DNA of 57,884 nt from Thiobacillus sp. 0-1251 (GTDB lineage Bacteria > Pseudomonadota > Gammaproteobacteria > Burkholderiales > Thiobacillaceae). Location of the stretch: positions 101,639-159,522 of the forward strand of contig MKWL01000005.1 of assembly GCA_001899305.1 (NCBI GenBank), in the 5' to 3' direction. The notes under the pieces are model-generated. The model saw only the letters and a list, made by a program, of their open reading frames with translations. It did no database searches and was not told where the DNA came from. Below, in pieces: positions 1-57,884 of this stretch; position 1 is the first letter of the stretch; each line of letters opens with the position of its first letter. Made by a program: the position numbers and the translations under genes.

Positions 1-1164
1 CAGCGCAGGCGCACCGAGAAATCCTTCAGCGACTGGATGCCACTTTCTTCGGCGCGTTTGCACCAAGCCTGCAATTGGTCGAGCAATTGCTCCCGACTGG
101 CGGTGGAACGTCCCCAGATGGCGGCGAGTTCCTGGCGCATGCGATAGACCGTTTGCAGACGCTCGCTCTTGCCCAGCAGCGTGTCGAGCTCGGCCTTGTC
201 GGACGCGGCCAGCTCGGCCGGCTCCTTGTGCAGCCAGCGGCGGAAGCTGTCGAAGTTCCAGTTCTGCGGCAGGTTCGCGCCGGCCTTCAGCTTGGCAATC
301 TCGGCCTTGCTGTCCGCGCGCACGCTCTTCACGAAGCGCGTCATCACGTCGTAGCGATGGGTGATGACGGCCTGCAGCGTGTCGAGGTCGCACAGTGGCT
401 TGGCGGGCTGCCATTTCACCGTCGGCGCGACCTTGCGGATGGTGGCGAGACCCACATAGGACATCAGCTTGATATAGAGCCAGCCGATGTCGAACTCGTA
501 CCATTTGTTCGACAACCGCGCCGAGGTGCCGTAGGCGTGGTGGTTGTTGTGCAGTTCCTCGCCGCCGATCAGGATGCCCCACGGGACGATGTTGGTGCTG
601 GCATCCTCGCTGGCGAAGTTGCGGTAGCCCCAGTAGTGGCCGATGCCGTTGATGATGCCGGCGGCGGTGACCGGGATCCACGCCATCTGCACGGCCCAGA
701 TGGTCAGACCGAGGGGGCCGAACAGGGCGAGGTTGATCGCCATCATCGTCCAGATGCCCGCTGCCGAGTGACGGCTGTAGACATTACGCTCCATCCAGTC
801 GTCGGGCGTGCCGTGGCCGTATTTTTCCAGCGTTTCGGTCACTTTTGCCTCGGCGCGATACAACTCGGAGCCTTCCCAGAAGACCTTCTTGATGCCACGC
901 GTCTGCGGGCTGTGCGGGTCTTCGGGCGTTTCGCACTTGGCGTGGTGCTTGCGGTGGATGGCGACCCATTCCTTGGTGACCATGCCAGTGGTCATCCACA
1001 GCCAGAAACGGAAGAAATGGCTGATAACGGGGTGCAGATCGACGGCGCGGTGCGCCTGCGAACGGTGCAGAAAAATGGTGACAGCGGCGATGGTGATGTG
1101 CGTCAGGCCGAGCGCGACCAACACATATCCCCACCAGGGTAAATTCAACAAGCCTAATTGCATG
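1..1164 (-). CDS. desA: DesA-type acyl-lipid/acyl-CoA desaturase (3' end cut by window edge)
   Basis: A membrane di-iron desaturase that introduces a cis double bond into membrane acyl chains. The frame runs from ATG at 1164 to base 1 without a stop, giving 388 codons. The three histidine boxes are visible: HRSQAHR near residue 28, HRKHH near residue 68 and HNNHH near residue 205. Hydrophobic segments lie between them. The C-terminal 100 residues form a soluble helical tail with a WCKRAEESGIQSL stretch, which is normal for Pseudomonas DesA-like proteins of about 395 residues, so only a few residues are missing. The tail resembles part of ISL3 transposases, but I take this as a family trait and not an insertion. 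The exact substrate (phospholipid or acyl-CoA) cannot be told from sequence. Confidence 0.88.
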
Positions 1165-1224
1165 GTTCAGAGTTCCAAAAAAGGACAATAGCGTCCGGTA
1201 ATTTACGGATAAATCCCATAAAAA

Positions 1225-2514
1225 TCAAGGATTATTATCAATCGAAGACGGAGTCGCCATATGCACAACGCGTTGCGGAAAGGGAATCTCGATGCCGGCA
1301 GCCTTGAAACGTCGCCAGATTGCCCAGTTGATGTCCGAACGCAGATTGTTCTGTCCCTCGCTGGGGTCGCGGATCCATACAGCCAACTCCAGAAGAACGC
1401 CATTATCGGCAAACTCCTTCAAAAACACCCTGGGCGGGCTGTCCGGCTCATCATGCACCACCCGGACATGACTGTTCGCCGCTTCCAGCATCAAGGCTTC
1501 GGCCTGCTCCAGGTCCGTATCGTAGGACACCTGGACCGGCAATGCGATCCTCACGTTGGGCTTGGACAGCGAATGGTTGACAACCGTCTGGGTGATCAGC
1601 GTCTCGTTCGGCACGATGGTTTCGGTGCCGTCGAGCGCTCGCAGCAGCGTGTAGCGCGTATTGATCTGGCTGACCTGGCCATATTTGTTGTCGACCGTCA
1701 CCAGGTCGCCGATGCGCACTGAGCGGTCGAGCAGGATGATGAATCCGGAAATGTAGTTGCTGGCGACTTTCTGCAGGCCGAAGCCGATCCCCACCCCGAG
1801 CGCCCCACCGAACACCGACAACACCGTGAGATCGATCCCCACTGCCGGCAAGGCCACCAGCACGGCCAAAATCAACAGTACGGTGCGCGCAGCTTTGGAC
1901 AAGGCCATGCGTAGCGACAGGTTCATCTGCGTGATGCCCATCAGGCGGTTCTCGACCACGCGCGCCAGCGTCAGGGCAATGATGAGCGCCGCTATGATGA
2001 CCGCCGCAGCCTGGAACAGCAGCCACAGCGAGAAGCGATGGTCGCCCGACTGGAACGAGAGCGCCTCCATGGCTGCATGGATGCGCGGCAGCAGGCCGGT
2101 GATGTGCAGCGCAAACGCCCCCCAGATCAGCCAGGCGGCCGTGCGTTCCCACAGCTTGAGTGATGCGCGCGGCTTGAGCGCGTAACGCAACGCATAGACC
2201 ACCAGCCGCACACCCGCCAGCGCCAGCAATAGCGGCACAGCCAGGTTCAGCAGGTGCGTATGGGCCAGCCAGTGATGGGCCAGGTCGCGCCCGAGCAGCA
2301 ACGCCAGCAGCATGAAGAGCGGAAACCCCACCCTGCGCAAGCCGGCGTGCCAGACGGTATCGGTCTTCGCAAGAAAGGGGGCGATCAGGCGCATCGCACC
2401 CCAAGCCACGAGGGCGCACGCTGCCAACACGCCCATCTGCCACAATAGATCGACGTTTTTACTGTCGTCGATCAGGCGCGTCAGAAGGTTGTCAAAGGGG
2501 ATGGGGCGGTCCAA
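1225..2514 (-). CDS. MscS-family mechanosensitive ion channel
   Basis: A small-conductance mechanosensitive channel of the inner membrane that releases osmolytes on hypo-osmotic shock. Several hydrophobic helices are followed by the pore-lining and beta-domain signature (FGGALGVGIGFGLQKVASNY, then SGFIILLDRSVRIGDLV), and by a soluble C-terminal domain. I place the start at TTG 2514, 2 bases after the fadL stop, giving 429 residues. The open frame extends upstream into fadL, and ATG 2436 is an alternative that would shorten the N-terminus. It probably shares a transcript with the fadL-like gene upstream. The family call is firm; the start is uncertain. Confidence 0.85.
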   Translation of the reverse strand: MDRPIPFDNLLTRLIDDSKNVDLLWQMGVLAACALVAWGAMRLIAPFLAKTDTVWHAGLRRVGFPLFMLLALLLGRDLAHHWLAHTHLLNLAVPLLLALAGVRLVVYALRYALKPRASLKLWERTAAWLIWGAFALHITGLLPRIHAAMEALSFQSGDHRFSLWLLFQAAAVIIAALIIALTLARVVENRLMGITQMNLSLRMALSKAARTVLLILAVLVALPAVGIDLTVLSVFGGALGVGIGFGLQKVASNYISGFIILLDRSVRIGDLVTVDNKYGQVSQINTRYTLLRALDGTETIVPNETLITQTVVNHSLSKPNVRIALPVQVSYDTDLEQAEALMLEAANSHVRVVHDEPDSPPRVFLKEFADNGVLLELAVWIRDPSEGQNNLRSDINWAIWRRFKAAGIEIPFPQRVVHMATPSSIDNNP

Positions 2515-2516
2515 GG

Positions 2517-3746
2517 TCAGAAATTGTGCGTGAACTGCGCCGAAAGGATGTTGACGTAGTTGTCGTACTTCCCATTTAACGTGCCCGTCGCCGTCGTACT
2601 GTGGATGCTTGCCTGTTTGACGAACAGGTGGGCAAATCCGAAATCGACCATGTTCTTCTTGTCCAAGCGATATTGGCCACCCAGCGCAAGCCACGTGCGG
2701 CTCTCGTCAGGAATGCGTGGAGTACGGTAGGCGTCCGGAACCGGTGTTTCGTCATAGGCCACCCCCGCGCGCCAACTCCAGGCGGCATCCCTGTGCCACG
2801 TTGCGCCAATCGAGTAACGCCAGCTGTCGTGCCAGTTTTCCTGGGTTGCAGGTAGCGGGTAGGCAATTGACGTATACACAACAGCAAGGCGATCGAATGC
2901 ACTCCAGCCAGTCCACGTGACATCGGCCAGCAGATCCACCTTGGGCGAGAGCTTGTGAAAAACGCTCAGGGAAGCGCTAGCCGGCATGGTGACATCGGCA
3001 GTCACGTCACCGCTTGGCGGTAAGGGCAAAGTAACATTTGATGACAGCGTTCCTTTCAACTTGTAATCCACCTCGGAGCGATACGCCAGGCCGACACGCG
3101 TATCCTGGGTAGCCTGCCACAACGCACCCAGGTTATAACCCCAGCCATAGTCGTCCCCCTTGACCGTCATCAGGGAGCCTGGCGCGAGGGGCGAGATGTT
3201 GTTCGACAAGGTGGCTTCAACACGCTGGACGTCCAACCCCAGCCCCAGCGACAGTCGATCATTGAGTTTCCAGGCGATCGACGGGTTGACGTTGATCGTC
3301 TTGAGGTCGGACTTGAGGGCCTGGAAGCGGCCGACCCAGCCAGCGTCATAATCGGTCTTGAGGCCGAATGGCGCATTGATCCCTACACCTAGGCTGACAC
3401 TCGACGTGAGGGGAAGCGCGAAATACAGGTTCGGCACGAACGCCAACCCGCCGGCATCCCCGCCCTGCCCGCCGCCGACTGGCGCGCTGAACGTCCCCGA
3501 GAACTTGGCGGAGGGCTGGATCAGGTGGCCCGCGACGACCAATTGCGCATCCGGCAGCAGCGTCATTCCCGCCGGATTGAAAAATATCGTGCTGGCATCC
3601 TGCGCACTGGCGGCCTGGCCGGCATAGGCATTGCCCAGGCCGCTGGCGTTCTGTTCGACCAACGCAAAGCCGGCGGCTTGGCCCAGGTCGGCGAACCCGG
3701 CCAGTGCCAGGCCGAGCATCAATTGTTTACGAGGAAACGAAGGCAT
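2517..3746 (-). CDS. OMPP1/FadL/TodX-family outer membrane porin
   Basis: A 409-residue outer-membrane beta-barrel of the FadL family, which passes hydrophobic compounds such as long-chain fatty acids. It has a signal peptide ending near GQAAGFAL, then the family N-terminal hallmark (EQNASGLGNAYAGQAAS) and the NPAGM motif near residue 58. The protein ends in an aromatic residue (THNF), as expected for a barrel assembled by BAM. An acyl-CoA synthetase gene lies 29 bp upstream on the same strand, which suggests an uptake-and-activation pair. The true substrate is unknown; in a sulfur autotroph it may be a hydrophobic compound other than a fatty acid. Confidence 0.9.
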   Translation of the reverse strand: MPSFPRKQLMLGLALAGFADLGQAAGFALVEQNASGLGNAYAGQAASAQDASTIFFNPAGMTLLPDAQLVVAGHLIQPSAKFSGTFSAPVGGGQGGDAGGLAFVPNLYFALPLTSSVSLGVGINAPFGLKTDYDAGWVGRFQALKSDLKTINVNPSIAWKLNDRLSLGLGLDVQRVEATLSNNISPLAPGSLMTVKGDDYGWGYNLGALWQATQDTRVGLAYRSEVDYKLKGTLSSNVTLPLPPSGDVTADVTMPASASLSVFHKLSPKVDLLADVTWTGWSAFDRLAVVYTSIAYPLPATQENWHDSWRYSIGATWHRDAAWSWRAGVAYDETPVPDAYRTPRIPDESRTWLALGGQYRLDKKNMVDFGFAHLFVKQASIHSTTATGTLNGKYDNYVNILSAQFTHNF

Positions 3747-3775
3747 GAAGTATCTCCCTAATCGGTTTTATGTGG

Positions 3776-5590
3776 TCAGCGTGCGAAATCAGCATACATG
3801 GCCTCGACCGTCGCGCGGTAGCGGTCGAGTACCTGGTTGCGTTTGATCTTGAGGGTGGGCGTCAGGAGGCCGTCCTCCAGTGTCCATGGCTTGAGCTCGG
3901 GATGTAGCCGGCGGATCTGGGCATAGCCGGGAAAATGCTTGAGATGGTGCGCCACGCGGTGGGTCAGCGCCTTCATCACCTTGGGATCGCGCAAAGCCCC
4001 GGGATGGTTGGGATCGACGTTGAGATGCGCGGCAAACTCCTGCCAATGTTCCTCGTTGAGTACGGTCAGTGCGGCCAGATAAGGTTTGCCTTCGCCGACG
4101 ACCATCACCTGTTCGAACAGCGGGTCGAGCAGGATGGCGGATTCCATGTCGGTCGGCGGTACCTTCTCGCCGTTGTTGAGCACGATGATGTCCTTGATGC
4201 GCCCGGTGATGTGGTAATGGCCCCAGGCATCCATCGTGGCCTGGTCGCCGCTATGCAACCAGCCTTCGCTGTCGATCATGGCGCGGGTGGCTTCCTCATC
4301 CTGCCAGTAGCCGCGCATGACGCAGCGGCTGCGCGTGAGCAGTTCCTCGTTGTCGCCGATCTTCACCTCGATGCCCGGCAGAGGTTGGCCGATGCTGGAC
4401 GGGATGTTGGACTCTGGACGGTTGACACTGACGGTGGGGCTGACTTCCGTAAGGCCGTAACCTTGATAGAGCGGTACGCCCAAGCCGATGAACACTCTTG
4501 CAATCTCGGGGTTCAGGGGCGCGCCGCCGGAAACAGCGAACTTGATTCGCCCGCCAAACTTCTCCGCAATGGGTCGAGCAGCCCGTTTCTCCAGCACCGG
4601 CCACGTCAGCAGCATGGGGTGCCAGGAAGCCCGTTTCTGAGCTACTTCAAAACGCCGCCAACCCACCCTCACCGCCTGATTGAACACAGCCTGGGCAACT
4701 CTGCCTTTTTTTTCCAAAGCGTCCTGGATACGGGCATAGACGCGCTCGTAAATGCGTGGCACAGAAATCAGCACGGTAGGCCGAATGGTCTGCATGTCCT
4801 GCGCCAACAGGGTAATGGAGCGCGCGTAGGCGACTTCGGCACCGATCAGCATCGGCAGGTAATAGCCCTCGGTGCGCTCAAAGGTGTGGGACAGTGGCAG
4901 AAAGGAAAGAAAAACGTCCTGATTGTCAAAAGGTCCACACTGAATGGTGTACCAGACGTTCCACAGTATGTTTTCGTGGCTCAGCATCACGCCCTTGGGT
5001 CGCCCGGTCGTGCCCGAGGTGTAGACGATGCTGGCCAGAAGGTCGGGGGTGAGATGACGTTCCGGCACCGGCGTACCCGCAGCGGCAGCCAGCCAGTCGG
5101 CCGCCACCACGAAGCGCGTGCTCCAGTTCACGAGGCCGTCGTCCGGCGTAGTCAGGCTGACGATGTGTTGCAGGGTCGTCGTCGACCCGGCGATTTCGGC
5201 AAGTTTTTTGTGCTGGAACTTGCCTTCGACCAGCAGCAGTCTGGCACCGGAATGATTGAGAATATAGGCGGCGTTCTCCGGACGGTCGTCGAGATACAAG
5301 GGCACGGTGACTAGGCCGAGTCCCAGCGTCGCCTGATCGAAAATCACCCACTCGATGCAGTTTTTCAGCATGATCGCCACCCGGTCGCCGGGGACCAGTC
5401 CTTCCTTGACCAGCGCAGCCTGCCAGCGCGCCACCTCGGCCGCCACCTGCACCCAGGTGAAGCTCACCCAGGTATCGCGCACCTCGTCGAACTGGCGGTA
5501 GGCCACCTGATCTGGCGTTGCCGCGACGCGCGCACGGAACAGGCCGCACAAGGTGCCGAGCGTATCGGGATGGAAGGGCAAATCTGCCAT
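3776..5590 (-). CDS. Long-chain acyl-CoA synthetase (AMP-forming)
   Basis: A cytosolic or membrane-peripheral ligase that activates fatty acids via an acyl-AMP intermediate to acyl-CoA. It has 604 residues. The AMP-binding P-loop motif YTSGTTGRPKG lies at residues 190-200. Further motifs are GYGLTEVSPTVSVN, the GWLHSGDQATMD adenylation motif and a C-terminal NNGEKVPPT lysine region. Length and order match the FadD15-like group found in bacteria and actinobacteria more than classical E. coli FadD. It sits upstream of the FadL-like porin on the same strand with a 29 bp gap, so co-transcription is likely. Confidence 0.9.
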   Translation of the reverse strand: MADLPFHPDTLGTLCGLFRARVAATPDQVAYRQFDEVRDTWVSFTWVQVAAEVARWQAALVKEGLVPGDRVAIMLKNCIEWVIFDQATLGLGLVTVPLYLDDRPENAAYILNHSGARLLLVEGKFQHKKLAEIAGSTTTLQHIVSLTTPDDGLVNWSTRFVVAADWLAAAAGTPVPERHLTPDLLASIVYTSGTTGRPKGVMLSHENILWNVWYTIQCGPFDNQDVFLSFLPLSHTFERTEGYYLPMLIGAEVAYARSITLLAQDMQTIRPTVLISVPRIYERVYARIQDALEKKGRVAQAVFNQAVRVGWRRFEVAQKRASWHPMLLTWPVLEKRAARPIAEKFGGRIKFAVSGGAPLNPEIARVFIGLGVPLYQGYGLTEVSPTVSVNRPESNIPSSIGQPLPGIEVKIGDNEELLTRSRCVMRGYWQDEEATRAMIDSEGWLHSGDQATMDAWGHYHITGRIKDIIVLNNGEKVPPTDMESAILLDPLFEQVMVVGEGKPYLAALTVLNEEHWQEFAAHLNVDPNHPGALRDPKVMKALTHRVAHHLKHFPGYAQIRRLHPELKPWTLEDGLLTPTLKIKRNQVLDRYRATVEAMYADFAR

Positions 5591-5649
5591 GTCAGCTTAT
5601 TCGAACGGCCGGGGGAACGCCGCATTGATAACTGCAAAGCCCGGGTGGG

Positions 5650-6897
5650 TCAAGCCGTGGCCTTGGTCAGAACGGCAGCGAAGAAACCGTCCGTTCCGTG
5701 CACGGCGGGCGACAGCTTCAGCATGGCGCCCGTATCGAGGTCGATCTTGTTCTGCGCCAGCAGTTCATTGACTGGCAACAGGACAAATCCGCCGTCCGCC
5801 AGAAGCGTCTCGACGATGGCCTCGTTTTCCTCCGGCAACAGGCTGCATGTGGCATACACCAGCCGGCCGCCGGGTTTCAGCAGCTTCGCCGCTGCACGCA
5901 GGATGGCCATCTGTTTCCGGGTCAGTTCCGCCACGCTTTCGGGCGACTGGCGGAATTTCAGGTCGGGGTTGCGGCGCAAGGTACCCAGGCCGGAACACGG
6001 CGCGTCGACCAGTACACGATCAAGCTTGCCGGCGAGCCGCTTCACCCGGGTGTCGTTCTCCGACGCGATCAGTTGCGGCATCACGTTGGACAGGCCTGAA
6101 CGCGCCAGCCGCGGCTTCAGGTTGGCGAGCCGCTTTTCCGCCACGTCGAACGCATACAGGCGTCCGCTCGACGCCATCATCGCGCCGATGGCGAGCGTCT
6201 TGCCGCCGGCGCCGGCACAGAAATCGCACACCATTTCGCCGCGCCGCGCCCCCAGCAGCAGGGCCAGCAGCTGGCTGCCCTCGTCCTGCACTTCGAGGCT
6301 GCCGTCGAGAAACAGCGGATGGCGGTTGATCGCCGGATGGTCCTTGAAGCGGATGCCCCACGGCGAATACGGCGTCGCCTCAACCTTGAAGCCTGCCTCG
6401 CGCAGCTGCGCCAGCACGGTGTCGCGGCTCGCCTTGTGCGCGTTCACCCGCACGTCGAGCGGCGCCGGCTGCTGCAGGGCCCGGCCGAGCGCAAGGATGT
6501 CAGCGTCGCTCATCGACGCCTGCAGTTTCTCGATCACCCAGTCGGGCAGTTCCGCCGCCACAGCCAGCGGCAGGTCGTCCGTTTTGGCGTTACGGATGTG
6601 ATCGATCAACTCGGGCTTGGCGAATTTCTCCAGTGTCGCTCCGCTCATGCCGCGCACCTTGATCAGCCAGGCGATGATCAGCGTGCGCGGATTGGCCGCC
6701 GGCACCACCACCGACAGATAGCGATAGCGCCGCAATACGCCGAATACGGCTTCGGCCACGAATGCACGGTCGTGCGAGCCAAGCTTCTTATGCTCGCGGA
6801 AAAACGCCGACAGTACGGCATCGGCTGGGCGATTGAAGTCCAGCACCAGATCGAGCGCCTGGGTGGCAAGTTGCAACAACGGCGGGGTGAGTTCCAT
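5650..6897 (-). CDS. RsmB/NOP-family rRNA (cytosine-C5) methyltransferase
   Basis: A SAM-dependent RNA m5C methyltransferase, most like RsmB or RsmF, which act on 16S rRNA. I see the SAM-binding segment CDFCAGAGGKTLAIGA, the catalytic-cysteine motif DAPCSGLGTLRRNPD and the second-cysteine motif YATCSLLPEENE. An N-terminal RNA-binding/NusB-like helical part spans roughly residues 1-140. The start is set at ATG 6897 (MELTPPLL), giving 415 residues. A longer open frame to 7032 would run through the gene upstream and is unlikely. Position-specific substrate assignment is not possible from sequence alone. Confidence 0.87.
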   Translation of the reverse strand: MELTPPLLQLATQALDLVLDFNRPADAVLSAFFREHKKLGSHDRAFVAEAVFGVLRRYRYLSVVVPAANPRTLIIAWLIKVRGMSGATLEKFAKPELIDHIRNAKTDDLPLAVAAELPDWVIEKLQASMSDADILALGRALQQPAPLDVRVNAHKASRDTVLAQLREAGFKVEATPYSPWGIRFKDHPAINRHPLFLDGSLEVQDEGSQLLALLLGARRGEMVCDFCAGAGGKTLAIGAMMASSGRLYAFDVAEKRLANLKPRLARSGLSNVMPQLIASENDTRVKRLAGKLDRVLVDAPCSGLGTLRRNPDLKFRQSPESVAELTRKQMAILRAAAKLLKPGGRLVYATCSLLPEENEAIVETLLADGGFVLLPVNELLAQNKIDLDTGAMLKLSPAVHGTDGFFAAVLTKATA

Positions 6898-6946
6898 CAG
6901 GGGCGGCAGGCAGGTTGGCAGGCGGCAGGGGCATCCCCGCCGGGGT

Positions 6947-7249
6947 TTATTCGTCTTCGCCGAGCTCGGGATCCCAGCCCATTTCGCGTGCGCGTTCCGT
7001 GGCCATCTTGTAGAGGGCGGTGTGGCGCTCACGCAGATCGGGTGGCAGACGGCTCGGCAGGTTGCCGTATTTGTCCCATTCGGCCTCGATTTTTTCCGTC
7101 AAGGCCTGCATTTGTCCGAGCTGCCAGCCGGCGCAATCCTCGCTCTCGGGGATGAAGCCGAACAGCCAGCCATCGAGCACGACGCGCGCCAGCATGGTGA
7201 CGCCGTGCTTGTCATTGTAGAAACCGGCATAGGTCATTTTGGTATTCAT
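6947..7249 (-). CDS. Conserved hypothetical protein, 100 aa
   Basis: I do not recognise a named family. The protein is 100 residues, soluble, acidic and rich in Trp and Tyr, with no signal peptide or membrane helix. Its start ATG overlaps the TGA of the psiE-like gene upstream (ATGA at 7246-7249), which indicates translational coupling. The rRNA methyltransferase gene follows 49 bp later. Codon use and GC match the neighbours, so it is likely a real, conserved small gene. Confidence 0.7.
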   Translation of the reverse strand: MNTKMTYAGFYNDKHGVTMLARVVLDGWLFGFIPESEDCAGWQLGQMQALTEKIEAEWDKYGNLPSRLPPDLRERHTALYKMATERAREMGWDPELGEDE

Positions 7250-7674
7250 GGTTGCGAATCTCTGTCCTTTGGATGTTCGTCATACGGGAAACGGATATGA
7301 CCATAGCGGATCACCAGCACAGAAATGGCCAGTAGCAGCATCGCCGCCGTCACGCCCAGCATGCGCCATGCATCGAGACTTTTCATGTCCAGCACCAGAT
7401 AACGCGCCAACGCCACGATGGCGATATAGATGGGAAAGCGCACCGGCAACTGTCCGGACCGAAAGTACACCCCCACCATGGCAAGGACTTCCAGATACAG
7501 GAATAGCAGCAGCAGATCGCCCAGCGCCACCGTCCTGGCCGCAATCATGGCATTGACTTCGAACACGCCGGCGACCAGCGTGGCAAGCGTGATGACGATG
7601 AGGCCGATGGCCTCGAACACACCCAGCACGTTGAGTGCCAGTCGCGCGAATAACCGGTCTTTGGCGGGATTCAT
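7246..7674 (-). CDS. psiE: PsiE-family phosphate-starvation-inducible membrane protein
   Basis: A small inner-membrane protein of the PsiE family with four predicted hydrophobic helices, charged loops and a soluble tail. The segment DLLLLFLYLEVLAMVGVYF followed by RFPIYIAIVALAR is characteristic of the family. PsiE is named for induction under phosphate limitation in E. coli; its function remains unclear. I prefer ATG 7674 (MNPAKDRL), giving 142 residues, but an in-frame ATG at 7689 adds five. Its stop overlaps the start of the following small gene, suggesting a two-gene unit. Confidence 0.82.
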   Translation of the reverse strand: MNPAKDRLFARLALNVLGVFEAIGLIVITLATLVAGVFEVNAMIAARTVALGDLLLLFLYLEVLAMVGVYFRSGQLPVRFPIYIAIVALARYLVLDMKSLDAWRMLGVTAAMLLLAISVLVIRYGHIRFPYDEHPKDRDSQP

Positions 7675-7713
7675 GGGCGTTACGATCAAGTGACTGGCAA
7701 GGATACCTCAACC

Positions 7714-8769
7714 TCAATCCGGACGTGCATGTCCCAGCCATTCACGCCAGATCCCGACCGATACCGCAAGCAGCACAGGCCCCAGGAACAGCCCGATCAG
7801 ACCGAAGGCATGCAGGCCGCCCAGCACGCCCAGAAAGACCAGCAGGAAGGGGATCTGCGTCGGCCCGCTGATGACGAGCGGCCGGATCAGATTGTCGACC
7901 CAGCTCACTACCAGCGCACCCCACAGGAACAGGCCCAGCGCGGCACCGGTCTCGCCGTTCGCCAGGAGGGTCAGGGACAGCCCGATCCACACCACCGGGC
8001 CGACGAAGGGAATCAGCGACACCAGCGCGGTGATCACCCCCCACAGGGCGGGCGCGGCAAGTCCCACCACCCAGTAACCCAGCCCGGCAAGCGTGCCCTG
8101 TGCCAGTGCGGTCAGCACGATGCCGAACACCACGGCCCGCACGGTCACGCCGACCGCCTGGATGTAGCCGCGCGCCGCCTCGCCCAGCCAGCGCGTGGCC
8201 ACGCCGCGAAACTGCGCCAGCACGCTGACGCCGTGGCGATACAGAAAGAACAGCGCGAACACCGCGAGGCCGAATTTCGCCACATTGCGCCCGACGCCCC
8301 CCGCCAGCGATTTCAGCGCGACCGTATTCGTCAGGCCCAGCGCATCGAACTGCGCATGCACCCAGGCCGGATCGGCCTGGACACGCTGGTACTGCTCGGC
8401 CAGCCACGCGCCGCCCGGCCAGTTGCGCATCCCGGCGGGCAAAGGTGGAAGCCCATGAACGGCAAACTGCGTGAGCGTCGCCGAAGCCGCCACCACATCG
8501 GCCGCCACTGTGAACATCACCCACACCAGCGGCAGCAACAGGGTCGCCGTCACCCCCAGCGTCATCAACAGCGCGGCGAGATTGTCGCGTCCCGGCATTC
8601 GACGGCACACCCACTGATGGAGCGGCCAGGTCACGTACGCGAGGATCCCTGCCCAGGCCAGGGCCGCAAGAAAGGGCGACAGCACCCAGATGGTCAGCCC
8701 GAATATCGAGACCAGGAACGCAAATCCCACGATCCGTCGGGCCAGGGGGGAATCGGTATAAGTCGGCAT
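7714..8769 (-). CDS. AI-2E/PerM-family membrane transporter
   Basis: A 351-residue integral membrane protein of the AI-2E transporter (PerM/TqsA) superfamily. The N-terminal helices, a central soluble segment of about 100 residues and C-terminal helices with the family motifs LVSLIPFVGPVVWIG and VDNLIRPLVISG are visible. Members export small molecules or ions: TqsA affects autoinducer-2, and others act as Na+/H+ antiporters. The substrate here is unknown. It stands alone on the minus strand, with short non-coding gaps on either side. Confidence 0.88.
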   Translation of the reverse strand: MPTYTDSPLARRIVGFAFLVSIFGLTIWVLSPFLAALAWAGILAYVTWPLHQWVCRRMPGRDNLAALLMTLGVTATLLLPLVWVMFTVAADVVAASATLTQFAVHGLPPLPAGMRNWPGGAWLAEQYQRVQADPAWVHAQFDALGLTNTVALKSLAGGVGRNVAKFGLAVFALFFLYRHGVSVLAQFRGVATRWLGEAARGYIQAVGVTVRAVVFGIVLTALAQGTLAGLGYWVVGLAAPALWGVITALVSLIPFVGPVVWIGLSLTLLANGETGAALGLFLWGALVVSWVDNLIRPLVISGPTQIPFLLVFLGVLGGLHAFGLIGLFLGPVLLAVSVGIWREWLGHARPD

Positions 8770-8872
8770 GATTGCCCTTCAGCCATGATCCCTGCAAGGG
8801 TACTTCAGTTGTGCGCCGGCGCCGGAGTCCAACAACAGGCGGCGAAGCCTCTAGCGCGTTCGTCGCCCGGTT

Positions 8873-9841
8873 TCAGCCTGGAGTAGCCGGTTTTCGCGTC
8901 ACCCACAGGCTGGCAAACATGAAGCTGGCGATAATGAGGCCCACGATGCCGAGCGACAGGCCTACCGGGATTTTATAGACATCGACGATCAGCATCTTGG
9001 TTCCCACGAACACCAGCACCATGGCCAGACCATATTTGAGCAGATGAAAGCGGTCCGCCATGCCGGCCAGCATGAAATACATCGCACGCAATCCGAGGAT
9101 AGCGAAGATATTGGACGTGAACACGATGAAAGGATCGGTGGTGATCGCGAAGATCGCCGGGATCGAATCGACCGCGAAAATCACGTCCGACAGCTCGATC
9201 ATGACCAGCACCAGGAACAGCGGGGTGAACAGCCGTACGCCGTTTTCCCGCACCCAGAATTTCTCGCCGCGGTAATCCGGCGTCAGCCGCATGTGCCGCT
9301 TGATCCAGTTGAGCATCGGGTTCTTGCCGAGGTCCGGCTCGGCCTCGGCGAACATCAGCATCTTGATGCCGGTGACGACGAGGAAGGCACCGAACACATA
9401 GAGAATCCAGTGGAACTCCTGAACCAGCCAGGCGCCTGCCAGGATCATCACGGCGCGCATCGCGATCGCGCCGACCACACCGTAGATCAGCACGCGCCGC
9501 TGAAACTCCGCCGGCACGGCGAAGAAGCCGAAGATCATCAGGAAGACGAAGATGTTGTCGACCGCGAGCGATTTCTCGATCAGGTAGCCAGTCAGGAACT
9601 CCATCGCCTTGGCGTCGGCCACCTCGCTGCCGTGCACGCCCTTGAGATACCACCACAGGCCGAAGTTGAACAGCATCGCGAGCGAAACCCACACGACCGA
9701 CCACGCTGCAGCCTCTCTGAAGCCGACCTTATGCGCCTTGTTGCCGCCGACCAGGAACAGGTCGACGGCCAGCATCGCCAGCACAAAGCCGACGAAGGCT
9801 ACCCACATCCAGGGTTCGCCGATATGCAGGACAGCGTCCAT
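8873..9841 (-). CDS. TerC/Alx-family integral membrane protein (probable metal exporter)
   Basis: A TerC-family protein of 322 residues with about nine hydrophobic helices. The conserved acidic membrane motifs are present: EKSLAVDNIFVF near residue 90 and ELSDVIFAVDSIPAIFAIT near residue 218. Related Alx and MntP-like proteins export manganese or respond to alkaline pH, and others help load secreted metalloenzymes. It lies 21 bp downstream of htpX on the same strand, so the two are probably co-transcribed as a membrane-stress unit. No ykoY-type riboswitch fits in the short gap. Confidence 0.9.
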   Translation of the reverse strand: MDAVLHIGEPWMWVAFVGFVLAMLAVDLFLVGGNKAHKVGFREAAAWSVVWVSLAMLFNFGLWWYLKGVHGSEVADAKAMEFLTGYLIEKSLAVDNIFVFLMIFGFFAVPAEFQRRVLIYGVVGAIAMRAVMILAGAWLVQEFHWILYVFGAFLVVTGIKMLMFAEAEPDLGKNPMLNWIKRHMRLTPDYRGEKFWVRENGVRLFTPLFLVLVMIELSDVIFAVDSIPAIFAITTDPFIVFTSNIFAILGLRAMYFMLAGMADRFHLLKYGLAMVLVFVGTKMLIVDVYKIPVGLSLGIVGLIIASFMFASLWVTRKPATPG

Positions 9842-9862
9842 GTTTTTCCTCGGTCCGCCTGC

Positions 9863-10738
9863 TTACTGCACCGCGCGCAGGGCGGCGATGCGCTCTTCCA
9901 GAGGCGGGTGAGTCATGAAAAGGCGCTTCCAGCCCTGCGGGCTGCCGCCGGCGATGCCGAAGGCTGCCATCTTGTCGGGCAGAGGGTGCGGATGCAGGCT
10001 GTTCAGGCGCTCCAGCGCCGCGATCATGGCACCGCGCCCGGCCAGGCTGGCGCCGCCGCGGTCGGCGCGGAATTCACGCTGGCGCGAGAACCACATGACG
10101 ATGATCGATGCCAGGATGCCCAGTACCAGTTCGGCCACGATCATGGTGACGAAGAACGCCGGACCGTGACCCTCCTCGTTCTTGAACACGACACGGTCGA
10201 CGGTGTGGCCGATCACGCGCGACAGGAACATCACGAAGGTGTTCACCACGCCCTGAATCAGCGCCAGCGTCACCATGTCGCCGTTGGCGACATGGGCGAT
10301 TTCATGGCCCAGCACGGCCTCCGCTTCCTCACGCGTCATCTGCCGCAGCAGGCCGGAGGACACGGCGACCAGCGAGCTGTTCCGGGTCATGCCGGTGGCG
10401 AAGGCGTTGACGTCGGGTGCATCGTAAATGCCGACTTCCGGCATCTTGATCCCGGCGTCCGCCGCGTATTTGCGGATGGTCTCCATGAGCCAGAACTCGG
10501 TCGAGTTCGACGGCGTCTCGATCACCCGCACGCCCATCGATTTCTTTGCCATCCACTTGGAAATCGCCAGCGAGATGAACGAACCGCCAAAGCCCATCAC
10601 GGCAGCAAAGACCAACAGCGAGCCCAGGTTCAGCCCGTTCTCGGTAAGGTAGGGCTCGACGCCCAGGATGCGCATGGTGAACGACAGCACCAGCACGATC
10701 GCCAGGTTGGTGGCGAGGAACAAGACAATACGTTTCAT
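9863..10738 (-). CDS. htpX: Protease HtpX
   Basis: A membrane zinc metalloprotease (M48) that degrades misfolded inner-membrane proteins together with FtsH. The start at ATG 10738 ([11 protein letters not shown]) follows an AGGAGAA ribosome-binding site and gives 291 residues, the usual HtpX length. The zinc motif HEIAH is visible in [14 protein letters not shown]. Two N-terminal helices and a later helical pair complete the expected topology. The terC-like gene follows directly. It is divergent from a LysR-family regulator, and an AT-rich dyad lies between them. Confidence 0.95.
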
Positions 10739-10816
10739 GATGTTCTCCTTTAATCCCTGCCCGGTCGGACTGAGGGCCATTGCATGACACACAAGTGGAG
10801 AATATAGCCGGGAGAT

Positions 10817-10852
10817 GAACAATAAAATTCGATTTTTATAATGCTATTGTTC
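10817..10852. promoter_or_regulatory. Dyad between htpX and the NhaR-like regulator
   Basis: Perfect 8-bp arms GAACAATA (10817-10824) and TATTGTTC (10845-10852) are separated by 20 bp. A second, inner palindrome AAAAT-TCG-ATTTT lies at 10824-10836. The site sits in the AT-rich divergent gap just upstream of the LysR-family gene. This is the expected position and symmetry for an autoregulatory LysR site, but binding is inferred. Confidence 0.5.
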
Positions 10853-10877
10853 CGTTTTATCGAATCATTTCGACACC

Positions 10878-11780
10878 ATGCTCAATTACAAGCATTTGTA
10901 TTACTTCCGTACCGTTGCCAAGGCGGGCGCGCTCAACCGCGCCGCCGAGAAGCTGCATCTGACCCCTCAGACGCTGTCCGGACAGATCAGCGCCTTCGAG
11001 GAACGCCTGGGCGTGGCGTTGTTCCGGCGCAGTGGGCGACGGCTGGAACTGACCGATGCCGGACGTACCGCGCTGATCTACGCCGACGACATTTTCCAGG
11101 TCGGCGCCGAACTGGAAGACGCCCTGCAAAACCGCCTCGCACCTCGTGCCCATCCGTTCCGGGTGGGCATCGCAGACGTCGTGCCGAAGGCGATCGCCTA
11201 CCAGTTGCTGGCCCCTGCGCTGGCACTGGCCGAGCCAGTCAAGCTGGTGTGCCGGGAAGACCGGCTGGAACAACTCGCCGCCGAGCTGTCCATCCACCGG
11301 CTCGACATGGTGCTGGCCGACCGCCCCCTCCCCTCCACGATGGACATCAAGGGCTACAGCCATCCGCTGGGGGAATGCGGCATCGCCTTTCTGGCCGCAC
11401 GCGCGATCGCCGACACGCTGGAAGCGGCCTTCCCCGCCAACCTGCATGGCGTTCCGTTCCTGATTCCGGGCGAAGACAGCGCACTGCGCGTGCCGTTGTT
11501 GCGCTGGCTCGAACGCAAGGATATCCAGCCCACCGTCGTCGGCGAATTCGACGACAGCGCACTGATGAGCGCCTTCGGCCAAGCTGGAGCCGGCGTGTTT
11601 CCGGTACCGATTACCACCGTTCAGGACGTGATGCGGCAATACGAGGTAATCGAGCTAGGACGGACGCAGGAGATACGCGAACGTTTTTTTGCCATTTCGG
11701 TGGAACGGCGGCTGAGTCATCCAGCCGTACTGGCGGTCAGCGAAGCGGCGCGACAGCGGTTCCGGCCGCAGGACAATTAA
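10878..11780 (+). CDS. nhaR: NhaR-like LysR-family transcriptional regulator
   Basis: A 300-residue LysR-type protein. The N-terminal winged helix (LNYKHLYYFRTVAKAGALNR, then LTPQTLSGQISAFE) is typical of NhaR, the Na+-responsive activator of the nhaA antiporter, and differs from the CbbR-type proteins elsewhere in this window. The effector domain covers roughly residues 90-295. It is divergent from htpX. No nhaA gene is present here, so the target could be htpX-terC or a distant gene. Its 3' end overlaps the convergent PIN-domain gene by 44 bp. Confidence 0.85.
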   Translation: MLNYKHLYYFRTVAKAGALNRAAEKLHLTPQTLSGQISAFEERLGVALFRRSGRRLELTDAGRTALIYADDIFQVGAELEDALQNRLAPRAHPFRVGIADVVPKAIAYQLLAPALALAEPVKLVCREDRLEQLAAELSIHRLDMVLADRPLPSTMDIKGYSHPLGECGIAFLAARAIADTLEAAFPANLHGVPFLIPGEDSALRVPLLRWLERKDIQPTVVGEFDDSALMSAFGQAGAGVFPVPITTVQDVMRQYEVIELGRTQEIRERFFAISVERRLSHPAVLAVSEAARQRFRPQDN

Positions 11781-12207
11781 GCCTATCCGTCAACCAGCAC
11801 ACCGCTTCCGCGGGGGGCATGATCCGAAAATGCGCCACGCAGTGGCGACGCAAGCGGAGCACCGCACGATCCTTGCTGACCAGCCCTTGCGCACGGGCCG
11901 TGGTGGCCAACTCGATGAATTTCTGGTCGTCTGGATCACGACAACGCGGCAGGTCTGCGACGACAGTTGCCGGCTCCAACACGGCCAGGGCTTGATAGCG
12001 CGCATACAGCGCTGCCTGACGCGCCGAATCCAGCCCAAACGCCGGATACGCCAGTACGCGCCGCCACTCGTCGAGCGTGGCGCTCGTCACCACGCAGCGT
12101 ACGCGCCCCGCTTCCAGCGCATGCAGCAGGGGGCGCGCCACCGCATCGTCGTAATGCAACAGATCGAGCACCACATTGGTGTCGAGCACGATGCGTGTGT
12201 CACTCAA
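11737..12207 (-). CDS. PIN-domain protein (putative toxin ribonuclease)
   Basis: A 156-residue PIN-domain protein. PIN domains are Mg2+-dependent ribonucleases, often toxin components. The acidic residues are visible: the N-terminal VLDTNVVLDLL, a central E, and DPDDQKFIELA near the C-terminal half, then SKDRAVLRL. The start is probably TTG 12207, which overlaps the thioredoxin stop by eight bases; a longer frame runs into trx. No antitoxin gene is adjacent, so this may be one of the orphan PIN proteins common in betaproteobacteria. Its 3' end overlaps the NhaR-like gene on the other strand. Confidence 0.75.
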   Translation of the reverse strand: MSDTRIVLDTNVVLDLLHYDDAVARPLLHALEAGRVRCVVTSATLDEWRRVLAYPAFGLDSARQAALYARYQALAVLEPATVVADLPRCRDPDDQKFIELATTARAQGLVSKDRAVLRLRRHCVAHFRIMPPAEAVCWLTDRLNCPAAGTAVAPLR

Positions 12208-12571
12208 TATCGGTGTGCTCGGCGATGAACTCACGCACCCAATGCTCGGGATGGGCACTGGAGAAACGCCCGACGATCTCGCCCTTGACGAACAGCAGGA
12301 CGGTGGGGAAACCGCGCAAGGCGTAGCGTCCGGCAAGCTTCATGTTGTCGCCTTCGTCGACTTCGACCTTGGCCATGCGGATCTTGCCGGCATGGTGCGC
12401 GACGACACGTTCGAGCACGGGGGTCAACGCACGGCAAGGCGGGCACCAGTCGGCCCAGAAATCGACCAGGATGGGAAGCGTATGCGAGGCTTCGATCACG
12501 TCGTGATCGAAATGCTCCAGATGGGTATCGAAAATCAGGCCCGGCCCGTGGGCAGGAGTGGGATCGTTCAT
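12200..12571 (-). CDS. Thioredoxin-family protein
   Basis: A 123-residue cytosolic thioredoxin-fold protein. The redox motif is WCPPC (Cys43 and Cys46) in place of the classical WCGPC, which should shift its redox potential. The cis-proline segment RGFPTVLLFVKGE follows, and the length fits a single thioredoxin domain with a short N-terminal extension. It overlaps the PIN-domain gene by eight bases. The partner is unknown. In a sulfur oxidiser such variants may serve in thiol repair, but that is inference. Confidence 0.88.
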   Translation of the reverse strand: MNDPTPAHGPGLIFDTHLEHFDHDVIEASHTLPILVDFWADWCPPCRALTPVLERVVAHHAGKIRMAKVEVDEGDNMKLAGRYALRGFPTVLLFVKGEIVGRFSSAHPEHWVREFIAEHTDIE

Positions 12572-12715
12572 GGTGATTGCGGTCGGGATGTCTGATCCCT
12601 ATTTTGCCTCAAGGGCGCATGATTCCCACAGACATGCTTCATGCCTCGCCCGTACACAGGTACGTGTGCAAAAAAATGCTTAACCAACCGGGTGCCGGAC
12701 TGCTAACGTAACGCC

Positions 12716-13144
12716 ATGGAAGAACGTTTCTATCGCGAACAGGAAATCGCACGCTTGCCGGCATTTCTTCCCGCCGCCACCTACAACCTTGCACACACGC
12801 TGCTGGCGCGGGCGGGAAAATGTCTGTTCGTGCCGATTCGCAGCCTGCAGTACCTGGCCGTGCTGGATGCGGAGGAATTCATTTTCGTCGACGGCCAGAA
12901 CAAGGCCTGGGTCGAACTGGCCTGGCAGCACTTCCATCCCCAGGCGCGTGCATCGCTGGACGAACGCGTGCCGTTCGAGGTGGTGCATTACCAGCCCCAG
13001 GCTGCGGAAACCATGAAACGCCTCCCGGGAGAGTTCCATCAGGCCCTGCTGCTGCTCGCCGGGCGCCAAAAGCCAGATGCGCCTGCCAGCGTGATCGCGT
13101 TGCAGCCTACGGACAGGAAACCTCCCGACGACGCGTCACGCTGA
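12716..13144 (+). CDS. Conserved hypothetical protein, 142 aa
   Basis: I recognise no named domain. The protein is 142 residues, soluble and mixed in predicted structure, with a disordered, charged C-terminal 20 residues. The frame is clean, GC-biased at third positions and placed between thioredoxin and sqr on opposite strands, so it is likely real. It ends 25 bp before the convergent sqr stop. Function cannot be assigned. Confidence 0.6.
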   Translation: MEERFYREQEIARLPAFLPAATYNLAHTLLARAGKCLFVPIRSLQYLAVLDAEEFIFVDGQNKAWVELAWQHFHPQARASLDERVPFEVVHYQPQAAETMKRLPGEFHQALLLLAGRQKPDAPASVIALQPTDRKPPDDASR

Positions 13145-13169
13145 CGCGCATCGCGTGCGGACGTTCGTC

Positions 13170-14441
13170 TCACTCCTTGAGTTTCGATATTCCCAGCGCA
13201 CGCAACGTGAGGTTTTCGTAGAAGGGCCCGACATTTCCCTTCTTGATCTTGCGCAGGAAATATTTCTCGAACGCGATTTTGGCCAGATGCACCCACTTGC
13301 CTTCTGAGAACCAGTTGACGTTGCGCGGAGGAATCTGCGGCAGCGCAACAAACGCAATCCCGGTGTCGCCGAAATCGGCCAGGCAGACTGCGTTCCAAGT
13401 AGCCTTCTCGGCAGGCTCCTTGCCATCCAACAGGGCTCGGATGTTGTGCGCGGTGGCCGTCACCATGGACTCGATCATGTAGCCGGTCTTGGGCACGCCG
13501 ACCGGCAGCGGGGTGGCTTCGACCGGGGGAATGGCGACGCATACGCCGACCGAGAAGACGTTCTTGAAGGTGGGATTGCGCTGGTACGGGTCGATGACAA
13601 TGAAACCGCGCGGATTGGTCAGTCCTTCGATGCCGAGGACGGCGTCCACGCCCTTGAAGGCGGGCAGCATCATGGAGTACTTGAACGGTAGTTCGTGTTG
13701 TTTCTTCTCGCTGCCGTCCTCGTTCACCTCGGTGACGAACATCTTGCCGGCTTCGACCTTGGTGACCTTGGCGTTGCAGATCCATTTGACGTGCTTGTCG
13801 CGAAAGGCCGATTCGATCATGCCCTTGGAGTCGCCGACACCGCCGAGGCCGAGGTGGCCGATGTAGGGTTCGGCGGTGACGAAGGTGATGGGCACCTTGT
13901 CGCGCAGCTTGCGGCGGCGCAGGTCGGTTTCCATGATCATGGCGAATTCGTAGGCGGGGCCGTAGCACGAGGCGCCCTGGACGGCGCCGACGACGATGGG
14001 GCCGGGGTCTTTGACGAAGGCCTGCCAGTTGTCGTTGGAAGTGACGGCATGGTCGACGTGGCAGACGGACTGGGTGTGGCCGTTGGGGCCCAGGCCTTCG
14101 ATTTCGTCGAAAGCCAGTTTGGGGCCGGTGGCGATGACGAGGTAGTCGTAGTCGATGCTGCGGCCGTCTTCGAGTTCGATGCGGTTCTCGGCGGGATGGA
14201 CACGTTTCGCGGCGACGGGGATGAAGTCGATCTTCTTCTTGCTGAGGATGGGTTCGATCGGCAACTCGATATCCGCACGAGTGCGCCAGTTGACCGCCAC
14301 CCAGGGGTTGGAGGGAACGAAGTGGAAGGTGGGAGTATTGGAGATGACGGTGATGCGGTCTTCGGCACGTGCGTTCTCCCGCATCTCGAACGCCATGGGC
14401 ATTCCGCCTATACCTGCTCCTAAAATCACGATGTGGGCCAT
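13170..14441 (-). CDS. sqr: Sulfide:quinone oxidoreductase, type I
   Basis: A membrane-peripheral flavoprotein that oxidises sulfide to sulfur or polysulfide and passes electrons to the quinone pool. The start at ATG 14441 is preceded by AGGAG and gives 423 residues. The FAD-binding motif VILGAGIGG is at residues 5-13. The three cysteines of the type I active site are present: Cys127 (QSVCHVD), Cys159 (GASCYGPAYE) and Cys353 (WNAVCLAD), matching Cys128, Cys160 and Cys356 of the Acidithiobacillus ferrooxidans enzyme as I recall it. The C-terminal membrane-anchoring helices (WVHLAKIAFEKYFLRKIKKG) are conserved. It probably supplies the reducing power and proton gradient used by the Ci-uptake genes nearby. 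Confidence 0.93.
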   Translation of the reverse strand: MAHIVILGAGIGGMPMAFEMRENARAEDRITVISNTPTFHFVPSNPWVAVNWRTRADIELPIEPILSKKKIDFIPVAAKRVHPAENRIELEDGRSIDYDYLVIATGPKLAFDEIEGLGPNGHTQSVCHVDHAVTSNDNWQAFVKDPGPIVVGAVQGASCYGPAYEFAMIMETDLRRRKLRDKVPITFVTAEPYIGHLGLGGVGDSKGMIESAFRDKHVKWICNAKVTKVEAGKMFVTEVNEDGSEKKQHELPFKYSMMLPAFKGVDAVLGIEGLTNPRGFIVIDPYQRNPTFKNVFSVGVCVAIPPVEATPLPVGVPKTGYMIESMVTATAHNIRALLDGKEPAEKATWNAVCLADFGDTGIAFVALPQIPPRNVNWFSEGKWVHLAKIAFEKYFLRKIKKGNVGPFYENLTLRALGISKLKE

Positions 14442-14784
14442 TTTTCTGTCTCCTGAGGGTTGCGATTGCATAGTTAACTTATTTTTTATACGTCAACTGA
14501 TGAGGTTCGCAATCAGAATCGCTTCACCGCTCAAGTAAGCATCCCTGAGCGGGCTGGCTGCATCGCGGCTTACATGGCTTTTCCACAGTCGGTGTCCAGA
14601 CCGACAAAGTGACATCAAGGTGAACGTCCGAAAACCGGCCATATCCCGCTGGCACGGGGCGGATGGGCAGCATGGCCGCGCCTCGCCGGCAATGCGTACG
14701 CAGGCGCCCGGCTGGCCATGCACACGCCCCGAAATGGCAAAACCACTGTCTCATAGCCGCCCAATGCTTTAAAATGCGCCCACC
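14442..14784. promoter_or_regulatory. Divergent sqr / sulP intergenic region with candidate promoters
   Basis: This 343 bp gap holds no convincing gene. On the minus strand a TTGACG (14491-14496) followed by an AT-rich run toward 14470 is a plausible sqr promoter, with AGGAG at 14450-14454 as its ribosome-binding site. On the plus strand, TTTAAAATG just before 14785 could be the -10 of sulP. The middle part (about 14520-14750) shows nothing I can name. Confidence 0.4.
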
Positions 14785-16587
14785 ATGCAAAAAACACTTT
14801 CCAAACTCTCCTCCGTCTGTCCTCTCTGGGTTTACAGGATGCTCCCCTTTCTCCGCTGGTGGCCTTCGGTCAACGGCAGCACAACCCGCGACGACGCGAT
14901 GGCGGGTCTTACGGGTGCCCTGATCGTGCTGCCCCAAGGGGTGGCCTTCGCCACCATTGCCGGCATGCCGCCCGAATACGGTCTTTATGCGGCGATGATG
15001 CCGGCCATCATCGCCGCGTTGTTCGGTTCGTCATGGCATCTCGTGTCCGGGCCCACCACCGCCATTTCGATCGCCGTGTTTGCGTCGGTCAGCCCGTTTG
15101 CCCATCCCGGCACACCCGAATTCATCAGCCTGGTGCTGACCCTGACCTTCCTGACCGGGGTCTTCCAACTCATTCTGGGCCTGGCGCGCATGGGCGTGCT
15201 CGTCAACTTCATTTCCCATACGGTCGTGATCGGCTTTACGGCCGGCGCGGCCATGCTCATCGCAGGCAGCCAGATCAAGAACTTCTTCGGAGTCGGCATC
15301 CCGCGCGGCACGCCGTTCTTCGAGATCCTGTCCTTGTTCGTCCAGCACCTCCAAGACATCAACCCCTACGTCACGGCGGTTTCCGTCATCACGCTTGCCT
15401 CGGGCATCCTGGTCAAGCGCTTCATGCCCAAGTTCCCCTACATGATCGCCGCCATGCTGGTCGGCAGCTTTGCGGCGCTGTTCCTGAACGCGCGTTACGG
15501 CGTGGAGGTCACCCACATCAAAACGGTTGGCGCCCTGCCGTCCGGCCTGCCGCCGCTGTCGGCGCCCGACTTCTCCTTCGGCGCGCTGAACCAGATGCTG
15601 TTCCCGTCCCTGATCATCACCATGCTGGCTCTGACGGAAGCAGTATCCATCTCGCGCGCCGTCGCCACGAAATCTGGACAACACATCGACGGCAATCAGG
15701 AATTCGTCGGCCAGGGGCTCTCCAACGTGATCGGCAGCTTTTTCTCGAGCTACGCATCCAGCGGATCGTTCAACCGCAGCGGGGTCAATTACGCGGCAGG
15801 CGCACGCACGCCCCTGGCCGCCGTGTTCGCGTCGGTGTTTCTGCTGATCATCCTGCTGCTGGTTGCGCCCCTGGCTGCCTATCTGCCCGATGCGGCAATG
15901 GCCGGGATCCTGTTCCTGGTGGCCTGGAGCCTGATTGACTTCCACCACATCAGCCTGCTGCCCAAGATCAGCCGGCAGGAAACCATCGTCCTGTGGGTGA
16001 CGCTCATCGGTACGTTGATCGATCTGGAAAAGGGCATTTTCTTCGGCATCGCCCTGTCGCTGGTGTTCTACCTGTATCGCACCTCGCGCCCCGCGCTCGA
16101 ACCCGTGCTGCCCGATCCCGATCCGGCAAGCTACCACTACACACCCCTCGATGGCCGGTCGGAGTGCCCGCAGATAAAAATGATGCGGGTCAATGGCTCG
16201 ATCTTCTTTGGCGCCGTCGCCCACCTGCAGCAGCAACTGCAGGAAATCGAAGAATCGGAACCCGAGCGCAAGCATCTGGTCGTCATGGCCAGCGGCATCA
16301 ACTTTGTCGATCTGGCAGGAGCCGAGTTCCTGGCCGAGGCTGCGCGCCAGCGGCGAAAAACGGGGGGGACCCTGTCTTTCTATCGCATGAAGAACAGCCT
16401 GGCCGAGACGCTGAAACGCGGCCATTTCATGGAAGACGTCGGTGAAGAAAACCTGTTTCCGGCCAAAACCCGCCCTGCCGAGATCCTGTATCCGAAGCTC
16501 GACAACGAGATTTGCCGGAATTGCACCGTACGCGCCTTCCCCATCTGTCACCAACACCTACCCAACGGAGAACCTCGCTCATCATGA
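14785..16587 (+). CDS. SulP-family anion transporter with STAS domain
   Basis: A 600-residue inner-membrane transporter of the SulP (SLC26-like) family, which carries sulfate, bicarbonate or other anions, usually with H+ or Na+. The N-terminal signature near residues 40-85 (GLTGALIVLPQGVAFATIAG, then PPEYGLYAAMMP) is clear, followed by 10-14 hydrophobic segments. The STAS domain covers about residues 440-560. A C-terminal tail after the STAS domain carries Cys577, Cys580 and Cys588 in a CxxC...CHQH pattern, which could bind metal. Its stop overlaps the start of a gamma-carbonic anhydrase gene (ATGA). This pairing favours bicarbonate as substrate, although sulfate export is also plausible in a sulfur oxidiser. 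Confidence 0.9.
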   Translation: MQKTLSKLSSVCPLWVYRMLPFLRWWPSVNGSTTRDDAMAGLTGALIVLPQGVAFATIAGMPPEYGLYAAMMPAIIAALFGSSWHLVSGPTTAISIAVFASVSPFAHPGTPEFISLVLTLTFLTGVFQLILGLARMGVLVNFISHTVVIGFTAGAAMLIAGSQIKNFFGVGIPRGTPFFEILSLFVQHLQDINPYVTAVSVITLASGILVKRFMPKFPYMIAAMLVGSFAALFLNARYGVEVTHIKTVGALPSGLPPLSAPDFSFGALNQMLFPSLIITMLALTEAVSISRAVATKSGQHIDGNQEFVGQGLSNVIGSFFSSYASSGSFNRSGVNYAAGARTPLAAVFASVFLLIILLLVAPLAAYLPDAAMAGILFLVAWSLIDFHHISLLPKISRQETIVLWVTLIGTLIDLEKGIFFGIALSLVFYLYRTSRPALEPVLPDPDPASYHYTPLDGRSECPQIKMMRVNGSIFFGAVAHLQQQLQEIEESEPERKHLVVMASGINFVDLAGAEFLAEAARQRRKTGGTLSFYRMKNSLAETLKRGHFMEDVGEENLFPAKTRPAEILYPKLDNEICRNCTVRAFPICHQHLPNGEPRSS

Positions 16588-17144
16588 TCCGCAAAAACCC
16601 GTCCGGGCATTTGCCTGTCGTACATGACACCGCATTTGTCGACCCCACCGCCATTCTGTGCGGCAAGGTCATCGTAGAAGAAAACGTGTTCATCGGCCCC
16701 TACGCGGTGATCCGCGCCGACGAGGTGGACGATAACGGCGAGATGGAGCCCATCATCATCTGCGCCCATTCCAATATCCAGGACGGCGTGGTCATCCACT
16801 GCAAGGCAGGCGGCGGCGTCACCATCGGACGGAGCACTTCCATCGCGCACCGCTCCATCGTGCATGGCCCCTGCACGGTTGGCGATAACGTATTCGTCGG
16901 CTTCAACTCGGTGCTGTTCAACTGCATCGTGTCCGACGGCTCGGTCGTTCGCCACAACTCGGTGGTGGAAGGCTGCACCGTGCCGCCGGGCTTCTACATC
17001 CCCTCCACCGCCAACATCCACTCCGATGCCGACTTGGCGACGATCGAGCGCGTATCGCCGCAGGCCGCCGACTTTTCGGAAAGCGTGGCGCAGGCCAACC
17101 ACGAGCTGGTCAAAGGCTACAAGCGCATCCGCAACGAGTTCTGA
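16584..17144 (+). CDS. Gamma-carbonic anhydrase family protein
   Basis: A left-handed beta-helix protein of 186 residues with hexapeptide repeats. The three zinc-ligand histidines of gamma-carbonic anhydrases are retained: His72 (DGVVIHC), His89 and His94 (IAHRSIVHGP). The family interconverts CO2 and bicarbonate, though many members lack activity. The start ATG at 16584 overlaps the sulP stop, so the two proteins are probably made together. The C-terminal 40 residues form the expected helix (QANHELVKGYKRI). Coupling with a SulP transporter suggests a bicarbonate transport/hydration module. Confidence 0.88.
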   Translation: MIRKNPSGHLPVVHDTAFVDPTAILCGKVIVEENVFIGPYAVIRADEVDDNGEMEPIIICAHSNIQDGVVIHCKAGGGVTIGRSTSIAHRSIVHGPCTVGDNVFVGFNSVLFNCIVSDGSVVRHNSVVEGCTVPPGFYIPSTANIHSDADLATIERVSPQAADFSESVAQANHELVKGYKRIRNEF

Positions 17145-17168
17145 TTTTGGGAGGATGTCCTCCGGACA

Positions 17169-17366
17169 TCATTCCTCGCCCCGTGGCGCCGCAGCGGTCA
17201 GCCACCCGGGCAATTCCCTTCCGCCCGCATTGTCGATGATGTATTGACGGATCAGTCGCCTCACGACCTGTGACGGCGTCAGGTCGCGCTGCACGCAGAT
17301 TTCTTCGAACAGTTTCTTTTTCCTGGGATCGATCAGAACGGTGAGCCGGGCTGTACGGTTTTCCAT
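17169..17366 (-). CDS. Ribbon-helix-helix DNA-binding protein, copy 1
   Basis: A 65-residue protein with an RHH (CopG/Arc-like) fold: a beta strand (ARLTVLIDP) then two helices (KKKLFEEICVQRD, then PSQVVRRLIRQYI). Such dimers bind palindromic operators. The start is ATG 17366. A perfect 8-3-8 inverted repeat lies 23 bp upstream, in the divergent gap with the Hyf-like operon, so it probably represses itself and that operon. A paralogue at 26061 on the other side of the block matches at 46 of 65 positions by eye. No toxin gene is adjacent, so a toxin-antitoxin role is unlikely. Confidence 0.82.
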   Translation of the reverse strand: MENRTARLTVLIDPRKKKLFEEICVQRDLTPSQVVRRLIRQYIIDNAGGRELPGWLTAAAPRGEE

Positions 17367-17388
17367 GGCAACAGAATAACGACTTGAT

Positions 17389-17407
17389 ATGTTAATCAGA
17401 TTAACAT
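17389..17407. promoter_or_regulatory. Candidate RHH operator 1
   Basis: Perfect inverted repeat ATGTTAAT-CAG-ATTAACAT, 23 bp upstream of the RHH copy 1 start and 58 bp upstream of the divergent hyfB-like start. The repeat before RHH copy 2 has the same 8-3-8 spacing and nearly the same half-site. A weaker second pair TTGATT / AATCAA (17413-17418 and 17433-17438) lies beside it. The role as an operator is inferred from position and from the paired copy. Confidence 0.6.
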
Positions 17408-17465
17408 TGTAGTTGATTTGGTTTGTCAATAGAATCAAATCTGGTCAGCTACGCGCGTACGTTCA

Positions 17466-19478
17466 ATGTCACATTTGGCATCCCTTGACGCTCATGTCCT
17501 CGATTTGGCTTGGGCCGGGGTGCTGTACTGGTTGGGAGTAGGCTTTTCAGCGCTGCTGCTGCAACGTCGGCACGGCCTACTCACCCGACTGATCTTTCCC
17601 CTTGGCGCATTGGGCGCATTGTTCATGGCAGGCATCGGCGTCGCCGGATTGCTGCTGCCCGCCTCGTCCATGGTGCTGCCCATCGGCCTGCCCGACCTGC
17701 CGTTCCATCTGCGGCTGGACGCCTTGTCTGCCTTCTTCATGGTGTTGCTGGGCGGCGCCGCATTCGGCATCACTGTGTATGCCTGCGGCTATTTCAGGAA
17801 CATGGCTGCAGGTCCGCTCGCCCTGCTCGCCCTCTGGTACCACCTGTTCCTGGCCGGGATGGTCACGGTGCTGCTGGCCGACGATGCCTACGCGTTCATG
17901 GTGGCCTGGGAAGTGATGGCCTTGTCGTCCTACTTCCTCGTCACCACCGACCACAAGATTCCCGAGATCCGCCGCGCCGGGTTTCTCTATCTGCTGATCG
18001 CGCACATCGGCGCGGTGTCCCTGCTGCTCACCTTCGGCGTGCTGCAGGGCGGCCATGGGGACTACACCTTCAACACCATGCGCCTCTCGGAGATGACGCC
18101 GTTCTGGTCCTCAGCGGCCTTCCTGCTGGCGCTGTTCGGTTTCGGCGCCAAGGCGGGCCTGGTACCGATACACGTGTGGCTGCCGGAAGCCCACCCCGCC
18201 GCGCCGTCGCCGGTATCGGCCCTGATGTCGGGCGTGATGCTGAAGACCGCCATCTACGGTCTACTCCGCGTCACCTTCGACCTGCTCAAAATGCAGCTTG
18301 GCTGGTGGGGCACGCTGGCATTGGCGCTGGGCTTGGTGACCGCCCTGTACGGCGTGATCTTCGCCGCCGTGCAATCGGACATGAAACGCCTCCTGGCCTG
18401 GTCCTCGATCGAGAATATCGGTGTGATCATCGCCGCCTTCGGCCTGACGCTGATTTTTCACACCGACGGCAAGGGCGCGCTGGCGGCACTGACGCTGACC
18501 GCCCTGCTGTACCACACCCTCAACCATGCGTTCTTCAAAGGCCTGCTGTTCGTCGGCACGGGTTCGGTGCTGCATGCCACCGGCGAGCGGCGCATGGGCC
18601 GCCTGGGCGGACTGATCCGCACCATGCCGTGGACAGCCTGGCTCACGCTGATCGGCGCGCTGGCCATCGCGGGCCTGCCGCCGCTCAATGGCTTCGTCTC
18701 GGAGTGGCTGTTGTTGCAGGCCTTCCTGCTGACACCGGGACTCACCCAGCCCTACCTCAACATGGTGATTCCGGTAGCGGCAGCCACGGTGGCGCTCGCC
18801 GCCGCGCTCGCCGCCTACGTGATGGTGAAGTTTTACGGCGTCATCTTCCTCGGGCAGCCGCGCGATCCGGCGCTGCAACATGCACACGAGGCAAGCTGGC
18901 CGGAGCGCCTGGGCATGCTGTGGCTGGCTGGCGCTTGCATCCTGCTGGGCCTGTTTCCCACGCTGGTCATCCAGTGGCTGGAACCAGTCGTGCTGATGCT
19001 GACCGGACAACGCCTGTCCGGCATCAGCAACTGGCTGTTGCTGACGCCGGTTTCGGCGGAGCGGGCGAGTTATGCGCCGCTGATTTTCCTGGCAGGTGTC
19101 ACAGCGGTGGTGGCGCTCACCTATCTGTGGGTACGCCGCGTCTATCACGGCAGGGTACGCCGCAGCGAACCGTGGGATTGTGGCTATCCGGAACAGAATA
19201 CGCGCATGCAGGACAGTGCCGAAGGCTTCGGCCAGCCGATCCGGCAGATCTTCGAGGTGTTCATGCGGGTGGAGCGCGAAACTCCCGATCCTTTCGACCG
19301 TCACCCGCATTACCGGGGTGACAGCCGCGACAAGCTCTGGCTGCTGATCTATCAGCCCATCGCCGACCTGACTGCCTGGTTGTCGATGCAGGCCGCACGC
19401 CTGCAACATGGCCGCATCCAGTGGTACCTGATCTACAGCTTCGTCACCCTGATCTTCCTCCTGGTATTTACACGATGA
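17466..19478 (+). CDS. HyfB/NuoL-like proton-conducting membrane subunit (Hyf-like complex without hydrogenase site)
   Basis: A 670-residue antiporter-like subunit related to HyfB/HycC and NuoL. Many hydrophobic helices are present, with the proton-channel segment around residues 140-260 (including WEVMALSSYFLV and the HVWLPEAHPAAPSPVSALMSG region). The C-terminal cytosolic extension (SEPWDCGYPEQNTRMQDSAEGF) is typical of HyfB. It is the first gene of a tight six-gene operon. The TGA overlaps the next ATG. In Hyf and related complexes this subunit couples electron transfer to proton translocation. The operator for RHH copy 1 lies directly upstream. Confidence 0.88.
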   Translation: MSHLASLDAHVLDLAWAGVLYWLGVGFSALLLQRRHGLLTRLIFPLGALGALFMAGIGVAGLLLPASSMVLPIGLPDLPFHLRLDALSAFFMVLLGGAAFGITVYACGYFRNMAAGPLALLALWYHLFLAGMVTVLLADDAYAFMVAWEVMALSSYFLVTTDHKIPEIRRAGFLYLLIAHIGAVSLLLTFGVLQGGHGDYTFNTMRLSEMTPFWSSAAFLLALFGFGAKAGLVPIHVWLPEAHPAAPSPVSALMSGVMLKTAIYGLLRVTFDLLKMQLGWWGTLALALGLVTALYGVIFAAVQSDMKRLLAWSSIENIGVIIAAFGLTLIFHTDGKGALAALTLTALLYHTLNHAFFKGLLFVGTGSVLHATGERRMGRLGGLIRTMPWTAWLTLIGALAIAGLPPLNGFVSEWLLLQAFLLTPGLTQPYLNMVIPVAAATVALAAALAAYVMVKFYGVIFLGQPRDPALQHAHEASWPERLGMLWLAGACILLGLFPTLVIQWLEPVVLMLTGQRLSGISNWLLLTPVSAERASYAPLIFLAGVTAVVALTYLWVRRVYHGRVRRSEPWDCGYPEQNTRMQDSAEGFGQPIRQIFEVFMRVERETPDPFDRHPHYRGDSRDKLWLLIYQPIADLTAWLSMQAARLQHGRIQWYLIYSFVTLIFLLVFTR

Positions 19479-20419
19479 GCGCCGGCATCCTCCTGCAAGT
19501 CGCCCAGACCCTGTTGGCCATCCTGCTGGCACCGCTGCTGATGGGCTGGGTCAACCAGTGCCGCGCCTGGCTGCAGGGGCGCAGCGCGCCACCCATCACC
19601 CAGCCTTACCGCTCCCTGCGCAAACTGTTCCACAAGGACGCGGTGATCGCGCACACTGCCTCGCCGCTGTTCCGTTTCGCGCCCTACATGAAGTTTGCCT
19701 GCATGGCGCTGGCGGCCGGCATCGTGCCGACCATCGCCAACGATCTGTCCTTCTCGCCAGCAGCGGACGTCATTGCCCTGGTGGGCATCTTCGCGCTGGC
19801 ACGGGTGTTCCTGGCGCTGGCGGCCATGGACATCGGCACCCCGTTCGGCACCCTCGGGGCACGAAGGGACATGCTGGTGTCTTTCCTGGCCGAGCCTGCG
19901 CTACTCATGGTGTTCTTCACCGCCAGCCTGATTTCGCAGTCCACTGAACTTCCCATCATCGTCGCCACCCTGGCGCACAAGGCCTTCGCCATCCACCCCA
20001 GCCTGGCGTTCGCGGCAGTGGCGTTCTGGATGATCTCGGTGGCGGAGAACGCGCGCATCCCCGTTGACAACCCCAGTACGCACCTAGAATTGACGATGAT
20101 CCACGAGGCCATGATCCTGGAGTATTCCGCCCGGCATCTCGCCCTGATCGAATGGGCGGGGGCATTGAAACTGTTCACCTACTCCGCGCTGGGCATCGCG
20201 CTGTTCCTGCCCTGGGGCATCGCGCTCCAGGGTGATATCGCCGCCTTGCCTTTGGCGCTGGCCGCCATCGTGGCGAAGCTTGCGGTCGGCGGCGCCGCGT
20301 TGTCGTTCATGGAAGTCGTCTCCGCCAAGGTGCGCCTGTTCCGCGTTCCGGAGTTTCTCGGCACGGCCTTCCTGCTGGCTGTACTGGGCATGCTGATCCA
20401 TTTCCTGCTGGAGGGATGA
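19475..20419 (+). CDS. HyfC/NuoH-like membrane subunit
   Basis: A 314-residue integral membrane protein related to HyfC, HycD and NuoH, which anchors the peripheral arm to the membrane arm. Conserved segments include YRSLRKLFHKDAV, DIGTPFGTLGARRDM and ENARIPVDNPSTHLELTMIHE, the last corresponding to the NuoH quinone-site loop. The start ATG 19475 overlaps the stop of the previous gene (ATGA). Eight or more hydrophobic helices are visible. Confidence 0.88.
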   Translation: MSAGILLQVAQTLLAILLAPLLMGWVNQCRAWLQGRSAPPITQPYRSLRKLFHKDAVIAHTASPLFRFAPYMKFACMALAAGIVPTIANDLSFSPAADVIALVGIFALARVFLALAAMDIGTPFGTLGARRDMLVSFLAEPALLMVFFTASLISQSTELPIIVATLAHKAFAIHPSLAFAAVAFWMISVAENARIPVDNPSTHLELTMIHEAMILEYSARHLALIEWAGALKLFTYSALGIALFLPWGIALQGDIAALPLALAAIVAKLAVGGAALSFMEVVSAKVRLFRVPEFLGTAFLLAVLGMLIHFLLEG

Positions 20420-20467
20420 GATGGGATCGAACGCGATTCGCACATTGAACGCCGGGTGGAAAACATC

Positions 20468-21133
20468 ATGACGGCATTGGCCTATCATCTTCAGATCGTC
20501 AACCTGCTTGCGGCCCTGCTGCTGCTGATCTCGTTCGCCATGTTGTCGCAGCGTCGCGTCGTCGGCCTGGTGACCCTATTCGCCTGGCAGGGTGCGGCGC
20601 TGGCCTTGTCCACGGCCATCGTCGCCTGGTCCACCGGCCAGCACCACCTGTATTACTCGGCGGCCATGACGCTGGGGCTCAAGGTGATCGCCATGCCTTG
20701 GTACTTCTACCACTTGGTGAAAAAGCTGAACGTGAACCGGGTCGTGGAGCCGATGATCAACATCCCGACCACGATGCTGATCGGCATCGTGCTGGTGATC
20801 TTCGCCTTCAACCTGGCGCTGCCCATCTCGGAAATGTCCGGCACGGTGACGCGCTCGACCCTGGGCATCGCCATGGCCTGCGTGCTGCTCGCCTTCCTCA
20901 TGATGATCACGCGCACCAAGGCCATCCCGCAAGTGATCGGTTTCCTGTCCATGGAGAACGGCCTGTTCTTCGCCGCCACCAGCGCGACCTACGGCATGCC
21001 CCTGGTGGTGGAACTGGGCGTGGCCCTGGACGTGCTGGTCGGCGTGTTCGTGCTCGGCATCTTCATCTTCCAGATCCGCGAGACGTTCGACTCGCTGGAT
21101 CTGAAGCACATGGAAAAGCTCAAGGAAAAATAG
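20468..21133 (+). CDS. HyfE/NuoK-like membrane subunit
   Basis: A 221-residue membrane protein of the HyfE type, containing a NuoK-like core. About six hydrophobic helices are visible, with a conserved acidic residue in the middle (GFLSMENGLFF). I choose ATG 20468 (MTALAYH) because a GGTGGA sequence precedes it; ATG 20456 adds four residues. A 48 bp gap separates it from the hyfC-like gene. Its position between C-like and F-like genes matches hyf gene order, except that hyfD is absent. Confidence 0.82.
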   Translation: MTALAYHLQIVNLLAALLLLISFAMLSQRRVVGLVTLFAWQGAALALSTAIVAWSTGQHHLYYSAAMTLGLKVIAMPWYFYHLVKKLNVNRVVEPMINIPTTMLIGIVLVIFAFNLALPISEMSGTVTRSTLGIAMACVLLAFLMMITRTKAIPQVIGFLSMENGLFFAATSATYGMPLVVELGVALDVLVGVFVLGIFIFQIRETFDSLDLKHMEKLKEK

Positions 21134-21136
21134 GTC

Positions 21137-22588
21137 ATGGAACTGTTCTGGCTACTCGGCATTCCGCTGACAGGCGGCATTTTCCTGGCGCTGTGGGGCT
21201 ACCGGCGCAACGCACCGGAGATCAACGCGCTCTTCAGCCTGCTCACGCTGGCGATGGCGGCACTACTGACTGTGCGCATCGTCGAGGCGGGTCCGATGAT
21301 GGTGGGCAACGGCTGGTTCTTCATCGATTCGTTCAATGTGTTCCTGGTTGCGCTGACCGCCTTCGTCGCTTTTACCACCGCCCTGTTCTCGCGTCCCTAC
21401 ATGCGCATCGAACAGGAACACGGCCGCCTCAACGCCACGCGCCTGCGCCTGTATCACAGCAGCTACCAGATCTTCATCGGGGCCATGCTGCTGGCGCTGA
21501 CCACCAACAACATGGGCATCCTGTGGGTGGCGATGGAGGCCGCGACGCTCGCCACCGTGCTGCTGGTCTCGCTGTATCGCACCCCGGCCTCGCTGGAAGC
21601 GGCCTGGAAATATTTCATCCTGTGTGGCGTAGGCATCGCGCTGGCGCTGTTCGGCACCATCCTGCTTTATTTCGCGGCGGAGAAAGTACTGGGTTCGGGC
21701 GGCAACGCGCTGTTGTGGACGCACCTGAACGGCGTGAAGGCCCAGCTCGAGCCCACGGTGCTGTCGCTGGCCTTTGTTTTCCTGCTGGTCGGCTACGGGA
21801 CGAAAGTTGGTCTGGCGCCGCTGCACAGCTGGCTGCCGGATGCTCACGCCGAGGGCCCGACGCCGGTGTCCGCCGTGCTCTCCGGTCTGCTGCTCAACGT
21901 CGCACTGTATGCGGTGATGCGCTCCAAGGTGCTGGTGGATGGTGCGCTCGGCAACGACATGGCGGGTACGCTGATGATGGGCTTCGGTTTGCTTTCCGTC
22001 GTGCTGGCGGCATTCCTGATCGTGCGTCAGACCGACGTCAAGCGCATGTTCGCCTACTCCTCCATCGAACACATGGGGCTGATCACGTTCGCTTTCGGCA
22101 TGGGCGGCGCAGTGACGAACTTTGCCGGCCTGCTGCACATGACCATGCATTCGCTCACCAAGTCCGCCATATTCTTTGCCGTCGGCCATGCCACGCAAAA
22201 AACCGGCACGCAATTGATGGACGACATCCGCGGCCTCATCAAGACCAATCCCACCCTCGGCTGGGGCCTGATGCTCGGCACCGTCGCCATCCTCGGCATG
22301 CCGCCGTTCGGCGTGTTCGCCAGCGAATTCCTCATCATCACCACCGCCATGCACGAGCATCCCTGGGCCACGCCCTTCCTGCTGCTGGCGCTGGGCGTGG
22401 CCTTCGCAGCCATCTTCGGCAAGGTGCAGCCCATGGTGTTCGGCGAGACCGAGCTGCCGAAGCTGCCTTACCAGCCCGCGCAGACACCGGTGTTCCTGCA
22501 TCTGGGGCTGGTGTTGATGCTGGGCCTGTTCATCCCGCCATATCTCGCCGCCTGGTACAGGCAGGCGGCCCATCTGCTGGGAGGCTGA
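21137..22588 (+). CDS. HyfF/NuoM-like proton-conducting membrane subunit
   Basis: A 483-residue second antiporter-like subunit, related to HyfF and NuoN/M. The hallmark region HSWLPDAHAEGPTPVSAVLSG and the later VKRMFAYSSIEHMGL segment are clear, with about 14 hydrophobic helices. It starts 3 bp after the hyfE-like gene. Two antiporter-like subunits in one operon imply translocation of several protons per turnover. The next gene begins 1 bp after its stop. Confidence 0.88.
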   Translation: MELFWLLGIPLTGGIFLALWGYRRNAPEINALFSLLTLAMAALLTVRIVEAGPMMVGNGWFFIDSFNVFLVALTAFVAFTTALFSRPYMRIEQEHGRLNATRLRLYHSSYQIFIGAMLLALTTNNMGILWVAMEAATLATVLLVSLYRTPASLEAAWKYFILCGVGIALALFGTILLYFAAEKVLGSGGNALLWTHLNGVKAQLEPTVLSLAFVFLLVGYGTKVGLAPLHSWLPDAHAEGPTPVSAVLSGLLLNVALYAVMRSKVLVDGALGNDMAGTLMMGFGLLSVVLAAFLIVRQTDVKRMFAYSSIEHMGLITFAFGMGGAVTNFAGLLHMTMHSLTKSAIFFAVGHATQKTGTQLMDDIRGLIKTNPTLGWGLMLGTVAILGMPPFGVFASEFLIITTAMHEHPWATPFLLLALGVAFAAIFGKVQPMVFGETELPKLPYQPAQTPVFLHLGLVLMLGLFIPPYLAAWYRQAAHLLGG

Positions 22589-22589
22589 G

Positions 22590-24140
22590 ATGAAAATCGG
22601 CGATCACGAGTGGCGTCTCGACTCCATCGGCCCGCACATCTGGCGCGGCAGTATGGAAACCGGGCAATTGCTCGCGCTGTCGCGCGCGGTCAAGGAGGAA
22701 GGCGGACAGCTCGTCGCACTGTGGGGTTCGGACGACCGCCACCTGAACGGCGGCTTCGGTATTCATGTCGCCCTGCTCACGGGCCTGGGGTTGGCCTGGG
22801 TGAGTTGCGTCCTGCCGGCGGAGGCGCCCGCCTATCCCGATCTCGCGCATATCTTCCCGCAAGCCGATCGCATGCAGCGTGCGGCCTTCGATCTGCTCGG
22901 CATCACTGCCACCGATGCGGTGGACGAGCGCAAATGGCTGCGCCACAACGCCTGGGCCGCAAGCGAATTCCCCCTGCGCAAGGATTTCTCGTCGCTCGCC
23001 GCTCGCCGCTCACCGCTCCCGGAGGCCGACGCCTATCCTTTCATTTACGTGCAGGGCGATGGCGTCCACGAAATCGCAGTCGGTCCCATCCACGCCGGGA
23101 CCATCGAGCCCGGACATTTCCGCTTCTCCATCATTGGCGACCGTATCCTCAAGCTGGAAGCGCGCCTGGGCTACGCCCACAAGGGCATCGAAAAACGTTT
23201 CGAGGGCATGGAACTCGCCACCGGCGCCAGGCTCGCCGGACGCGTGTCCGGCGATTCGCACAGCGCCTATGCCTGGGCCTATTGCATGGCCGTCGAGATG
23301 GCGACCGCCAGCACGGTACCCGAACGGGCGTTGTGGCTGCGCGCCCTGTTCCTGGAAATCGAACGCATCGCCAACCATCTGGGCGATCTCGGCTACCTGG
23401 GCAACGACGTGGCGCTTGCGTTCGGCTTCATGCAGTTCTGGCGCCTGAAAGAAGACTGGCTGCGGATGAGCATCAAGCTGTTCGGCCACCGCTATCTGTT
23501 CGATTGCATCACGCCGGGCGGCGTGGCCACGGATATCGACGCCGCAGGGTGTGCCGAACTCGACGCCCTGGCCTGCCGCATCGAGGCCGAAATACGTGAG
23601 CTCAAGATCATCTATGACGAGCATGCCACCCTGCAGGACCGCTTTGCCGACACCGGCATCTGCAAACCCGAGCTGGCCGCGCAACTGGGTTTGACCGGGC
23701 TGGCCGGTCGCGCCAGCGCCCAGACCTGGGATGTGCGTACGCAATTTCCGCAGGTCCCCTATGACCGACTGGATGTGAACATGGCGACCCAGCGCCGGGG
23801 CGATGTGCTGGCGCGCGCGGAAGTGCGCTTTGCCGAAGTGTACGAATCCCTGCGATTGATCCGCGACATCCTCAAGCGCCTGCCGGCGGGCGGCATACAC
23901 GCGCCGCTCCAGCCGGCGCAAGCTGCATGCGAAGGTCTGGGCTGGGTGGAAGGCTGGCGCGGCGAGGTGGTGGTGGCAGTCAGGATTGCGGCCGACGGCA
24001 CGCTCGACCGCGTGCATCCGCACGATCCGTCCTGGCAGAACTGGCCGCTGGTGGAAATGGGCGTGCTGGGCAACATCGTGCCCGACTTCCCGCTCATCAA
24101 CAAATCCTTCAACCTCTCCTACAGCGGACCGGATTTATAA
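22590..24140 (+). CDS. HyfG-like fused NuoC-NuoD large subunit lacking NiFe cysteines
   Basis: A 516-residue fusion. Residues 1-150 resemble NuoC; residues 160-516 resemble NuoD and hydrogenase large subunits (VGPIHAGTIEPGHFRF). In real group 4 hydrogenases a CGICxxxH motif and a C-terminal DPCxxC bind nickel and iron. Here the first site reads RVSGDSH (residues 218-224) and the C-terminus ends NLSYSGPDL, so no CxxC pair remains. This subunit therefore cannot carry a NiFe centre. It resembles the energy-converting-hydrogenase-related (Ehr) complexes. A short GC-rich simple repeat lies inside the gene near 22988-23022. The electron donor and substrate are unknown. Confidence 0.85.
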   Translation: MKIGDHEWRLDSIGPHIWRGSMETGQLLALSRAVKEEGGQLVALWGSDDRHLNGGFGIHVALLTGLGLAWVSCVLPAEAPAYPDLAHIFPQADRMQRAAFDLLGITATDAVDERKWLRHNAWAASEFPLRKDFSSLAARRSPLPEADAYPFIYVQGDGVHEIAVGPIHAGTIEPGHFRFSIIGDRILKLEARLGYAHKGIEKRFEGMELATGARLAGRVSGDSHSAYAWAYCMAVEMATASTVPERALWLRALFLEIERIANHLGDLGYLGNDVALAFGFMQFWRLKEDWLRMSIKLFGHRYLFDCITPGGVATDIDAAGCAELDALACRIEAEIRELKIIYDEHATLQDRFADTGICKPELAAQLGLTGLAGRASAQTWDVRTQFPQVPYDRLDVNMATQRRGDVLARAEVRFAEVYESLRLIRDILKRLPAGGIHAPLQPAQAACEGLGWVEGWRGEVVVAVRIAADGTLDRVHPHDPSWQNWPLVEMGVLGNIVPDFPLINKSFNLSYSGPDL

Positions 24141-24141
24141 G

Positions 24142-24675
24142 ATGGCTTCGTATCTGATCCTCCAGAAGATCCTCAAGACCGGCTTCGTCTCCGAACCGGC
24201 GCCCCAGGCCGACCCCGCGCTGCGCACACGCGAGCAGGCACTGCAGGCGGAAATTCTCAAAGTATTCGGCCAGGCGGTGGCGATCCGCCACGTCGATGCC
24301 GGCTCCTGCAACGGCTGCGAACTGGAAATTCATGCGCTCAACGGTCCGCACTACAACATCGATGGCCTGGGCGTGAAGTTCTCCGCCAGCCCCCGGCACG
24401 TCGATGTACTGCTGGTGACCGGCCCGGTTTCGCGCCACATGGAAGCCGCGTTGAAACGCGCCTACGACGCCATACCGGATCCCAAGTGGGTCGTGGCCAT
24501 GGGCGAGTGCGCCTGCACCGGCGGGATGTTCGGCGAGAGCTACGCGTCGTGCGGAAAGATATCCAACGTCATCCCCGTCGACGTCGAAGTGCCGGGTTGC
24601 CCCCCCACCCCGACCGCGCTGCTGCAAGGCATCCTGGCTGCCGTCAGCAAGGGCGCGTCCAACGCAAGCGGCTAG
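24142..24675 (+). CDS. HyfI/NuoB-like [4Fe-4S] subunit
   Basis: A 177-residue small subunit related to HyfI, HycG and NuoB. The cysteines that hold the N2-type [4Fe-4S] cluster are retained: Cys56 and Cys59 (SCNGCE), Cys123 (GECACTGG) and Cys153 (PGCPPTP). It begins 1 bp after the large subunit and is the last gene of the operon. No ferredoxin-like subunits (HyfA or HyfH types) are encoded here, so electrons must come from an outside partner, or the cluster serves a non-redox-chain purpose. Confidence 0.88.
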   Translation: MASYLILQKILKTGFVSEPAPQADPALRTREQALQAEILKVFGQAVAIRHVDAGSCNGCELEIHALNGPHYNIDGLGVKFSASPRHVDVLLVTGPVSRHMEAALKRAYDAIPDPKWVVAMGECACTGGMFGESYASCGKISNVIPVDVEVPGCPPTPTALLQGILAAVSKGASNASG

Positions 24676-24749
24676 GGAAACGTCCTACAGGCAGGCCCAG
24701 CCATCATCGTGCCGTCCCTGCCGGGGTCGCCCGTATTCGCTTGACCGGT

Positions 24750-25889
24750 CTAGGCTTTGGGTTTTCTGCCGGGGCTGGCGGCCGGGATATATCCCGAGAT
24801 CCGATACAGCATCCCTTCGCTTTTCTTGCCCTTGATGAAGCGCGTGGAGTGGCACGCGATGACGTCCCCTCTTTTCGACAATTCGGCCAGATGAAGCCGA
24901 ACGTCTTCCAGCGGGATTCGGGTTGCCGCGGCGATCTCGGCGTCGAACTGCTCGCCGCGACTTTTCAGGTATTGATGGATTTTCTGCATATCTGAGGTAC
25001 CTGATTTCATGAGTGACGAGACCTTGGGGCAGGCAGCCTGCTTTGCCCAGGGCAATTCAGCCCCCTCGCGCAAGCTGGTAACGATTGCTGAAAAATCGAG
25101 TGGGATCCGATCGGCAAGCGCACTCGCTCGTTTTTCCAGCTGTCCCCAATCGAGGGGACAGGCCGGTCCGACACATGCACAGGCAATATGATTGTCGCCG
25201 CCAGGGACCGTCCCCAAATGCACATGCCCTTGGAAGACTTCGCTCAACAAGGCCAGGTGTCTGGACCAGTATTTCCGGGGCCCGGCGAAGTTGGCGACAA
25301 GCAGTCCCCCAGAGCGGAGCCGGTTACGTGCCGCCTGATAGAAGGTGCGACTGAGAAACGTCGGGGCGATGCCTCGGGCGTCGAAGCCATCCAGCAACAG
25401 TACGTCGGTATCGCCTTCCGCCTCGGGGAGATACGCGGCTGCATCGGCCTGGACGATCGCCAGGCGTTCATCGTCGGGTACGCCGAACGCCTGGCGCAAC
25501 GCGATGACGTCGGGGTTCAACTCGACCACGGTCAAGCGTGTGCGGGGCAGATGGCGGTGGCAGAACTTGGCCAGCGACCCACCACCCAACCCGACCAGCA
25601 ACACATGGCCCGGATTCGGCGCGAACAGCAGAAAAGCCATCATCTTGCGGGTATAGGCGATATCCAGGGCGAAAGGATCATCGATGCGCATGGAGCTCTG
25701 GATGAAATCCAGATTAAACAGCAGTTGCCGTGTCTCGCCGTCGTCGATGATGAAAGGCCTGGCGTAACGCCCGTCCAGAATCTGCTCGTAGAGTCTCACA
25801 GGATCGCTCTGCGACGATTCGAGTACGCACACCTTGACCGGTTCGCCCGCCACCTTGCCGGGCAACTCCAGCAGCGGGGGGCGACTCAT
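24750..25889 (-). CDS. Spermidine-synthase-like domain fused to a winged-helix domain
   Basis: A 379-residue two-domain protein. Residues 60-240 form a Rossmann fold of the spermidine synthase/SAM-dependent type: the nucleotide loop GLGGGSLAKF near 101-110, acidic VVELNPD near 121-127 and LLLDGFDARG near 165-173. Residues about 302-368 resemble a winged helix (MQKIHQYLKSRGEQFDAEIA, then LHLAELSKRGDVIA). The frame is continuous between the two. The start is taken as ATG 25889; a TTG at 25967 is possible and no clear ribosome-binding site decides. It converges on the Hyf-like operon and is divergent from RHH copy 2, so it may be under the same repressor. Enzyme activity is not certain. Confidence 0.7.
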   Translation of the reverse strand: MSRPPLLELPGKVAGEPVKVCVLESSQSDPVRLYEQILDGRYARPFIIDDGETRQLLFNLDFIQSSMRIDDPFALDIAYTRKMMAFLLFAPNPGHVLLVGLGGGSLAKFCHRHLPRTRLTVVELNPDVIALRQAFGVPDDERLAIVQADAAAYLPEAEGDTDVLLLDGFDARGIAPTFLSRTFYQAARNRLRSGGLLVANFAGPRKYWSRHLALLSEVFQGHVHLGTVPGGDNHIACACVGPACPLDWGQLEKRASALADRIPLDFSAIVTSLREGAELPWAKQAACPKVSSLMKSGTSDMQKIHQYLKSRGEQFDAEIAAATRIPLEDVRLHLAELSKRGDVIACHSTRFIKGKKSEGMLYRISGYIPAASPGRKPKA

Positions 25890-25990
25890 GGGGGCGGCGA
25901 TGGCGGAAGCGGAATGGGACAAGAATGACGAAGACCTATAAACGTGTCTGCCAATTACGCATGGCAAAAAGCGCGATCGATCAAATCACA

Positions 25991-26027
25991 TCATCAGATG
26001 ACATTCTCATGATAATACAATTATCAT
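25991..26027. promoter_or_regulatory. Candidate RHH operator 2
   Basis: The perfect inverted repeat ATGATAAT-ACA-ATTATCAT occupies 26009-26027, 33 bp before the RHH copy 2 start. It has the same 8-3-8 design as operator 1, with half-sites differing at one base (ATGATAAT against ATGTTAAT). A second, shorter palindrome TCATC-A-GATGA (25991-26001) is centred on the CAG core seen in operator 1. The site lies in the divergent gap between the spermidine-synthase-like fusion gene and RHH copy 2. Confidence 0.6.
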
Positions 26028-26060
26028 ATTATCCCTACCCCGCCCATCACGAGTCCCGCT

Positions 26061-26267
26061 ATGGAAAACCGTACCGCCAGGATGACCATCCTGATCGATC
26101 CGCTCAAAAAGGAAATTTTCGAGGACATCTGTACGCAACAAGACCTCACGTCGTCGCAAGTCATTCGCAAATTGATGCGCCAGTACATCATCGATCACGC
26201 GGGCCCGCGAGAACTGCCCGGATGGTTGACCGGGCCTGCCCCCAAGGCAGAAAACCCATCGAAGTGA
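26061..26267 (+). CDS. Ribbon-helix-helix DNA-binding protein, copy 2
   Basis: A 68-residue RHH protein, close paralogue of the one at 17169: same N-terminus (MENRTAR), same strand-helix-helix layout and same tail (RELPGWLT). The strand residues that contact DNA are nearly identical (RMTILIDP against RLTVLIDP), which fits recognition of near-identical operators. The gene is divergent from the spermidine-synthase-like fusion. A weakly structured 200 bp gap separates it from the convergent cbbO. Confidence 0.82.
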   Translation: MENRTARMTILIDPLKKEIFEDICTQQDLTSSQVIRKLMRQYIIDHAGPRELPGWLTGPAPKAENPSK

Positions 26268-26468
26268 ACGTAAACAAGAACGGCAAGACAGCCGCTCTTT
26301 AAATATTGGGAAGGCGATATGCCGGCGCTCAAAGTCCTGGGCGTCCCGGTTCGAACGGATCGGCAACCCCCACCGGCGCTCCGCACGGCCGTTGCCCATC
26401 ATTACCCGTAAAGGGTGCACGGTGGTCGCAGACAGACGTGTCCGCAGGCTGCTTCCAATATCCCGGCT

Positions 26469-28826
26469 TTAGCGCGTCAGACCCGCGTACAGCAGCGGCA
26501 GTTTTTCCGGCAGCCGCTGCACGTGGTCGACCACCATATAGTTCTTCTGCCCGAAGATGCGCGACACATAATTGTCGGCGCGCGGATCGAGGCTCATGCA
26601 GTAGGTGGTGACGCCGTTGCGCGCCACTTCCTCGACCGCCTTCTTGGTGTCGTAGCGCAGATACTGCGGATCGCGCACGTCGATGTCGGCCGGCTCGCCG
26701 TCGGTGATCACGATCAACAGCTTCTTCGCCGAGCGCTGCAGCTTCAGATGATGGCCAGCGTGGCGGATCGCCGCACCCATGCGGGTCGACAACTGGCCCG
26801 TCATGCCCGCGAGTTTGGCCTTGGGCACCTCGTTCCAGTGCTGGTCGAAGTCCTTGAAGCGAGTGTATTCGACATCGTGACGACCGTCCGAACAGAAGCC
26901 ATGGATGGCAAACGGGTCGCCGACCTTGTCGATCGCATCGGCCAGCAGCACGCAGGCCTGCCGCGTCAGATCAAGCACGCTGTATTCCTGGTCCTGCACC
27001 AACTCATTGGTCGATTCGGACAGGTCGAGCAGCACAAGGATCGAGAAGTCACGCGTTTTCCGGACGCTGCGCATCATGATGCGCGGATCGGGCTGGTTGC
27101 CGAGCCGGATGTCGATGAAGCTCGCGATCGCCGCGTTGATGTCGATCTCGTCGCCATCTTCGAGCTTGCGGATGCGCTGCACGCCCTGCGGCTGCATCGC
27201 GTCGAGCAGGAACTTCATGCGATGGATTTCGCGCTTGTACTTGGCGGTAATGTCGTCGATTACCTGCAGATCGCCCGATTTGGCGCGCTTCTCCAGCACC
27301 GTGGCCCAGGCCGGACGCTCCAGCTGGATCTGGTAGTCCCATTCCGAATAGTGGAAAGGATCGGACACCGGCTCCTTGCCTTCCATCTCGTTGAAGCTCT
27401 TGCCGTGGCTCTCGTCACCGATGTTCTCGTAGGGGAAGAGCTCGGTGCTGAGTACCCAGATTTCCTCGGCATCGTCGCCCGCGGTTTCGACGTCGATCGC
27501 GTTGACCATCTCCATCACGCTGACGTTCTTGCGAACCTGCTTGATGCTCTCGTAGCCGGCGCCCGCAGCCTTGTCGAAATCGAATTCCTCGAATTCCCAG
27601 AAGTAGCGGTTGTCGTCTCGGTAAGGCGCGGCAAGGATGTCGGTGCGCGGGTTGAACGGGATTCTTTTCTCGGTCAGATTGTGCGCGAGTTGGACGCCGA
27701 TTTCCCACGAAATCTGGTTGTCGCCGAGGCGGTCCTGCACTGCGGCAAACAGCACGCGGCCCTCGGCGACCCACAGATCGTTATCCTGGTAGGTTTCGTC
27801 CAGCAGCGCGCGGGCCAGGCGGTTGAGATAATCGCCGACGCTCGCATTCATGTCCGGCGTGGCGACGTGCAACCTGCTCCAGAGCTGCTTCAGGCCGGGG
27901 AAGCGACGGATCGATAGGGCTTCTACCCGCGCGTCCTCGATCACCGAAATCACCGCCATCTGCATCGGGTTCAGTGCTTCGGCCGAAATCGGTTCCTTCG
28001 TTTCCACGACGTGCGCGGCGCAGTGTGCGGCGGTCGCGCGATAGAGTTCGAGACCGGACACCGGCTCCTGCCCCTCGATCGCGAAGTCATCGACGGCATC
28101 GGGCACATGCAGCAGGTAGTCGGCGATGTAGGGCCGGTAACCTTCGCGCGACTCGAAGTCGCCCGAGGTCGGCCGCATGAAAAAGTCACGTGCCCACAGC
28201 GCCCGCAAATACATGTTGATGCGGCGCTGCACGTCGACCAGAAGCGTGCCCTTGCGCTCCTTCTGCAGCATCGCCAGCGACTCCTTCGACTCGAGGCCAA
28301 AGTACCTGATCTGCTCTTCGTAGTTGGTGCGATGCGCGTGCGCGCCCCACAGCGCCCAGCGACGCAGGCCGCCCAACGTCAGGTGCTGGAACAGCACTTC
28401 CAGCTTGTCGAGCATCGGCCGCACGCCGCGCGGCGCCTGCGCGATGAGGGTATTGAGAAACTGCAGATACTTGAGGAAGAGGTCGGCGTCCCCGAGCCGG
28501 TTGGCGGCGGTGGGCGCACTGGCGAGCAGCAGCTCGATCACCGCACCCGAGGTTTTCGACGCCAGCATCAGCGCGGCGGTGGCAAGGTCGGCCACCACAT
28601 CCTCGCCCACTTCCTTGGCCACCAACGGCGCCTGTTCGATCCAGGTTTCGACCAGATCGTCGCCTCGCCCCAGCCCGCGGATGGCCGACACACCCTTCAG
28701 GTAGTTGTCCAGCCCACGCGGCGAGAACACCTTGGTGGCCTCGTGCCAGGTCGCATTCAACGTATCGCGCGTGTGCGGCGACAGGTCTTCCAGCAGTTCA
28801 GCGTAGTCTTCGAGTTTGATCGACAT
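26469..28826 (-). CDS. cbbO: RuBisCO activase accessory protein CbbO
   Basis: A 785-residue VWA-domain protein. With CbbQ it forms the CbbQO activase, which strips inhibitory sugar phosphates from form I RuBisCO. CbbO is the adaptor that recognises the substrate. The C-terminal VWA domain carries the metal-ion adhesion motif in LLDLSESTNEL (DxSxS) and ITDGEPADIDV. The long helical N-terminal part covers about residues 1-570. It follows cbbQ on the minus strand after a 93 bp gap containing an imperfect inverted repeat. Confidence 0.93.
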   Translation of the reverse strand: MSIKLEDYAELLEDLSPHTRDTLNATWHEATKVFSPRGLDNYLKGVSAIRGLGRGDDLVETWIEQAPLVAKEVGEDVVADLATAALMLASKTSGAVIELLLASAPTAANRLGDADLFLKYLQFLNTLIAQAPRGVRPMLDKLEVLFQHLTLGGLRRWALWGAHAHRTNYEEQIRYFGLESKESLAMLQKERKGTLLVDVQRRINMYLRALWARDFFMRPTSGDFESREGYRPYIADYLLHVPDAVDDFAIEGQEPVSGLELYRATAAHCAAHVVETKEPISAEALNPMQMAVISVIEDARVEALSIRRFPGLKQLWSRLHVATPDMNASVGDYLNRLARALLDETYQDNDLWVAEGRVLFAAVQDRLGDNQISWEIGVQLAHNLTEKRIPFNPRTDILAAPYRDDNRYFWEFEEFDFDKAAGAGYESIKQVRKNVSVMEMVNAIDVETAGDDAEEIWVLSTELFPYENIGDESHGKSFNEMEGKEPVSDPFHYSEWDYQIQLERPAWATVLEKRAKSGDLQVIDDITAKYKREIHRMKFLLDAMQPQGVQRIRKLEDGDEIDINAAIASFIDIRLGNQPDPRIMMRSVRKTRDFSILVLLDLSESTNELVQDQEYSVLDLTRQACVLLADAIDKVGDPFAIHGFCSDGRHDVEYTRFKDFDQHWNEVPKAKLAGMTGQLSTRMGAAIRHAGHHLKLQRSAKKLLIVITDGEPADIDVRDPQYLRYDTKKAVEEVARNGVTTYCMSLDPRADNYVSRIFGQKNYMVVDHVQRLPEKLPLLYAGLTR

Positions 28827-28919
28827 AGTGAGTGTGCTGTAAACAGTTAGCCGTGAGCGGTAGGGGCTGGCAGCGTAGGCAGTTCTCCCGCCTGCTGCTC
28901 ACCGCTTGCCGCTTACGAA
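28827..28919. repeat. Intergenic imperfect inverted repeat between cbbQ and cbbO
   Basis: Arms GTGAGCGGTAGG (28853-28864) and CCTGCTGCTCAC (28890-28901) pair with two mismatches. The flanks carry runs of the CTCACCGCTTGCCGCT type. Similar simple sequence occurs in the cbbL-cbbS gap and inside the hyfG-like gene. It may be a local mRNA structure that separates cbbQ and cbbO expression, or a drifting intergenic repeat. Confidence 0.45.
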
Positions 28920-29723
28920 TCAGAAGAACGTGGACACGGCCGCGTCGAGCGCATCGCGCATGTCGGGATCGTCCGTGATCGGGCGGACCAGGGCGACGCG
29001 GCAAGCGGCCAGCGGGTTGACGCCCTTGGCGATCAGCGACCCGGCGTAGATCAGCATGCGGGTCGACAGGCCTTCATCAAGGCCGTGGCCCTTGAGGTTG
29101 CGGCTGCGCTCGGCGATCGACACCAGCTTGGCGGCGATGTCTGCATTGACGCCGGACTCGTGCGCGACGATCTCGGTTTCGATGCCGTGCTCGGGATACG
29201 TGAAATCGAGGCCGCCGAAACGCTGCTTGGTCGACTGCTTGAGATCTTTCATCAGCGACTGGTAGCCGGGGTTGTAGGAAATCACAATCTGGAAATCGGG
29301 GTGGGCGTGCACCAGCTCGCCCTTCTTTTCCAGAGGCAGCACGCGACGGTTGTCGGTCAGCGGATGGATCACCACGGTGGTGTCCTGGCGCGCTTCGACA
29401 ACTTCGTCGAGGTAGCAGATCGCGCCATGGCGGGCGGCGATGGCGAGGGGTCCGTCCTGCCACTCGGTGCCGGAGGCGGACAGCAGGAAGCGGCCAACCA
29501 GGTCGGACGCCGTCATGTCCTCGTTGCACGCCACGGTGATCAGCGGCTTGCCGAGCTTGTAGGCCATATATTCGACGAAGCGCGTCTTGCCGCAGCCGGT
29601 AGGACCCTTGAGCATCATCGGCATGCGCACCGAATAGGCGGCCTCATACAATTCGACTTCGTCCGCAACCGGACGGTAATAGGGTTCCTGGGTAACGCGG
29701 TACTGGTCGACGATATTGCTCAT
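28920..29723 (-). CDS. cbbQ: RuBisCO activase ATPase CbbQ
   Basis: A 267-residue MoxR-type AAA+ ATPase that works with CbbO to reactivate inhibited RuBisCO. Walker A is GPTGCGKT near residues 40-47 and Walker B is AICYLDEV near residue 105. The sensor-1 and arginine-finger regions follow ([11 protein letters not shown]). The gene is downstream of cbbLS but behind a strong terminator-like hairpin, which should lower its dose relative to the enzyme. Confidence 0.95.
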
Positions 29724-29792
29724 GACAGCTCCATGTAAGGGATCGCAAATACGCAGGCCGCTCAGCGTGCAGCCTCTGGATTTACGACAGAT

Positions 29793-29853
29793 AAAAAGCC
29801 CCCGGGCACCGACCCTGCGCCCACTTCAGGGCTTCGGATCGGGCAGCGGGGGC
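29793..29853 (-). terminator. Terminator-like hairpin between cbbS and cbbQ
   Basis: Read on the minus strand, GCCCCCG (29853-29847) pairs perfectly with CGGGGGC (29804-29798) and is followed by TTTTT (29797-29793). The loop of about 40 bases can form further pairs. This has the layout of a rho-independent terminator. Since cbbQ and cbbO lie just downstream in the same direction, it probably allows partial read-through. Confidence 0.75.
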
Positions 29854-29877
29854 CGGGTGTGACAGCCTTGCCGCCGC

Positions 29878-30234
29878 TTAAACAGTCTTGCCGCGGAAGA
29901 TCACCATCGACGCGCCCTGGCTTTGCGAGAAGTTGTCGTAGCCAATCAGACGGACGTGGTTGTTGGGGTTGGCCTTGTGGCAGGCTTCAGCTTCAGCCAG
30001 CACGCGGGAGACGTCGGTTTCACCGAACATCGGCAGCTTCCACATGTACCAGTAGGAGTCCATCATGTGCTCGGGCTCGGTGTGCTCGATGGCCGGGTTC
30101 CAGCCTTTTTTCACCAGGTACTCGACCTGCTTCTTGATGTTGTCCGCAGTCATGGCGGGCAGGTAGGAGAAGGTCTCGAATTTGCGGCTGGCGGGATCGC
30201 TCAGGCGGCTTTTGTAATCCATTACTTCAGACAT
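29878..30234 (-). CDS. cbbS: RuBisCO small subunit, form IA
   Basis: The 118-residue small subunit of form I RuBisCO. Conserved segments are [10 protein letters not shown], the [15 protein letters not shown] motif and a C-terminal [13 protein letters not shown]. Compared with the Halothiobacillus neapolitanus carboxysomal CbbS as I remember it, there is a six-residue insert (SDPASR, residues 12-17) before the FETFSYLP motif. This insert is the reported marker of the IAq, non-carboxysomal type. The gene follows cbbL by 92 bp. Confidence 0.96.
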
Positions 30235-30326
30235 TTCATATCCTTTCGGTAAAAGTCAGGGGTAAGGGGTAAGGGGTGAGGAAGGTGTGCATGCGCTTCA
30301 CCCCTCCCCCTTCACGCCTCACCGGT
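30235..30326. repeat. Simple-repeat spacer between cbbL and cbbS
   Basis: The plus strand carries GTAAGGGGTAAGGGGTGAGG, then GCATGC, then a CACCCCTCCCCC / GCCTCACC stretch. GGGGTGA and TCACCCC can pair, so the cbbL-cbbS mRNA could form a hairpin here. The tandem GTAAGGGG units resemble those of other intergenic gaps in this window. Confidence 0.45.
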
Positions 30327-31748
30327 TTACTTGTGCGCGACGTCCAGCTTGTCGACGGTGTCGAACTCGAACTTGATTTCTTTCCACGTTTCCATGGCGA
30401 TCTTCAGTTCGGGGCTGTGCGCGGCGGCAGCGGTCAGGATGTCCTTGCCTTCTTTTTCGATGGCACGGCCCTGGTTGCGGGCTTCCACACAGGCTTCCAG
30501 CGCGACGCGGTTGGCGGCGGCGCCAGCGGCGTTACCCCAGGGGTGGCCGAGCGTACCACCACCGAACTGCAGCACGGAGTCATCACCGAAGATGGAGACC
30601 AGTGCAGGCATGTGCCACACGTGGATACCGCCGGACGCAACCGGGATCACGCCGGGCATCGAACCCCAGTCCTGGTCGAAGAACAGGCCGCGCGAACGGT
30701 CTTCGGCAATGAAGCCGTCACGCATGGTGTCGATCCAGCCCAGGGTCGCTTCGCGGTCACCTTCCAGCTTGCCCACGACGGTGCCGGAGTGCAGGTGGTC
30801 ACCACCCGACAGACGCAGCACCTTGGTCAGCACGCGGAAGTGGATACCGTGGTGCGGGTTGCGGTCGAGCACGGCGTGCATGGCGCGGTGGATGTGCAGC
30901 AGCATGCCGTTGTTGCGACACCAGTTGGCCAGGCCCGTGTTGGCCGTCAGGCCGCCAGTCAGGTAGTCGTGCATGATGATCGGTGCGCCGATTTCCTTGG
31001 CGAACTCGGCACGCTTGTACATCTCTTCCGGGGTCGGCGCGGTCACGTTCAGGTAGTGACCCTTGCGCTCGCCGGTCTCGCGCTCGGCCTTCAAGGTCGC
31101 TTCGTGCACGAAGGCGAAACGGTCGCGCCAACGCATGAAGGGCTGGCTGTTGACGTTCTCGTCGTCCTTGGTGAAATCCAGACCGCCGCGCAGGCACTCG
31201 TACACCGCACGGCCGTAGTTCTTGGCGGACAGACCCAGTTTCGGCTTGATGGTGCAGCCCAGCAGCGGACGGCCGTACTTGTTCATGCGGTCGCGTTCGA
31301 CCTGGATGCCGGCGGGCGGACCGCCGCAGGTCTTGACGTAGGCGATCGGGAAGCGGATGTCTTCCAGACGCAGGGCGCGCAAGGCCTTGAAGCCGAACAC
31401 GTTGCCGACCAGCGAGGTCAGCACGTTGACGACGGAGCCTTCTTCGAACAGATCGATCGGATAGGCTACAAATGCATAGAAGCAGGTGTCGTCGCCGGGC
31501 ACGTCTTCGATGCGGTAGGCACGGCCCTTGTAGTAGTCCAGGTCGGTCAGCAGGTCGGTCCACACCGTGGTCCAGGTACCGGTCGACGATTCGGCGGCCA
31601 CGGCAGCGGCGACTTCTTCACGGTCGATGCCCGGCTGGGGCGTGATCTTGAAACAGGCCAGAACATCGGTGTCCAGCGGGGTGTAATCCGGGGTCCAGTA
31701 AGTCTGCCGGTATTCTTTAACACCGGCGTTGTAGGTCTTAACAGCCAT
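30327..31748 (-). CDS. cbbL: RuBisCO large subunit, form IA
   Basis: The 473-residue catalytic large subunit, which fixes CO2 onto ribulose bisphosphate. The start ATG 31748 follows a strong GGAGGA site. Catalytic residues are visible: Lys168 and Lys170 (TIKPKLG), the carbamylated Lys194 with Asp196 and Glu197 (FTKDDEN), and loop 6 ([10 protein letters not shown]). The sequence is very close to H. neapolitanus CbbL as I recall it, including Tyr72, a residue reported to contact CsoS2 there. Neighbours cbbQ and cbbO instead suggest the IAq type. It is divergent from cbbR. Confidence 0.98.
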
Positions 31749-31846
31749 GATTCCTCCTAGCAAAGGTTAGGTTTACGGACATGCCAGAAGTGGTCATGCA
31801 CGATGGGTCGCATCATGCAGGAGGCAAACCATAAATAACAGTCGAT

Positions 31847-31878
31847 TTTTTCTATTAGAAAAATAGATTATTATCTAT
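31847..31878. promoter_or_regulatory. Candidate CbbR binding region, cbbL-cbbR gap
   Basis: Two adjoining perfect palindromes lie in the divergent gap: TTTTTCTA-T-TAGAAAAA (31847-31863) and ATAGAT-TATT-ATCTAT (31863-31878). Both lie 30-60 bp before the cbbR start. LysR proteins typically bind such tandem dyads with AT-rich arms. The assignment to CbbR is inferred. Confidence 0.6.
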
Positions 31879-31907
31879 GAGAAGACCAGGAAAATCAGGT
31901 TAACGCC

Positions 31908-32852
31908 ATGCGCAGCCATACCACGTTTCGCCAGCTGGAAATTTTCGAGGCCATCGCCCGGCTCGGCAGCTTTACCCGCGCCTCCGAGGAGCTCTACCTC
32001 ACGCAACCGACCGTGTCGATGCAAATGAAAAAGCTCACCGAAGCAGTTGGTGTGCCGCTGATCGAGCAGGTCGGCAAGAAACTCCACCTGACCCCCGACG
32101 GCCAGCACCTTGCCCAGGCCACCCGCGAGATCTTCAGCACCCTCGACCGTTTCTCCATGTCGGTCGCCGAGCGCAAGGGTTTGAAGCAGGGGCAACTCAG
32201 TCTGATGGCAATCACCACGGCATCGTACTTTGCGCCGCGCCTGCTGGGCGAATTTTCCAAGCTCTACCCCGGTATTGATGTCTCGCTACGCGTCACCAAC
32301 AAGGAGCAGGTGCTTGCCAGCATGGTCGACGGTCTCGACGACCTCTATTTCGTCGGCCAGCCGCCGGAGGACATTGACGTTGTCGCCACGCCCATCATGG
32401 ACAACCCCATCATCGTGCTGGCCGCACCAGAACATCCGCTGGCGCACAGGAAAAAGATCCCCCTCGACCGGATCGCCGCGGAGCCTTGGCTGATGCGGGA
32501 GAAGGGTTCGGGCACGCGCAACGCCATCGAGCGTATGTTCAGCGGACATGGCCTCAACATCCATCCACGCCTGGAGTTGGGAAGCAACGAAGCAATCAAG
32601 CAGGCAATCCTCGTCGGGCTCGGCATCTCCGCCCTGTCCCGAGACACCCTCGCGCTCAACCAGCCCGGGCAGTTCGCCGTACTCGACGTCGAAGGCTTCC
32701 CGATCCTGCGCCACTGGTATGCCGTCTACCCGGCCACTCGGCAGCTGTCAGTCGTGGCACGCGCGTTTCTCGAGTACTTACTCGACCGCGCGGAGGCGGC
32801 ACCGACGGCGGTTGGCAAGCGATCAGCCGGCACCAAAGTCGCGGGCCGCTAA
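31908..32852 (+). CDS. cbbR: CbbR-type LysR regulator 1
   Basis: A 314-residue LysR protein with the CbbR N-terminal helix-turn-helix (TFRQLEIFEAIARLGSFTRA, then LTQPTVSMQMKKL) and an effector domain that in CbbR senses Calvin-cycle metabolites. It is divergent from cbbLS, the classical position. It also reads toward the first DAB operon 370 bp downstream, so it may control both. Tandem palindromes precede it. Confidence 0.93.
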   Translation: MRSHTTFRQLEIFEAIARLGSFTRASEELYLTQPTVSMQMKKLTEAVGVPLIEQVGKKLHLTPDGQHLAQATREIFSTLDRFSMSVAERKGLKQGQLSLMAITTASYFAPRLLGEFSKLYPGIDVSLRVTNKEQVLASMVDGLDDLYFVGQPPEDIDVVATPIMDNPIIVLAAPEHPLAHRKKIPLDRIAAEPWLMREKGSGTRNAIERMFSGHGLNIHPRLELGSNEAIKQAILVGLGISALSRDTLALNQPGQFAVLDVEGFPILRHWYAVYPATRQLSVVARAFLEYLLDRAEAAPTAVGKRSAGTKVAGR

Positions 32853-33222
32853 GGCAAACTAGCTGCACCGCAACGCGTCGAACGCGACCAGTTCGGCGAG
32901 AACGCCGCCCGCCTGCGACGCGCCCGGCGCCTTCGCCTATCCGGTGCATATCATTCCATTTACTTTATGATTCCCATAAAAATTTAAGACTGTTATGTAT
33001 GGATCGTCGAATTTAGGATTCTACCTGGTACCTCGTGGATTAGGGTCCGTTGACCAAGTTCGGCAGAGTGCGTCACACGCACGCGATAAATGATGCAATC
33101 GATGTTTAGGGTGGTTCTTCTACCATAACTTATGGATTGACTCACACCGCATCGTGGCCACCCGGGCAGCGTTCACGGCAGGCGCCAACCAAGACAACTC
33201 TGAATCAAGGAGAACTGACGCG
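32853..33222. promoter_or_regulatory. Upstream region of the first DAB operon
   Basis: This 370 bp stretch has no convincing gene. It turns AT-rich after 32940. TTATG-ATTCC-CATAA at 32965-32979 is a 15-bp LysR-type dyad, with more AT-rich sequence to 33030. A plausible dab promoter lies between about 33000 and 33180; I cannot fix its -10 and -35. Confidence 0.4.
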
Positions 33223-34905
33223 GTGGACAAGCTCATCGTCCTGCTTCCGGCCACGCCATTGCTCTCGGCCTTGTTGATTACGCTGCTCGCCGATCGATCC
33301 CGGCGTCGTATCGCGCGGCTGAGCGTCGGCTTCAGCGTGCTCACCTTCCTGCTTGCCGCGGCCGCGCTCGCCTTCTATCTGGCCGAGGGTCAGCCGCAAT
33401 GGGCATCGTTCGCGCCGGGCTGGGGCAGCCTGTATCTCGATCCGCTGACCAGCGTGATGTCCCTGATGGTCGCGGGCATCAGCCTGGTCGTACACGTCTA
33501 TTCGGTGCGCTACATGGCAGAGGAAGCTGGCTACGCGCGCTTCTACATCCTGCTCGACCTGATGGCCGCGGCCATCCTGCTGATGGTCGCTGCGGGCGAT
33601 CTCGTCACGCTGCTGGTGGCATGGCATCTGATCGGGGTGCTGCTCTACTTCCTGCTCGGCCATAACGCCATGCGTCCCGCGGCCCAGCGCTATGCCTTCT
33701 GGACATTCCTGACCTATCGCCTGGGCGACCTGCCGCTGGTACTGGCTGCGGTCCTGCTGTATGAAACCTACGGCACCGCGGCGCTGCCAACGCTGTTCGA
33801 GCGCATCGCCGCCGCGCCGGATGCACACACCGTGGCGGGCATGCCCGTGCTCACCGTGGTGGCCCTGTTGGTCGCCCTGGCGGCGTTTGCCCGCTCGGCG
33901 CAATTTCCACTGCATACCTGGCTGCCCTACACCATGGAGGGCCCGACCCCGGTGTCGGCGCTGATGCACGCCGGCATCGTCAACGCTGGCGGCTTCATCA
34001 TCAACCGTTTCGCACCGGTGTTCGTGCACGCTGGCGGCGTCTTGCACCTGGTGTTCGCAGTGGGCCTGGTCACGGCCATCCTCGGCTCGATCCTGATGCT
34101 CACCCAGAACGACATCAAGAAGGCGCTCGGCTACTCGACCATGGGCCAGATGGGCTTCATGTTCGTGGAATGCGGCGTCGGCGCGTTCTCCCTCGCGATC
34201 TACCACCTGATCGCGCACGGCCTGTTCAAGGGCACGCTGTTCCTCGGCGCCGGCAGCGTGATCAGCAACGCGCGCAAGCACGACGGCGTGCCCCACGACG
34301 ACGTCTACACCTTCGTGGTCGAGCGCAAGCCGCTGGCACCGCGCCTGCCGTGGGTGCTGGCTGCCGTCATCACCGTGGTGGTGCCCTTGCTTGTGCTCGG
34401 CGCGTCACGCTGGCTGATGGGCGGCGACTCAGTCGGGGAGCAGGGCGGGATCATCCTGTTGTTCTTCGGCTGGGTGACCGGTGCCCAACTCCTGTTCGCG
34501 ACCTATCGCCTGCGCGTGGATAGCCCGTGGCGGCTGATGGCGATGATCATTCTGTCGCTGATCATCGTGGTGGCAGGCTATACGCTGATCGAGCATGGCT
34601 TCGACCTCTTCCTCTACCCTGATCGAGAGCTGAGCGAGCGCATCTATGCGGCAGCCAGCCTTCCGTTGGCGACTTTTGAAGTACTGGTGATGATCCTCAC
34701 TGCCACCATCGTGGTCGGCTGGATCGCCACCTACTACGCTGCCGCCAACGGCCGCGCGCACCGCGGCAGTGATGCATCGCCGCTGCGGCTCGCCTTCTAT
34801 TCCCTGATCTCGCGCGAGTTCTACGTGGCCGACGTGTACGCCTGGCTCACCCAGGCAACGCTCGGCCTGTCGCGGCGCCTCAACGTGTGGTCAAGGTGGG
34901 TGTGA
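33223..34905 (+). CDS. dabB: DabB-type proton-conducting subunit of DAB Ci pump 1
   Basis: A 560-residue NuoL/M-like membrane protein. In DAB (DABs accumulate bicarbonate) complexes, DabB conducts cations and energises CO2 hydration by DabA. I prefer the GTG start at 33223, because AAGGAG sits nine bases before it; ATG 33154 would add a non-hydrophobic leader. The signature FPLHTWLPYTMEGPTPVSAL, then MHAGIVNAGGFIINR, is clear, as is NDIKKALGYSTMGQMGF. The next gene starts 1 bp after the stop. Confidence 0.9.
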   Translation: MDKLIVLLPATPLLSALLITLLADRSRRRIARLSVGFSVLTFLLAAAALAFYLAEGQPQWASFAPGWGSLYLDPLTSVMSLMVAGISLVVHVYSVRYMAEEAGYARFYILLDLMAAAILLMVAAGDLVTLLVAWHLIGVLLYFLLGHNAMRPAAQRYAFWTFLTYRLGDLPLVLAAVLLYETYGTAALPTLFERIAAAPDAHTVAGMPVLTVVALLVALAAFARSAQFPLHTWLPYTMEGPTPVSALMHAGIVNAGGFIINRFAPVFVHAGGVLHLVFAVGLVTAILGSILMLTQNDIKKALGYSTMGQMGFMFVECGVGAFSLAIYHLIAHGLFKGTLFLGAGSVISNARKHDGVPHDDVYTFVVERKPLAPRLPWVLAAVITVVVPLLVLGASRWLMGGDSVGEQGGIILLFFGWVTGAQLLFATYRLRVDSPWRLMAMIILSLIIVVAGYTLIEHGFDLFLYPDRELSERIYAAASLPLATFEVLVMILTATIVVGWIATYYAAANGRAHRGSDASPLRLAFYSLISREFYVADVYAWLTQATLGLSRRLNVWSRWV

Positions 34906-34906
34906 C

Positions 34907-35650
34907 ATGACGCTACTGCTGATCGCTTCGCTGTTCCTGCCGTTGTTCCCGCTGAGCATCGTGTTCAACGGCGCACTGACGACGTTGCGCCACCCCGCCG
35001 CACGCGGCGCGCTGCTGCTTCTGTGGCCCCAGTTGGGGATCGGACTGCTGCAGCTCGCACCACACGCCGTCCCGCCCTACTTCGTTCCCTGGGCGCTGCT
35101 GACATCCGGTCTCTATGCGCTGCGGCTGCTGACCGTCCGCGACATGGGGCGGTGGGCTGGCCTCCTCGCGACGTCTGGCCTCGCACTCACTTGGGCGCTC
35201 GCGGCCGCTGGCGCCGATCGTGCGGACCTCCACCTGTTCGCCTTCTGGTTCAGCCTGCCGCACGCCTTGGTGGCATTGCTGGCCCTCCCGCTGAGCCGCC
35301 GCTTCGGGGCCGCGTACGCGGGCCTGCAGGGCGGACTCATCGGTCATCTGCCGCGCCTGTCCGGCGTGCTGACAGTGACGGCGCTGGCTGCGGTCGCGAC
35401 CCCTCCCTTCCCCGGCTTCTTCGGCCTGCTGCGCGTACTGCATGTGCTCGACTGGGCGGGAGCCGTCACCGTCCTATTCATCTGGCTGACCTGGGGCTGG
35501 GCCGCGACGAAGCTGCTGCAAGGTTTCGTCTTCGGGGACGAGCGCATGGAGTCCGACGCCGACATCGGACGCGCCTCGACGTTTGCATTCGCCGGCATGC
35601 TCGGCGTCTTCATTGCAGTCGGCCTCTATTCGACAGGAGGGGGACTATGA
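34907..35650 (+). CDS. DAB-operon membrane protein between dabB and dabA
   Basis: A 247-residue hydrophobic protein with about seven predicted helices and few charged residues. It has no domain I can name; parts vaguely recall the C-terminal helices of NuoL/M-type subunits. It is fitted tightly between dabB (1 bp gap) and dabA (ATGA overlap), so it is very likely a third subunit of this pump. The second DAB module lacks such a gene. It may extend the membrane arm or anchor the longer DabA. Confidence 0.75.
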   Translation: MTLLLIASLFLPLFPLSIVFNGALTTLRHPAARGALLLLWPQLGIGLLQLAPHAVPPYFVPWALLTSGLYALRLLTVRDMGRWAGLLATSGLALTWALAAAGADRADLHLFAFWFSLPHALVALLALPLSRRFGAAYAGLQGGLIGHLPRLSGVLTVTALAAVATPPFPGFFGLLRVLHVLDWAGAVTVLFIWLTWGWAATKLLQGFVFGDERMESDADIGRASTFAFAGMLGVFIAVGLYSTGGGL

Positions 35651-38600
35651 GCCTTTCACTCGGGCGACGCCTCAAGATTCGCGCTACGGTGCACGTGGCC
35701 GGGGAGCCGATTCCCTTCTTCTGGCCCATGCGGACCTTCATCCACCACAATCCGCTCTATGGCCTGGAGCACTTGCCGTTCGAACAGGCGGTTGGCGAGG
35801 GCGAGCGCCTGTTCCATGCGCGCGGCTTCCTGCCGCGCCCGATCCAGCAGCGGTATCTGGCCTCGGGCAAGATCGATCTCGCCGCGCTGGAGGATCAGGT
35901 CGAGCGCTTTCTGGCCACACAGCCGGACATCGCCGGGTTCAACCAGCGCCGCCTGCTGATGACGCTCCTCACCGAAATCGAGCAGCCGATCGGCGCGCCG
36001 CCTTCGCTCGCCGACGCCGTCGACGTTCACGCCGCGCTGGCCGGTTTTGCCCTGCCGGCGCGCAAGATCGACGACGTCGCACTGGCGGCGCAGGTCGGCG
36101 CCGACATGCCGCCCGGTCGCCCGCTCTACGCCATCGTGGACATGCTCTTCGGTACCGAGATCGGCGCGACGCTGAATGAATTGGTGATCAAGAGCTGCCT
36201 CGATTTCTTCGATGAGGGGCAGTCGGTGTGGCAGATGCCGGGGCGCGAAAAAGGCCTGTTCGCCGCCTGGACCGCAGTGGCGCAACGCAACCTACGCTTG
36301 TTCATCCGGGGGCTGCACATCAAGCGCATCCTCGCCGTCGACGACACCCCGGAAGGCATCATCAGCCACGTCATGGACGAACTGGGCGTGCCCGAGGACG
36401 ACTGGAAAAGCCACTTTGCTTGCGAACTCACCCGCCTGCATGGCTGGGCGGGCTTCATCCGCTGGCGCGCCGGCGCCAAGCACTACCACTGGTCCCGACA
36501 CTATCCGGCCGATCTGGTCGACTACCTGGCCATTCGGCTCGTGCTGGGACTTGCGCTTCTGCGCGAGCATGCACAGCGGAAGAGCGTGCCGGACACCCTC
36601 ACCGGGCTTGCGCGTTTCGTCGAGGCCCATCCGGCAGAAGCCTATTTGCGACGCGAGTTTCATGGCGGCCATGTATTGCCGGAAATGGCGCATGCCGTAG
36701 AGGACGCCATCGCTTCGCGGCGCGGATCGCGCATTGCGCGTGTGCTGCCGCAATACCTGGCGCGCAAGCGCGAACACGAGGTAAGAGGGCTTGCCTCCGC
36801 ATTGCGCAGGCTAGCGGACAAGGCCGGAATGGCTGATGCCATGCAGCGATTGGGGCCGGAGGATCTGGCCAGGCTCACTTCAACGCTCGCCCGCTTCGAA
36901 CAGGCGGAAGGCCGCATGTGGCTGGGCGCGCTGGAGGCCCGCACCATGGACCGGCTGCTGCAGGGGATGGATCTGTCGCGGCCCGTGCCACGCGAAAAGC
37001 GGCCGTTCGCGCAGCTCATGTTCTGCATCGATGTGCGTTCGGAACGCATCCGGCGCCATCTCGAAAAGATCGGGGATTGCCAGACTTTCGGTATCGCCGG
37101 TTTCTTCGGCATACCGGTGAGCTTCATCGGCCTGGAGAAAGGCAGCGAAACCCATCTCTGCCCGGTGGTGGCCAGTCCCAAGAACGTGGTGCTGGAGCTG
37201 GCGATCGCGCGCGGCGTGGACGAACAGGCCTTCGTCTCGTCGCTGGAACAGGTTGTCCACGACCTGAAGGCCTCGGTGCTTTCGCCCTTCATCACGGTGG
37301 AGGCGATCGGCTTGCTGTTCGGGTTCGACATGTTCGGCAAGAGCCTCGCGCCGCTCGCCTACAGCCGCTGGCGCCAGCGGCTGAATCCGGGCAAATCGGA
37401 TAGCCGATTGTTGCTGGACAAGCTGAGTCGAGAGCAGGCGGACTCCATCATCCGTTCGCTGCAGCGTGCGCTGATCGTCAAGGCCATCGTGAGGGAACTG
37501 GGCCTGCAACGGGAGACGATCACCGACGGCATGATTCGTGAATTACGGGAAACCGCCTTGGGCAATCGCGAGAGTTCGACCGAATTCGCACGCCATTTCA
37601 ATCTGGACACCCATACCGAGTCGGCTTTCATCGCGCGCCTGCGCACGGTCTATCGCATCGACCGCGGCTATGCGCGGATGCAGATGGAAAGGCTGGGGCG
37701 CATCGGCTTTACGTTGGACGAACAATTGAACTTCGTCGGCACGGCATTGCGCTCCATCGGCCTGATCGAAGGGTTCTCGCGATTCGTGTTGCTGGTAGGC
37801 CATGGCAGCACGTCCGAGAACAATCCCTACGAATCCGCGCTGGATTGCGGCGCCTGCGGCGGCAATCACGGCATCGTCAATGCACGGGTGCTCGCACAGA
37901 TCGCCAACAAGTCGGCGGTACGCGAAGGACTGCGTGGACAGGGCATCGACATCCCGGATGACACCTGGTTCGTCCCTGCATTCCACAACACCACGACAGA
38001 CTGCATCCAGCTACACGACATGGATCTGCTGCCGCCCAGCCATCTGGTCTATGTCGACCGGCTCAGCAGCAACCTGCAATCCGCCACCCGGCTCAGCGCG
38101 GCGGAGCGCATGCCGACGCTGGAGCCGGAGAACGCCGGTATCGATCCGGCGAAGGCATACCGCAACGCCCAGAGGAATGCATCGGACTGGTCCCAGGTGC
38201 GTCCGGAGTGGGGCCTGTCGCGCAACATCGGATGCGTCATCGGCCGCCGGCACCTGACCGAGCAGATGGATATGGAGGGGCGGGTCTTCCTGCAGTCGTA
38301 TGACTACAGCATCGATCCCAAGGGCCGTCTTCTCGAAAACATTCTATCCGGAGCGCTGGTGGTCGGGCAGTGGATCAACATGGAGCACTACTTCTCGACA
38401 GTGGACAACGAGCATTACGGCAGCGGCAGCAAGGTTTACCACAACGTCGCCGGACGCTTCGGCGTCATGACCGGCAACCTCAGCGACCTGCGTACCGGGC
38501 TGCCGGCACAGACCGTCCTCAAGGACGGCCTGCCCTATCACGAGCCCATGCGTCTGCTCACCTTCATCGACGCGCCCTTCGACCTGGCCAGACGCGCCAT

Positions 38601-38766
38601 CGAGAGCGTCGTCCAGGTCAAGAATCTTGTCTACAACGGCTGGGTTCGCATGGCCATCGTGGACCCGGAGACCGGGATATGCCATCTGTACGAAGATGGC
38701 GGCTGGCGGCAGCAAACGATGGGGGCCGCCGACACAAGCGAAGAATTCAAGGAGCTCGCAGCATGA
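35647..38766 (+). CDS. dabA: DabA-type CO2-hydrating subunit of DAB Ci pump 1 (long form)
   Basis: A 1039-residue UPF0753/DUF2309 protein, the peripheral subunit that hydrates CO2 to bicarbonate in a beta-carbonic-anhydrase-like site. The zinc and catalytic residues are present: Cys460 and Asp462 (FCIDVRSE), His719 (LVGHGS) and Cys734 (LDCGACGG), matching Cys351, Asp353, His524 and Cys539 reported for H. neapolitanus DabA. The 15-residue spacing between His and the last Cys is identical. It is about 210 residues longer than the second DabA here. The start overlaps the previous stop, and the stop overlaps the PII-like gene. Confidence 0.93.
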   Translation: MSLSLGRRLKIRATVHVAGEPIPFFWPMRTFIHHNPLYGLEHLPFEQAVGEGERLFHARGFLPRPIQQRYLASGKIDLAALEDQVERFLATQPDIAGFNQRRLLMTLLTEIEQPIGAPPSLADAVDVHAALAGFALPARKIDDVALAAQVGADMPPGRPLYAIVDMLFGTEIGATLNELVIKSCLDFFDEGQSVWQMPGREKGLFAAWTAVAQRNLRLFIRGLHIKRILAVDDTPEGIISHVMDELGVPEDDWKSHFACELTRLHGWAGFIRWRAGAKHYHWSRHYPADLVDYLAIRLVLGLALLREHAQRKSVPDTLTGLARFVEAHPAEAYLRREFHGGHVLPEMAHAVEDAIASRRGSRIARVLPQYLARKREHEVRGLASALRRLADKAGMADAMQRLGPEDLARLTSTLARFEQAEGRMWLGALEARTMDRLLQGMDLSRPVPREKRPFAQLMFCIDVRSERIRRHLEKIGDCQTFGIAGFFGIPVSFIGLEKGSETHLCPVVASPKNVVLELAIARGVDEQAFVSSLEQVVHDLKASVLSPFITVEAIGLLFGFDMFGKSLAPLAYSRWRQRLNPGKSDSRLLLDKLSREQADSIIRSLQRALIVKAIVRELGLQRETITDGMIRELRETALGNRESSTEFARHFNLDTHTESAFIARLRTVYRIDRGYARMQMERLGRIGFTLDEQLNFVGTALRSIGLIEGFSRFVLLVGHGSTSENNPYESALDCGACGGNHGIVNARVLAQIANKSAVREGLRGQGIDIPDDTWFVPAFHNTTTDCIQLHDMDLLPPSHLVYVDRLSSNLQSATRLSAAERMPTLEPENAGIDPAKAYRNAQRNASDWSQVRPEWGLSRNIGCVIGRRHLTEQMDMEGRVFLQSYDYSIDPKGRLLENILSGALVVGQWINMEHYFSTVDNEHYGSGSKVYHNVAGRFGVMTGNLSDLRTGLPAQTVLKDGLPYHEPMRLLTFIDAPFDLARRAIESVVQVKNLVYNGWVRMAIVDPETGICHLYEDGGWRQQTMGAADTSEEFKELAA

Positions 38767-39089
38767 AAAACCTCAACTTCAGTCCCCTCAAGAAACTGGA
38801 GATCATTCTCGAAGGCGCCCATCAGGAATTTGCCACCGATCTGCTGGACCGGGCGGGTGTCAGCGGCTACACCATCGTCAACAACCTGTCGGGCAAGGGG
38901 CGCCACGGCTTTCACGAAGGCCACCTGATGTTCAACGAGGAGGCCGTGCTGATCATGATCATCGTTGCCGTACCGGAAGAACTGGTGAAACCCATCCTTG
39001 AGGGCTATGCGCCTTTTTTCAGCGAACACACCGGCGTCGTGTTCATCTCGGACATCCAGGTCACCCGATTGGTGAAGTTCAAGAGCTAG
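38763..39089 (+). CDS. PII-like (CPII/SbtB-type) regulatory protein
   Basis: A 108-residue ferredoxin-like-fold protein resembling carboxysome-associated PII proteins, such as the bicarbonate-responsive CPII of Thiomonas. The fold pattern is beta (KKLEIILEG), helix (ATDLLDRAG), beta (GYTIVNNLSGKG), a T-loop-like stretch around residues 40-55 and a final strand (VFISDIQVTRL). Its ATG overlaps the dabA stop (ATGA), so stoichiometric production with the pump is likely. It probably senses adenylate or bicarbonate and gates DAB 1, by analogy with SbtB on SbtA. Confidence 0.85.
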   Translation: MKNLNFSPLKKLEIILEGAHQEFATDLLDRAGVSGYTIVNNLSGKGRHGFHEGHLMFNEEAVLIMIIVAVPEELVKPILEGYAPFFSEHTGVVFISDIQVTRLVKFKS

Positions 39090-39213
39090 AAACGCGCGGG
39101 ACAGGGTCCTGCGAGCGACACCCTGTGCTGCGCGGATGGGCCGCCGTCCCGCCATTCCGCTTCGGCGTATAACCTGGGCGATGCGTGTGGCCTGTAGCAT
39201 CCGCCCCGGCTTA

Positions 39214-40122
39214 CTAGTTCCTCGGTTTGAGCAATTGCACATGCGTCCGCAGGAATTCCAGAAATGCATTCGCCACCACCGATAGCTGCTTGTCCCGCGG
39301 GCGTACCACGTACCAGTAGCGTTTGATCGGGAAACCCTCGACATTGAGAACCGCCACTTCCGTCTGGTTGGGATCGAGGCTCAGGGTGCTCTGGGACAAG
39401 AGCGCCAGCCCCAGGCCGCCGGCAATCGCCTGCTTGATCGCCTCGTTGCTGCCCAATTCCATCTTGATTTTCAGCGGCATGTCCCGTTCCTGAAACACGC
39501 GCTCGACGGTGAGCCGCGTGCCCGAGCCGCGTTCGCGCACGATGAAGGGTTCGTTGGCCAGATGCGCGAAGGGAATACGCTTGCGTCGCGCCAAAGGATG
39601 CGACGCCGGCGCCAGCACCACCAGCGGATTTTCCAGGAATGGCTCGCACTCGATGTCCAGCCCATCCGGCGGCACGCCCATGACGTAGAGATCGTCCTGA
39701 TTGCGCGCGAGGCGTTCCAGCAGGCGGTCACGGTTGACCACCTCCATCGCGATGTCGATGCCCGGGTACTGCGCACAGAACGGACCCAGCAGCCGCGGCA
39801 TGAAGTATTTGGCGGTCGTCACCGCGGCGATTCGCAACCGGCCCTGCTTGATGCCCTTGAGGTCGGCGACGGTCTGTTCGAAACAACCCCAGGTCTCCAG
39901 CCAGTCGGCGCAGGTGGCGTAGAGCTGCTCGCCAGCCTCGGTGAGGAAAATCTTCTTGCCGATCTGCTCCAGCAGCGGCAGCCCGACTTCCTCATGCAGC
40001 AGGCGGATCTGTTTCGACACCGTCGGCTGCGTGACGTGCAGTTCCTCCGCCGCGCGCGAGAAATTCTTCAGGCGTGCCACGGCCTCGAAGGTCCGCAGCT
40101 GGCGCAAGCTGACATGCATCAT
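39214..40122 (-). CDS. CbbR-type LysR regulator 2
   Basis: A 302-residue LysR protein close to CbbR (SLRQLRTFEAVARLKNFSRA; TQPTVSKQIRLLHEE). It is divergent from the second DAB module and convergent with the end of the first, so its most likely target is dabB-dabA 2. Two start codons in tandem (40122 and 40119) are possible. The effector domain keeps the CbbR-like segment GSGTRLTVERVF. Confidence 0.9.
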   Translation of the reverse strand: MMHVSLRQLRTFEAVARLKNFSRAAEELHVTQPTVSKQIRLLHEEVGLPLLEQIGKKIFLTEAGEQLYATCADWLETWGCFEQTVADLKGIKQGRLRIAAVTTAKYFMPRLLGPFCAQYPGIDIAMEVVNRDRLLERLARNQDDLYVMGVPPDGLDIECEPFLENPLVVLAPASHPLARRKRIPFAHLANEPFIVRERGSGTRLTVERVFQERDMPLKIKMELGSNEAIKQAIAGGLGLALLSQSTLSLDPNQTEVAVLNVEGFPIKRYWYVVRPRDKQLSVVANAFLEFLRTHVQLLKPRN

Positions 40123-40141
40123 GGGACGATCCCTCCGTTTT

Positions 40142-40195
40142 GATATTGCCTAAAGGCTATCATTTTTATAACAACTATTCATTAGTGTTTTAGTA
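40142..40195. promoter_or_regulatory. Candidate CbbR-type sites before DAB module 2
   Basis: An imperfect dyad GATA..GCCT-AA-AGGC..TATC spans 40142-40161. A CTATTCATTAG quasi-palindrome follows near 40175-40190. ATTCA...TTAGTG here also occurs in the site before the carboxysome operon (46585-46604), which suggests that the paralogous LysR proteins share recognition features. Confidence 0.45.
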
Positions 40196-40266
40196 GGGTA
40201 TTCCCTAGACTCGGCGCCAGGACGTCAAGAAGACGCTCCACTTGTCAACCCGCAAGGAGCCCAGCC

Positions 40267-41892
40267 ATGCCACCGACACTGAGTTCGTTCATTCCCGCCC
40301 TCGTCCTGTTCGCACCCGCACTGCTCTGGGGGGTCGGGTTCACGCCGGCCAGCTTCGCCAACGCCCGACCGCGCCTGATGGCGCAGATGAACATCGGCGC
40401 CGCGTGGCTGGTGTTCGCAGGCGCCCTGGTGGCGGCAGTCGCACACCTCTTCGACACACCTCACGCCTGGACGCTGTTCTCGCTCGCCCTGCCCGGCGAC
40501 ATCGGCGCCTTCTCCATCGGTACTTACGTCAACAGCGTCACCGTGATCATGCTGCTGCTGGTGTCCTTCGTCGGCGCCATCGTGTCGCGCTATGCGCGGA
40601 ACTACCTGGACGGCGATCCGAACCAGGGCCATTTCCACAAGTGGCTCACGCTTACGCTGGCCTCGATCCTGACTTTGATCGTGTCGGGCAACCTGCTCAT
40701 GTTCTCGCTGGCCTGGATCGCTACCAGCCTGTGCCTGCACCAGCTGCTGATGTTCTATCGCGAGCGGCCGGCTGCGGTGTTGTCGGCGCACAAGAAGTTC
40801 ATCGCCAGCCGCATCGGCGATGCGAGCCTGCTGTTGGCGATCTTCCTGATCGGCTCGACGCTGCACACGCTGGAATTCAGCGAGATCTTCGAACGCATGG
40901 CGGCCATGGACGGCGCGCTGCCCGCGGCACTGCAGGCCGCGAGCCTGCTGATCGTCGTGAGCGCGGCGCTCAAGTCAGCGCAGTTTCCGTTCCACGGCTG
41001 GCTGATCCAGGTGATGGAAGCGCCCACGCCGGTGTCCGCCCTGCTGCACGCGGGCATCGTCAACGCCGGCGCCTTCCTCGTCATCCGCATGAGCCCGATC
41101 ATGTCGCACTCCGGCACGGCCATGGCCGCGCTGGCCATCATCGGCCTGGTGACGCTGACCCTCGCCTCGCTGGTCATGCTGACGCAGACCAGCATCAAGG
41201 TGTCGCTCGCCTGGTCCACCACGGCGCAGATGGGCTTCATGTTGCTGGAGTGCGGCCTCGGCCTGTACAGCCTGGCCATGCTGCACCTCGTCGCGCACTC
41301 GCTGTACAAGGCCCATGCCTTCCTCGCCTCGGGCAGCGGCGTCGACGCCTTCCGCGCGCCGGTCATCCGCTACGAGTCGAAGGGCTTCCAGTTCGGCCAG
41401 TTGCTGCTCGCGTTGATCATCGCCAGCGCCATGGCGGTGGGCGTGGGCGCCGCGTTCGGCGTGACCTGGCAGCAGCAGCCCGCCCTCATTGCCGCCGGCA
41501 CCATCGTCGCCATCGCGGTGAGCCAGCTCATGCTGCAGACCGCGACCCTGCTCGGCAACGCTGCCGCGCTGCTGCGAGCCGTCGGGCTCAGTGCTGTCGT
41601 GTCCATTGCCTACTTCATCCTGCACGCGCTGTTCGATCATGCCCTGCATGGCAGTGTGCTGCCGCTGCGCGACGCCGCCAGTGCGTTCCAGGCCGTGCTC
41701 GTGCCGCTGACCATCGCCGCCTTCGTCGGTCTGCTGCTGATGCAGCAGTTCATCAAGGCCGCGCATTCGAATCTGCGCGACACGCTGTACCTGCATCTTT
41801 ATAACGGGCTGTACATCGACGTGTACATCACGCGGCTGTTGCAGCGTGTCTGGCCCGCCCCCCTTCAACCCGCCCACAGCCAGGGAGCCTGA
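40267..41892 (+). CDS. dabB: DabB-type proton-conducting subunit of DAB Ci pump 2
   Basis: A 541-residue NuoL-like membrane protein. The characteristic segments are FPFHGWLIQVMEAPTPVSAL, then LHAGIVNAGAFLVIR, and TSIKVSLAWSTTAQMGFML. CAAGGAG precedes the start by about eight bases. dabA starts 2 bp after its stop. It differs clearly from the DabB of module 1, so the two pumps are not recent duplicates. Confidence 0.92.
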   Translation: MPPTLSSFIPALVLFAPALLWGVGFTPASFANARPRLMAQMNIGAAWLVFAGALVAAVAHLFDTPHAWTLFSLALPGDIGAFSIGTYVNSVTVIMLLLVSFVGAIVSRYARNYLDGDPNQGHFHKWLTLTLASILTLIVSGNLLMFSLAWIATSLCLHQLLMFYRERPAAVLSAHKKFIASRIGDASLLLAIFLIGSTLHTLEFSEIFERMAAMDGALPAALQAASLLIVVSAALKSAQFPFHGWLIQVMEAPTPVSALLHAGIVNAGAFLVIRMSPIMSHSGTAMAALAIIGLVTLTLASLVMLTQTSIKVSLAWSTTAQMGFMLLECGLGLYSLAMLHLVAHSLYKAHAFLASGSGVDAFRAPVIRYESKGFQFGQLLLALIIASAMAVGVGAAFGVTWQQQPALIAAGTIVAIAVSQLMLQTATLLGNAAALLRAVGLSAVVSIAYFILHALFDHALHGSVLPLRDAASAFQAVLVPLTIAAFVGLLLMQQFIKAAHSNLRDTLYLHLYNGLYIDVYITRLLQRVWPAPLQPAHSQGA

Positions 41893-41894
41893 CC

Positions 41895-44375
41895 ATGAAC
41901 ATGACTGACGCCATCTTCGCGAAGGAATCCACGGACGAACTCGACCGCCGCATCGATGCCGCGTGCGCACGCATCGCACCGTTGTGGCCGCTGAAGCACT
42001 TCGTCGCGGTCAACCCCTTCTTCGGCCTCATCGACCACAGCTTCCAGGACGCCTCCGACACCCTGGCGCGCATCACCGGCAGCAGCCTCTACATGCCGCG
42101 CGCCTACTTCCGGGAGCAGCTCGCGAACGGCCGCATCACGCACGAAGACATCGAACAGGCCATCGAACGCTGCGGCAGCCCGCTCGACGCGGTCGCGGTG
42201 GAGCATGCGCTGGCCACCGAAGCGCCGCAGCCCAAGATGGGCATGGCCTCGGTGAGCGAGGTGCTCGACCGCGTGGAAGGCGGCATCTGGACCAGCTTTG
42301 TCACCGAGCGCATCAGCCTGCATTGCGCCGCCTATTTCGACCTCGGCCAGGCCATGGTGGGCATGCCGTGGCGGACGCTGTCCCTCTATGCCGCCTGGCG
42401 CAAGGCAGCAAGCATCGACCGCAGCCCGGCGATGATGGGCCTGGGTGATTTCCGTGCCGCCGTCGCCAGACTGCCTGCGGAGCCGCGTGCCGCCATCGCC
42501 TGGGCCGTGACCGAGCTGGGCGTGCCCGACGCGGCGGTGGAGCGCTATTTGCACGCCGCCCTCCTGAGCATCGGCGGCTGGGCGGCGTGGGCGCGCTATC
42601 TGCGCTGGCAGGCGGAACTCGCCGGACAGCGCGACGACGCCATCGTCGACCTGCTGGCGATTCGTCTGATGTGGGACGTGCTGCTGTTCAAGGAAAAAAA
42701 CAGCGCGGCGCTGGTCGCACGCTGGCGCGAGATGCTGGCCGCCAGCATGCGGCCGCCGTCCGCCAAGCGCCAGGCCGCGGCCGAGATCGACCGCATTTTG
42801 CTCAACGCGATGGAGATCGGTTTCCAGCGCGGTGTGATCGCCGGGCTCGCCAACCCGGCCCTGTCCGCCCCCGCTGCGCGACCGGCGGTACAGGCGGCGT
42901 TTTGCATCGACGTGCGCTCCGAGGTGTTCCGCCGCTCGCTGGAAACCGTGGCGCCGGGGGTGCAGACCATCGGCTTCGCCGGATTCTTCGGCATCTTCAT
43001 CGAGCACGTGCCGCTGGGCGCCAGCGCGGGCCGCACCCATGTGCCGGTAATCTTTAATCCCGCCTATCACATCCATGACCGGGTCAAGGGCGGCGACGCC
43101 GCGAGCCTCCTCGAGCAGCGGCGCCAGCGCATCGGCCTGTCCAAGGCGTGGAAGGGATTCAAGCTGTCGGCCTCGTCCTGCTTCTCCTTCGTCGAGGCCG
43201 CCGGCCTGAGCTATGGCCCCAAGCTGCTGACCGACAGCTTCGGCTGGACCCGGCCGGTACCCGATCCCAACAGCCAGGGTCTCGCCAGGCAGGACATCGA
43301 CCGCATCGGCCCGACCCTGGAAGCGGTGTCGCAGGCGCAATGCTGCACACATCACGCCGACTCGGGCATCCCGCATAACGATCGGCTCGGCCATGCCGAG
43401 CGCATCCTGCGCGCCATGGCCATGACCGGCAACTTCGGCCGTCTGGTGCTTCTGGCCGGCCACGGCAGCACCACGGTGAACAACCCGCACGCCACCGGAC
43501 TGGACTGCGGCGCCTGCGCCGGCCAGACCGGCGAGGCCAGCGCCCGCGTGGTGGCCGCCCTGATGAACGACCCAGCGGTGCGCCGCGGCCTGCGCGAGCG
43601 AGGCATCGACATTCCGGAGGACACCTGGTTCCTCGCCGGCCTGCACGACACCACCACGGACGAGTTGCGCCTGTATGACACCGACGACGTGCCCAAGGCG
43701 CTGATCCAGGACCTCGCCCGGCTGTGCCAGTGGCTGGAGCAGGCCGGCGACCTCGCGCGCATGGAGCGCGCCGCCATGCTCGGCATCGACAACCTGCCCG
43801 ATCATCGCGTGGCGGCCGATGTGCGCCAGCGCAGCCGCGACTGGTCGCAGGTGCGGCCGGAATGGGCCCTGGCCAACAACGCCGCCTTCATCGCGGCGCC
43901 GCGTCCGCGCACCGCCGGCATGGACCTGGACGGCCGCGCCTTCCTGCATGAATACGTCTGGCAGCAGGACGAGGGCTTCAAGATCCTGGAGCTGATCATG
44001 ACCGCGCCGATGGTGGTAGGGAATTGGATCAACATGCAGTACTACGGCTCGGTGGTGGACAATCTGCGCTTCGGCAGCGGCAACAAGGTGCTGCACAACA
44101 TCGTCGGCGGTGCCATCGGCGTGCTCGAAGGCAACGGCGGCGACCTGCGCGTCGGCCTGCCGCTGCAATCGCTGCACGACGGCAAGCGCTGGGTGCACGA
44201 ACCGCTGCGCCTGTCCGTGTTCATCGAGGCGCCGGAAGCGGCCATGGACGACATCATCGCGCGCCACGACCTGGTGCGGCAGCTGGTGGAGAACGGCTGG
44301 CTGCACTTGTTCCGGATCGGCGAGGATGGGGCCGCGTACCGGCGCGTGGCCAGCGCGAACTGGCAGCCGGCCTGA
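41895..44375 (+). CDS. dabA: DabA-type CO2-hydrating subunit of DAB Ci pump 2
   Basis: An 826-residue DUF2309 protein, close in length to H. neapolitanus DabA2. Active-site residues are Cys337 and Asp339 (FCIDVRSE), His523 (LAGHGS) and Cys538 (LDCGACAG). Conserved segments FVAVNPFFGLIDHSF and RDWSQVRPEWALANNAAFI are present. DabB and DabA should form a membrane-energised CO2-to-bicarbonate converter. A tiny ORF and a PDC-sensor gene follow in the same direction. Confidence 0.95.
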   Translation: MNMTDAIFAKESTDELDRRIDAACARIAPLWPLKHFVAVNPFFGLIDHSFQDASDTLARITGSSLYMPRAYFREQLANGRITHEDIEQAIERCGSPLDAVAVEHALATEAPQPKMGMASVSEVLDRVEGGIWTSFVTERISLHCAAYFDLGQAMVGMPWRTLSLYAAWRKAASIDRSPAMMGLGDFRAAVARLPAEPRAAIAWAVTELGVPDAAVERYLHAALLSIGGWAAWARYLRWQAELAGQRDDAIVDLLAIRLMWDVLLFKEKNSAALVARWREMLAASMRPPSAKRQAAAEIDRILLNAMEIGFQRGVIAGLANPALSAPAARPAVQAAFCIDVRSEVFRRSLETVAPGVQTIGFAGFFGIFIEHVPLGASAGRTHVPVIFNPAYHIHDRVKGGDAASLLEQRRQRIGLSKAWKGFKLSASSCFSFVEAAGLSYGPKLLTDSFGWTRPVPDPNSQGLARQDIDRIGPTLEAVSQAQCCTHHADSGIPHNDRLGHAERILRAMAMTGNFGRLVLLAGHGSTTVNNPHATGLDCGACAGQTGEASARVVAALMNDPAVRRGLRERGIDIPEDTWFLAGLHDTTTDELRLYDTDDVPKALIQDLARLCQWLEQAGDLARMERAAMLGIDNLPDHRVAADVRQRSRDWSQVRPEWALANNAAFIAAPRPRTAGMDLDGRAFLHEYVWQQDEGFKILELIMTAPMVVGNWINMQYYGSVVDNLRFGSGNKVLHNIVGGAIGVLEGNGGDLRVGLPLQSLHDGKRWVHEPLRLSVFIEAPEAAMDDIIARHDLVRQLVENGWLHLFRIGEDGAAYRRVASANWQPA

Positions 44376-44386
44376 GGCAGGGCCGC

Positions 44387-44554
44387 ATGCAGGCTCCGGC
44401 GCACCTCTACGTCGGCGCGCAGATCGCGCTGCTGACCCGTCACGACAAGCAGCGCGTGATCGCGCCGGTACTGGAGGGCGCGCATCGCGAGACGCATCCG
44501 CTCAGTGGACCCCGCCATGCCGATCCCAGGCGCTGCGACATCTGCAATCCCTGA
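44387..44554 (+). CDS. Small ORF (55 aa) after dabA 2; possible DUF6671-like fragment
   Basis: A 55-residue frame starting 11 bp after dabA. The segment IALLTRHDKQRVIAPVLE resembles the start of DUF6671 proteins (LATxHGKExVIAP), which are normally much longer, and the end holds a CDIC pair. It may be a remnant or a real microprotein. It is short and has no strong ribosome-binding site, so the call is tentative. Confidence 0.4.
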   Translation: MQAPAHLYVGAQIALLTRHDKQRVIAPVLEGAHRETHPLSGPRHADPRRCDICNP

Positions 44555-44617
44555 TGCCGGCTCCCCGCGTGCCCCCATACAATGGGAAACCCTTTCCACT
44601 CGAATTTGGAGCCCGTG

Positions 44618-45580
44618 ATGGCAAACGACCTGCAAGCGAGCATCGCGCGCCAGCGAAGCATCCTGAAGAACTGGCTGTCGTCCCCTCTCTCGCATCTCGC
44701 GGAACGCTGTCGCGCGGTCTGGCCCGATCGCCAGGCCCTGGAACAGCGCCTGATGGAGGGGCTGAACGAGCTGCCGTACTGCAAGTATCTCTACATCCTC
44801 GACGGCCATGCCCACCAGCTCACCGCCAACGCCTCGCGCGGCGGCCTGCTGCCGGAACATTTCGGCCGCGACCGCCGCGACCGGCCGTACATGGCCGAGG
44901 CGCTCGCGGGAAGTGCGTTCTCCCTGTCGGAAGCCTACATCAGCCGCAACGCGCGCCGTCCCTCGTTGACGGCCGTGCAGCGCATCGTCACGCCGTCGGG
45001 CGAGCTGCACGGTTATCTCGGTGCGGACTTCGACCTGCGCGAGCTGCCCGCGACCCAGGCGCTGTATGAGCAGCCCCAGCAGTGGGTGCAACTCAAGGGC
45101 GATCCGGCCATTCGCGCCGGGCTGTTTCATCAGGCACGGGTCGCGAGCCCGATGGACGAACGCATCGACGAGGTCCTGGATCTGCTCACCGAACTGATCA
45201 CGGTACACGGCGTGTTCCACGCCAAGCTGCATTTCTCCAGTTCGCGCGCCACCCTGTGGCTGCTGGACGATCCCTACCGCTTCCGCATCCACAACATCGT
45301 CGAACTCACCGATCCCGATCTCTGCCTTGCCTTCCCGCATCGCGAGTACCCAGGCGATGCGGTGGTTCCGGCGGAGAAGGTGCGCGCGATTCTCCAGACT
45401 TTCCGCGACCTGCGGTTCATGGACGAAACGATTTACCTGCGTTCCGGCACGCTGAACATATTCAACGGCATCGTCGGCCTGACGTTCTCCTGCGACGGAT
45501 CGCACTACATGCCGTGGAACGAGTTCCTCGACAAGCGTGTCGAGTTCTGGCTGGGCACGAGCACGCCAGGGGCGGGCTGA
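44618..45580 (+). CDS. PDC/Cache-sensor-domain protein
   Basis: A 320-residue protein. Residues 20-150 resemble a PDC sensor domain (YLYILDGHAHQLTAN, then RDRRDRPYMAEALAG, SEAYISRNARRPSLTAVQRI and a later GYLGADFDLREL), which usually binds small ligands such as carboxylates. There is no clear signal peptide or membrane helix, unlike most chemoreceptors, so it may be cytosolic. The C-terminal half has no output domain I recognise. GGAG precedes ATG 44618; an upstream ATG at 44582 is less likely. It follows DAB 2 and may sense a metabolite for it. Confidence 0.75.
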   Translation: MANDLQASIARQRSILKNWLSSPLSHLAERCRAVWPDRQALEQRLMEGLNELPYCKYLYILDGHAHQLTANASRGGLLPEHFGRDRRDRPYMAEALAGSAFSLSEAYISRNARRPSLTAVQRIVTPSGELHGYLGADFDLRELPATQALYEQPQQWVQLKGDPAIRAGLFHQARVASPMDERIDEVLDLLTELITVHGVFHAKLHFSSSRATLWLLDDPYRFRIHNIVELTDPDLCLAFPHREYPGDAVVPAEKVRAILQTFRDLRFMDETIYLRSGTLNIFNGIVGLTFSCDGSHYMPWNEFLDKRVEFWLGTSTPGAG

Positions 45581-45609
45581 GCAGCCGCCATCCCCCTTCG
45601 TTCGCCAGG

Positions 45610-46560
45610 CTACGATCGCGTGACGCGCCGGTGCGAGCGCGTCACCGGCTTCGGCTGCGGCAGCTTCATGATGCGGTCCGCCTCGTTCAGCACGAATTCG
45701 TGGAAGGCCTGTGCGATGGGCGACATGCGCTTGCCATTGCGATGAACCATGTACCACTCCTTCATGATCGGGAAACCCTCGACACTGAGGATCGCGACGC
45801 GCCCCAGCGCCAGCTCGAACTCCAGTGTGTGCAGCGACACGATGCCGAGGCCCAGTCCGGCCATCACCGCGTGCTTGATCGCCTCGTTGCGGCTCATCTC
45901 CATCGAGGTGTTGAGCTTGACGCCGCGCTGCTGGAAGAAGCGCTCGACCGCATTGCGCGTGCCGGAGCCGCGCTCGCGCAGGATGAAATTTTCCTCGACC
46001 AGGCGGGCGAGCGGCACACGACTCACGCCGACGAGCGGATGATCCGGCGGCGCAATGATCACCAGCGGGTTCTGCATGAAGGCCTGGGACCGCAGTTCCA
46101 TGTTGTCGGGCGGCGTCCCCATGATCGCCATGTCGGGCGTGTTGTCCTGCAGCTGCTGCACGACCTCCTCGCGGTTGGTGACCTCGAGATGCACCTGGGT
46201 GCCGGGATAGCGCTTGAGAAAGGCCGCCAGCAGATAGGGGGCGAAGTACTTGCCGGTGCTGGTGACGGTAAGCGCCAGCGTGCCGCGCTTCACGCCCTTC
46301 ATGTCGTCGAGCACGGATTCGATGTCGCGGAACTGCTGGGCGATGGCGCGGCTGAAGGCATAGACCTCCTTGCCGACCTCGGTGAGAAAGATCTTCTTGC
46401 CCATCTGCTCGAACAGCGGCATCCCGACTTCCTCTTCGAGCTGCTTGATCTGGGTCGAGACCGCAGGCTGGGTCAGATGCAGCTCCTCGGACGCGCGGGT
46501 GAAGCTGGAATTCCGCGCCACGGCTTCCAGCAGGCGCAATTGGCGAAACGTCACGTTCAT
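45610..46560 (-). CDS. CbbR-type LysR regulator 3
   Basis: A 316-residue LysR protein of the CbbR group (TFRQLRLLEAVARNSSFTRA; TQPAVSTQIKQLEEE). It is divergent from the carboxysome operon, whose control is its likely job. It converges with the PDC-sensor gene at a 29 bp gap. The C-terminal tail is basic and Pro-rich, unlike the other two. Confidence 0.9.
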   Translation of the reverse strand: MNVTFRQLRLLEAVARNSSFTRASEELHLTQPAVSTQIKQLEEEVGMPLFEQMGKKIFLTEVGKEVYAFSRAIAQQFRDIESVLDDMKGVKRGTLALTVTSTGKYFAPYLLAAFLKRYPGTQVHLEVTNREEVVQQLQDNTPDMAIMGTPPDNMELRSQAFMQNPLVIIAPPDHPLVGVSRVPLARLVEENFILRERGSGTRNAVERFFQQRGVKLNTSMEMSRNEAIKHAVMAGLGLGIVSLHTLEFELALGRVAILSVEGFPIMKEWYMVHRNGKRMSPIAQAFHEFVLNEADRIMKLPQPKPVTRSHRRVTRS

Positions 46561-46584
46561 GCGGTTCCCTTTCTGAAGACTTAA

Positions 46585-46621
46585 CCATTCACATTAGTGA
46601 ATGGCAATAATAAATATTATT
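46585..46621. promoter_or_regulatory. Candidate LysR sites before the carboxysome operon
   Basis: The perfect inverted repeat CCATTCAC-ATTA-GTGAATGG covers 46585-46604. A second perfect dyad AATAAT-AAAT-ATTATT covers 46606-46621. They lie just upstream of the LysR start and about 110-145 bp before csoS2, the usual distance for a LysR activator. Confidence 0.65.
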
Positions 46622-46731
46622 CATTTTTAATTATGCAACGGACTTTTTATAGTTCGCAACAAGGGCATTAGGCACGACAGTCCGACGCCAGACCCTAATG
46701 ATCAACCGCTGATGCATAAGGAAACCAGATT

Positions 46732-48720
46732 ATGAGTGAAGCGACAGCAACCGCCACGGCCGAACGCCTGAGCGGCCGGGAAGCGGCCATCGCCCGCCGC
46801 CAGGCGCTCTCCCTCCACGGGAAGGGTGCACTCAAGGCCGGCTCGACCGCAGCGCCCAAGAGCGCGACCGAAGCCCGAATGGCTGCGCGCACCCGCGCAC
46901 CCGCTCCAACCGCCGCTGCGGCACCTGCCGAAGCACCGAACTGCGGCTGCCAGCACGGCGAGACTTTTTCCGCGCGCGTCGAGGAAGCACGTCCGGCTAC
47001 ACCCGTGGCGCTGGCACCGGTCTCCGCCGTGCGCCAGCGTCGCATCAAGCAGTCGCAGCGCGGCCGTGGCGACGCGCCGCCCTGTCGCCCCTGCGGCCGC
47101 ATCAAGCCCGAACCGCCGAAAGTGGAAATCGGCACGACGCTCGCAGGCAGCACCGTGACCGGCAACCAGGTCGAGCGCACCTCGCGCGTGACCGGCAACG
47201 AGTCCGGCTCCTGCCGCGCCGTCACCGGCACCGAATACGTGGGGGCGGAACAGTTCGGCGACCTCTGCGGCATCCTGCCCGAGCCGGCGCCGTCCAAAGT
47301 CGGCACGACCAGCACCAGCCGCGGCCGTCGCGTGACCGGCACCGAAGTCGGCCGCAGCACGCGGGTGACCGGCGACGAGACCGGCACCTGCAAGCGCGTG
47401 ACAGGTACCGAATACCTCGCCGCCGAGCAGGCGGGCGAATTCTGCGGCACGGCGCCCGAGCCGCGCCCGGAAAAGGCGGTGATGGGCATGACGGCGGCGC
47501 GCAATGCCGTGTCCGGCAGCGATCTCGCCCGCACCACGAAGGTGACCGGCGGCGAGTCCGGCGCGTCGCGCAACATCACCGGCAGCGCCTACGCCGACGC
47601 GCTGGTGCGCCCATCCGCCGAGGGCAACGGCCCAAAAAAGGTGGAAACCCGTCGCACGAGCAATGGCGCAATGGTGAGCGGCACCCTACCGGGTCGTTCA
47701 CCGAAACTTTCCGGCGATGAGCCGGGCGCCTGCGCACGCGTGACGGGTTCCGACTACGTCAATACCGAAGAATTCAAGTCCTTCTGCCGTGCCGAGCCCT
47801 ACCAGTCGCCGGCCAAGGCCGGCGTGTCGCGCACTCTCAAGGGACTCGACGTGTCCGGCACCCAGGTCGGGCGTTCGGCGCAGGTGACCGGCGACGAGCA
47901 CGGCGCCTGCAAGCCGGTGACCGGCACCTCCTACATCGGCGCCGACCAGTATGCCGAGTTCTGCGCGGCGCGCACCGCGGCGGAAGCGATCAACCGCGCC
48001 CGCCTCGGCCGCAACGCCGACCTCACCGGCATCCAGCCGGGGCCCGACGACAAGATGACCGGCAACGAGCGCGGCACCTGCCAGCCGGTGAGCGGCACGC
48101 CCTACCAGGGCGAGAGCCAGACCGCGGCCGCCTGCGGCCGTCCGCCCATGGCACAGGCCTACCGCAGCCGCGGCCCCGAGGGCTCGCAGGCGCCGGCATC
48201 CATCACTGGCAACGCGATGGATGCCGGCCAGGGCGGCAACCGCACCGGCGACTTTTCCGTGGTGTCGCCGGCACGCGCCGCGCAGGCTAGCGAGACCCGT
48301 CGCATCACCGGCAGCGCCTACGGCGTCGGCGGCCGCATCACCGGTCCGCTGGCACGCGCCACCGGCCTGGTATCCGGCACGCCGGAATTCCGCTACCGCG
48401 ACGAGCCGGGCGCCGTGGCCGTTCCCGCTGCACCGCAGCCGGCGGCTGAAGCTGCGCCCCAGCGCATTACCGGTGAAGGCCGCGAGCGCCACATCACCGG
48501 CGACGCCTGGGATCGCGGCGACCGCGTGACCGGCACCGAGGGCCGTTCGGCACAGCGCCGCAATCCGACCCTGCGTGGTGATCCGCGCGGCAACGGCACC
48601 ACCGCCCGCGACAACCGCGAGGTCGAGCGCCCGGCAGCGGCTGCCAGCCGCATCACCGGCAGCAGCGGCAATGCCAACGGTGGCGCGGCGATCACCGTGT
48701 CCGGCGGCGCCCGGGGCTGA
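46732..48720 (+). CDS. csoS2: Carboxysome assembly scaffold CsoS2 (short N-terminal domain)
   Basis: A 662-residue intrinsically disordered scaffold that links RuBisCO to the alpha-carboxysome shell. Residues 1-130 are the N-terminal domain, with one clear RuBisCO-binding helix motif at about 14-34 (key pattern GREAA..ARR...HGK) and a weaker basic one at 101-113. Six middle repeats with paired VTG/ITG and conserved cysteines span about 130-470, and the C-terminal shell-binding region follows. H. neapolitanus CsoS2 is near 870 residues with four N-terminal motifs, so this one is unusually short. An A_AAA_AAG slippery heptamer sits in frame at 47634-47640. Confidence 0.95.
   Translation: MSEATATATAERLSGREAAIARRQALSLHGKGALKAGSTAAPKSATEARMAARTRAPAPTAAAAPAEAPNCGCQHGETFSARVEEARPATPVALAPVSAVRQRRIKQSQRGRGDAPPCRPCGRIKPEPPKVEIGTTLAGSTVTGNQVERTSRVTGNESGSCRAVTGTEYVGAEQFGDLCGILPEPAPSKVGTTSTSRGRRVTGTEVGRSTRVTGDETGTCKRVTGTEYLAAEQAGEFCGTAPEPRPEKAVMGMTAARNAVSGSDLARTTKVTGGESGASRNITGSAYADALVRPSAEGNGPKKVETRRTSNGAMVSGTLPGRSPKLSGDEPGACARVTGSDYVNTEEFKSFCRAEPYQSPAKAGVSRTLKGLDVSGTQVGRSAQVTGDEHGACKPVTGTSYIGADQYAEFCAARTAAEAINRARLGRNADLTGIQPGPDDKMTGNERGTCQPVSGTPYQGESQTAAACGRPPMAQAYRSRGPEGSQAPASITGNAMDAGQGGNRTGDFSVVSPARAAQASETRRITGSAYGVGGRITGPLARATGLVSGTPEFRYRDEPGAVAVPAAPQPAAEAAPQRITGEGRERHITGDAWDRGDRVTGTEGRSAQRRNPTLRGDPRGNGTTARDNREVERPAAAASRITGSSGNANGGAAITVSGGARG
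47634..47720 (+). promoter_or_regulatory. Candidate -1 ribosomal frameshift signal in csoS2
   Basis: The zero frame reads CCA AAA AAG at codons 301-303, giving the canonical slippery heptamer A_AAA_AAG at 47634-47640. A -1 shift would add 26 codons and then stop at TGA 47718-47720, giving a product of about 329 residues that holds the N-terminal domain and the first three middle repeats. ACCCG about six bases downstream can pair with CGGGT near 47690, a possible stimulatory stem. CsoS2A/CsoS2B frameshifting is known in H. neapolitanus; whether this site works is untested. Confidence 0.6.
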
Positions 48721-48745
48721 GCGCGCATAGCGAGGACGATCAGGC

Positions 48746-50320
48746 ATGAACACCCGTCAACGTCTCGAAGCGATGCGCGCGCGCCAACCCGCCCCGGCGG
48801 GCATGGCGATGCGGACCGCACCGGCTGCGACCACGCTGCCGAGCTGGCCGCAGCGCCCGAGCTTCTGCCCGCCCGGCATGCAGGCGCGCGGCGGCGAATG
48901 CGTGACGAGCGCGTGCGCGCCGCAAGCGCACTCGCTGATCGACGTGGCGCGCAATGCCGAGCTGGCCGACTACGAGCGCACGATTCGCGCCCGCTTCGAT
49001 GCCATCGTGCCGACGCTCAAGGAGATTGCCGCGCAGCAGCATGAAGCCGGCTTCGAGCAGCGCGCGCAGCAGATCGCACGCGAACGCCTCGGTTTCGAGT
49101 TGCCCGAAACGGTGCTCGCCGACGCCTGGGTGACTACGCTCGACATGCGCAAGCTTTACGGCCACAGCGTGTTGCAGACCTACCACGCGCTGGCCAGGGA
49201 CTACGCGGCGCGCTGGAACGGCCACGCCGAAGCGGACGCCATGCAGCGCTTCTTCATCGAATGCGGCTTCCACGAAGTCGACATCAGCCCCTGCGCCGAT
49301 GGTCGTCTGAAGGGCCTGCTGCAGTTCGTGCTGCGCCTGCCGAACCAGGCGGTGCGCCGCAAGTCCTACGCCGGTGCCATGTTCGACGTCGAACTGAACG
49401 TCAAGCAGTGGACCGAGATCGAGTTGCGCCGCTTCCGCGAGGGCGTACCGACGCTGTCGGACGCCGGCACGCGCTACCTCAAGGTTGCCGTCTATCACTT
49501 CAGCAGTTCGGACCCGCATCACGAAGGCTGCGCGGCCCATGGCAGCGACGATCGCAAGGCCGCCCAGGCTGCACTCGACCGCCTGGCCGCCTTCCGCACC
49601 GCGATCGAGAACGGCTTCTGCTGCGGCGCCTCGGTGGCGACGCTGCTGGTCGGCGTGGACACCGACAACGACGCGATCAGGATCCACGTCCCGGATACCG
49701 CTGGCGAGATGAGCGTCGAGTGTTTCGTCGACAACCAGGCCATCTATCAGCAGACCGCCGGCATGGCCGCCTCCGAAGCACGCTGGCGCCTCGGTGCCGC
49801 GATCGACGAGGCCGTGCGCGAAGCCGGCCGCAGCGCGCCGGAAACCGGCATGCGCAGCCTGATCGAGCGCCTGCTTACGAACAATCTGTCGCAGATCGAC
49901 TACGTCTGCGCCCAGCACGGCGGCCGTTACGCCGACGTCGGCCACGCCGAGCGCTTCATCAACATCGGCGACAGCTTCGATGTGCTGCATCTGCGCAACC
50001 TCGCCTACTTTGGCCATCTGCACACCATTGAGGAAGGCGCGGCGGACATGGACGTCGGCATCAAGATCTTCAGCAAGCTGAACGTGGTGCACGGCCTGCC
50101 GATCCCGATCGCGATCCACTATCGCTACGACGAGCAGGTGCCCGGTTCACGCGAGCGTGCGGTGGCGCGCTGCCGCCGGATCAAGGCCGCGATCGAGACG
50201 CGCTACCCGGTTCTGGCCAGGGAAGGCCTGCTGTTCTGCGGCATGACCGTGCAGGCCAAACAGCCTGACAGCATGCAGGAAGACGTGACGGACATCGAAA
50301 CCAATTCGCATGGGCATTGA
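48746..50320 (+). CDS. csoSCA: Carboxysomal carbonic anhydrase CsoSCA (CsoS3)
   Basis: A 524-residue divergent beta-carbonic anhydrase that turns bicarbonate into CO2 inside the carboxysome. The site residues are Cys183, Asp185 and Arg187 (SPCADGRL), His251 (VYHFSS) and Cys262 (HHEGCAAH), with spacing like Cys173, Asp175, Arg177, His242 and Cys253 of the H. neapolitanus enzyme. The disordered N-terminal 55 residues probably hold the RuBisCO-binding peptide. It follows csoS2 by 25 bp. Confidence 0.95.
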   Translation: MNTRQRLEAMRARQPAPAGMAMRTAPAATTLPSWPQRPSFCPPGMQARGGECVTSACAPQAHSLIDVARNAELADYERTIRARFDAIVPTLKEIAAQQHEAGFEQRAQQIARERLGFELPETVLADAWVTTLDMRKLYGHSVLQTYHALARDYAARWNGHAEADAMQRFFIECGFHEVDISPCADGRLKGLLQFVLRLPNQAVRRKSYAGAMFDVELNVKQWTEIELRRFREGVPTLSDAGTRYLKVAVYHFSSSDPHHEGCAAHGSDDRKAAQAALDRLAAFRTAIENGFCCGASVATLLVGVDTDNDAIRIHVPDTAGEMSVECFVDNQAIYQQTAGMAASEARWRLGAAIDEAVREAGRSAPETGMRSLIERLLTNNLSQIDYVCAQHGGRYADVGHAERFINIGDSFDVLHLRNLAYFGHLHTIEEGAADMDVGIKIFSKLNVVHGLPIPIAIHYRYDEQVPGSRERAVARCRRIKAAIETRYPVLAREGLLFCGMTVQAKQPDSMQEDVTDIETNSHGH

Positions 50321-50329
50321 GGTGAAGTC

Positions 50330-50587
50330 ATGAAGATCATGCAAGTGGAAAAAACATTGGTCTCGACCAACCGCGTACGCGAAATGGGCCATCGCCCTCT
50401 GCTGGTAGTGCGCGAGAAGGCCGGCGGCACGCGCAGCGTGGCGGTGGACGCGGTGGGCTGCATCCCGGGCGACTGGGTGATCTGCGTCGGCAGCTCGGCG
50501 GCGCGCGAGGCGGCGGGCGCGAAGGACTTCCCGAGCGACCTGACCATCATCGGCATCATCGATCACTGGCAGCATCAGGAGCATTGA
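50330..50587 (+). CDS. csoS4A: Carboxysome shell vertex protein CsoS4A
   Basis: An 85-residue BMV-domain protein that forms pentamers capping shell vertices. Conserved segments are VSTNRVREMGHRPLLVV and the VGCIPGDWVICVGSSAAR motif. It is 9 bp after csoSCA and 1 bp before csoS4B, in the standard operon order. Confidence 0.95.
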   Translation: MKIMQVEKTLVSTNRVREMGHRPLLVVREKAGGTRSVAVDAVGCIPGDWVICVGSSAAREAAGAKDFPSDLTIIGIIDHWQHQEH

Positions 50588-50588
50588 A

Positions 50589-50879
50589 ATGGAGATCATG
50601 CGCGTGGTGTCGGATCTGGTGTGCACGCGGCGCATTCCCGGCCTCTTTCACGCGTCGCTGCGCGTGCTGGCCGACGCCAAAGGCACGCTCGCCGTGGCGG
50701 TGGATCCGGTCGGCGTACCGGAAGGGAAATGGGTATTTACCGCCGGCGGCTCGGCCGCCCGCTATGGCGCCGGCGATTACAGGATTCTTACCGATTTGAC
50801 GATCCTCGGGATCATCGATCAGTGGAATGTGGTGGATGAGCACCACGAGGCAAGCAAGGCAGTTTCATTAACCGTGTAA
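50589..50879 (+). CDS. csoS4B: Carboxysome shell vertex protein CsoS4B
   Basis: A 96-residue BMV-domain pentamer protein, paralogue of CsoS4A. The VDPVGVPEGKWVFTAGGSAAR motif region is conserved, and the C-terminus has an extra charged tail (EHHEASKAVSLTV). It ends 12 bp before the first csoS1 gene. Confidence 0.95.
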   Translation: MEIMRVVSDLVCTRRIPGLFHASLRVLADAKGTLAVAVDPVGVPEGKWVFTAGGSAARYGAGDYRILTDLTILGIIDQWNVVDEHHEASKAVSLTV

Positions 50880-50891
50880 AGGAGAAACATC

Positions 50892-51191
50892 ATGGCAAAC
50901 GCAATGACGGGCATCGCCCTGGGAATGATTGAAACGCGTGGTCTGGTGCCGGCGATCGAAGCCGCCGACGCCATGACCAAGGCCGCCGAGGTGCGCCTGA
51001 TCGGCCGCCAGTTCGTCGGCGGTGGCTACGTGACCGTGCTGGTGCGCGGCGAGACGGGTGCGGTCAACGCCGCAGTTCGCGCCGGCGCCGACGCCTGCGA
51101 GCGTGTGGGTGACGGCCTGGTCGCCGCCCACATCATCGCCCGCGTCCACAACGAGGTGGAGAACATCCTCCCCGCTGCCGCAGCCGCCTGA
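50892..51191 (+). CDS. csoS1: Carboxysome shell hexamer protein CsoS1, copy 1
   Basis: A 99-residue BMC-H protein that tiles the shell facets. The central pore loop is RQFVGGGYVT. The start follows AAAGGAG. The core is identical to the two downstream copies; only the ends differ (AMTG start, ILPAAAAA end). In H. neapolitanus the first copy is CsoS1C. Confidence 0.95.
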   Translation: MANAMTGIALGMIETRGLVPAIEAADAMTKAAEVRLIGRQFVGGGYVTVLVRGETGAVNAAVRAGADACERVGDGLVAAHIIARVHNEVENILPAAAAA

Positions 51192-51226
51192 TTTGATTGA
51201 ACGCAATTTGCAATAGGAGAGAGAAA

Positions 51227-51526
51227 ATGGCTACTGGTATGACTGGCATTGCCCTGGGCATGATCGAGACCCGCGGTCTGGTTCCCGCAATCGAAGCAGC
51301 TGACGCGATGACCAAGGCGGCGGAAGTGCGGCTGATCGGCCGCCAGTTCGTCGGCGGTGGTTACGTTACCGTCCTCGTGCGTGGTGAAACCGGTGCGGTG
51401 AACGCGGCGGTGCGCGCCGGCGCTGACGCCTGCGAGCGTGTAGGTGACGGCCTGGTCGCTGCCCACATCATCGCCCGCGTCCACAACGAGGTGGAGAACA
51501 TCCTCCCCACCGCTGCTGCTGCCTGA
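51227..51526 (+). CDS. csoS1: Carboxysome shell hexamer protein CsoS1, copy 2
   Basis: A 99-residue BMC-H protein with the same core and pore loop as copy 1. AGGAGAG precedes ATG 51227. At the DNA level its middle matches copy 3 and its 3' end matches copy 1, so the gene appears to be a mosaic. Confidence 0.95.
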   Translation: MATGMTGIALGMIETRGLVPAIEAADAMTKAAEVRLIGRQFVGGGYVTVLVRGETGAVNAAVRAGADACERVGDGLVAAHIIARVHNEVENILPTAAAA

Positions 51527-51580
51527 TCGGACGCCATCATGGACATGATGGTGGACAAGGTCGAGGCAAAAGGGGACATC

Positions 51581-51922
51581 ATGGCCAGCACGAACACCGG
51601 CATCGCGCTGGGCATGATCGAAACCCGCGGACTGGTCCCTGCCATCGAGGCGGCGGATGCGATGACCAAGGCGGCGGAAGTGCGGCTGATCGGCCGCCAG
51701 TTCGTCGGCGGCGGTTACGTTACCGTCCTCGTACGCGGGGAAACCGGTGCGGTGAACGCGGCGGTGCGTGCCGGCGCGGATGCCTGCGAGCGCGTGGGCG
51801 ACGGCCTGATCGCCGCCCACATCATCGCCCGCGTGCACGGCGAAGTGGAGCACATCCTGCCGACGCAGCCCAGCGCAGGTGGGGCGGGACGCGACGGCGA
51901 CGTGACCTGTATCGCAGCTTAG
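51581..51922 (+). CDS. csoS1: Carboxysome shell hexamer protein CsoS1B-like, copy 3
   Basis: A 113-residue BMC-H protein: the same core, plus a 14-residue Gly-rich C-terminal extension (QPSAGGAGRDGDVTCIAA), like CsoS1B. The start at ATG 51581 follows AAAGGGG; an in-frame ATG at 51539 would add an unlikely leader. Confidence 0.93.
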   Translation: MASTNTGIALGMIETRGLVPAIEAADAMTKAAEVRLIGRQFVGGGYVTVLVRGETGAVNAAVRAGADACERVGDGLIAAHIIARVHGEVEHILPTQPSAGGAGRDGDVTCIAA

Positions 51923-51935
51923 CAAAGGGGACTGC

Positions 51936-52385
51936 ATGGCAATCGATCCACGGCTATTGGGGTATCTGAACCGGGCACTGGACCATGAGATGGCCGCAGT
52001 ACAGCAATACATGGCCCAGTCCAGGCTCTGCGACCTGTGGAACCTGGCAGACTACTGTGCGCATTTTCACCAGGACGTCACCGAGGAACTCGGCCACGTG
52101 CAAAGTCTGATGGACGCCCTGCTCAGGCTCGGGTTCACGCCCAACGCCACCCAACTTCCGCCTGTACGGCTCGGCCGCAACCTGGGCGAAATGATCGCCA
52201 TCGATCGCGTACTGGAAGTCGAGGCGATTCGGCTGTACGAGGAAGCTGCTGCCTACTGTGCACGGGTGCGTGATTTTGGTCACCACGGTCTTTTTGCAGG
52301 CATTCTGAAAGATGAGTTGATGCATCTCGACGAGCTCGGCAAGATGGAGGCTGACTTGCTCGAAAAGGAACAACGTTATGCCTGA
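51936..52385 (+). CDS. Ferritin-like protein of the carboxysome operon
   Basis: A 149-residue four-helix protein of the bacterioferritin/ferritin-like group. Probable di-iron ligands are seen in helix motifs RALDHEMAAVQQYM, DVTEELGHVQ, EVEAIRLYEEA and DELMHLDEL. A bfr-like gene in this position is typical of cso operons; it may control iron or redox state. Its 3' end overlaps acRAF by 8 bp. Confidence 0.85.
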   Translation: MAIDPRLLGYLNRALDHEMAAVQQYMAQSRLCDLWNLADYCAHFHQDVTEELGHVQSLMDALLRLGFTPNATQLPPVRLGRNLGEMIAIDRVLEVEAIRLYEEAAAYCARVRDFGHHGLFAGILKDELMHLDELGKMEADLLEKEQRYA

Positions 52386-52647
52386 AGACAACAACCCCAT
52401 TCCGCACTGGCAGCGTCAGGATTTGCCGCCGATGCTGACCCGGCGTTTCGAATTCGAGACCTATCCGGAGACGCGGCGTTTCTTGGACGGCGTTGCCAAG
52501 CTCGCCGAAGAAGCCGGACTGTATCCGAACCTGAGTTTCGGAAAAACCTATGTCAGCGTCACCATCGACGCCGACGGCAAGAAAGTCGGACCCGACTGCG
52601 TAGCGCTGGCCCAGAAGATCGACGGCCTGCTCGCGTCGGCGGCCTGA
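52378..52647 (+). CDS. RuBisCO assembly factor acRAF
   Basis: An 89-residue protein of the pterin-4a-carbinolamine-dehydratase-like fold, as in the alpha-carboxysome RuBisCO assembly factor acRAF. Segments LTRRFEFETYPETRRFLDGV and YPNLSFGKTYVSVTI fit the fold. The catalytic histidine pattern of true dehydratases is not evident, as expected for acRAF. It helps assemble the RuBisCO holoenzyme. Confidence 0.85.
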   Translation: MPEDNNPIPHWQRQDLPPMLTRRFEFETYPETRRFLDGVAKLAEEAGLYPNLSFGKTYVSVTIDADGKKVGPDCVALAQKIDGLLASAA

Positions 52648-52653
52648 TCGCCC

Positions 52654-53292
52654 ATGCCTGGTCTGCGCATCGCGGTCGTGAACCAGAAAGGCGGCACAGG
52701 CAAGACGACCCTGGCGCTCAATCTGGCCGCCGGCCTGCAGCGGCGCGCCAGCACGCTGGTGCTGGATGCCGATCCCCAGGCCTCGATCAGCCAGTGGGCG
52801 GCCATGAGCGGCAAGAGCGGACAACTGCCCGCCGTTCAGGCGGTGGCACAGGATGACGTGTGTGCGCGCATCGCACAGGGCGCCCGCGGCCACCGCTACG
52901 TCGTGATCGACTGCCCCCCGACGCTGCGGACCACGATGGTGGGCGACGTTATGAACAACGTGGATGTGCTGTTGGTCCCGATCCAGCCTTCACCCGTGGA
53001 TCTCTGGGCGAGCATGGACATCACCACGGCGGTTCACAACACGCGCCAGCGCAATCCCCAGCTCAAGGCCTTCGCCGTGCTGAACCAACTGGACAACCGC
53101 AATGTGCTTTCGCGCCTCATGCACGAAGCGCTGGCGGAGCTGGAATTCCCCGCCCTGCGCGCCGGTCTCGCCCGGCGCGCCGCCTACCGCAGCGCCGCAG
53201 TGGAAGGCACCAGTGTGTATGGGCTCGGACACCGCGGCAAGGCGGCCGCCCACGAAGTTGAAGCCCTGATCGAGGAGTTATTGCAATCATGA
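52654..53292 (+). CDS. mcdA: ParA-type ATPase McdA (carboxysome positioning)
   Basis: A 212-residue ParA-family ATPase with deviant Walker A KGGTGKTT at residues 12-19, VVIDCPPT as switch II and LDADPQAS as Walker A'-like region. McdA coats the nucleoid and, with McdB, spaces carboxysomes through the cell. Its position after the cso genes and the ATGA overlap with the tiny mcdB-like gene support this role. Confidence 0.9.
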   Translation: MPGLRIAVVNQKGGTGKTTLALNLAAGLQRRASTLVLDADPQASISQWAAMSGKSGQLPAVQAVAQDDVCARIAQGARGHRYVVIDCPPTLRTTMVGDVMNNVDVLLVPIQPSPVDLWASMDITTAVHNTRQRNPQLKAFAVLNQLDNRNVLSRLMHEALAELEFPALRAGLARRAAYRSAAVEGTSVYGLGHRGKAAAHEVEALIEELLQS

Positions 53293-53444
53293 ACAAGACA
53301 TCCAGCAAACTCGCTGCCGGCATGCGCAAAGTGAAAGCGCAACAGGAAAACCCCGTCGCAAAAACCGAGCCGCGCAAGGCCGCAACGCCCACACCCAAAC
53401 CCGCGCCGTCGCCGAAGCATCCGGACCGAATCTGGCCGGATTGA
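53289..53444 (+). CDS. mcdB: Very short McdB-like carboxysome adaptor
   Basis: A 51-residue, disordered, Lys/Pro/Ala-rich protein whose start overlaps the mcdA stop. It ends RIWPD, giving a tryptophan (Trp49) near the C-terminus, the feature reported as invariant in McdB proteins. It is much shorter than most McdB proteins. The basic N-terminal half may activate the McdA ATPase. The role is inferred from position, composition and the terminal Trp. Confidence 0.7.
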   Translation: MNKTSSKLAAGMRKVKAQQENPVAKTEPRKAATPTPKPAPSPKHPDRIWPD

Positions 53445-53729
53445 GGCGCCCGCCGGGCCGCCGGGCCAGCCACGGCTGCAGTTCCAGGCCCTCGCCCGCC
53501 CACCACTGGCCCCGCATCGGTTCGCGGTTTTGTCTGCGAATGATTGAACCGCCATGCCTGCCCTGCCGCGCGTCATCGGCATGCAGGCCCGGATAGACCG
53601 GCAAAGAACGCCGCACCGTCCGTTACCGGACGACCGGACAGCAATTGTCATTGCAGATCGGCATATCGTTTGATAGGGTTTGTCGCCGGCCCAGATACCG
53701 GCCTACCCTCATCAAACAGACTCGCCACC

Positions 53730-54425
53730 ATGCCCAGCAAACTCGCCCTCGCCGCAGCCGCCTCGATCTGCGCGCTGTTCCTGCCCGCACCGGTCCACGC
53801 GGTAACCACGACATTCTTCGACGCTTCGCAGACGATGACGCTGGTCGCGTCGGGCACGACTTCCGACACGATCAGCACCGAGGGGTATCTGTTCACCTAC
53901 ACACTCGACAAGCTATTCACGGGCGGCGTCGGCCTGACCACCCCGATCGGCCGCACCCAGCTCGTACAGTGGCCGACCGGGCTGCACGCGCAGGCGGTCA
54001 CCAGCGGCCCCGTGACCGGGCCGGCACAAATCACGATCCAACGCGTGGACGGCGGCGTGTTCGATCTGGATGCCCTGAATTTCAAGCTGCTGGCCAATAC
54101 CTGGGCCACCGGCGCCGACCTTGAAATCACACCGATGCTCGACGGCAACGACGGGCCGCAGGTCTTCCTCGACGCGTCAGGCAGCTACTCGAACACGTTT
54201 TCCTACAGCACCACCCTGTCTGATTACCGCGGCTTCAATACCTCCACGCTGAAGGGCTACGACACCTACAACCTGTCGCTCTTCGTCGACTTTGCGCTGA
54301 CCGGCGTCACGCTGACCGACCCGTCGCTGCTGCCCGTTCCCGAGCCCGAAACCTACGGCATGATGCTGGCTGGATTGGGCCTGGTGGGGATTGCGGTGCA
54401 ACGGAGGAAGCAGACTGCAGTCTGA
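53730..54425 (+). CDS. PEP-CTERM sorting-domain protein
   Basis: A 231-residue secreted protein. A signal peptide ends near APVHA, a beta-rich domain with an FxxDxLNFK stretch follows, and the C-terminus carries the PEP-CTERM signal (VPEPETYGMMLAGLGLVG, then RRK). Such proteins are processed by EpsH/exosortase and often belong to the cell surface or exopolysaccharide. ATG 53730 is the start; the open frame extends to 53544. It is unrelated to the carboxysome genes. Confidence 0.9.
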   Translation: MPSKLALAAAASICALFLPAPVHAVTTTFFDASQTMTLVASGTTSDTISTEGYLFTYTLDKLFTGGVGLTTPIGRTQLVQWPTGLHAQAVTSGPVTGPAQITIQRVDGGVFDLDALNFKLLANTWATGADLEITPMLDGNDGPQVFLDASGSYSNTFSYSTTLSDYRGFNTSTLKGYDTYNLSLFVDFALTGVTLTDPSLLPVPEPETYGMMLAGLGLVGIAVQRRKQTAV

Positions 54426-54451
54426 TCCAGGCGAACATGCGGGACAAGAAT

Positions 54452-54473
54452 GGGGGCTTCGGCTCCCTTTTTG
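54452..54473 (+). terminator. Rho-independent terminator of the PEP-CTERM gene
   Basis: GGGGGC-TTCG-GCTCCC followed by TTTTT: a six-pair stem (one G-T wobble) with a UUCG tetraloop, 27 bp after the stop. Confidence 0.88.
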
Positions 54474-54800
54474 TAGCCGTGTAGGGGGCTCGCGGATGGA
54501 TAGACGGATGCGGAAGGGACGACGCGGTAGTCGAGTGACGTGCGGTGGATGGCTGAGATCGGCCAGAAGCAGACGTTCACGGCACTTGCGGCGGACATCC
54601 TTTCCTCGGCCTTTGCTGCCGGTCGTAGGCCGAGCGGAGGGAGTCCGCTCTGAGCCGATGACCGGTCATTCGCCTGCTGTGCCGTTCACGTACGCGATTT
54701 TCCTTAGGGAGCGCTGACTCCCGAGCCGTTGTTCCCACCAAATCCTAACCAGTAAAGTAGCAGGGCAGCGCAGAGGAATCGGACGCGCCGTCATTGCCGA
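54474..54800. other. Intergenic region left of intI
   Basis: I see no supported gene, tRNA or clear promoter in these 327 bp. They lie behind the PEP-CTERM terminator and beyond the 3' end of intI, so they are probably the junction between chromosome and integron. Confidence 0.5.
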
Positions 54801-55748
54801 TCAGTCCTCCAGTTTGTCGAGGGGGCTCACCACATTGCGGGTGGCCTCCAGCACATGCGTATAGATCATTGTCGTCTGCAAGCTGCGGTGCCCCAGCAGC
54901 AACTGGATGGTGCGGATGTCTGTACCGGAGGCTAGCAAGTGCGTCGCGAATGAGTGGCGGAGTGTATGCACGCTCGCGTGTTTGCGGATCTCTGCTCTTC
55001 GAACGGCCTCGCGAAAGGCCCGCTGCACGGTCGTATCCGAGGTATGCCAGCGTGCCATACGCCCTGTATCGCCCCACGGCCGCAGGACCGAGGAGGGGAA
55101 GACAAACTGCCAAGCCAGCGATGAAGATGCCGAGGGATACTTGCGCGCCAGCGCGTTGGGCATTGGGGCCAGTCCCGCGCCGTGCGACAGATCAGTCTTG
55201 TGTAGTCCGGCCACTCGTAACAGATGTTGCTGCAAAGGCTCACTCAGCCGGCTGGGTAGAACCGTCGTCCGGTCCTTGTTGCCCTTGCCGCTGCGCACCG
55301 ACAGCCTGCCGGCAGCAAGATCGACATCCTTCACCCGGAGCGTCACGCACTCCTGGACCCGCAGGCCTGCGCCATAAATCAACTCGGCCATGAGGCGGGG
55401 TGTCCCGGACATGTGTGCGAGCACGGCTCGGACTTCATCGCGGGTCAGTACGACAGGCACACGATGATGTCTTTGCACCCGCTTGAGCCCCGCCATCCGC
55501 CCGAGCGGTTTCTCCAGCACGGCCTCATAAAGGAACACCAGGGCGTTGAGTGCCTGCGTCTGGGTCGAGGCCGAGACCTGTCGCACAGTGGCCAAATGGT
55601 TCAAGAAGGCCTCGACCTCTTGTGCACCGAGCGCACCGGGATGGCACTTGTCATGAAAATGAATGTAATGCCGGATCCAGTATCGGTAACTCTCCTCGGT
55701 GCGCGGGCTGTAGTGCCGCCGCCGGCAGAGCGTGGCTACCAGATCCAT
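54801..55748 (-). CDS. intI: Integron integrase IntI (tyrosine recombinase)
   Basis: A 315-residue tyrosine recombinase with the integron-specific insert before the catalytic box (ALARKYPSASSSLAWQFVFPS, residues 199-219). Catalytic residues Arg130 (GAGLR), His261, Arg264 (HTLRHSF), His287 (LLGH) and Tyr296 (MIYTHV) are intact. It inserts and excises cassettes at attI and attC. The gene reads away from the cassettes, the standard layout. The N-terminus is complete and the gene looks functional. Confidence 0.94.
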   Translation of the reverse strand: MDLVATLCRRRHYSPRTEESYRYWIRHYIHFHDKCHPGALGAQEVEAFLNHLATVRQVSASTQTQALNALVFLYEAVLEKPLGRMAGLKRVQRHHRVPVVLTRDEVRAVLAHMSGTPRLMAELIYGAGLRVQECVTLRVKDVDLAAGRLSVRSGKGNKDRTTVLPSRLSEPLQQHLLRVAGLHKTDLSHGAGLAPMPNALARKYPSASSSLAWQFVFPSSVLRPWGDTGRMARWHTSDTTVQRAFREAVRRAEIRKHASVHTLRHSFATHLLASGTDIRTIQLLLGHRSLQTTMIYTHVLEATRNVVSPLDKLED

Positions 55749-55985
55749 GAGGCGGGGACGGGGTGTGGGCTGACCCCATGATGTTCGCTCCTATGAGTGG
55801 TGACAGAGAAAAAGTTGGAACATAATCCGGCAAGCCAGAAGAGAACAGGGCTGGGTCCGCCTTTTCATACTGTAATAGACGGACCCTGGAAACCCAACGT
55901 CATTAATAATCAAATGGATAGGGGGTATTTCATGGCGTCCGTATTATTAAAAAATGTCCGGACCCGTGGGTCCGTCTAATAACTG
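55749..55985. other. attI region with an inverted-repeat element
   Basis: The region lies between the intI start and the first cassette, whose core site is GTTATGC at 55985-55991. It is AT-rich and probably holds the cassette promoter. Four alternating copies of GGGTCCG/CGGACCC occur at 55853-55859, 55880-55886, 55959-55965 and 55968-55974. A 60-codon open frame (55797-55979) covers much of it but shows no family likeness. IntI binding sites cannot be confirmed by eye. Confidence 0.55.
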
Positions 55986-55986
55986 T
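55869..55986. mobile_element. Small MITE-like element next to attI
   Basis: ACTGT occurs directly at both ends (55869-55873 and 55982-55986). Inside, AATAGACGGACCC (55874-55886) and GGGTCCGTCTAATA (55968-55981) form inverted repeats (11 exact bases, then one mismatch). The 108 bp between the duplications could be a miniature transposable element with a 5-bp target duplication. No transposase is present. Chance or an attI-specific structure are alternatives. Confidence 0.4.
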
Positions 55987-55987
55987 T

Positions 55988-56437
55988 ATGCGTCTACTGA
56001 TGAGCCTCGTTGACGAAATTCGCCAGTCTTGGGGATGGGTTGGCATTGAGCCTGTCGAAGTCGTCGGTGAAAACGACTTTGGGAATCTCATCATCAAAGA
56101 CGTGGACGGAAAGTACTGGCGCCTCTGCCCAGAAGACTGCTATTGCGAAGTCATTGCCGCCAATCGCGCTGAACTTGACCAACTCTCAACCGACCAAGAG
56201 TTCCTTCACGACTGGTACATGAAGGCGCTTGTCTCACTGGCAAGCGACAAGCTTGGCCCCCTAACCGATGGCAGAAAGTACTGTCTGACAATTCCGGGTA
56301 TCTTGGGTGGCGCCTACGGCGGAGATAATTTGGCTATCGCACCCCAAGTTGAACTTGTGCGCTTCTCTGGCGATATTGCCCGCCAGATCAAAGACCTTCC
56401 TCCTGGCTCGCAAATCAAGCTGAAGGTAGTCGATTGA
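55988..56437 (+). CDS. Cassette 1 protein, Tdi1-like (DUF1851)
   Basis: A 149-residue soluble protein resembling the DUF1851/Tdi1 immunity family: QSWGWVGIEPVEVVGENDFG, then YWRLCPEDCYCEVIAAN, FLHDWYMKALVSLA and LTIPGILGGAYGG. Tdi1 protects against a type VI secretion effector, and such genes are common in cassettes. The first ATG (55988) lies inside the attI core; ATG 56000 is a second option. GC content is lower than the chromosome around it. Confidence 0.72.
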   Translation: MRLLMSLVDEIRQSWGWVGIEPVEVVGENDFGNLIIKDVDGKYWRLCPEDCYCEVIAANRAELDQLSTDQEFLHDWYMKALVSLASDKLGPLTDGRKYCLTIPGILGGAYGGDNLAIAPQVELVRFSGDIARQIKDLPPGSQIKLKVVD

Positions 56438-56441
56438 CTAC

Positions 56442-56537
56442 GCATAACCTTTCAGTCAACCGGACGCCCCAACAGCTACGCTGTTGGGGTTCCCTCCGCG
56501 CTGCGCGCTCCGGCGCCGGTTACTTCAAACGTTAAGG
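56442..56537 (+). other. attC site of cassette 1
   Basis: It starts with R'' GCATAAC (56442-56448), which is the exact complement of GTTATGC at the cassette 1 insertion point, and ends at GTTAAGG (56531-56537). AACCGGaCGCC and GGCGCCGGTT pair with one extrahelical base, and CCCAACAGC-TAC-GCTGTTGGG makes the central hairpin. Cassette 1 spans about 55986-56531. Confidence 0.88.
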
Positions 56538-56543
56538 TTTGTC

Positions 56544-56822
56544 ATGCGCGGACAGTGGGTGCTTTGGGTTCCAATGACGATGGAGCACGTCAAGGATGGC
56601 CTGTTTTTGTGTTTTGTGTTTGTCGGGATCGCATTAGCCCTTTCAAGCCCGCAAGCCATTTTCAAGTTGCCTCATCTAGGTAGGTTTGCGGTTGAGGTGG
56701 TTTCTATTGCAGAAAAAAGAGGTGTCGGTGTTGCGGCTGCCGCGGTTTTGGCGCTAGGTCTTTCATTCATCTCATTACTCACCTCAATAGTGGTTTTTCT
56801 CAAAATTGTGCTTTTTGAGTAG
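56544..56822 (+). CDS. Cassette 2 small membrane protein
   Basis: A 92-residue protein with two strong hydrophobic helices (FLCFVFVGIALAL near residues 21-33, and a longer one near residues 64-90) separated by a charged stretch (VVSIAEKRGVG). No family recognised. ATG 56544 lies 7 bp inside the cassette. Confidence 0.65.
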   Translation: MRGQWVLWVPMTMEHVKDGLFLCFVFVGIALALSSPQAIFKLPHLGRFAVEVVSIAEKRGVGVAAAAVLALGLSFISLLTSIVVFLKIVLFE

Positions 56823-56880
56823 CTATGGCCAACACCTCTTTCTGCTTTACAAGAACCATGCGATGCAGGGCATCTGATGT

Positions 56881-56960
56881 CCCTAACCAGCGCTTCGAAT
56901 GGACGCTCCAACAGCCGGCTTCGCCGCCTGTTTCCGCGCCCCTCAAGCTAAACGTTAGCG
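56881..56960 (+). other. attC site of cassette 2
   Basis: From R'' CCCTAAC (56881-56887; one mismatch to the expected CCTTAAC) to GTTAGCG (56954-56960). The flank AGCGCTTCGAATGGACGC and the facing GCGCCCCTCAAGCT are partly complementary, as in attC arms. Cassette 2 spans about 56532-56954. Confidence 0.82.
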
Positions 56961-56962
56961 AT

Positions 56963-57781
56963 ATGCGCCATTACTGTACCGCCTTAATTCTGGCAATTTC
57001 TTTCAGTACTTTCGCTCAAGCAGGAAATCAACAAATGAGTCCTCTGGATCAGGCATATGTGACAGCAATGGAGACCAAACAAGAAGCTGTCTTTTACAAC
57101 GCCTTCTTAAACGCGACCATATTCATCGCAACGGCAAATGTTCCGACTCAAGAGATAGAAAAACGTGCTGGAGGTCACGACACGATTTCCCCAATCATCA
57201 TTGAATCTGATGGCGCAAAATACATAATGCTTTTTGACTCCAAAGAGCGGTTGCTATCTTGGGCGAAGAGAGAAGTCGGTTTTGCAGCAATTCCTGGCCA
57301 CGCCATTGTTGAAATGATGTCTCCCGAGTTTCATTGGGCGCTCAATGTCGGGACCGAACACGTCAAGACTTTTGTTCCTGATGAGATCAAATGGCTTAAG
57401 CAAAATTTAGGTCATACCAAGCAGCAAAGTGTTCCGGCCGGAACTCAAGTTCTGATTGGGGCTCCCGCCAAAATTCCTGTTGGGTTGGTTGAATCGCTCA
57501 AGAAAAACCTGTCCTCAAGGAATCGCGAGGTTAAGGCGGCATACCTCGGTCAGGTGTTCTACGTTAGGGACGGAGAGAAACCGCATCTAGCCCTTGTTGT
57601 TGACATAGAGACCAAGGATAAGACCGTCATTGACGGAATAGTTAAGGACTTGGCAATTTCAACCAAGGGGTATCTTGGCGAAAGCGAATACATAGACATT
57701 CTGGCCGACGATCAAAATGGAACAGCCGTAGAAATCAAGAAGGCTGTTAAGCCGTTTTACAGTAAAAAGTGGTGGAGATAA
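56963..57781 (+). CDS. Cassette 3 protein, SseB-like with signal peptide
   Basis: A 272-residue protein. An N-terminal signal peptide (ALILAISFSTFAQAG) is followed by a domain like the SseB N-terminal half (FYNAFLNATIFIATAN, then KYIMLFDSKERLLSWAKRE) and its C-terminal half (VGLVESLKKNLSS, ending VKPFYSKKW). SseB has an unclear role; most copies are cytosolic, so the signal peptide is unusual. ATG 56963 sits just inside the cassette. Confidence 0.7.
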   Translation: MRHYCTALILAISFSTFAQAGNQQMSPLDQAYVTAMETKQEAVFYNAFLNATIFIATANVPTQEIEKRAGGHDTISPIIIESDGAKYIMLFDSKERLLSWAKREVGFAAIPGHAIVEMMSPEFHWALNVGTEHVKTFVPDEIKWLKQNLGHTKQQSVPAGTQVLIGAPAKIPVGLVESLKKNLSSRNREVKAAYLGQVFYVRDGEKPHLALVVDIETKDKTVIDGIVKDLAISTKGYLGESEYIDILADDQNGTAVEIKKAVKPFYSKKWWR

Positions 57782-57782
57782 T

Positions 57783-57884
57783 CGCTAACCCTTCGTATAT
57801 GGACTCCCCCCAATAGCAAGAAACCCGATCGATAGTTGTGGCTGGTTGGAATTGCGTGCAGTCGTATATCCGGCATCTTGAGTG
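57783..57884 (+). other. attC site of cassette 3 (cut by window edge)
   Basis: R'' CGCTAAC (57783-57789) is the exact complement of GTTAGCG, the start of cassette 3, so this is its attC. The 3' core is not reached before the window ends. Confidence 0.7.

Follow-up and report, generated by a model that had tools for sequence, protein, structure and literature searches.

The Hyf block and its neighbourhood

Six tightly packed genes of the HyfB, C, E, F, G and I types lie on the plus strand at 17466-24675 of the window (the whole stretch of Thiobacillus DNA analysed here, 57,884 nucleotides long), as the first-pass annotation had read them. hyfB (17466-19478) encodes an antiporter-like subunit of the NuoL/M type (NCBIfam hydrogenase 4 subunit B, 898 bits), hyfC (19475-20419) a NuoH-type membrane subunit (Pfam NADHdh, E 5e-31), and hyfE (20456-21133, GTG start) a NuoK-type subunit whose match to the NCBIfam hydrogenase 4 membrane subunit (E 1.1e-23) is below cut-off. 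They are followed by hyfF (21137-22588), encoding another antiporter-like subunit (NCBIfam hydrogenase 4 subunit F, 860 bits), hyfG (22590-24140), a NuoC-NuoD fusion devoid of NiFe ligands with HycE (7z0s_E) as top PDB match, and hyfI (24142-24675), for a NuoB-type FeS subunit (Pfam Oxidored_q6, E 3.4e-32).

The block is bracketed by two paralogous regulator genes, RHH1 (17169-17366, minus strand, divergent from hyfB) and RHH2 (26061-26267, plus strand). Both products belong to RHH_9 (PF19839; E 4.2e-37 and 1.6e-36), with 126.3 and 124.4 bits against a Pfam gathering score of 23.4, and they are identical at 46 of 65 residues, which bears out the pairing first proposed. The literature, as far as its accessible passages go, yielded no text naming PF19839. 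Among the genes between RHH1 and RHH2 there is none for a ferredoxin-type subunit (HyfA/HyfH), again as first noted.

The SulP/gamma-carbonic anhydrase (gamma-CA) pair reported upstream is likewise present on the plus strand: a SulP-family anion transporter with a STAS domain (14785-16587; Pfam Sulfate_transp, E 6.6e-94), above the cut-off of the NCBIfam sulP model and below those of BicA and DauA, and a hexapeptide gamma-CA-like protein of the CcmM type (16584-17144; Pfam Hexapep), whose top NCBIfam match, CcmM (E 1.1e-35), is below that model's whole-protein cut-off. Between hyfI and RHH2, the minus-strand gene at 24750-25889 encodes a spermidine-synthase-like (SpeE-like) protein of the PRK04457 type (E 1.6e-60, below cut-off) with an extra C-terminal tail. 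Of the fusion with a winged helix that had been described, the SpeE-like part holds and the winged-helix part is unproven: the tail (last ~100 residues) has no Pfam match at E 0.001, is unreliable in the structure model (block pLDDT 29-60), and is found only in the window and in one other locus (L033) among 10 aligned sequences.

Downstream and convergent with the block is a form I RuBisCO operon (26469-31745, minus strand), in which CbbL (30327-31745, minus strand) was recognised by Pfam and the other genes, which I take from their sequences to be cbbO, cbbQ and cbbS, were matched in relatives. The operon is thus next to the block, as had been stated of RuBisCO itself, but cbbO, cbbQ and cbbS intervene before the RuBisCO large-subunit gene. 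Not mentioned in the first-pass annotation is the larger carbon-concentrating island on which the block abuts; in it the cbb genes are followed on the plus strand by two dabB-dabA pairs, dabBA1 and dabBA2 (33154-44375, with a minus-strand LysR-type gene between them), and by the alpha-carboxysome genes csoS2 and csoSCA (46732-50320). DabA (PF10070) occurs in the window only at 35023-38766 and 41895-44375, both outside the block.

A large subunit with a substituted NiFe pocket

Aligned with HycE, its best match in the PDB (7z0s_E, E 9.9e-83), HyfG reads RVSGDS in place of RVCGIC and NLSYSG in place of DPCYSC, so that all four NiFe-ligand cysteines are substituted (S, S, S and G); the altered first motif and the missing C-terminal CxxC had been seen beforehand. 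The first of the four is retained in 12 of 138 aligned HyfG sequences. D222, D499, N504, K505, S506, N508 and Y511 are invariant in the homologue alignment. Judging from these alignments, a conserved pocket devoid of metal cysteines has taken the place of the NiFe pocket. A His and a Tyr of NuoD/Nqo4 belong to the quinone site of complex I; both are absent in HyfG, where Ile172 and Gly221 stand opposite them (alignment to 2fug_4).

The remainder of the complex is well preserved. The four cluster cysteines of HyfI, already noted as kept, are invariant (C57, C60, C124 and C154, in a numbering that starts one codon upstream of the ATG) in 130 of 130 sequences, the last one being scored in 129 of 129. 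Also invariant are E149, K229 and K307 of the hyfB product (n=117), E140, E191, E205, E211 and E216 of that of hyfC (n=120), and E134, K223 and K302 of that of hyfF (n=130). A large subunit without both CxxC pairs, together with antiporter-like subunits that keep their conserved charged residues, places the complex with Ehr, as first suggested; with neither CxxC pairs nor HyfA/HyfH in the operon, it falls outside the group 4 [NiFe] hydrogenases. By its sequence the block is an Ehr-type, hydrogenase-4-like complex of the known 'hyfBCEFGI' kind. The same six gene names recur in Cupriavidus metallidurans, C. necator H16 (H16_A2196-A2201 according to PMC2864759), Acidithiobacillus (At.) ferrooxidans and Nitrospira; in the available portions of the papers on these clusters, loss of the NiFe ligands is stated for Nitrospira, a non-hydrogenase class is given for At. 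ferrooxidans, and neither a tested function nor, unlike what is seen here, an RHH regulator, an operator or a link to SulP is mentioned (PMC2864759, PMC7735108, PMC10284858, PMC5596200).

Gene order and the NCBIfam names of HyfB and HyfF would fit a true formate hydrogenlyase or hydrogenase 4, the identity annotated and, in the accessible portion of the paper, proposed for At. ferrooxidans (PMC2621215). HyfG does resemble HycE over most of its length, and HyfI resembles HycG; unlike the E. coli formate hydrogenlyase-1 and hydrogenase 4, the block lacks the NiFe cysteines, the ferredoxin subunits and the second NuoL-like subunit, HyfD. With none of the four cysteines kept here, the first of them kept so rarely elsewhere, and the At. 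ferrooxidans cluster placed by HydDB as a non-hydrogenase (PMC7735108, in the section available), this explanation is scarcely credible. An active hydrogenase was rejected on the missing NiFe ligands, H2 chemistry at a NiFe site being contradicted by the sequence.

An ordinary respiratory Ehr, in which a soluble electron donor derived from ferredoxin, formate or CO reduces quinone via HyfI and HyfG with proton pumping, anions being unrelated, would account for the invariant HyfI cysteines and the intact HyfC glutamates. In Nitrospira, hyfBCEFGI co-occurs with formate dehydrogenase genes or adjoins CODH, according to the part of the study available (PMC5596200), and flavoprotein families (FAD_binding_2, DAO and FMN_dh, with 3, 4 and 3 genes) are found among the neighbours of hyf. 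Yet the NiFe cysteines are missing from HyfG, as are the His and Tyr of the complex I quinone site, and neither ferredoxin nor formate dehydrogenase nor CODH is among the 25 commonest of the 125 upstream and 191 downstream neighbour families, in counts that cover 108 of the 180 genes upstream and 116 of the 206 downstream. A purely respiratory role, which also leaves unexplained why the regulator is shared with SulP, is regarded as unlikely. Coupling of a cytoplasmic redox reaction to ion translocation is suspected for Ehr in the accessible text of an earlier paper (PMC6349859).

RHH_9 regulators, an inverted repeat and SulP neighbours

A 19-bp inverted repeat, ATGNTAATNNNATTANCAT, is found at the promoters of RHH1/hyfB and of the SpeE-like gene/RHH2. 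One copy, ATGTTAATCAGATTAACAT (17389-17407, between RHH1 and hyfB), has 0 mismatches; the other, ATGATAATACAATTATCAT, lies at 26009-26027 in the gap separating the SpeE-like gene from RHH2 and shares bases with a -10-like promoter match, the promoter scan being at chance level (2 found, 2.0 expected). At up to two mismatches the 3.66-Mb genome holds these two sites only, both at the block, against one match for a reversed-pattern control. Such putative operators at exactly the two block promoters support the notion, raised at first sight, that the block is under its own RHH repressor pair; a small repressor of its own seems to switch the Hyf complex. In the window, no site at up to three mismatches lies by the SulP, cbb, dab or cso genes, and a wider RHH regulon taking in these genes was set aside on that count and on the genome-wide search at up to two mismatches.

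What is new here is the inverted repeat at the block promoters and an RHH_9 neighbourhood common to hyf and SulP. Among 47 other genomes with RHH_9 (three weak RHH matches of the class survey, G166, G089 and G182, E 8e-5 to 2e-4, being excluded from the context counts), the regulator lies within 4.5 kb of a Hyf-type operon in 22 and within 4.5 kb of a SulP gene, with no Hyf adjoining, in 20; four have yjdM or speE-like neighbours only, and one has none of these. As a background, 33 order-level genomes of 2.0-6.9 Mb contain 0 to 9 PF00916 (SulP) matches each, some genes being counted twice.

With at most one mismatch, the repeat is present upstream of 22 of 52 RHH genes linked to Hyf and of 7 of 19 linked to SulP, and shuffled controls (20 per upstream region) never came below 3 mismatches, the consensus having been taken from the very regions that were scored. 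At the level of the shuffles (at least 4 mismatches) are 14 of the 52 and 5 of the 19, respectively. Exact sites number 12 in the 47 RHH_9 genomes, all at RHH promoters, versus 1 in 47 genomes not listed with RHH_9. At up to one mismatch the counts are 30 (reversed control 8) versus 23 (control 6), barely above the comparison genomes, so only exact sites discriminate; 26 of the 47 RHH_9 genomes have no site at up to one mismatch. At many RHH loci the repeat is degraded, and some SulP promoters carry the repeat itself: three genomes have a one-mismatch site ahead of SulP, and a fourth has one between SulP and pckA. In G618, G666, G637 and G499 SulP faces an RHH gene with no site at up to one mismatch in between.

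SulP also recurs upstream of hyfB in several lineages, and among the 108 of 180 upstream genes covered no family is commoner than Sulfate_transp (11), which is tied with its STAS domain. The order SulP, gamma-CA, RHH, hyf is kept in another family (L165 by genes, L166 by positions). A match to the SulP of the window itself is lacking in 70 of 80 named loci, many of which are incomplete, and is limited to one (L135) of the 43 class-survey loci with HyfG. A dedicated regulator and a sharp repeat here, along with the SulP neighbourhood elsewhere, offer a handle on the stimulus and the substrate of NiFe-less Hyf clusters.

Carbon fixation and anion supply

The first-pass annotation saw in the block a complex recruited for CO2 or bicarbonate handling, and proposed checking its co-occurrence with carbon-fixation genes. 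Hyf-type clusters without a NiFe site occur in 44 of 369 sampled genomes of the class (at most four candidates scored per genome; G207, with a sole 242-bit match to A1, not counted). A RuBisCO match (PF00016 at E 1e-30, a criterion that may also admit RuBisCO-like proteins) is found in 23 of the 44 versus 153 of the 325 other genomes (p=0.53), and DabA in 12 of 44 versus 71 of 325 (p=0.44). Neither is associated with the block, and a positive control behaved as expected, DabA being found in 56 of the 176 genomes that match RuBisCO and 27 of the 193 that do not (p=5.6e-5). In the closest clade, RuBisCO matches occur in 3 of 10 block-bearing genomes. An autotrophy-specific function is not supported: 21 of the 44 block genomes, and 7 of those 10, have no RuBisCO match at E 1e-30, the kind of outcome that the first-pass annotation had itself named as refuting its reading. 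The block was discarded as a marker of autotrophy on these counts.

The RuBisCO link is not general; hyf near cbb does recur in a few chemolithotroph lineages, including Thiobacillus. A Thiomonas locus has a cbbM-like gene 3' of hyfI (L089), and in another locus a cbb set stands upstream of hyfB with two genes in between (L150). In At. ferrooxidans, hyf and cbb bear consecutive locus tags (AFE2149-54 beside AFE_2155-2158), as given in the available parts of two papers (PMC2621215, PMC6458275). Of the proposed link to CO2 or bicarbonate, what endures is the RHH_9-SulP neighbourhood, the SulP-hyfB proximity and these few hyf-cbb neighbourhoods, not the autotroph-specific role. No expression study of hyfBCEFGI clusters under CO2 was recognised in the literature, as far as its accessible text goes.

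These data hint that the Hyf complex aids the handling of bicarbonate-like ions rather than hydrogen. The reading that I favour, tentatively and at somewhat less than an even chance, is that the complex is an output of an RHH_9 repressor circuit tied to the supply of SulP-type anions, most likely HCO3-. RHH1 and RHH2 would bind the repeats at 17389-17407 and 26009-26027, silence their own genes and the hyf operon, probably the SpeE-like gene as well, and release the repeats under one stimulus. Elsewhere the RHH_9 family would act on SulP transporters of the bicarbonate or dicarboxylate type, in units that sometimes include yjdM, speE-like, DUF1275 or pckA genes; the Hyf complex may accordingly be part of an anion-supply response, most likely to HCO3-, in autotrophs and heterotrophs alike. 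Electrons may be handed to the HyfI cluster by a soluble carrier that docks at the HyfH/HyfA position. A reaction at the altered HyfG pocket would couple via HyfC to both HyfB and HyfF, and ion movement would energise or pull the import of anions by SulP and the hydration of CO2 by the gamma-CA next to it. If the carbon reading is true, a class that is neither DAB nor NDH-1MS would join the known means of energised anion or CO2 handling.

The best lead is the handling of anions or inorganic carbon; the main rival is acid-pH or C4-dicarboxylate homeostasis, a possible, if rather doubtful, explanation. RHH_9 would then answer to cytoplasmic acidification or carboxylic acids, a DauA-type SulP and the Hyf-like complex would move protons or carboxylate to restore balance, and carbon fixation would be incidental. 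The SulP of L155 scores 876 bits with the model of the C4-dicarboxylate transporter DauA, above its cut-off of 614, so that an anion other than bicarbonate may be the shared one; those of L164 and L181 are DauA-like below the cut-off. Genes for pckA, malic enzyme and DASS-like proteins are also seen as neighbours, which likewise weighs against the bicarbonate reading. A one-mismatch repeat separates SulP from what is presumably, by its sequence, pckA in L159, hyf has malic enzyme genes in its vicinity in L054, L063 and L066, SpeE-like and yjdM neighbours recur, and among the hosts of named loci are Thiomonas, Rhodanobacter, Granulicella and Paraburkholderia, which are groups frequently encountered at low pH. 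On the other hand, gamma-CA and another type of SulP adjoin hyf in two families, the proximity of hyf to cbb recurs, and the SulP-RHH unit of L164 has DabA and NuoL-like genes close by.

A bolder version of the anion-supply reading takes the Hyf complex and SulP as interchangeable outputs of one RHH_9 switch and, on that ground, the complex itself as an ion-gradient-coupled bicarbonate or CO2 device, which I consider improbable. Were it so, a further complex-I-derived inorganic-carbon machine would stand beside DAB and NDH-1MS, one made from a hydrogenase with a remodelled metal pocket and serving heterotrophs as well as autotrophs. Like DAB/MpsAB, the block has a NuoL-like membrane subunit near carbon genes, and DabA, too, occurs without a RuBisCO match (27 of 83 DabA genomes); unlike DAB/MpsAB, it contains no DabA (PF10070), the dab pairs being separate genes in the window. 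For mpsAB, rescue of a carbonic-anhydrase-free E. coli laboratory strain is reported (PMC6689103). The cyanobacterial NDH-1MS has a complex-I-like arm said, in the text available, to drive CO2 hydration (PMC13144422), but no CO2-hydrating subunit was recognised in the block, where only the gamma-CA-like gene is nearby.

The Hyf-like complex and its setting

The block opens with RHH1 (17169-17366, minus strand), divergent from hyfB; the six genes hyfB-C-E-F-G-I follow at 17466-24675, no intergenic gap exceeding 36 bases, then a spermidine-synthase-like (SpeE-like) gene on the strand opposite to the hyf operon, and RHH2 (26061-26267, plus strand) at the right-hand end. Upstream of the block lie a SulP gene and a CcmM-type gamma-carbonic-anhydrase-like (gamma-CA) gene. 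On the right cbbO-Q-S-L faces the block, and beyond it lie two dabBA pairs, csoS2 and csoSCA, which puts the block at the margin of a carbon-concentrating island. The window (G000:C5:101639-159522) lies at the end of its contig in a genome of 3.66 Mb, and a phage-type integrase gene (54801-55748) is found downstream of the carboxysome genes, close to the contig end. Among named records the closest is a MAG of Thiobacillus denitrificans (locus L033), with a HyfG identity of 96%.

HyfG is a NuoC-NuoD fusion; among solved structures it is closest to HycE of formate hydrogenlyase. Its four NiFe cysteine positions read S, S, S and G in the window; among 138 HyfG sequences at ≥42% identity the first of them is still Cys in 12, and the pocket residues D222, D499, N504, K505, S506, N508, Y511 and D515 are invariant wherever the residue aligns. 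All four cluster cysteines of HyfI are kept (130 sequences), and the charged residues of HyfB (117) and HyfF (130) and the glutamates of HyfC (120) are likewise invariant, in sets that include close relatives and perhaps duplicates. Judged from these alignments, the conserved replaced pocket, the cluster cysteines and the charged residues suggest a working machine under selection rather than decay. In the alignment, the window HyfG carries Ile and Gly opposite the quinone-site His and Tyr of complex I.

The inverted repeat and the RHH_9 regulators

Both RHH1 and RHH2 score far over the Pfam RHH_9 cut-off. The inverted repeat ATGNTAATNNNATTANCAT, a putative operator recognised on inspection of 70 of the 76 RHH_9 upstream regions collected, occurs without mismatch at two places, the RHH1/hyfB gap and the SpeE-like/RHH2 gap; chance expectation at 3 mismatches is 0.41 matches, and at least two matches arose in 4 of 100 shuffles. 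Across the whole genome at ≤2 mismatches these two sites alone are recovered, the reversed control pattern matching once. The site at RHH2 overlaps a promoter-like -10 match from a promoter scan that is itself at chance level.

RHH upstream regions with 0 or 1 mismatch number 22/52 when Hyf-linked and 7/19 when SulP-linked, and those with ≥4 mismatches 14/52 and 5/19, scores that are partly circular because the repeat consensus came from the same regions. Exact sites amount to 12 in 47 RHH_9 genomes, all at RHH promoters, vs 1 in 47 genomes not listed with RHH_9, a few of which may lie outside the RHH_9 searches. At ≤1 mismatch the difference fades (30 vs 23 sites; reversed control 8 vs 6), with no site at this threshold in 26 of the 47 RHH_9 genomes. 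On these exact-site and one-mismatch counts, the repeat is firm in the window's genome and in some relatives, and degraded or different in others. This pattern slightly lowers confidence in the proposed explanation of the block.

The company of RHH_9 and of hyf

RHH_9 was detected in 18 of 369 class-level genomes (E ≤1e-3) and 34 of 300 order-level genomes (E ≤1e-8), and its contexts were read within 4.5 kb in 47 genomes besides the window's own (14 class-level, 33 order-level). A Hyf-type operon is present in 22 of the 47, including one of a more distant subfamily (L180), and a SulP without adjoining Hyf in 20 (in L159 with pckA in between); four have yjdM and/or speE-like genes only, and one has none of Hyf, SulP, yjdM or speE-like. 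The block is most likely an Ehr-type complex controlled by a putative RHH circuit of its own, as part of a response that it shares with SulP anion transporters.

The SulP/RHH orientation is mixed, divergent in some genomes and facing in others, and in four facing cases (G618, G666, G637, G499) no repeat site at ≤1 mismatch lies in between. One-mismatch sites stand before SulP in G606, G642 and G581, and are also present in the SulP-pckA gap of L159 and in the region upstream of the L190 yjdM gene. Locus L186 shares the window's plan, two RHH genes bracketing a Hyf operon with speE-like genes, and has four one-mismatch sites. A Hyf-type HyfG is encoded elsewhere in the genome for 3 of 13 order-level SulP cases (G642, G581, G553); the 7 class-level SulP cases yielded no such HyfG at E 1e-60. 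In L180, RHH_9 is divergent from its Hyf operon (HyfB 34% identity). The phnA zinc-ribbon gene yjdM repeatedly adjoins RHH_9 (8 of 33 order-level loci within 4.5 kb; L171, L172, L181, L184, L186 and L190 among the loci with this pairing), and in L164 (530-9087) yjdM, SulP and RHH_9 are adjoined by DabA and NuoL-like genes.

Seen from the hyf side, Sulfate_transp is the commonest family upstream of named Hyf loci (11, tied with STAS; 108/180 neighbours); downstream it is not among the 25 commonest families (116/206 neighbours), with one such gene in L041. SulP is immediately upstream of hyfBCEFGI in L056, and the order SulP, gamma-CA, RHH, hyf recurs in L165 and L166, from another family. The window's SulP as query had no match in 70 of 80 named loci, many of them incomplete, and among 43 class-survey loci with HyfG it matched in L135 only. 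The latter (3727-5484 and 173-3258) holds a reduced block of SulP, a 61-aa ORF, then HyfF and HyfG, hyfB, C and E not being found within the stretch. In L128 the HyfG gene stands alone (7691-9289), none of the other five Hyf subunits being detected in 17.8 kb, and L053 and L063 each carry a tandem pair of Hyf-like gene sets on one contig.

Bicarbonate and carbon fixation

The neighbouring gamma-CA, DAB and cbb genes favour bicarbonate as the anion of the shared response; a reading in terms of C4-dicarboxylates or acid pH is alive as well, given DauA-type SulP, pckA and malic enzyme among the neighbours. The cluster has already been named in several bacteria (PMC2864759, PMC7735108, PMC10284858, PMC5596200, PMC6349859), and the available portions of these papers mention no tested function for it. 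The closest mechanism for comparison is DAB2, in which, according to the accessible part of the structure paper, a NuoL-like subunit drives CO2 hydration (PMC13144422); the word hydrogenase is absent from the main text, as far as available, of a DIC-toolkit review (PMC10880623).

Block-bearing genomes show no association with a RuBisCO-family match (23/44 vs 153/325 others, p=0.53), which 3 of 10 genomes of the window's closest clade possess (>680 bits, window counted), nor with DabA (12/44 vs 71/325, p=0.44). For RHH_9 the figures are 7/15 vs 76/354 with DabA (p=0.05) and 6/15 vs 170/354 with RuBisCO (p=0.61). The test has some power, since the same genome set does show an association of DabA with RuBisCO (p=5.6e-5). 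At the level of gene order, hyf adjoins cbb genes in Thiobacillus (L033, L035) and Thiomonas (L089) and is near them in L150, the name cbbM in L089 and L150 being my own, based on the gene order and on ~31-33% identity to form I of the window. In At. ferrooxidans the accessible text of two papers places a hyf-type cluster at AFE2149-54 (PMC2621215) and cbbM-Q-O at AFE_2155-2157 (PMC6458275); since these locus tags are consecutive, hyf would adjoin cbb there too.
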